Assembly (NCBI GenBank): GCA_904502105.1
Contig: CAJGDF010000013.1
Span: 1-14,782 of the forward strand
Length of the DNA: 14,782 nucleotides
Direction of reading: 5' to 3'
From: an uncultured Clostridia bacterium
Lineage (GTDB): Bacteria; Bacillota; Clostridia; Oscillospirales; UBA644
The notes under the pieces were generated by a model, which was not told where the DNA came from, ran no database searches, and saw nothing but the letters and a program-made list of their open reading frames with translations. Below are positions 1-14,782 of the stretch, one piece after another (within the stretch, counting starts at the first letter, position 1; each line of letters opens with the position of its first letter). The position numbers and the translations under genes are program-made.

Positions 1-627
1 AGAATAGCACTCACAAAAGGCAGACTTGAAAAGAAAACCATTGAGCTTTTTGAAAAGAACGGCGTTGACTGTTCTTCTCTCATAAACAAGGGCCGCAAGC
101 TTGTATTTCCTCTTAACGGTGGTCAGTTTGAGGTTATGCTCGTTAAGAGCCGTGACGTTATAACATACGTTGAACACGGTGTCTGCGACCTCGGCATAGT
201 CGGAAGCGACACAATAACAGAATACGGTTCATCTCTTTACGAGCTTGCTGATCTCGGCTTCGGCAAATGCAGAATGGCACTCGCCGGAAGCGCAAAATAT
301 AAAAACGATCCTGAAAATTTCTTTGGCGGTTATTCAAAGAAGGTTCTTGCAACAAAATTTGTAAACGCCGCAAGAAGATATGCCGCAGAAAAGAAAGTAG
401 ACGTTGAAATAGTAACGATCGAGGGCTCCGTTGAGCTTGCACCGATCCTCGGACTTGCTGACGGTATAGTTGATATTGTTGAAACAGGAGACACACTCCG
501 AGAAAACGGCCTTGAAATAATCGAGGACATCTTCCCTGTATCGGCAAGAATAGTTGCAAACATAGCAGCAACAAAATTACGCAAAAAAGAAATCGATGAA
601 ATGTTATCAGGCGTATTGAAAGTATAA
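1..627 (+). CDS. hisG: ATP phosphoribosyltransferase, short form (5' partial)
   Basis: This enzyme catalyses the first step of histidine synthesis, joining ATP and PRPP to give phosphoribosyl-ATP in the cytoplasm. The reading frame is open from base 1 and begins RIALTKGRL, so only the start codon and a few residues are missing. The 208 visible residues match the short HisG form, which lacks the C-terminal ACT-like regulatory domain. Family motifs are GIVGSDTITEYG, EGSVELAPILGLADG, and the PRPP-binding loop DIVETGDTLRENGL. Short HisG proteins are normally active only in a complex with HisZ, a HisRS-like regulatory subunit; hisZ is not in the window and would be expected upstream. hisD follows after 23 bases. 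Identity is secure; the true start is not visible. Confidence 0.95.
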   Translation, partial: RIALTKGRLEKKTIELFEKNGVDCSSLINKGRKLVFPLNGGQFEVMLVKSRDVITYVEHGVCDLGIVGSDTITEYGSSLYELADLGFGKCRMALAGSAKYKNDPENFFGGYSKKVLATKFVNAARRYAAEKKVDVEIVTIEGSVELAPILGLADGIVDIVETGDTLRENGLEIIEDIFPVSARIVANIAATKLRKKEIDEMLSGVLKV

Positions 628-650
628 AACAGACAGATAGGGTTAAAAAA

Positions 651-1928
651 ATGCTGAAAAGATATTATGAAAACGATCTTTCCGCTTTCTTTTCTCAGCT
701 TGACGAGAAAAGAAATGTAACAGAGGCGGACGTTGCAAAAATAGTTTCCGATATAATAAACGATGTAAAACTCGGCGGAGATGCGTCATTAAGAAAATAC
801 ACAGAAAAATTCGACGGTGTATCCCTTGAAAATTTTGAAGTTTCAAAAGAAAAGCCCATGGAGGCGCTCGAGAGATCCAGAATCAAAGATCCCCTTATCG
901 CAGCCGCAAAAAATATCAGAACATACCATGAGCATCAGCTTGCAGACGGATTTAAAATCGAATCCGAAAACGGCTGCGCTATCGGCAGAAGAGTTTTACC
1001 GTTAAAAAGAGTCGGTGTATATGTTCCCGGCGGCAAGGCGGCTTACCCGTCATCTGTTTTAATGAACGCCATTCCCGCAAAGGTTGCAGGCGTTGATGAA
1101 ATAATAATGGTTACCCCTCCCCCGAAAAACGAGGATGAAAACACAGATATCCTTGCAGCTGCGGCAGTTGCAGGTGTTGACAGAATATTTTATTGCGGCG
1201 GTGCTCAGGCTCTCGCGGCACTCGCATACGGAACAGAAAGTGTGCCGAAGGTTGATAAAATAGTCGGTCCCGGCAATATATTCGTTGCAACAGCAAAGAA
1301 GCTTTTGTTCGGAACGGTTGATATCGACATGATCGCGGGCCCGTCTGAAATATGTGTTATAGCAGACGAAAATGCACCCGACAGATTTGTTGCGGCAGAC
1401 CTTCTCTCTCAGGCAGAACATGATGAGCTTGCATCTTCGATTCTCGTTTGCTTCTCTGAAGAAAAAGCAAAAAGGGTTGAAGAAGAGCTTAAAAAGCAGA
1501 TTGCTATGCTTCCCCGTTCCGAGATCATTTTGAAATCTCTCGAAAACAACGGAGCCGTGCTTATCTGTAAAGATATGGACAGTGCACTTGATGCCGCAAA
1601 CAAGATTGCTTCCGAGCATCTTGAGCTTTGTGTTGAAGATCCGTTCAAATATCTCGACAAAGTAAGAAATGCAGGTTCTGTTTTCCTCGGATACTATTCA
1701 CCCGAACCCTTGGGAGATTATTATGCGGGTCCGAACCACGTTCTGCCCACATCGGGAACAGCGAGATTTTTCTCTCCTCTTTCCGTTGAAAGCTTTACAA
1801 AAACAAGCTCATTTATATATTACACACAGTCTGCACTTTCTGCAGCAGCTCCCGACATCACCGCAATAGCAAAAGCAGAAAGACTTATGGCTCATGCAAA
1901 TGCCATTGAAGTAAGGGACGCTAATTAG
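651..1928 (+). CDS. hisD: Histidinol dehydrogenase
   Basis: It catalyses the last two steps of the pathway, the NAD-dependent four-electron oxidation of L-histidinol to L-histidine. The 425-residue length is normal. Zinc ligands expected from the E. coli enzyme are in place: Q254 and H257 (LLSQAEHD), D356 (LGDYYAGPNH) and H415 (RLMAHANA). The catalytic Glu-His pair is E322/H323 in SEHLEL. Other family blocks are VGVYVPGGKAAYPSSVLMNA (about residues 121-140) and VGPGN (205-209). The ribosome binding site is weak (AGGG about 10 bases before the ATG). A 69-base gap to hisC follows, the largest gap inside the histidine operon. Confidence 0.97.
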   Translation: MLKRYYENDLSAFFSQLDEKRNVTEADVAKIVSDIINDVKLGGDASLRKYTEKFDGVSLENFEVSKEKPMEALERSRIKDPLIAAAKNIRTYHEHQLADGFKIESENGCAIGRRVLPLKRVGVYVPGGKAAYPSSVLMNAIPAKVAGVDEIIMVTPPPKNEDENTDILAAAAVAGVDRIFYCGGAQALAALAYGTESVPKVDKIVGPGNIFVATAKKLLFGTVDIDMIAGPSEICVIADENAPDRFVAADLLSQAEHDELASSILVCFSEEKAKRVEEELKKQIAMLPRSEIILKSLENNGAVLICKDMDSALDAANKIASEHLELCVEDPFKYLDKVRNAGSVFLGYYSPEPLGDYYAGPNHVLPTSGTARFFSPLSVESFTKTSSFIYYTQSALSAAAPDITAIAKAERLMAHANAIEVRDAN

Positions 1929-1977
1929 GTTTTGCGGTTTTGATTTTAAAAAAGCCATAAGCCCGAAAAGAAAGGAA

Positions 1978-1996
1978 GCTTTCGTTAAACGAAAGC
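1978..1996 (+). promoter_or_regulatory. Perfect hairpin between the hisC ribosome binding site and start codon
   Basis: GCTTTCG (1978-1984) and CGAAAGC (1990-1996) form a perfect 7-bp stem with a 5-base loop TTAAA. The purine-rich AAAGGAA (1971-1977) lies directly 5' of it and the hisC ATG (1998) one base 3' of it. The linear distance from Shine-Dalgarno to ATG is about 20 bases, too long for normal initiation; folding the hairpin brings the two sites close together. No U-tract follows, so it is not a terminator. A role in setting or tuning hisC initiation is inference. Confidence 0.5.
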
Positions 1997-1997
1997 A

Positions 1998-3074
1998 ATG
2001 GTTAACAATATGGTTTTCGGAAAAAAACTGAACGGTGCAGAAGAATATATCCCGTTCAAATATGAGCCCGGAATGATACGTCTTGATGCTAACGAAAGTT
2101 ATGCGGATATGCCCGACGAAATGAAAAACAAGGTTCTCGCGGAGATAAATGCGCAGGCGTTCAACAGATATCCGGACCCTGCATCCACCGCACTGTGTAA
2201 GGCTTTTGCGGATTATTACGGCATTTTCACATCAAACGTTGTTGCGGGAAACGGAAGCGACGAGCTGATTTCGATAATATTTTCTGCCCTTTTACCGAAG
2301 CATTCAAAGGTTCTGATCCTTACCCCCGATTTTTCCATGTATAAGATATATGCAAACCTTTACGAACAAAGTGTTTGCACCGTTGAAAAAGATAAAGATC
2401 TGAATATAACCGCGCAGGCTGTTATTGATGCGGCAAAAAAGAACAGTGTTGACTTTATTATTTTCTCAAATCCCTGCAACCCCACCGGTCAGGGAATGCC
2501 GGCAAGTGAGGTCGAAAAAATCGTTTCCTCCGCAAGCTGTGCAGTATGTGTTGATGAAGCATACATGGAATTCTGGGCAGAAAACGAAACGGTTATGCCT
2601 CTTATAAATAAATACGAAAACCTTTTGATATTAAAAACATGCTCAAAAGCATTCGGCATGGCAGGCTTCAGACTCGGTTTTGTTGTGGCAAACGAAAACA
2701 TTATTTCAATGTTCAGAAAAGCAAAAAGCCCATACAATGTAAACTCTCTTTCTCAGGCAGCGGGTCTTGCGGCACTCAAAAACAAAGAATACCTCAAGAA
2801 TATGACTGCCCAGATAATATCAAGAAAAGAAAAGCTTTACAATGCGCTCAAAGAGCTCGAATCCCCCGTTTTCCGTGTTTTTGACACGAAAACGAATTTC
2901 GTGACCGTTCAGACCCCGATGGCAAAAGAGCTTTATTCATATCTTGTTAAAAATAATATTATAGTACGTTATTCTGCCCCTGATTTTCTGCGTATAACAG
3001 CAGGCACGAGAGGCGAAAACGATCAGTTGATAAATAAATTGGAGGCGGCGCTCGGTGAGACAAGAATTCATTAA
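1998..3074 (+). CDS. hisC: Histidinol-phosphate aminotransferase
   Basis: A PLP-dependent class I/II aminotransferase that converts imidazole-acetol phosphate plus glutamate to histidinol phosphate. The 358-residue length is typical. Visible motifs are NPCNPTG (158-164), VDEAYMEF with D186 contacting the PLP ring nitrogen, the Schiff-base lysine K217 in SKAFG, R225 for the PLP phosphate, and R332 (LRITAGT) for the substrate carboxylate. HisC-type enzymes can also transaminate aromatic keto acids, which is relevant because the downstream operon makes phenylpyruvate and 4-hydroxyphenylpyruvate but contains no aromatic aminotransferase; that dual role is inference. The start at 1998 lies beyond a hairpin; a second ATG at 2010 (residue 5) is a plausible alternative. 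The 3' end overlaps hisB by 20 bases. Confidence 0.95.
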   Translation: MVNNMVFGKKLNGAEEYIPFKYEPGMIRLDANESYADMPDEMKNKVLAEINAQAFNRYPDPASTALCKAFADYYGIFTSNVVAGNGSDELISIIFSALLPKHSKVLILTPDFSMYKIYANLYEQSVCTVEKDKDLNITAQAVIDAAKKNSVDFIIFSNPCNPTGQGMPASEVEKIVSSASCAVCVDEAYMEFWAENETVMPLINKYENLLILKTCSKAFGMAGFRLGFVVANENIISMFRKAKSPYNVNSLSQAAGLAALKNKEYLKNMTAQIISRKEKLYNALKELESPVFRVFDTKTNFVTVQTPMAKELYSYLVKNNIIVRYSAPDFLRITAGTRGENDQLINKLEAALGETRIH

Positions 3075-3636
3075 CAGACAAACTGCTGAAACTCGCATAT
3101 CTATCAATCTTTCTCTTGACGGAACAGGTTCCTTTGACGGCTCTTCCGGTATTGGATTTTTCGACCATATGTTAAATTCCTTCGCGGTGCACGGCGGTTT
3201 CGATATTGTTTTGAGCGCAAAGGGCGATTTAAATGTTGACTGTCACCATACCATTGAGGATATTGGCATCGTTTTAGGCAAAGCATTCAACGGTGCACTC
3301 GGTGACAAACGCGGCATTGCACGCTTCGGAAGCTCAGCTATTCCTATGGACGAAGCCCTCGCGCGTGCGGTCGTTGATATTTCAGGAAGACCTTACCTTG
3401 TTTTTGATGCAAAGTTTGAAGAGGAAAGAGTCGGCGAATTTGACACATGTATGACCGAAGAATTCTTCCGAGCATTTGCTTTTAATGCGGGAATGACGCT
3501 TCATATGTCCCTGCTTTACGGAAAGAATTCTCATCACTGCATTGAGGCGCTTTTCAAAGCAGCAGCCCATGCTCTTAAAAATGCCGTAAAGATCGAGGGT
3601 GACACAATTCTCAGCGCAAAGGACGTTCTCGAATGA
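3055..3636 (+). CDS. hisB: Imidazoleglycerol-phosphate dehydratase
   Basis: It dehydrates imidazole-glycerol phosphate to imidazole-acetol phosphate with a manganese centre. At 193 residues it is the monofunctional form, without the N-terminal histidinol-phosphatase domain of the enterobacterial protein. Metal-binding motifs are FFDHML (H38), CHHTIED (H64, H65, E68) and SHHCIE (H160, H161, E164). The start is GTG at 3055, chosen because GGAGG (3041-3045) lies 9 bases upstream and the N-terminus then matches family length. It begins inside hisC, and its stop overlaps the hisH start in an ATGA. Confidence 0.96.
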   Translation: MRQEFINRQTAETRISINLSLDGTGSFDGSSGIGFFDHMLNSFAVHGGFDIVLSAKGDLNVDCHHTIEDIGIVLGKAFNGALGDKRGIARFGSSAIPMDEALARAVVDISGRPYLVFDAKFEEERVGEFDTCMTEEFFRAFAFNAGMTLHMSLLYGKNSHHCIEALFKAAAHALKNAVKIEGDTILSAKDVLE

Positions 3637-4268
3637 AATTAGCAATAATAGATTACGGTGCAGGAAATCTCCGCTCTGTCGTAAAAGCTTTTAACTATAT
3701 AGGTGAGGATTGTGTTGTAACATCAGACCGAGACACGATCCATTCCTGTTCAGGTATAGTTTTACCGGGTGTCGGAGCATTCAGAGAAGCTGTAAACAAG
3801 CTTGAAGCGAAAGGTCTTGTTGATATATTAAAAAAAGAAGCGAATGACGGAAAAGCACTTTTCGGTATATGTCTCGGTATGCAGCTTCTTTTTGAACAAA
3901 GCTATGAATTCGGTCAGACCGACGGACTCGGATTTATAAAAGGCTCTGTTGAAAAAATAGATACAAACGGTCAGGACCTCAAGATACCCCATATCGGTTG
4001 GAATACGCTTAAATTTAATGAAAGATCCAATCTTTTCAACGGTATAGAAGATAATTCATACGTTTATTTTGTTCACTCTTTTGCTGCAAAAACAGACAGT
4101 AAAAATGTTACCGCATACACGGACTACGGTTCTGCTGTAGTTGCGGCGGCAGAGAATAAAAATGTATGCGGAACACAGTTCCACCCGGAAAAGAGCGGCG
4201 AGGTCGGTTTAAAAATATTAAAAAATTTCTGTAATACGGTGCGTCATGATAATTTTACCTGCAATTGA
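3633..4268 (+). CDS. hisH: Imidazole glycerol phosphate synthase, glutaminase subunit
   Basis: A class I glutamine amidotransferase subunit that hydrolyses glutamine and passes ammonia to HisF. The Cys-His-Glu triad is intact: C80 in GICLGMQ, H184 and E186 in QFHPEKSG. The oxyanion strand PGVGAF (45-50) is present, as is the IPHIGWN block (118-124). Length 211 is slightly above the usual 200 or so because the C-terminus extends into the hisA start, giving a 23-base overlap. AAAGGA (3618-3623) is the ribosome binding site, and the ATG overlaps the hisB stop in ATGA. Its partner HisF lies two genes downstream. Confidence 0.96.
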   Translation: MKLAIIDYGAGNLRSVVKAFNYIGEDCVVTSDRDTIHSCSGIVLPGVGAFREAVNKLEAKGLVDILKKEANDGKALFGICLGMQLLFEQSYEFGQTDGLGFIKGSVEKIDTNGQDLKIPHIGWNTLKFNERSNLFNGIEDNSYVYFVHSFAAKTDSKNVTAYTDYGSAVVAAAENKNVCGTQFHPEKSGEVGLKILKNFCNTVRHDNFTCN

Positions 4269-4962
4269 TATAAAAGACGGTCAGTGCGTCCGTCTGCTTC
4301 GCGGAGAGTTCGGAACAGTACATAAGGTTGCCGAAAGCCCTAAAAAATCCGCTGAAAACTTCATATCCGCAAACGCGGAATTTATGCACGTTGTTGACCT
4401 TGACGGTGCACTCGAAAAGAAACCTGTCAACCACGAAACTGTAAAGCAGATCATTGATCTCGGTACCCCTGTAGAAATCGGCGGAGGTATTCGCTCGGAA
4501 AAAGATTTTGAAATGTATGCCGAGCTTGGTGCAAAGAGAATAATTCTCGGCTCTGTTGCACTCACAAATAAAGATCTTGTTAAAAGATGTGCGGAAAAGT
4601 ATCCCGAGCTTACGGCTGTCGGAATAGATGCAAAAGACGGATTTGTTTCAACAGAGGGTTGGCTTGAGCAAGGCACCGTCAGATTTACAGATCTTGCAAA
4701 AGAGATGGAAGCTATCGGTGTAAAGTATGTTATCTTTACAGATATTTCGCGTGACGGCACTCTCGGCGGACCTAATCTCGAACAGCTTTCAGAGCTTAAA
4801 AATGCTGTAAAAATGAACATTATTGCTTCGGGTGGCATGAGAGACATAGGAGATGTTAAGGCATGTAAAGAATTAGGCCTTTACGGAGCTATATGCGGAA
4901 AATCTCTTTATGCGGGAACACTCGATCTCAAGGAGGCAATAGAATGCTCGCAAAAAGAATAA
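4246..4962 (+). CDS. hisA: ProFAR isomerase (HisA)
   Basis: A TIM-barrel isomerase performing the Amadori rearrangement of ProFAR to PRFAR, the substrate of HisH-HisF. The start [12 protein letters not shown] carries the general base D8, and VGIDAKDG carries the general acid D128. Phosphate-binding loops are IGGGIR (78-83) and IASGGM (192-197). T165 in FTDISRDGT matches a conserved active-site threonine. Length 238 is normal. It starts 23 bases inside hisH with only a weak GGTG upstream, so expression probably depends on coupling. The C-terminus overlaps hisF by 19 bases. Although homologous to HisF, the W in EGWLEQG (139) supports HisA. Confidence 0.95.
4931..4936 (+). promoter_or_regulatory. 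Ribosome binding site fixing the hisF start
   Basis: AGGAGG lies 7 bases before the ATG at 4944, inside the hisA coding sequence. The frame is open further upstream (to an ATG at 4893), but the conserved HisF N-terminus begins exactly at 4944, so this site decides the start. Confidence 0.9.
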
Positions 4963-5747
4963 TTCCGTGCCTTGATATAAAAGACGGCAAAGTTGTTAAG
5001 GGAACAAACTTCGTTGGTCTTCGAGATGTTGGTGACCCCGTAGAAATCGCAAGAAGATATAACGAACAGGGCGCCGACGAGATAGTTTTTCTCGACATAA
5101 CCGCATCTCACGAAAACAGAGGCACACTTCTTGACGTCATAGAAAGAACCGCAAGCGAGGTATTTTTACCTGTAACAGTCGGCGGCGGCATCAGAACAAC
5201 GGATGACATACGTGAAATTCTCAGAGTCGGTGCAGACAAAATTTCGGTAAACTCCGCAGCTGTTAAAGACAAAAGCCTTATTTCGAAAGCAGCGGATATG
5301 TTCGGCTCGCAGTGCGTAGTTGTTGCGATAGACGTTAAACGAATTCCGTCAAAAGAAAATTATAACGGTGTTTTCCCGACAGATTTCGGAACATCGCCGG
5401 AAGATTTTCATGTTGTTATCCATGGCGGACGAACAGACACCGGAATAAACGCGATCGAATGGGCAAAAGAAGTTGAGAAGCTCGGTGCGGGAGAAATACT
5501 GCTGACATCGATGGACACAGACGGCGTTAAAAAAGGATTCGACCTCGAAATAACAAAGATCATTTCGGACGCTGTATCCATTCCCGTTATTGCATCGGGC
5601 GGCTGCGGCTCTCTCAACGACTTTTACGATGTTTTTGCTCAGACAGATGCATCGGCGGCACTTGCGGCATCGCTTTTCCATTTTGGAGAATTATCCGTGC
5701 CGCAGGTTAAAAACTATCTTAAAGAAAAGGGTATACCTGCAAGATGA
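4944..5747 (+). CDS. hisF: Imidazole glycerol phosphate synthase, cyclase subunit
   Basis: The cyclase half of the HisH-HisF complex converts PRFAR plus ammonia to imidazole-glycerol phosphate and AICAR. The start [20 protein letters not shown] gives catalytic D11; the second catalytic residue is D130 in VVVAIDVKR. Phosphate loops GGGIR (80-84) and ASGGCGS (217-223) are present. At 267 residues it is about 14 longer than the usual 253 or so. The extra residues sit just after D130, between VKR and the conserved HGGR (160-163), where most HisF proteins have a short turn. The reading frame is unbroken, so the insertion is real coding sequence. The stop overlaps the hisI start in ATGA. Confidence 0.95.
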
Positions 5748-6070
5748 ACTGGGAAGACAAAATTTTCGACGGCAGAGAACTCGTTCCTGCAATAATAACA
5801 GACTGCAAAAACGGCGAAGTTCTTATGCTTGCATACATGAACAGAGAATCTTTTCTCAAAACACTTGAAACGGGCAAGACATGGTTCTTCTCCCGCTCCC
5901 GCCAGTCACTTTGGAACAAAGGCGAGACAAGCGGTCATTTTCAATATGTAAAATCAATCAAATGCGATTGCGATAACGATACTATTCTTATTTCTGTTGA
6001 ACAGATAGGACCTGCATGCCACACAGGCTCACGCAGCTGCTTCTTCAACACGATTCTGGAGGAAAAATGA
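5744..6070 (+). CDS. hisI: Phosphoribosyl-AMP cyclohydrolase
   Basis: A zinc enzyme that opens the purine ring of phosphoribosyl-AMP. The 108-residue protein is the stand-alone cyclohydrolase, not a HisIE fusion. Motifs are [19 protein letters not shown] (47-65), the acidic metal site CDCDND (74-79), and the zinc cysteines C92 (PACHTG) and C99 (SRSCFF), with C76 as a likely third ligand. It overlaps hisF by 4 bases and hisE by 4 bases. The ribosome binding site is poor, with GGG about 12 bases upstream, so it probably relies on coupling to hisF. Confidence 0.96.
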
Positions 6071-6417
6071 AAGATACATTCAGCGAACTTTACGAAGTTG
6101 TAATGTCAAGAAAAGAAGAAAAACAGGAAGGTTCCTATACCTGCTACCTTTTCGAAAAGGGACTTGACAAAATATTAAAAAAAGTCGGTGAGGAATGCTC
6201 CGAAACAATTATTGCGGCAAAGAACGCGGATATGTTCAAGGACGATGCCGACAAAAAGAACGATCTCGTCGGTGAGATAAGCGACCTTTATTACCACATT
6301 GCAGTTATGATGGCACAGGTTGGCGTAACCCCCGAAGATGTTAATGCAGAGCTCGAAAAGAGATCTCTCAAAACCGGAAATCTCAAGAAATTCCATACAA
6401 CGGATAAAAATACCTGA
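6067..6417 (+). CDS. hisE: Phosphoribosyl-ATP pyrophosphohydrolase
   Basis: A MazG-like all-alpha pyrophosphohydrolase that removes pyrophosphate from phosphoribosyl-ATP, the second step of the pathway. Length 116 is slightly above the usual 90-110. Family signatures are [15 protein letters not shown] (metal-binding EExxE) and [11 protein letters not shown] (ExxD). The start at 6067 is chosen because GGAGG (6058-6062) lies 4 bases upstream and ATGA overlaps the hisI stop; the longer open frame from 6016 has no matching N-terminus. It is the last gene of the histidine operon. Its 3' end takes part in an inverted repeat with the downstream promoter. Confidence 0.94.
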
Positions 6418-6453
6418 TTGTGTCAAAATTATAAAATCAAGATTTCAGGTATT
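6409..6453. repeat. 9-bp perfect inverted repeat joining the hisE end to the aromatic promoter
   Basis: AATACCTGA (6409-6417) is the exact reverse complement of TCAGGTATT (6445-6453), with a 27-base AT-rich loop. The left arm includes the hisE stop codon and the right arm overlaps the first two bases of the -35 box. No T-tract follows, so it is a poor terminator. It may be chance in AT-rich DNA or a protein site; function unknown. Confidence 0.4.
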
Positions 6454-6480
6454 GACAACACAAAAATTTTGTGCTATATT
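6452..6480 (+). promoter_or_regulatory. Sigma-A type promoter of the aromatic operon
   Basis: A consensus -35 TTGACA (6452-6457) and a -10 TATATT (6475-6480) are separated by exactly 17 bases. Transcription would start near 6486-6488, leaving a short 5' untranslated region before the leader peptide's AAGGAG (6497-6502). The position fits a promoter driving the leader and the eight aromatic genes. Prediction from consensus only. Confidence 0.85.
6459..6473. promoter_or_regulatory. Candidate operator: 15-bp palindrome in the promoter spacer
   Basis: CACAAAA-A-TTTTGTG has perfect 7-base arms around one central base (6466), and it sits in the middle of the -35/-10 spacer. A bound dimeric repressor here would block RNA polymerase. 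AT-rich palindromes can arise by chance, so the operator role is inference and no regulator can be named. Confidence 0.4.
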
Positions 6481-6510
6481 TGATGCATAATTATTCAAGG
6501 AGAAAGTGTA

Positions 6511-6621
6511 ATGAACAGAGCACTCAAAGCAGCTGAATATTTTTACTTTGGTTTTGCATTTTATTTTAGCAAAGCTTTTTTGTGTTTGGCTGAAAAAGGT
6601 GTTACGGGTTCTGAGCGCTAA
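6511..6621 (+). CDS. Phe/Tyr-rich leader peptide (attenuator peptide)
   Basis: A 36-codon ORF with a good ribosome binding site (AAGGAG, 6497-6502, 8 bases before ATG) directly downstream of the promoter. Residues 10-23 read YFYFGFAFYFSKAF: six Phe (all TTT) and three Tyr within 14 codons, with no Trp anywhere. It ends at TAA 6619-6621, about 30 bases before a terminator. This is the classic composition and position of a leader peptide whose translation measures charged tRNA-Phe and tRNA-Tyr: stalling in the aromatic run would expose the antiterminator. The peptide itself probably has no function. Its codons overlap the first RNA hairpin (6565-6594), as expected for ribosome-mediated attenuation. 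Not similar in sequence to any specific leader I can name. Confidence 0.88.
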   Translation: MNRALKAAEYFYFGFAFYFSKAFLCLAEKGVTGSER

Positions 6622-6666
6622 GCTCCGTATTCAATTCGTATATTATCTGCCTCACAGCTGAACACG
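6565..6666 (+). promoter_or_regulatory. Attenuator: alternative 1:2 and 2:3 RNA pairings
   Basis: Two mutually exclusive structures can be read. The 1:2 hairpin pairs TTTAGCAAA (6565-6573) with TTTGGCTGAA (6585-6594), leaving one bulged G; its 5' arm contains Phe codon 19. The antiterminator (2:3) pairs TGTGTTTGGCTG (6581-6592) with CAGCTGAACACG (6655-6666), 12 continuous pairs including three G-U wobbles. Segment 2 is shared, and segment 3 covers the last four bases of the terminator's left arm, its whole loop and one base of its right arm. A ribosome stalled at codons 11-19 would mask segment 1, free segment 2, and block the terminator. A smaller hairpin, TACGGG (6603-6608) with CTCCGTA (6624-6629 paired), lies between with the leader stop codon in its loop. 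Confidence 0.82.
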
Positions 6667-6690
6667 CTGTGAGGTTTTATTTATTTTAGG
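6650..6690 (+). terminator. Intrinsic terminator of the aromatic leader
   Basis: CCTCACAGC (6650-6658) and GCTGTGAGG (6666-6674) form a perfect 9-bp stem with a 7-base loop, followed by TTTTATTTATTTT. It ends just before the AGGAGG (6688-6693) of the DAHP synthase gene. A terminator between a promoter and its first structural gene is expected only in an attenuator, and segment 6655-6666 can instead join the antiterminator. Confidence 0.9.
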
Positions 6691-6700
6691 AGGAAAAACA

Positions 6701-7705
6701 ATGATCGTACTTCTCAAACGAAATCCCGATAAGGTTCAGCTCGACAGCCTCATTTCATGGCTCGAATCAAAGGGAGTTGAAATCCACCCCACTGTAGGTG
6801 CGACACAAACCATCCTCGGTCTTGTAGGCGACACATCTCATCTCGACATAGATCTCATTTCTGCGCTCGACATAGTTGAATCGGTAAGAAGAGTGCAGGA
6901 GCCGTATAAAAATGCAAACAGAAAATTCCATCCGCAGGATACTGTTATCAAAGTTGGAAACACCCAGATCGGCGGCGGCAATCTTACACTTATCGCAGGT
7001 CCCTGCTCTGTTGAATCAGAAGAACAGATCTGCGAGATAGCAATGAAGGTTAAAGAAAGCGGAGCCACACTTCTTCGCGGCGGTGCATTCAAGCCCAGAA
7101 CATCTCCCTACTCTTTCCAGGGACTTCGAAACGAAGGTCTCCGTCTTCTCTCTATTGCAAAGAAGCTGACGGGACTTCCGATCGTAACAGAAATTATGGA
7201 TATTTCACAGCTTCCGAACTTCGATGATGTTGATATCATTCAGGTTGGCGCAAGAAATATGCAGAACTTCGAACTGTTAAAGGCACTCGGAACTGTACGT
7301 AAGCCCATACTTTTAAAGAGAGGTCTTTCTTCAACATACGAAGAGCTTCTTATGAGTGCTGAATATATCATGGCAGGCGGAAACAATGAAGTTATTTTAT
7401 GTGAACGCGGCATAAGAACTTTTGAAACATACACGAGAAATACACTCGACGTTGCGGCTATCCCTGTTTTAAAGCAACTTTCACACCTTCCTATTATTAT
7501 TGACCCGAGCCACTCGGCAGGTAAATCAGCACTCGTATCTCCCCTCTCCTGCGCAGCGGTTGCTGCAGGTGCGGACGGCCTTATAATTGAGGTACACAAT
7601 GATCCCACCCACGCTCTTTGCGACGGCCCTCAGTCAATTCGCCCCGAAGCATTTGATACTCTTGTAAAAAAACTCAATGTAATCTCTGAAACAATAAAAG
7701 CGTAA
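6701..7705 (+). CDS. aroF: DAHP synthase, type I-beta, with N-terminal ferredoxin-like regulatory domain
   Basis: It condenses phosphoenolpyruvate and erythrose-4-phosphate to DAHP, the committed step of aromatic synthesis. At 334 residues it matches the Thermotoga-type enzyme: residues 1 to about 70 form a ferredoxin-like domain, known in that family to bind Tyr/Phe for feedback inhibition, followed by a TIM barrel. Metal ligands are C102 (AGPCSVES), H271 (DPSHSAG), E297 (EVHNDP) and D308. PEP/E4P-binding motifs are RGGAFKPRTSPYSFQG (126-141) and LKRG (205-208). There is no fused chorismate mutase. AGGAGG (6688-6693) lies 7 bases before the ATG. The gene is first after the attenuator. The symbol aroF is by function; aroG or aroA(G) are used in some genomes. 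Confidence 0.95.
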   Translation: MIVLLKRNPDKVQLDSLISWLESKGVEIHPTVGATQTILGLVGDTSHLDIDLISALDIVESVRRVQEPYKNANRKFHPQDTVIKVGNTQIGGGNLTLIAGPCSVESEEQICEIAMKVKESGATLLRGGAFKPRTSPYSFQGLRNEGLRLLSIAKKLTGLPIVTEIMDISQLPNFDDVDIIQVGARNMQNFELLKALGTVRKPILLKRGLSSTYEELLMSAEYIMAGGNNEVILCERGIRTFETYTRNTLDVAAIPVLKQLSHLPIIIDPSHSAGKSALVSPLSCAAVAAGADGLIIEVHNDPTHALCDGPQSIRPEAFDTLVKKLNVISETIKA

Positions 7706-7729
7706 CACAAAGAAAGTCAGGAAAAGAAA

Positions 7730-8563
7730 ATGATTATCGGTATTGTTGGCCTTGGACTTATAGGCGGTTCAATGGCAAAAAGCATAAAGGCAAGAACTGA
7801 TGATATGGTTCTCGGCACAGACCTTAATGAAGAAACAATGAGCCTTGCAAAAATGTCAGGCTCGATAGACGGTGTTCTTACAGACGATAAATTATCGTCA
7901 TGCGATATAGTAATGATCGCTGTTTCCCCCGTTGCCCTTATTAAATGGGTAGAAGAAAAAGCGTCTCTTCTTAAGGGTACAATTCTTATCGACCTTTGCG
8001 GTGTTAAAAGGCATCTCGGCAAAAAAATAGCGGAAAAAGCTGCGGAAAACGGTTTTTCATATATAGGATGCCACCCGATGGCAGGTAAGGAAGTAAGCGG
8101 ATTTAAAAATTCCAATGCAAATCTTTTCAACGGTGCTTCGATGATAGTTATTACGGATGAACATTCCGACATAATGACTCTCGACATGCTTAAAACATAT
8201 TTTCTCAAAATCGGCTTTGAAAAGATAACATTTTCAACACCTGATGAACACGATATGATTATCGCTTATACCTCACAGCTTGCCCATATAACATCAAGTG
8301 CATATATCAAATCTCCCACAGCTCAAAAGCATATGGGCTTTTCCGCAGGAAGCTATAAAGATATGACACGAGTTGCAAAGCTTGACGAAAATCTCTGGAC
8401 AGAGCTTTTTCTTGACAATTCCGACTATCTTGTGGACGAACTCAAAACCTTGATCGGAAATCTTTCCGATTACTTGACCGCACTCGAAAACAAAGATGAA
8501 AACGTGCTTCGTGAGCTTCTCAGAAAAGGTAAAGAATTAAAGCTTACCGCAGGTGGCGAATAA
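7730..8563 (+). CDS. tyrA: Prephenate dehydrogenase
   Basis: It oxidatively decarboxylates prephenate to 4-hydroxyphenylpyruvate, the tyrosine branch. The N-terminal Rossmann fold shows GLGLIGGS (7-14), with D31 at the end of strand 2, which favours NAD over NADP. GCHPMAGKEVSGF contains H115, equivalent to the catalytic histidine of the family, and SQLAH carries H186. Length 277 means a catalytic unit only: no ACT domain and no fused chorismate mutase. Prephenate must therefore come from the mutase domain of PheA further down the operon. AGGA (7719-7722) is 7 bases before the ATG. The stop and the aroB start share one base (TAATG). Arogenate specificity cannot be excluded by eye. Confidence 0.94.
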   Translation: MIIGIVGLGLIGGSMAKSIKARTDDMVLGTDLNEETMSLAKMSGSIDGVLTDDKLSSCDIVMIAVSPVALIKWVEEKASLLKGTILIDLCGVKRHLGKKIAEKAAENGFSYIGCHPMAGKEVSGFKNSNANLFNGASMIVITDEHSDIMTLDMLKTYFLKIGFEKITFSTPDEHDMIIAYTSQLAHITSSAYIKSPTAQKHMGFSAGSYKDMTRVAKLDENLWTELFLDNSDYLVDELKTLIGNLSDYLTALENKDENVLRELLRKGKELKLTAGGE

Positions 8564-9630
8564 TGACAGGGAAAACAGTTCGCGTAAATGTCGGCAAAGG
8601 CTACGATGTTATAATCGAAAACGGCATATTAAACGCATGCGGAAAAATACTCAGAGAAGTGATCGGAAACGGACGTGCGGCAATAATTACGGATTCAAAC
8701 GTATCAAAATTATATCTGCAAACTGTTTTCAACACTCTCAAAAACGAGAATATCGACTGTGAAAGCTTTATTTTTGAAGCGGGCGAACAGTCGAAAAATA
8801 TCTCAACATTATCAGAGATCCTCGAATTTCTCGCAGAAAAACAGTTTGTACGCTCAGATACCGTTATTGCGCTGGGCGGTGGTGTTACCGGTGACATGGC
8901 AGGGTTTGCGGCGGCCGTGTATCTTCGCGGAATAAAATTCATACAGATCCCAACGACCCTTCTTGCGGCAGTTGATTCATCTGTCGGAGGGAAAACAGCC
9001 ATTGACCTTTGCGCAGGCAAAAATCTCGCAGGTGCATTCAAGCAGCCCGAAGCCGTAATCTGCGACCCTGAAGTATTTTCAACGCTTCCCCCAAAAGAGT
9101 TTGCGAACGGAATGGCCGAAACAATAAAATACGGTGTTCTTTTCAGCGAAGATCTTTTTGATTCTTTTAACAATAACACAACACCCGATCAGCTTTGCGA
9201 AATGATAGAAAAATGTGTTTCGTTTAAAGCAAGAACAGTTGAACACGATGAATTTGACAACGGCGAAAGAAAGCTTTTAAATCTTGGTCACACAATAGGA
9301 CACGCAATCGAAAAATGCAGTAATTTCACGGTAAGTCACGGCTATGCGGTTGCGGCCGGCATGGCTATGATAGCAAGAGCAAGTGAAGCACTCAAAACAG
9401 CAAAAGAAGGAACGGCAAAAAGAATTGAAGCGGTGTTAAAAAAGTATTCTTTGCCAACAGATTTTGATTTTACATCAGATGAACTGACATCTGCCGCGCT
9501 TTCCGACAAAAAACGCAGCGGCAATAAAATTACACTCGTTTTACCAACCGGGATTGGCGAATGTATACTCAAAGATGAACCTATCGAAAAACTCGAAGAA
9601 TATATAAAACTCGGCAAGGAAAATAATTAA
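8563..9630 (+). CDS. aroB: 3-dehydroquinate synthase
   Basis: A zinc- and NAD-dependent enzyme cyclising DAHP to 3-dehydroquinate, the second shikimate step. Length 355 is normal. The NAD-binding glycine motif GGGVTGD (105-111) and the block PTTLLAAVDSSVGGKTAID (130-148) are typical. Zinc ligands E186 (NGMAETIKYG), H243 (NLGHTIGH) and H259 (SHGYAVAAGM) are all present. AGGTGG (8551-8556) lies 6 bases before the ATG, within tyrA. aroA follows directly after the stop codon. Confidence 0.97.
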   Translation: MTGKTVRVNVGKGYDVIIENGILNACGKILREVIGNGRAAIITDSNVSKLYLQTVFNTLKNENIDCESFIFEAGEQSKNISTLSEILEFLAEKQFVRSDTVIALGGGVTGDMAGFAAAVYLRGIKFIQIPTTLLAAVDSSVGGKTAIDLCAGKNLAGAFKQPEAVICDPEVFSTLPPKEFANGMAETIKYGVLFSEDLFDSFNNNTTPDQLCEMIEKCVSFKARTVEHDEFDNGERKLLNLGHTIGHAIEKCSNFTVSHGYAVAAGMAMIARASEALKTAKEGTAKRIEAVLKKYSLPTDFDFTSDELTSAALSDKKRSGNKITLVLPTGIGECILKDEPIEKLEEYIKLGKENN

Positions 9631-10890
9631 ATGGATATAGTAATCACACCGTCACCTCTGAACGGAAAAACAGAAGCCATCGGCTCGAAATCGGACATAC
9701 ACCGACTTCTTATCTGCGCAGCGATTGCCACCGAAAAAACTGAAATTGAAGGCATATTTTTTTCAAACGATGTTTTCGCAACATTGTCCTGCATAAATGC
9801 GCTCGGTGCAAAAACAGTAATAAACGGCAGCTGCTGCACCGTTTATCCGATAGAATCGGTTCCCGAATGCCCTGTTATAGATTGCGGAGAAAGCGGCTCA
9901 ACTTTAAGATTTTTATTGCCGGTCACCTGTGCGATATCGAAAAAAGCAGAGTTTCTCGGCAGAGGACGTCTTCCCAAAAGGCCGATCGGCGAGCTTATCG
10001 ATGCGATACGCTCGAGCGGTGTTGAATTCAACGAAGAAAAAATACCGTTAAAAACAAACGGAAAGCTTTGTGCAGGCAAATATTTCATACCGGGCAATAT
10101 CAGTTCTCAATATATTTCGGGGCTTTTAATGGCTCTTTGCGCGGTTGATGGCGAAAGTGAGATCATTTTAACATCAAAAACAGAATCTGCAGGCTATATA
10201 AACATGACGCTCTCCACTCTTTCTCTTTTCGGTGCGGACATAAAAGCAGAAAACGGACATTACACCGTAAAAGGCAAAGGGAAACTTATTTCGCCGAAAA
10301 AAATACGTGTTGACGGAGACTGGTCAAACGCGGCATTTTTCCTTGCCGCAGGAGCAATAGGCAATGAAATCGAGATAGACGGACTGAATATTAATAGTTG
10401 CCAGGGAGACAAAGAAATAACTGAAATTCTTCGCCGATTCGGTGCTGATGTTAAAACAGAAAACGGCAATGTAAAAGTATCAAAAAGAAAGCTTCACGGA
10501 TGCGAAATCGACCTTTCGGATATCCCCGATATGCTCCCTGCACTTGCGATAGTTGCATCTTTTGCAGAGGGTGACACAAAATTTACAGGGGCAGCAAGAT
10601 TACGCTTAAAAGAAAGCGACAGGCTCGCGACAGTACACAAAATGATATCAGACCTTGGCGGCAAAGCAACAGAATCTGAAGACGGAATAACGATACACGG
10701 AACGGGAGACGGACTTACAGGCGGCACTGTAGACGGAGCAAACGATCACAGAATAGTTATGGCAGCAGCGATTGCCGCAGCATACTGTAAAGAAAAAGTA
10801 ACCATAAAAGGTTGGCAGGCAGTAAATAAATCTTACCCGTCATTTTTTGACGATATGAAAAAACTCGGAGGGAAAGCGGATGTCATCTGA
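9631..10890 (+). CDS. aroA: 5-enolpyruvylshikimate-3-phosphate synthase
   Basis: It transfers the enolpyruvyl group of PEP to shikimate-3-phosphate. Length 419 fits the two-domain inside-out alpha/beta barrel. Active-site residues aligned by eye with the E. coli enzyme are K20, S21 and R25 (GSKSDIHR), the PEP loop CGESGSTLRF (85-94), SSQ (158-160), D300 (DIPDMLPA), E328 and R331 (RLKESDRL), R374 (NDHRIVMA) and K400 (NKSYPSFF). The PEP loop differs from the E. coli-type GNAGTAMR, as is common in Bacillota. AAGGA (9616-9620) is 10 bases upstream. The ATG abuts the aroB stop, and the 3' end overlaps aroC by 11 bases. Confidence 0.96.
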   Translation: MDIVITPSPLNGKTEAIGSKSDIHRLLICAAIATEKTEIEGIFFSNDVFATLSCINALGAKTVINGSCCTVYPIESVPECPVIDCGESGSTLRFLLPVTCAISKKAEFLGRGRLPKRPIGELIDAIRSSGVEFNEEKIPLKTNGKLCAGKYFIPGNISSQYISGLLMALCAVDGESEIILTSKTESAGYINMTLSTLSLFGADIKAENGHYTVKGKGKLISPKKIRVDGDWSNAAFFLAAGAIGNEIEIDGLNINSCQGDKEITEILRRFGADVKTENGNVKVSKRKLHGCEIDLSDIPDMLPALAIVASFAEGDTKFTGAARLRLKESDRLATVHKMISDLGGKATESEDGITIHGTGDGLTGGTVDGANDHRIVMAAAIAAAYCKEKVTIKGWQAVNKSYPSFFDDMKKLGGKADVI

Positions 10891-11971
10891 ATACGGAAAA
10901 GCATTGAAAATATCAGTTTTCGGACAGTCACACGGAAAGGCTGTCGGTGTTAACATTGACGGACTGCCGTCAGGAGAAGAGATTGATATTGAAAAACTCT
11001 ATTCTTTCATGGCAAGAAGAGCACCCGGGAAAAGCGAATTTGCAACCAAAAGATCCGAATCAGATATTCCTGTTTTTCTTTCGGGAATTGAAAACGGAAA
11101 AACATGCGGCTTTCCGATATGTGCAATAATCGAAAACAAAGATACACGTTCAACCGACTATGCAGGTCTTTCAAGAACCCCTCGTCCCTCTCATGCCGAC
11201 TACACCGCATTGCTAAGATACGGAGAAAACGTTGATCTTCGCGGCGGCGGACATTTTTCGGGAAGATTAACAGCCCCGCTCTGTATCGCAGGAGATATCG
11301 CAAAACAGATACTTGAAAAGAGAGGCATTTACATCGGTGCGCATCTTGCATCAGTCGGCAAAGAAAAAGATGAAAAATTTCCGTTATACCCATCAAAAGA
11401 GCTTTTTGAAGAAACAGCAAAAAAAGAACTGCCCTCGATAAATGATGAATGCGGTAAAAAAATGGCTGATGTTATACGTTTGGCCGCAGAAAATGCTGAT
11501 TCTGTGGGTGCAACAATAGAATGTGCGATAACAGGTTTTCCCGCAGGGATAGGTTCTCCGATGTTTGACGGAATAGAAAACCGCATAGCTCAGGCAATTT
11601 TCGGAATTCCCGCAGTCAAAGGCATAGAATTCGGTGCAGGCTTTGATTCTTCGGAGATGACAGGTTCTGAAAACAACGATCCGTTCACTGTAAAAGACGG
11701 AAAAATCGTTACGGAAACAAACAACTGCGGCGGTATTTTGGGCGGGATATCAAACGGTATGCCGATAGTTTTCACTGCCGCATTCAAGCCCACCCCGTCT
11801 ATAGGAAAAGAACAGCGCACCGTTGATGTTAAAACAATGGAAAACACAACTGTTGCCGTAAAAGGCAGACACGACCCATGTGTTGCCGTAAGAGCCGTAC
11901 CTGTTGTTGAAGCAGTTGCGGCAACAGTAATTCTCGATATGCTCCTGGAGGAAAAAAATGGATCTTTCTGA
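10880..11971 (+). CDS. aroC: Chorismate synthase
   Basis: It makes chorismate from EPSP by trans-1,4 elimination using reduced FMN. Length 363 is typical. Conserved blocks are FGQSHGKAVGV (catalytic H18), RRAPGKSEFATKR (46-58), TPRPSHADY (catalytic H105), the glycine-rich DLRGGGHFSGRLTAP, and GRHDPCVAVRAVP near the C-terminus. The motifs GQSHG, RPSHADY and HFSGRLTAP replace the enterobacterial GESHG, RPGHADY and RSSARET; I believe this variant is common in Clostridia, so it counts as lineage evidence. No flavin reductase domain is fused, so reduced FMN must come from elsewhere. GGAGGG (10867-10872) lies 7 bases before the ATG. The last 14 bases overlap pheA. Confidence 0.95.
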   Translation: MSSEYGKALKISVFGQSHGKAVGVNIDGLPSGEEIDIEKLYSFMARRAPGKSEFATKRSESDIPVFLSGIENGKTCGFPICAIIENKDTRSTDYAGLSRTPRPSHADYTALLRYGENVDLRGGGHFSGRLTAPLCIAGDIAKQILEKRGIYIGAHLASVGKEKDEKFPLYPSKELFEETAKKELPSINDECGKKMADVIRLAAENADSVGATIECAITGFPAGIGSPMFDGIENRIAQAIFGIPAVKGIEFGAGFDSSEMTGSENNDPFTVKDGKIVTETNNCGGILGGISNGMPIVFTAAFKPTPSIGKEQRTVDVKTMENTTVAVKGRHDPCVAVRAVPVVEAVAATVILDMLLEEKNGSF

Positions 11972-13097
11972 AATAAGAAAAAAAATAGATGATATAGACA
12001 GCAAGCTTCTGCCTCTTTTTCTTGAACGAATGAACCTCTCCGCAGAAGTTGCGGCATACAAAAAGGCAAACTCGTTGCCCGTGTTAAACAAAGGCAGAGA
12101 ACGCGAGATCCTCGAAAGGGTAATGAAAGAAAGCGGTGATATGGAGCAGTTTTCCCACCGCCTTTATACAACTATTTTCGAGCTCAGCCGAGCATATCAG
12201 GAAACACTGAACGCCCAAAATTCAGATCTTTGTAAAAACATAGAAGAAGCATTGAATAATACCCCTGATATATTCCCAAACAACACAACGGTAGCATGTC
12301 AGGGCGTTGAGGGTGCATACTCACAGATGGCGGCAGATAAGATCTTTCCGAGAGGAAATCTGATGTTTTTCAAAACATTTGAGGCAGTCTTTGATGCTGT
12401 TGAAAACGGACTTTGCCGTTTTGGCGTTGTTCCTATAGAAAACAGTTCAAACGGTTCCGTGAGAGCGACATACGACCTTCTGCGAACAAAAAACGTAAAG
12501 ATCGTTAAAAGCGAACGTCTTTGCATCCGCCATGAGCTTTTGGCTAAACCCGGAACAAAGCTTGAAGATATAAAAGAAATACGTTCACATGAGCAGGCGC
12601 TCGGGCAGTGCAGTGAATTTTTAAAGTCGTTAGGCTCTGATGTTAAAATAACCGCTGTTGCAAACACGGCAATGGCTGCAAAATCTGTTGCCGAAAATAA
12701 CGACAATTCAGTAGCCGCAATAGCATCGCATTCGGGATGCGAGCTTTACGGGCTCGTTCCGATAAAACAAAACATTCAGAACAGCGATAATAACTACACA
12801 CGCTTTATCTGTATCTCTAAAAACACCGAGATATATCCGGGTGCGAACAGAATAAGCCTTGTTTTGGAGTGTGAGCACCGCCCCGGAACACTTTACCACA
12901 TACTTGCAAAAATGGCGGCTCTCGAAATTGACATACTTAAGCTTGAAAGCTGTCCGATAGTCGGTCATGATTTTGAGTTTATGTTCTTTTTTGAGATCAG
13001 CGCTTCGGTTAAAGATCCTAAAACAGTAGCTATGCTCGAAAGTCTTGAACGAGACTGCAGAAAAATGATCTTCCTTGGCAACTATTCAGAAGGTTAA
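11958..13097 (+). CDS. pheA: Bifunctional chorismate mutase / prephenate dehydratase with ACT domain (P-protein)
   Basis: It converts chorismate to prephenate, then to phenylpyruvate. Three domains are visible. Residues 1 to about 85 are an AroQ-type mutase with R7, R24, K35, R47, E48 and Q81 matching the E. coli active site; the position of E. coli D48 is N44. Residues about 110-285 are the dehydratase, with CQGVEGAYS, PIENSSNGSV, SHEQALGQC and the essential NYTRF (T281). Residues about 297-375 are an ACT domain with RPGTLYHIL. The usual ESRP effector motif reads ESCP (330-333), an odd substitution. This is the only mutase in the window, so it also feeds TyrA. GGAGG (11947-11951) is 6 bases before the ATG. 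Confidence 0.95.
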   Translation: MDLSEIRKKIDDIDSKLLPLFLERMNLSAEVAAYKKANSLPVLNKGREREILERVMKESGDMEQFSHRLYTTIFELSRAYQETLNAQNSDLCKNIEEALNNTPDIFPNNTTVACQGVEGAYSQMAADKIFPRGNLMFFKTFEAVFDAVENGLCRFGVVPIENSSNGSVRATYDLLRTKNVKIVKSERLCIRHELLAKPGTKLEDIKEIRSHEQALGQCSEFLKSLGSDVKITAVANTAMAAKSVAENNDNSVAAIASHSGCELYGLVPIKQNIQNSDNNYTRFICISKNTEIYPGANRISLVLECEHRPGTLYHILAKMAALEIDILKLESCPIVGHDFEFMFFFEISASVKDPKTVAMLESLERDCRKMIFLGNYSEG

Positions 13098-13109
13098 TCA
13101 GGTATATAT

Positions 13110-14351
13110 ATGACAGAAAAAATATTTGGTCTTTTGGGACGAAAGCTCGGTCACAGCTATTCCGTCCCCATCCATAATAAGCTCGGCAACGGTAAATACA
13201 AGCTTTACGAGCTTGAACCGGAGCAGCTCGGAGAATTTATCCGAAGAGAAGATATCGGCGGCTTGAACGTGACGATACCGTACAAAGTGGATGCAATGAA
13301 ATTTTGCGATACGATCTCTCCCGAAGCAATGCAGATAGGCTCTGTCAACACAATAGTTCGCAGAAACGGTAAAATCTTCGGATACAACACGGATAAATTC
13401 GGATTTTGCCATATGTTAGAAAAAGGCGGGATCGATGTTAAAGACAAAAAAGTTCTTGTTTTAGGCAGTGGAGGAGCGAGCAAAACAGCGTGCTTCTGCG
13501 TTAAAGAACTCGGAGCAAAAAGCCTTTTTATCATCTCTCGAAGCGGCGAAGACAATTACGAAAACATCGAAAAACATTTTGATGCCGACATTATCATCAA
13601 CACCACCCCCGTCGGTATGTTTCCGAACAACGGACAGTCTGCGATCGATCTGAAAAATTTCAAAAACTGCGTGGGCGTTGCAGATATGATCTACAATCCT
13701 TTGCGTACACGTCTTTTATTGGATGCCGAAGAGCTTGGTATAAAAAATATCGGTGGGCTTTCGATGCTTGTAGCGCAGGCAAAAATGGCGGCAGAATACT
13801 TTTTCGACAAAGAGATCAGCAACGATATAACAGATAAAATAACCGCAGAAATGGCAAAAGAGAGCGAAAATATAGTTCTTATAGGTATGCCCGGAAGCGG
13901 AAAAACGACTGTCGGTAAAGAGCTTGCAAGATTAACCGGAAGAGAAATTCTTGAAACAGACGAAATGATCGTAAAAGCCGCAGGAAAAAGTATCCCTCAA
14001 ATTTTTGCTGATGACGGAGAAAGCGTTTTCCGTTCAATCGAAAGCGAAATACTTGAACAGGCGGGCAAGCAATCGGGCAAGATAATCGTTACAGGCGGCG
14101 GTGCTGTTACTGTTGAAAAAAACTATGCATATTTAAAGCAAAACGGCAGGATCTACGAAATAATGCGTGATCTGACGCTTCTTGCAACAGACGGAAGACC
14201 GCTCTCAAAAGGAAAAGATCTTTCGGAGATGTACAAAAAAAGACGTCCGATGTACGACGCTTTCAGAGATACGTTTGTTGAAAATTCCGATACGGCAAAA
14301 AATACCGCAGAAAAGATTTGGAGTGATTTTTGTGAAAATTCTCGTGATTAA
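13110..14351 (+). CDS. aroE-aroK: Fused shikimate dehydrogenase - shikimate kinase
   Basis: One 413-codon frame encodes two successive enzymes. Residues 1 to about 245 are AroE, which reduces 3-dehydroshikimate to shikimate: LGHSYS (13-18) binds substrate, NVTIPYK gives catalytic K59, GYNTD gives D95, and GSGGASKT (119-126) binds the cofactor; NTTPVGM (164-170) follows. Residues about 254-413 are AroK, which phosphorylates shikimate with ATP: Walker A GMPGSGKT (259-266), D284 in ETDEM, R308 in VFRSIESE, TGGGAV (328-333), the lid DGRPLSKG with R363, and RRPMYDAF. The linker ITAEMAKESEN is short and there is no stop or frameshift. The ribosome binding site is weak (AGG 7 bases before the ATG). 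The 3' end overlaps aroQ by 20 bases. Confidence 0.95.
   Translation: MTEKIFGLLGRKLGHSYSVPIHNKLGNGKYKLYELEPEQLGEFIRREDIGGLNVTIPYKVDAMKFCDTISPEAMQIGSVNTIVRRNGKIFGYNTDKFGFCHMLEKGGIDVKDKKVLVLGSGGASKTACFCVKELGAKSLFIISRSGEDNYENIEKHFDADIIINTTPVGMFPNNGQSAIDLKNFKNCVGVADMIYNPLRTRLLLDAEELGIKNIGGLSMLVAQAKMAAEYFFDKEISNDITDKITAEMAKESENIVLIGMPGSGKTTVGKELARLTGREILETDEMIVKAAGKSIPQIFADDGESVFRSIESEILEQAGKQSGKIIVTGGGAVTVEKNYAYLKQNGRIYEIMRDLTLLATDGRPLSKGKDLSEMYKKRRPMYDAFRDTFVENSDTAKNTAEKIWSDFCENSRD
14320..14323 (+). promoter_or_regulatory. Ribosome binding site fixing the GTG start of aroQ
   Basis: GGAG lies 8 bases before the GTG at 14332, inside the kinase part of the aroE-aroK gene. The open frame extends upstream to an ATG at 14182, but the conserved type II dehydroquinase N-terminus begins at this GTG. 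Confidence 0.8.
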
Positions 14352-14766
14352 CGGCCCGAATATCAACATGCTCGGAATACGCGAACCCGAAATATACGGT
14401 TCAAAAACATATGCCGACCTTGTTGAAATGATAACCAAAGAAGCTGAACGTTTAAATGTTGAAATAAAATTCTTTCAGTCTAACCACGAGGGCGCAATCG
14501 TTGACGAGATACAAAACTCTTACGGAGTTTTCGACGGCATCGTCATCAACCCTGCGGCGTACACTCATACGAGCGTTGCACTTCTGGATGCGGTCAAAGC
14601 GGTCGGCATTCCAACGGTCGAAGTCCACATCTCCGACCCCGACACGCGAGATGAATTCAGAAAGATATCGTATATCAGGCAGGCTTGCGTGGCGACCGTC
14701 AAAGGAAAAGGCTTTGACGGATATATTGAGGCGATGAAGCTTTTGACTAAAAACAATAAAATTTAA
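14332..14766 (+). CDS. aroQ: 3-dehydroquinate dehydratase, type II
   Basis: It dehydrates 3-dehydroquinate to 3-dehydroshikimate, the step between AroB and AroE. The 144-residue protein starts at GTG (read as Met) with KILVINGPNINMLG, the family signature. Catalytic Y22 lies in EPEIYG, and FQSNHEGAIVDEIQ (48-61) contributes the general-base region. NPAAYTHTS (73-81) and EVHIS (H99) bind substrate; the usual NPGAYTHTS has Ala in place of Gly. It is the dodecameric type II enzyme, unrelated to type I AroD. It completes the shikimate set of the operon. Only 16 bases remain after its stop, so whether the operon ends here cannot be seen. Confidence 0.96.
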   Translation: MKILVINGPNINMLGIREPEIYGSKTYADLVEMITKEAERLNVEIKFFQSNHEGAIVDEIQNSYGVFDGIVINPAAYTHTSVALLDAVKAVGIPTVEVHISDPDTRDEFRKISYIRQACVATVKGKGFDGYIEAMKLLTKNNKI

Positions 14767-14782
14767 TTTTCAAAGACAAAAC

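Follow-up and report, generated by a model that had tools for sequence, protein, structure and literature searches.

The aromatic operon and its leader

The window, that is, the whole stretch of 14,782 nucleotides that was analysed, holds an eight-gene operon in the order aroF-tyrA-aroB-aroA-aroC-pheA-aroE/aroK-aroQ (NCBIfam). Judging from the ORF spacing, the eight ORFs are probably carried on a single transcript. For aroF, aroB, aroA, aroC, and aroQ, NCBIfam matches lay above the curated cut-offs; for tyrA, pheA, and aroE-aroK they lay below, and these names therefore rest on best match and operon context. A his operon lies directly upstream (window 136-6417), in which hisG, cut at the window start, is followed by ORFs consistent with hisD, C, B, H, A, F, I, and E; hisG and hisE gave NCBIfam matches, and the others were named from sequence and order. 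The end of the his operon is followed by a promoter, a leader ORF, and a terminator, with the aroF Shine-Dalgarno (SD) sequence close by. The features are as follows.

6452..6480, + strand: promoter, TTGACA, 17 nt, TATATT, with TG ahead of the -10; sigma-70-type, 11/12 matches
6497..6502, + strand: leader SD sequence AAGGAG, 8 nt ahead of the ATG
6511..6621, + strand: leader peptide ORF of 36 codons; codons 10-23 include six Phe and three Tyr
6530..6540, + strand: segment P, protector 5' arm, pairing with 6582-6592 (minimum-energy fold, duplex, own-versus-permuted test)
6550..6576, + strand: inner hairpin A:B spanning Phe/Tyr codons (6550-6557 paired with 6569-6576)
6581..6592, + strand: segment C, antiterminator 5' arm, common to the protector
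6649..6687, + strand: intrinsic terminator and U-tract, stem 6649-6675
6655..6666, + strand: segment D, antiterminator 3' arm, doubling as terminator 5' arm and loop
6688..6693, + strand: aroF SD sequence AGGAGG
6701..7705, + strand: aroF, DAHP synthase, first controlled gene (NF006421, TIGR01361)
7730..8563, + strand: tyrA, prephenate dehydrogenase (top model under its curated cut-off)
8563..9630, + strand: aroB (TIGR01357)
9631..10890, + strand: aroA (TIGR01356)
10880..11971, + strand: aroC (NF003793)
11958..13097, + strand: pheA, chorismate mutase-prephenate dehydratase (top models for both activities slightly under cut-offs)
13110..14351, + strand: aroE-aroK fusion, one ORF (two adjoining domains; listed models under cut-offs)
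14332..14766, + strand: aroQ, type II dehydroquinate dehydratase (TIGR01088; queried as 14329-14763)

The promoter had the top score among the 32 listed in the window; in the nearest relative (L081, aroF 96% identical), TTGACA is retained and the -10 region is altered. An inverted repeat, AATACCTGA / TCAGGTATT (window 6409-6417 and 6445-6453), overlaps the -35 box of this promoter with its second arm and is possibly an operator or a remnant of a his terminator.

The leader ORF (6511-6621) is MNRALKAAEYFYFGFAFYFSKAFLCLAEKGVTGSER, with its stop codon at 6619-6621. The six Phe and three Tyr codons within 14 positions that a preliminary description had reported were recovered at codons 10-23. Among the elements that mark an attenuator, a short SD-bearing ORF, presumably translated, lies ahead of the first gene, its codon run calls for the operon's own product in a mix that tracks tyrA and pheA, and an intrinsic terminator stands between leader and first gene. 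The same description had placed an attenuator ahead of the full aromatic gene set from DAHP synthase on, and the putative leader and the terminator do precede aroF of the eight-gene operon. Its guess of a clostridial genome also fits, the best relatives being Clostridia MAG L001 (86% aroF identity) and G045 (96%).

The terminator and U-tract proposed earlier were confirmed, while the stem has 10 pairs (6649-6675, dG -17.6, then UUUUAUUUAUUUU) rather than 9. The 12-pair antiterminator (6581-6592/6655-6666) also held; it includes three G-U pairs and is exclusive with the terminator, whose 3' arm lies downstream of D. In the minimum-energy fold of the full leader, P:C closes around the A:B hairpin, with an outer arm of the protector (6519-6524 with 6598-6603), and the terminator is kept. 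The fragment 6581-6668, without P and most of the terminator 3' arm, folds as C:D. When the whole terminator is present (6581-6690), the minimum-energy fold is the terminator, not C:D, and the antiterminator must therefore win by forming first. As partners of the same segment C, P and D are alike; P is GCAGCYGAAUACCG and D is GCAGCCGAACCG or similar in several close relatives. This likeness may explain a seemingly conserved early leader peptide (AAEY).

Occurrence of the leader and of T-boxes

In an AroF scan of genome contigs, the best 80 of 590 confirmed loci were taken (loci are labelled L, genomes G), and these are therefore close relatives by design. By fixed rules, with thresholds chosen after the aroF leader scores were known, leader plus terminator was found in 62/79 aroF upstream regions (the window and 61/78 other loci; L022 and L034, with 122 and 166 nt upstream, were left out of the count). 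The same rules were passed by 6/769 control regions, taken upstream of other long ORFs at these loci, and by 2/395 shuffles. Two of the six control positives (L049 and L067) repeat aroF leader scores, two (L080 and L052) are themselves aroF leaders, and L060 (Angelakisella massiliensis) and L068 are unrelated. The minus strand of L052 (aroF start near 4422) carries a second aroF-tyrA-aroB-aroA cluster, which is divergent and has a Tyr/Phe leader of its own, MKNKEMAFAYYFYFNYAS. By eye, leaders were also seen in L015, L032, and L077, which fall below the thresholds and outside the 62. A leader was absent by both rule and eye in 14/78 loci, for example in the Oscillospiraceae MAG L003 with 76% aroF identity; five of the 14 (L048, L055, L059, L061, and L066) bear Spirochaetes labels and are the sole five so labelled. 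Leader units were present in MAGs labelled, as recorded, Lentisphaerae (L024), Victivallales (L030), and Thermoguttaceae (L046), which may reflect transfer or binning error.

At the level of the order, an even set of 147 genomes from the order of G004 (Oscillibacter valericigenes, locus L004) yielded AroF matches in 96. Among the 128 match places, 110 were examined; the other 18 were the lowest-ranking matches and one partial gene at the start of a contig. The leader unit was found in 70/110 upstream regions, including all 30 best matches; L120, with a leader by eye, fails the thresholds and is outside the 70. At the level of the phylum, 178/199 genomes had a match, and 14 of the 40 upstream regions atop the similarity ranking, which is not a random sample, passed the leader rule, some with Trp in the run. 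The L279 match looks like chance, and L245 and L258 are leader-like and fail the rule. In more distant aroF leaders (L251-L255, L257, and L271), Phe codons stand together with Tyr and Trp codons, and some of these leaders contain an FSAGF-like stretch.

An SD sequence stood ahead of the in-frame start in 118/132 leaders, compared with 10/264 tests of the other two frames. A chance ORF was rejected as the source of the leader on the contrast of 62/79 with 6/769 and 2/395 and on the retention of SD and frame. Leader length was 20-38 aa (10th-90th percentile), and the peptides vary widely except for Phe and Tyr. Such diversity speaks against a peptide that is itself active, in trans or as a membrane peptide, next to a constitutive terminator. 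Trans activity has been reported for the trp leader peptide in Sinorhizobium (PMC7298713), but the own-partner fit of C:D and P:C described below would be unexpected for a constitutive terminator, and this explanation is extremely improbable.

T-boxes (RF00230) were found in 12/12 related genomes tested, with 5 to 21 matches each; these organisms therefore own the other system, yet the aro leader is of another type. In the order sample, a T-box lay on the gene's strand before 10/40 leader-less aroF regions, and 30/110 regions had neither a rule-passing leader nor a T-box match. The T-boxes ahead of aroF relatives of this order were seen at L161, L171, L173, L175-L180, and L182, and thus one gene family is under two different tRNA-charging sensors. 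No T-box was found before the leader-less loci of the first set (0/13, L076 left out) or in the phylum sample (0/40 regions, with or without leader). An Rfam search of the window with E up to 1 gave no match to any family, T-box included, and the leaders of 12 relatives gave none at gathering scores. On these scans, a T-box or other Rfam element was rejected as the leader. Elsewhere, SpF59, an sRNA family of streptococci, was matched by Rfam at 11282-11333 of the Clostridia MAG L001.

Another reading is an attenuator of the RNA- or protein-binding kind (riboswitch, T-box, or TRAP-like), whose ORF would be incidental and whose U-rich run would be a mere loop. It would suit the U-rich Phe codons and the T-boxes of the related genomes and leader-less aroF copies. 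It is nevertheless very unlikely in view of the Rfam scans, the retained SD and frame, and the behavior of the Tyr and Phe codons, which differ solely at the middle base and yet occur in a share that tracks operon content.

Pairing and codon content across relatives

A few loci occur twice among the 132 leader calls, and 128 distinct leaders were kept for a register-free test in which each C was set against its own D and every other D. Own C:D pairs reached -17.29 kcal/mol, compared with -11.85 for permuted pairs (sd 0.25, lowest of 20,000 -12.94), -12.15 with C shuffled, and -11.90 with reversed D. For P:C, the values were -17.95 for own and -12.83 for permuted partners (sd 0.27) and -13.85 with P shuffled. 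The own advantage was thus 5.4 kcal/mol for C:D (about 22 sd of the permutation mean) and 5.1 kcal/mol for P:C (about 19 sd), although the leaders share ancestry and therefore represent far fewer independent cases than 128. The own P:C partner beat the mean swap in 117/128 leaders. With shuffling within leaders, the gap was nearly unchanged for C and smaller (4.1) for P.

The protector named in the preliminary description, a 1:2 hairpin (B:C, 6565-6594), did not stand up. Its local fold (-9.3) is possible, but P:C fits better: own B:C pairs gave -10.04 versus -9.21 permuted (sd 0.22), an advantage of 0.8 kcal/mol or about 4 sd, with 72/128 leaders in favor, in a comparison where the P window is longer than the B window. 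Column covariation for this hairpin was absent on 13 or 17 aligned sequences. With this and the weak own-partner signal, the hairpin, taken as 6564-6595, was rejected as the main protector.

For the column tests, L004, L011, L017, L036, and L037 were left out of the 13-row alignment (loops or arms out of register) and L081 was added; because five rows had been dropped, all 17 rows of the first alignment were counted too (A:B excepted). In the 13 sequences, 93% of antiterminator cells were paired, compared with 19-55% when slid, and the covariation score exceeded all 500 shuffles; three pairs changed on both sides, which 18/500 shuffles also reached. In all 17, 85% were paired versus 21-52% slid, with five pairs changed on both sides. 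The terminator columns showed strong covariation, with both-side changes in seven of ten pairs, and the A:B hairpin had two such pairs (13-row alignment). P:C showed no column covariation beyond shuffles in the 17 close sequences, and its support comes from the register-free test. In L081, the antiterminator pair 6582-6665 has changed from G-C to U-A; in L037, P, C, and D are all unlike the usual sequences and the pairing is still intact. An antiterminator exclusive with the terminator is accordingly supported by relatives, and a protector exclusive with the antiterminator by the P:C fold and the own-partner test. The preliminary description had named loss of the Phe/Tyr run or of the antiterminator pairing in relatives as a refutation; on the contrary, both are kept, with paired changes.

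Individual leaders depart from this pattern. P:C was about equal to or weaker than swapped partners in L019, L021, L071, and L072, and fell short of -8 kcal/mol in 3/62 leaders (L054, L067, and L069). For C:D, swapped partners did as well as or better than the own ones in L041, L056, L072, and L074. Taken singly, only 61% of the 62 leaders reached 10/200 shuffles or fewer for C:D (window, 5/200).

The 132 leader cores contain 602 Phe, 446 Tyr, and 13 Trp codons under a search rule that weighted Trp the same as Phe and Tyr. Operon content was compared for 112/132 leaders, those with downstream sequence prepared; since gene-chain calls break some operons, tyrA starting within 2.6 kb was counted too. 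The mean Tyr share was 0.49 with tyrA (80 loci) versus 0.30 without (32), and with tree correction (FastTree of AroF) the slope was 0.17 over 111 independent contrasts (p = 7e-4; 15 parsimony changes). By gene-chain class, it rose from 0.28 for pheA without tyrA (23) through 0.46 for both (45) to 0.59 for tyrA only (22), the remaining 22/112 having neither gene or running into the sequence end.

Split operons were found in five genomes (G021, G066, G096, G127, and G150), where a Tyr-rich leader precedes aroF-tyrA without pheA. The other copy in G066, G096, and G150 has a Phe-rich leader (one Trp) before aroF-aroB-aroA-aroC-pheA-aroQ-aroE; the leaders of these three are near-identical and probably reflect one event. 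The Phe-rich counterpart in G127 carries six Phe and two Tyr codons and precedes aroF-aroB-aroA-aroC-pheA, and in G021 the other aroF copy has no leader. Within the window's close group, L084 (aroF 89% identical) has an operon without tyrA and a leader core of eight Phe and one Tyr. Exceptions were the Tyr-rich leaders of L114 (of G129) and L079 despite operons with tyrA and pheA, the pheA-only loci L046, L108, L156, L167, and L170 with a Tyr share of 0.5 or more, and L138, with tyrA and a Tyr share of 0.20.

Proposed mechanism and known systems

The DNA itself shows the leader ORF, its alternative pairings, the fit of C:D and P:C to their own partners in relatives, and a codon mix tracking operon content. 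On this basis, the leader very probably controls transcription by ribosome-mediated attenuation and reports the charging of Phe-tRNA and Tyr-tRNA. We infer from these features translation of the leader, ribosome stalling, and a response to Phe and Tyr, as well as every step past transcription. When both tRNAs are charged, the ribosome would reach the stop codon at 6619-6621. Behind it, P:C would close and keep C from D, the terminator would form, and RNA polymerase would stop before aroF. If either tRNA is short, the ribosome would halt on a Phe or Tyr codon within the protector, covering P or B; the free C could then pair with D ahead of synthesis of the terminator 3' arm, and the operon would be transcribed. 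Without translation the protector should form too, and the default should therefore be off.

Any stall in the run could free C, so that the leader might sense slowed translation generally (e.g., by antibiotics, as vmlR or erm leaders do) and not Phe/Tyr supply; the antibiotic-sensing vmlR leader of Bacillus is reported to have similar anti-antiterminator/antiterminator/terminator logic (PMC9226507). This seems quite unlikely, since the controlled genes are those of Phe/Tyr biosynthesis, the codon mix tracks tyrA and pheA content, and no common arrest motif was seen by eye among the listed leader peptides.

Only 1 nt separates the end of the window's last Phe codon (6577-6579) from the part of C that pairs, and a ribosome stalled there would therefore cover C, which counts against the mechanism. 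Over 62 leaders, C starts a median of 15 nt (quartiles 11 and 19) past the last Phe/Tyr codon of the scored run, a gap of about one ribosome front, which counts in its favor. The polymerase of Bacillus subtilis is reported to outpace the ribosome (PMC9226507), and a stall-timed switch is hard to reconcile with this unless the polymerase pauses, as shown for a B. subtilis leader (PMC6851288). For a possible pause hairpin between C and D, the signal was weak: z averaged -0.61 across 125 leaders and fell below -1 in 34% of them.

We lean toward the view that aromatic leader attenuators form a large, as yet unnamed family in Clostridia, with the mix of codons acting as an input code that can evolve. 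The full operon would have a joint Phe/Tyr sensor, a Tyr sensor (aroF-tyrA) and a Phe sensor (aroF...pheA) would result after its division, and Trp would be added in some distant relatives (L253-L255 and L271). The spread of the family would imply close ribosome-polymerase timing, unlike the runaway transcription reported for B. subtilis, and the clostridial aromatic leader thus bears on transcription-translation coupling in Clostridia. If this is true, aromatic genes would be widely controlled by leader-peptide attenuation in bacteria for which T-boxes, TRAP, and repressors are the mechanisms usually discussed. Where one genome has a Phe-rich and a Tyr-rich leader at sister operons, the pair offers a ready test of how codon identity and number affect the response.

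The attenuation mechanism itself is already known, and the clostridial aromatic leader family is apparently without an earlier account, no description having been found in the literature searched, mostly without subscription papers. Earlier hints could lie in work by Panina and others from 2003, which reportedly deals with the control of aromatic genes in low-GC Gram-positives. TRAP-controlled leaders carry about 11 (G/U)AG repeats. The T-box leader (RF00230) likewise senses tRNA charging, is present in the same genomes, and stands before some aroF relatives of the order, but it binds tRNA directly without translation, and the window has no T-box match. The pheA (pheL) and trp attenuators of enterobacteria have an aromatic-codon leader ORF, protector, antiterminator, and terminator in the same element order as the window leader. 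In contrast to these, the window mixes Phe and Tyr codons, its first gene is aroF, its operon holds tyrA and the common pathway, its relatives are Clostridia, and it has no Rfam match.

Ribosome-mediated attenuation in Gram-positives is reported for other amino acids and genes. According to a 2010 statement, the his leaders ahead of hisZ/hisS* in bacilli were, ermC aside, the first leader-peptide system known to its authors to be shown beyond Proteobacteria and Actinobacteria (PMC2965389). Later cases include the his operon leaders of the Bacillus cereus group, Eubacteriales, and Erysipelotrichales (6 + 5 + 6 species; PMC9413887) and ilv leader attenuation in Staphylococcus aureus (PMC5794164). 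The nearest known case appears to be uORFC-13-1 before aroF in Acholeplasma, an upstream ORF with a U-run coding for Phe, a promoter, an RBS, and an adjoining terminator, for which attenuation was proposed (PMC8632094). It has 24 representatives from Acholeplasma and environmental sequences, with at least one Phe and a further base-paired part. The accessible part of that report describes no Tyr sensing and no link to operon content, and it is by this description only that the window leader is set apart from uORFC-13-1.
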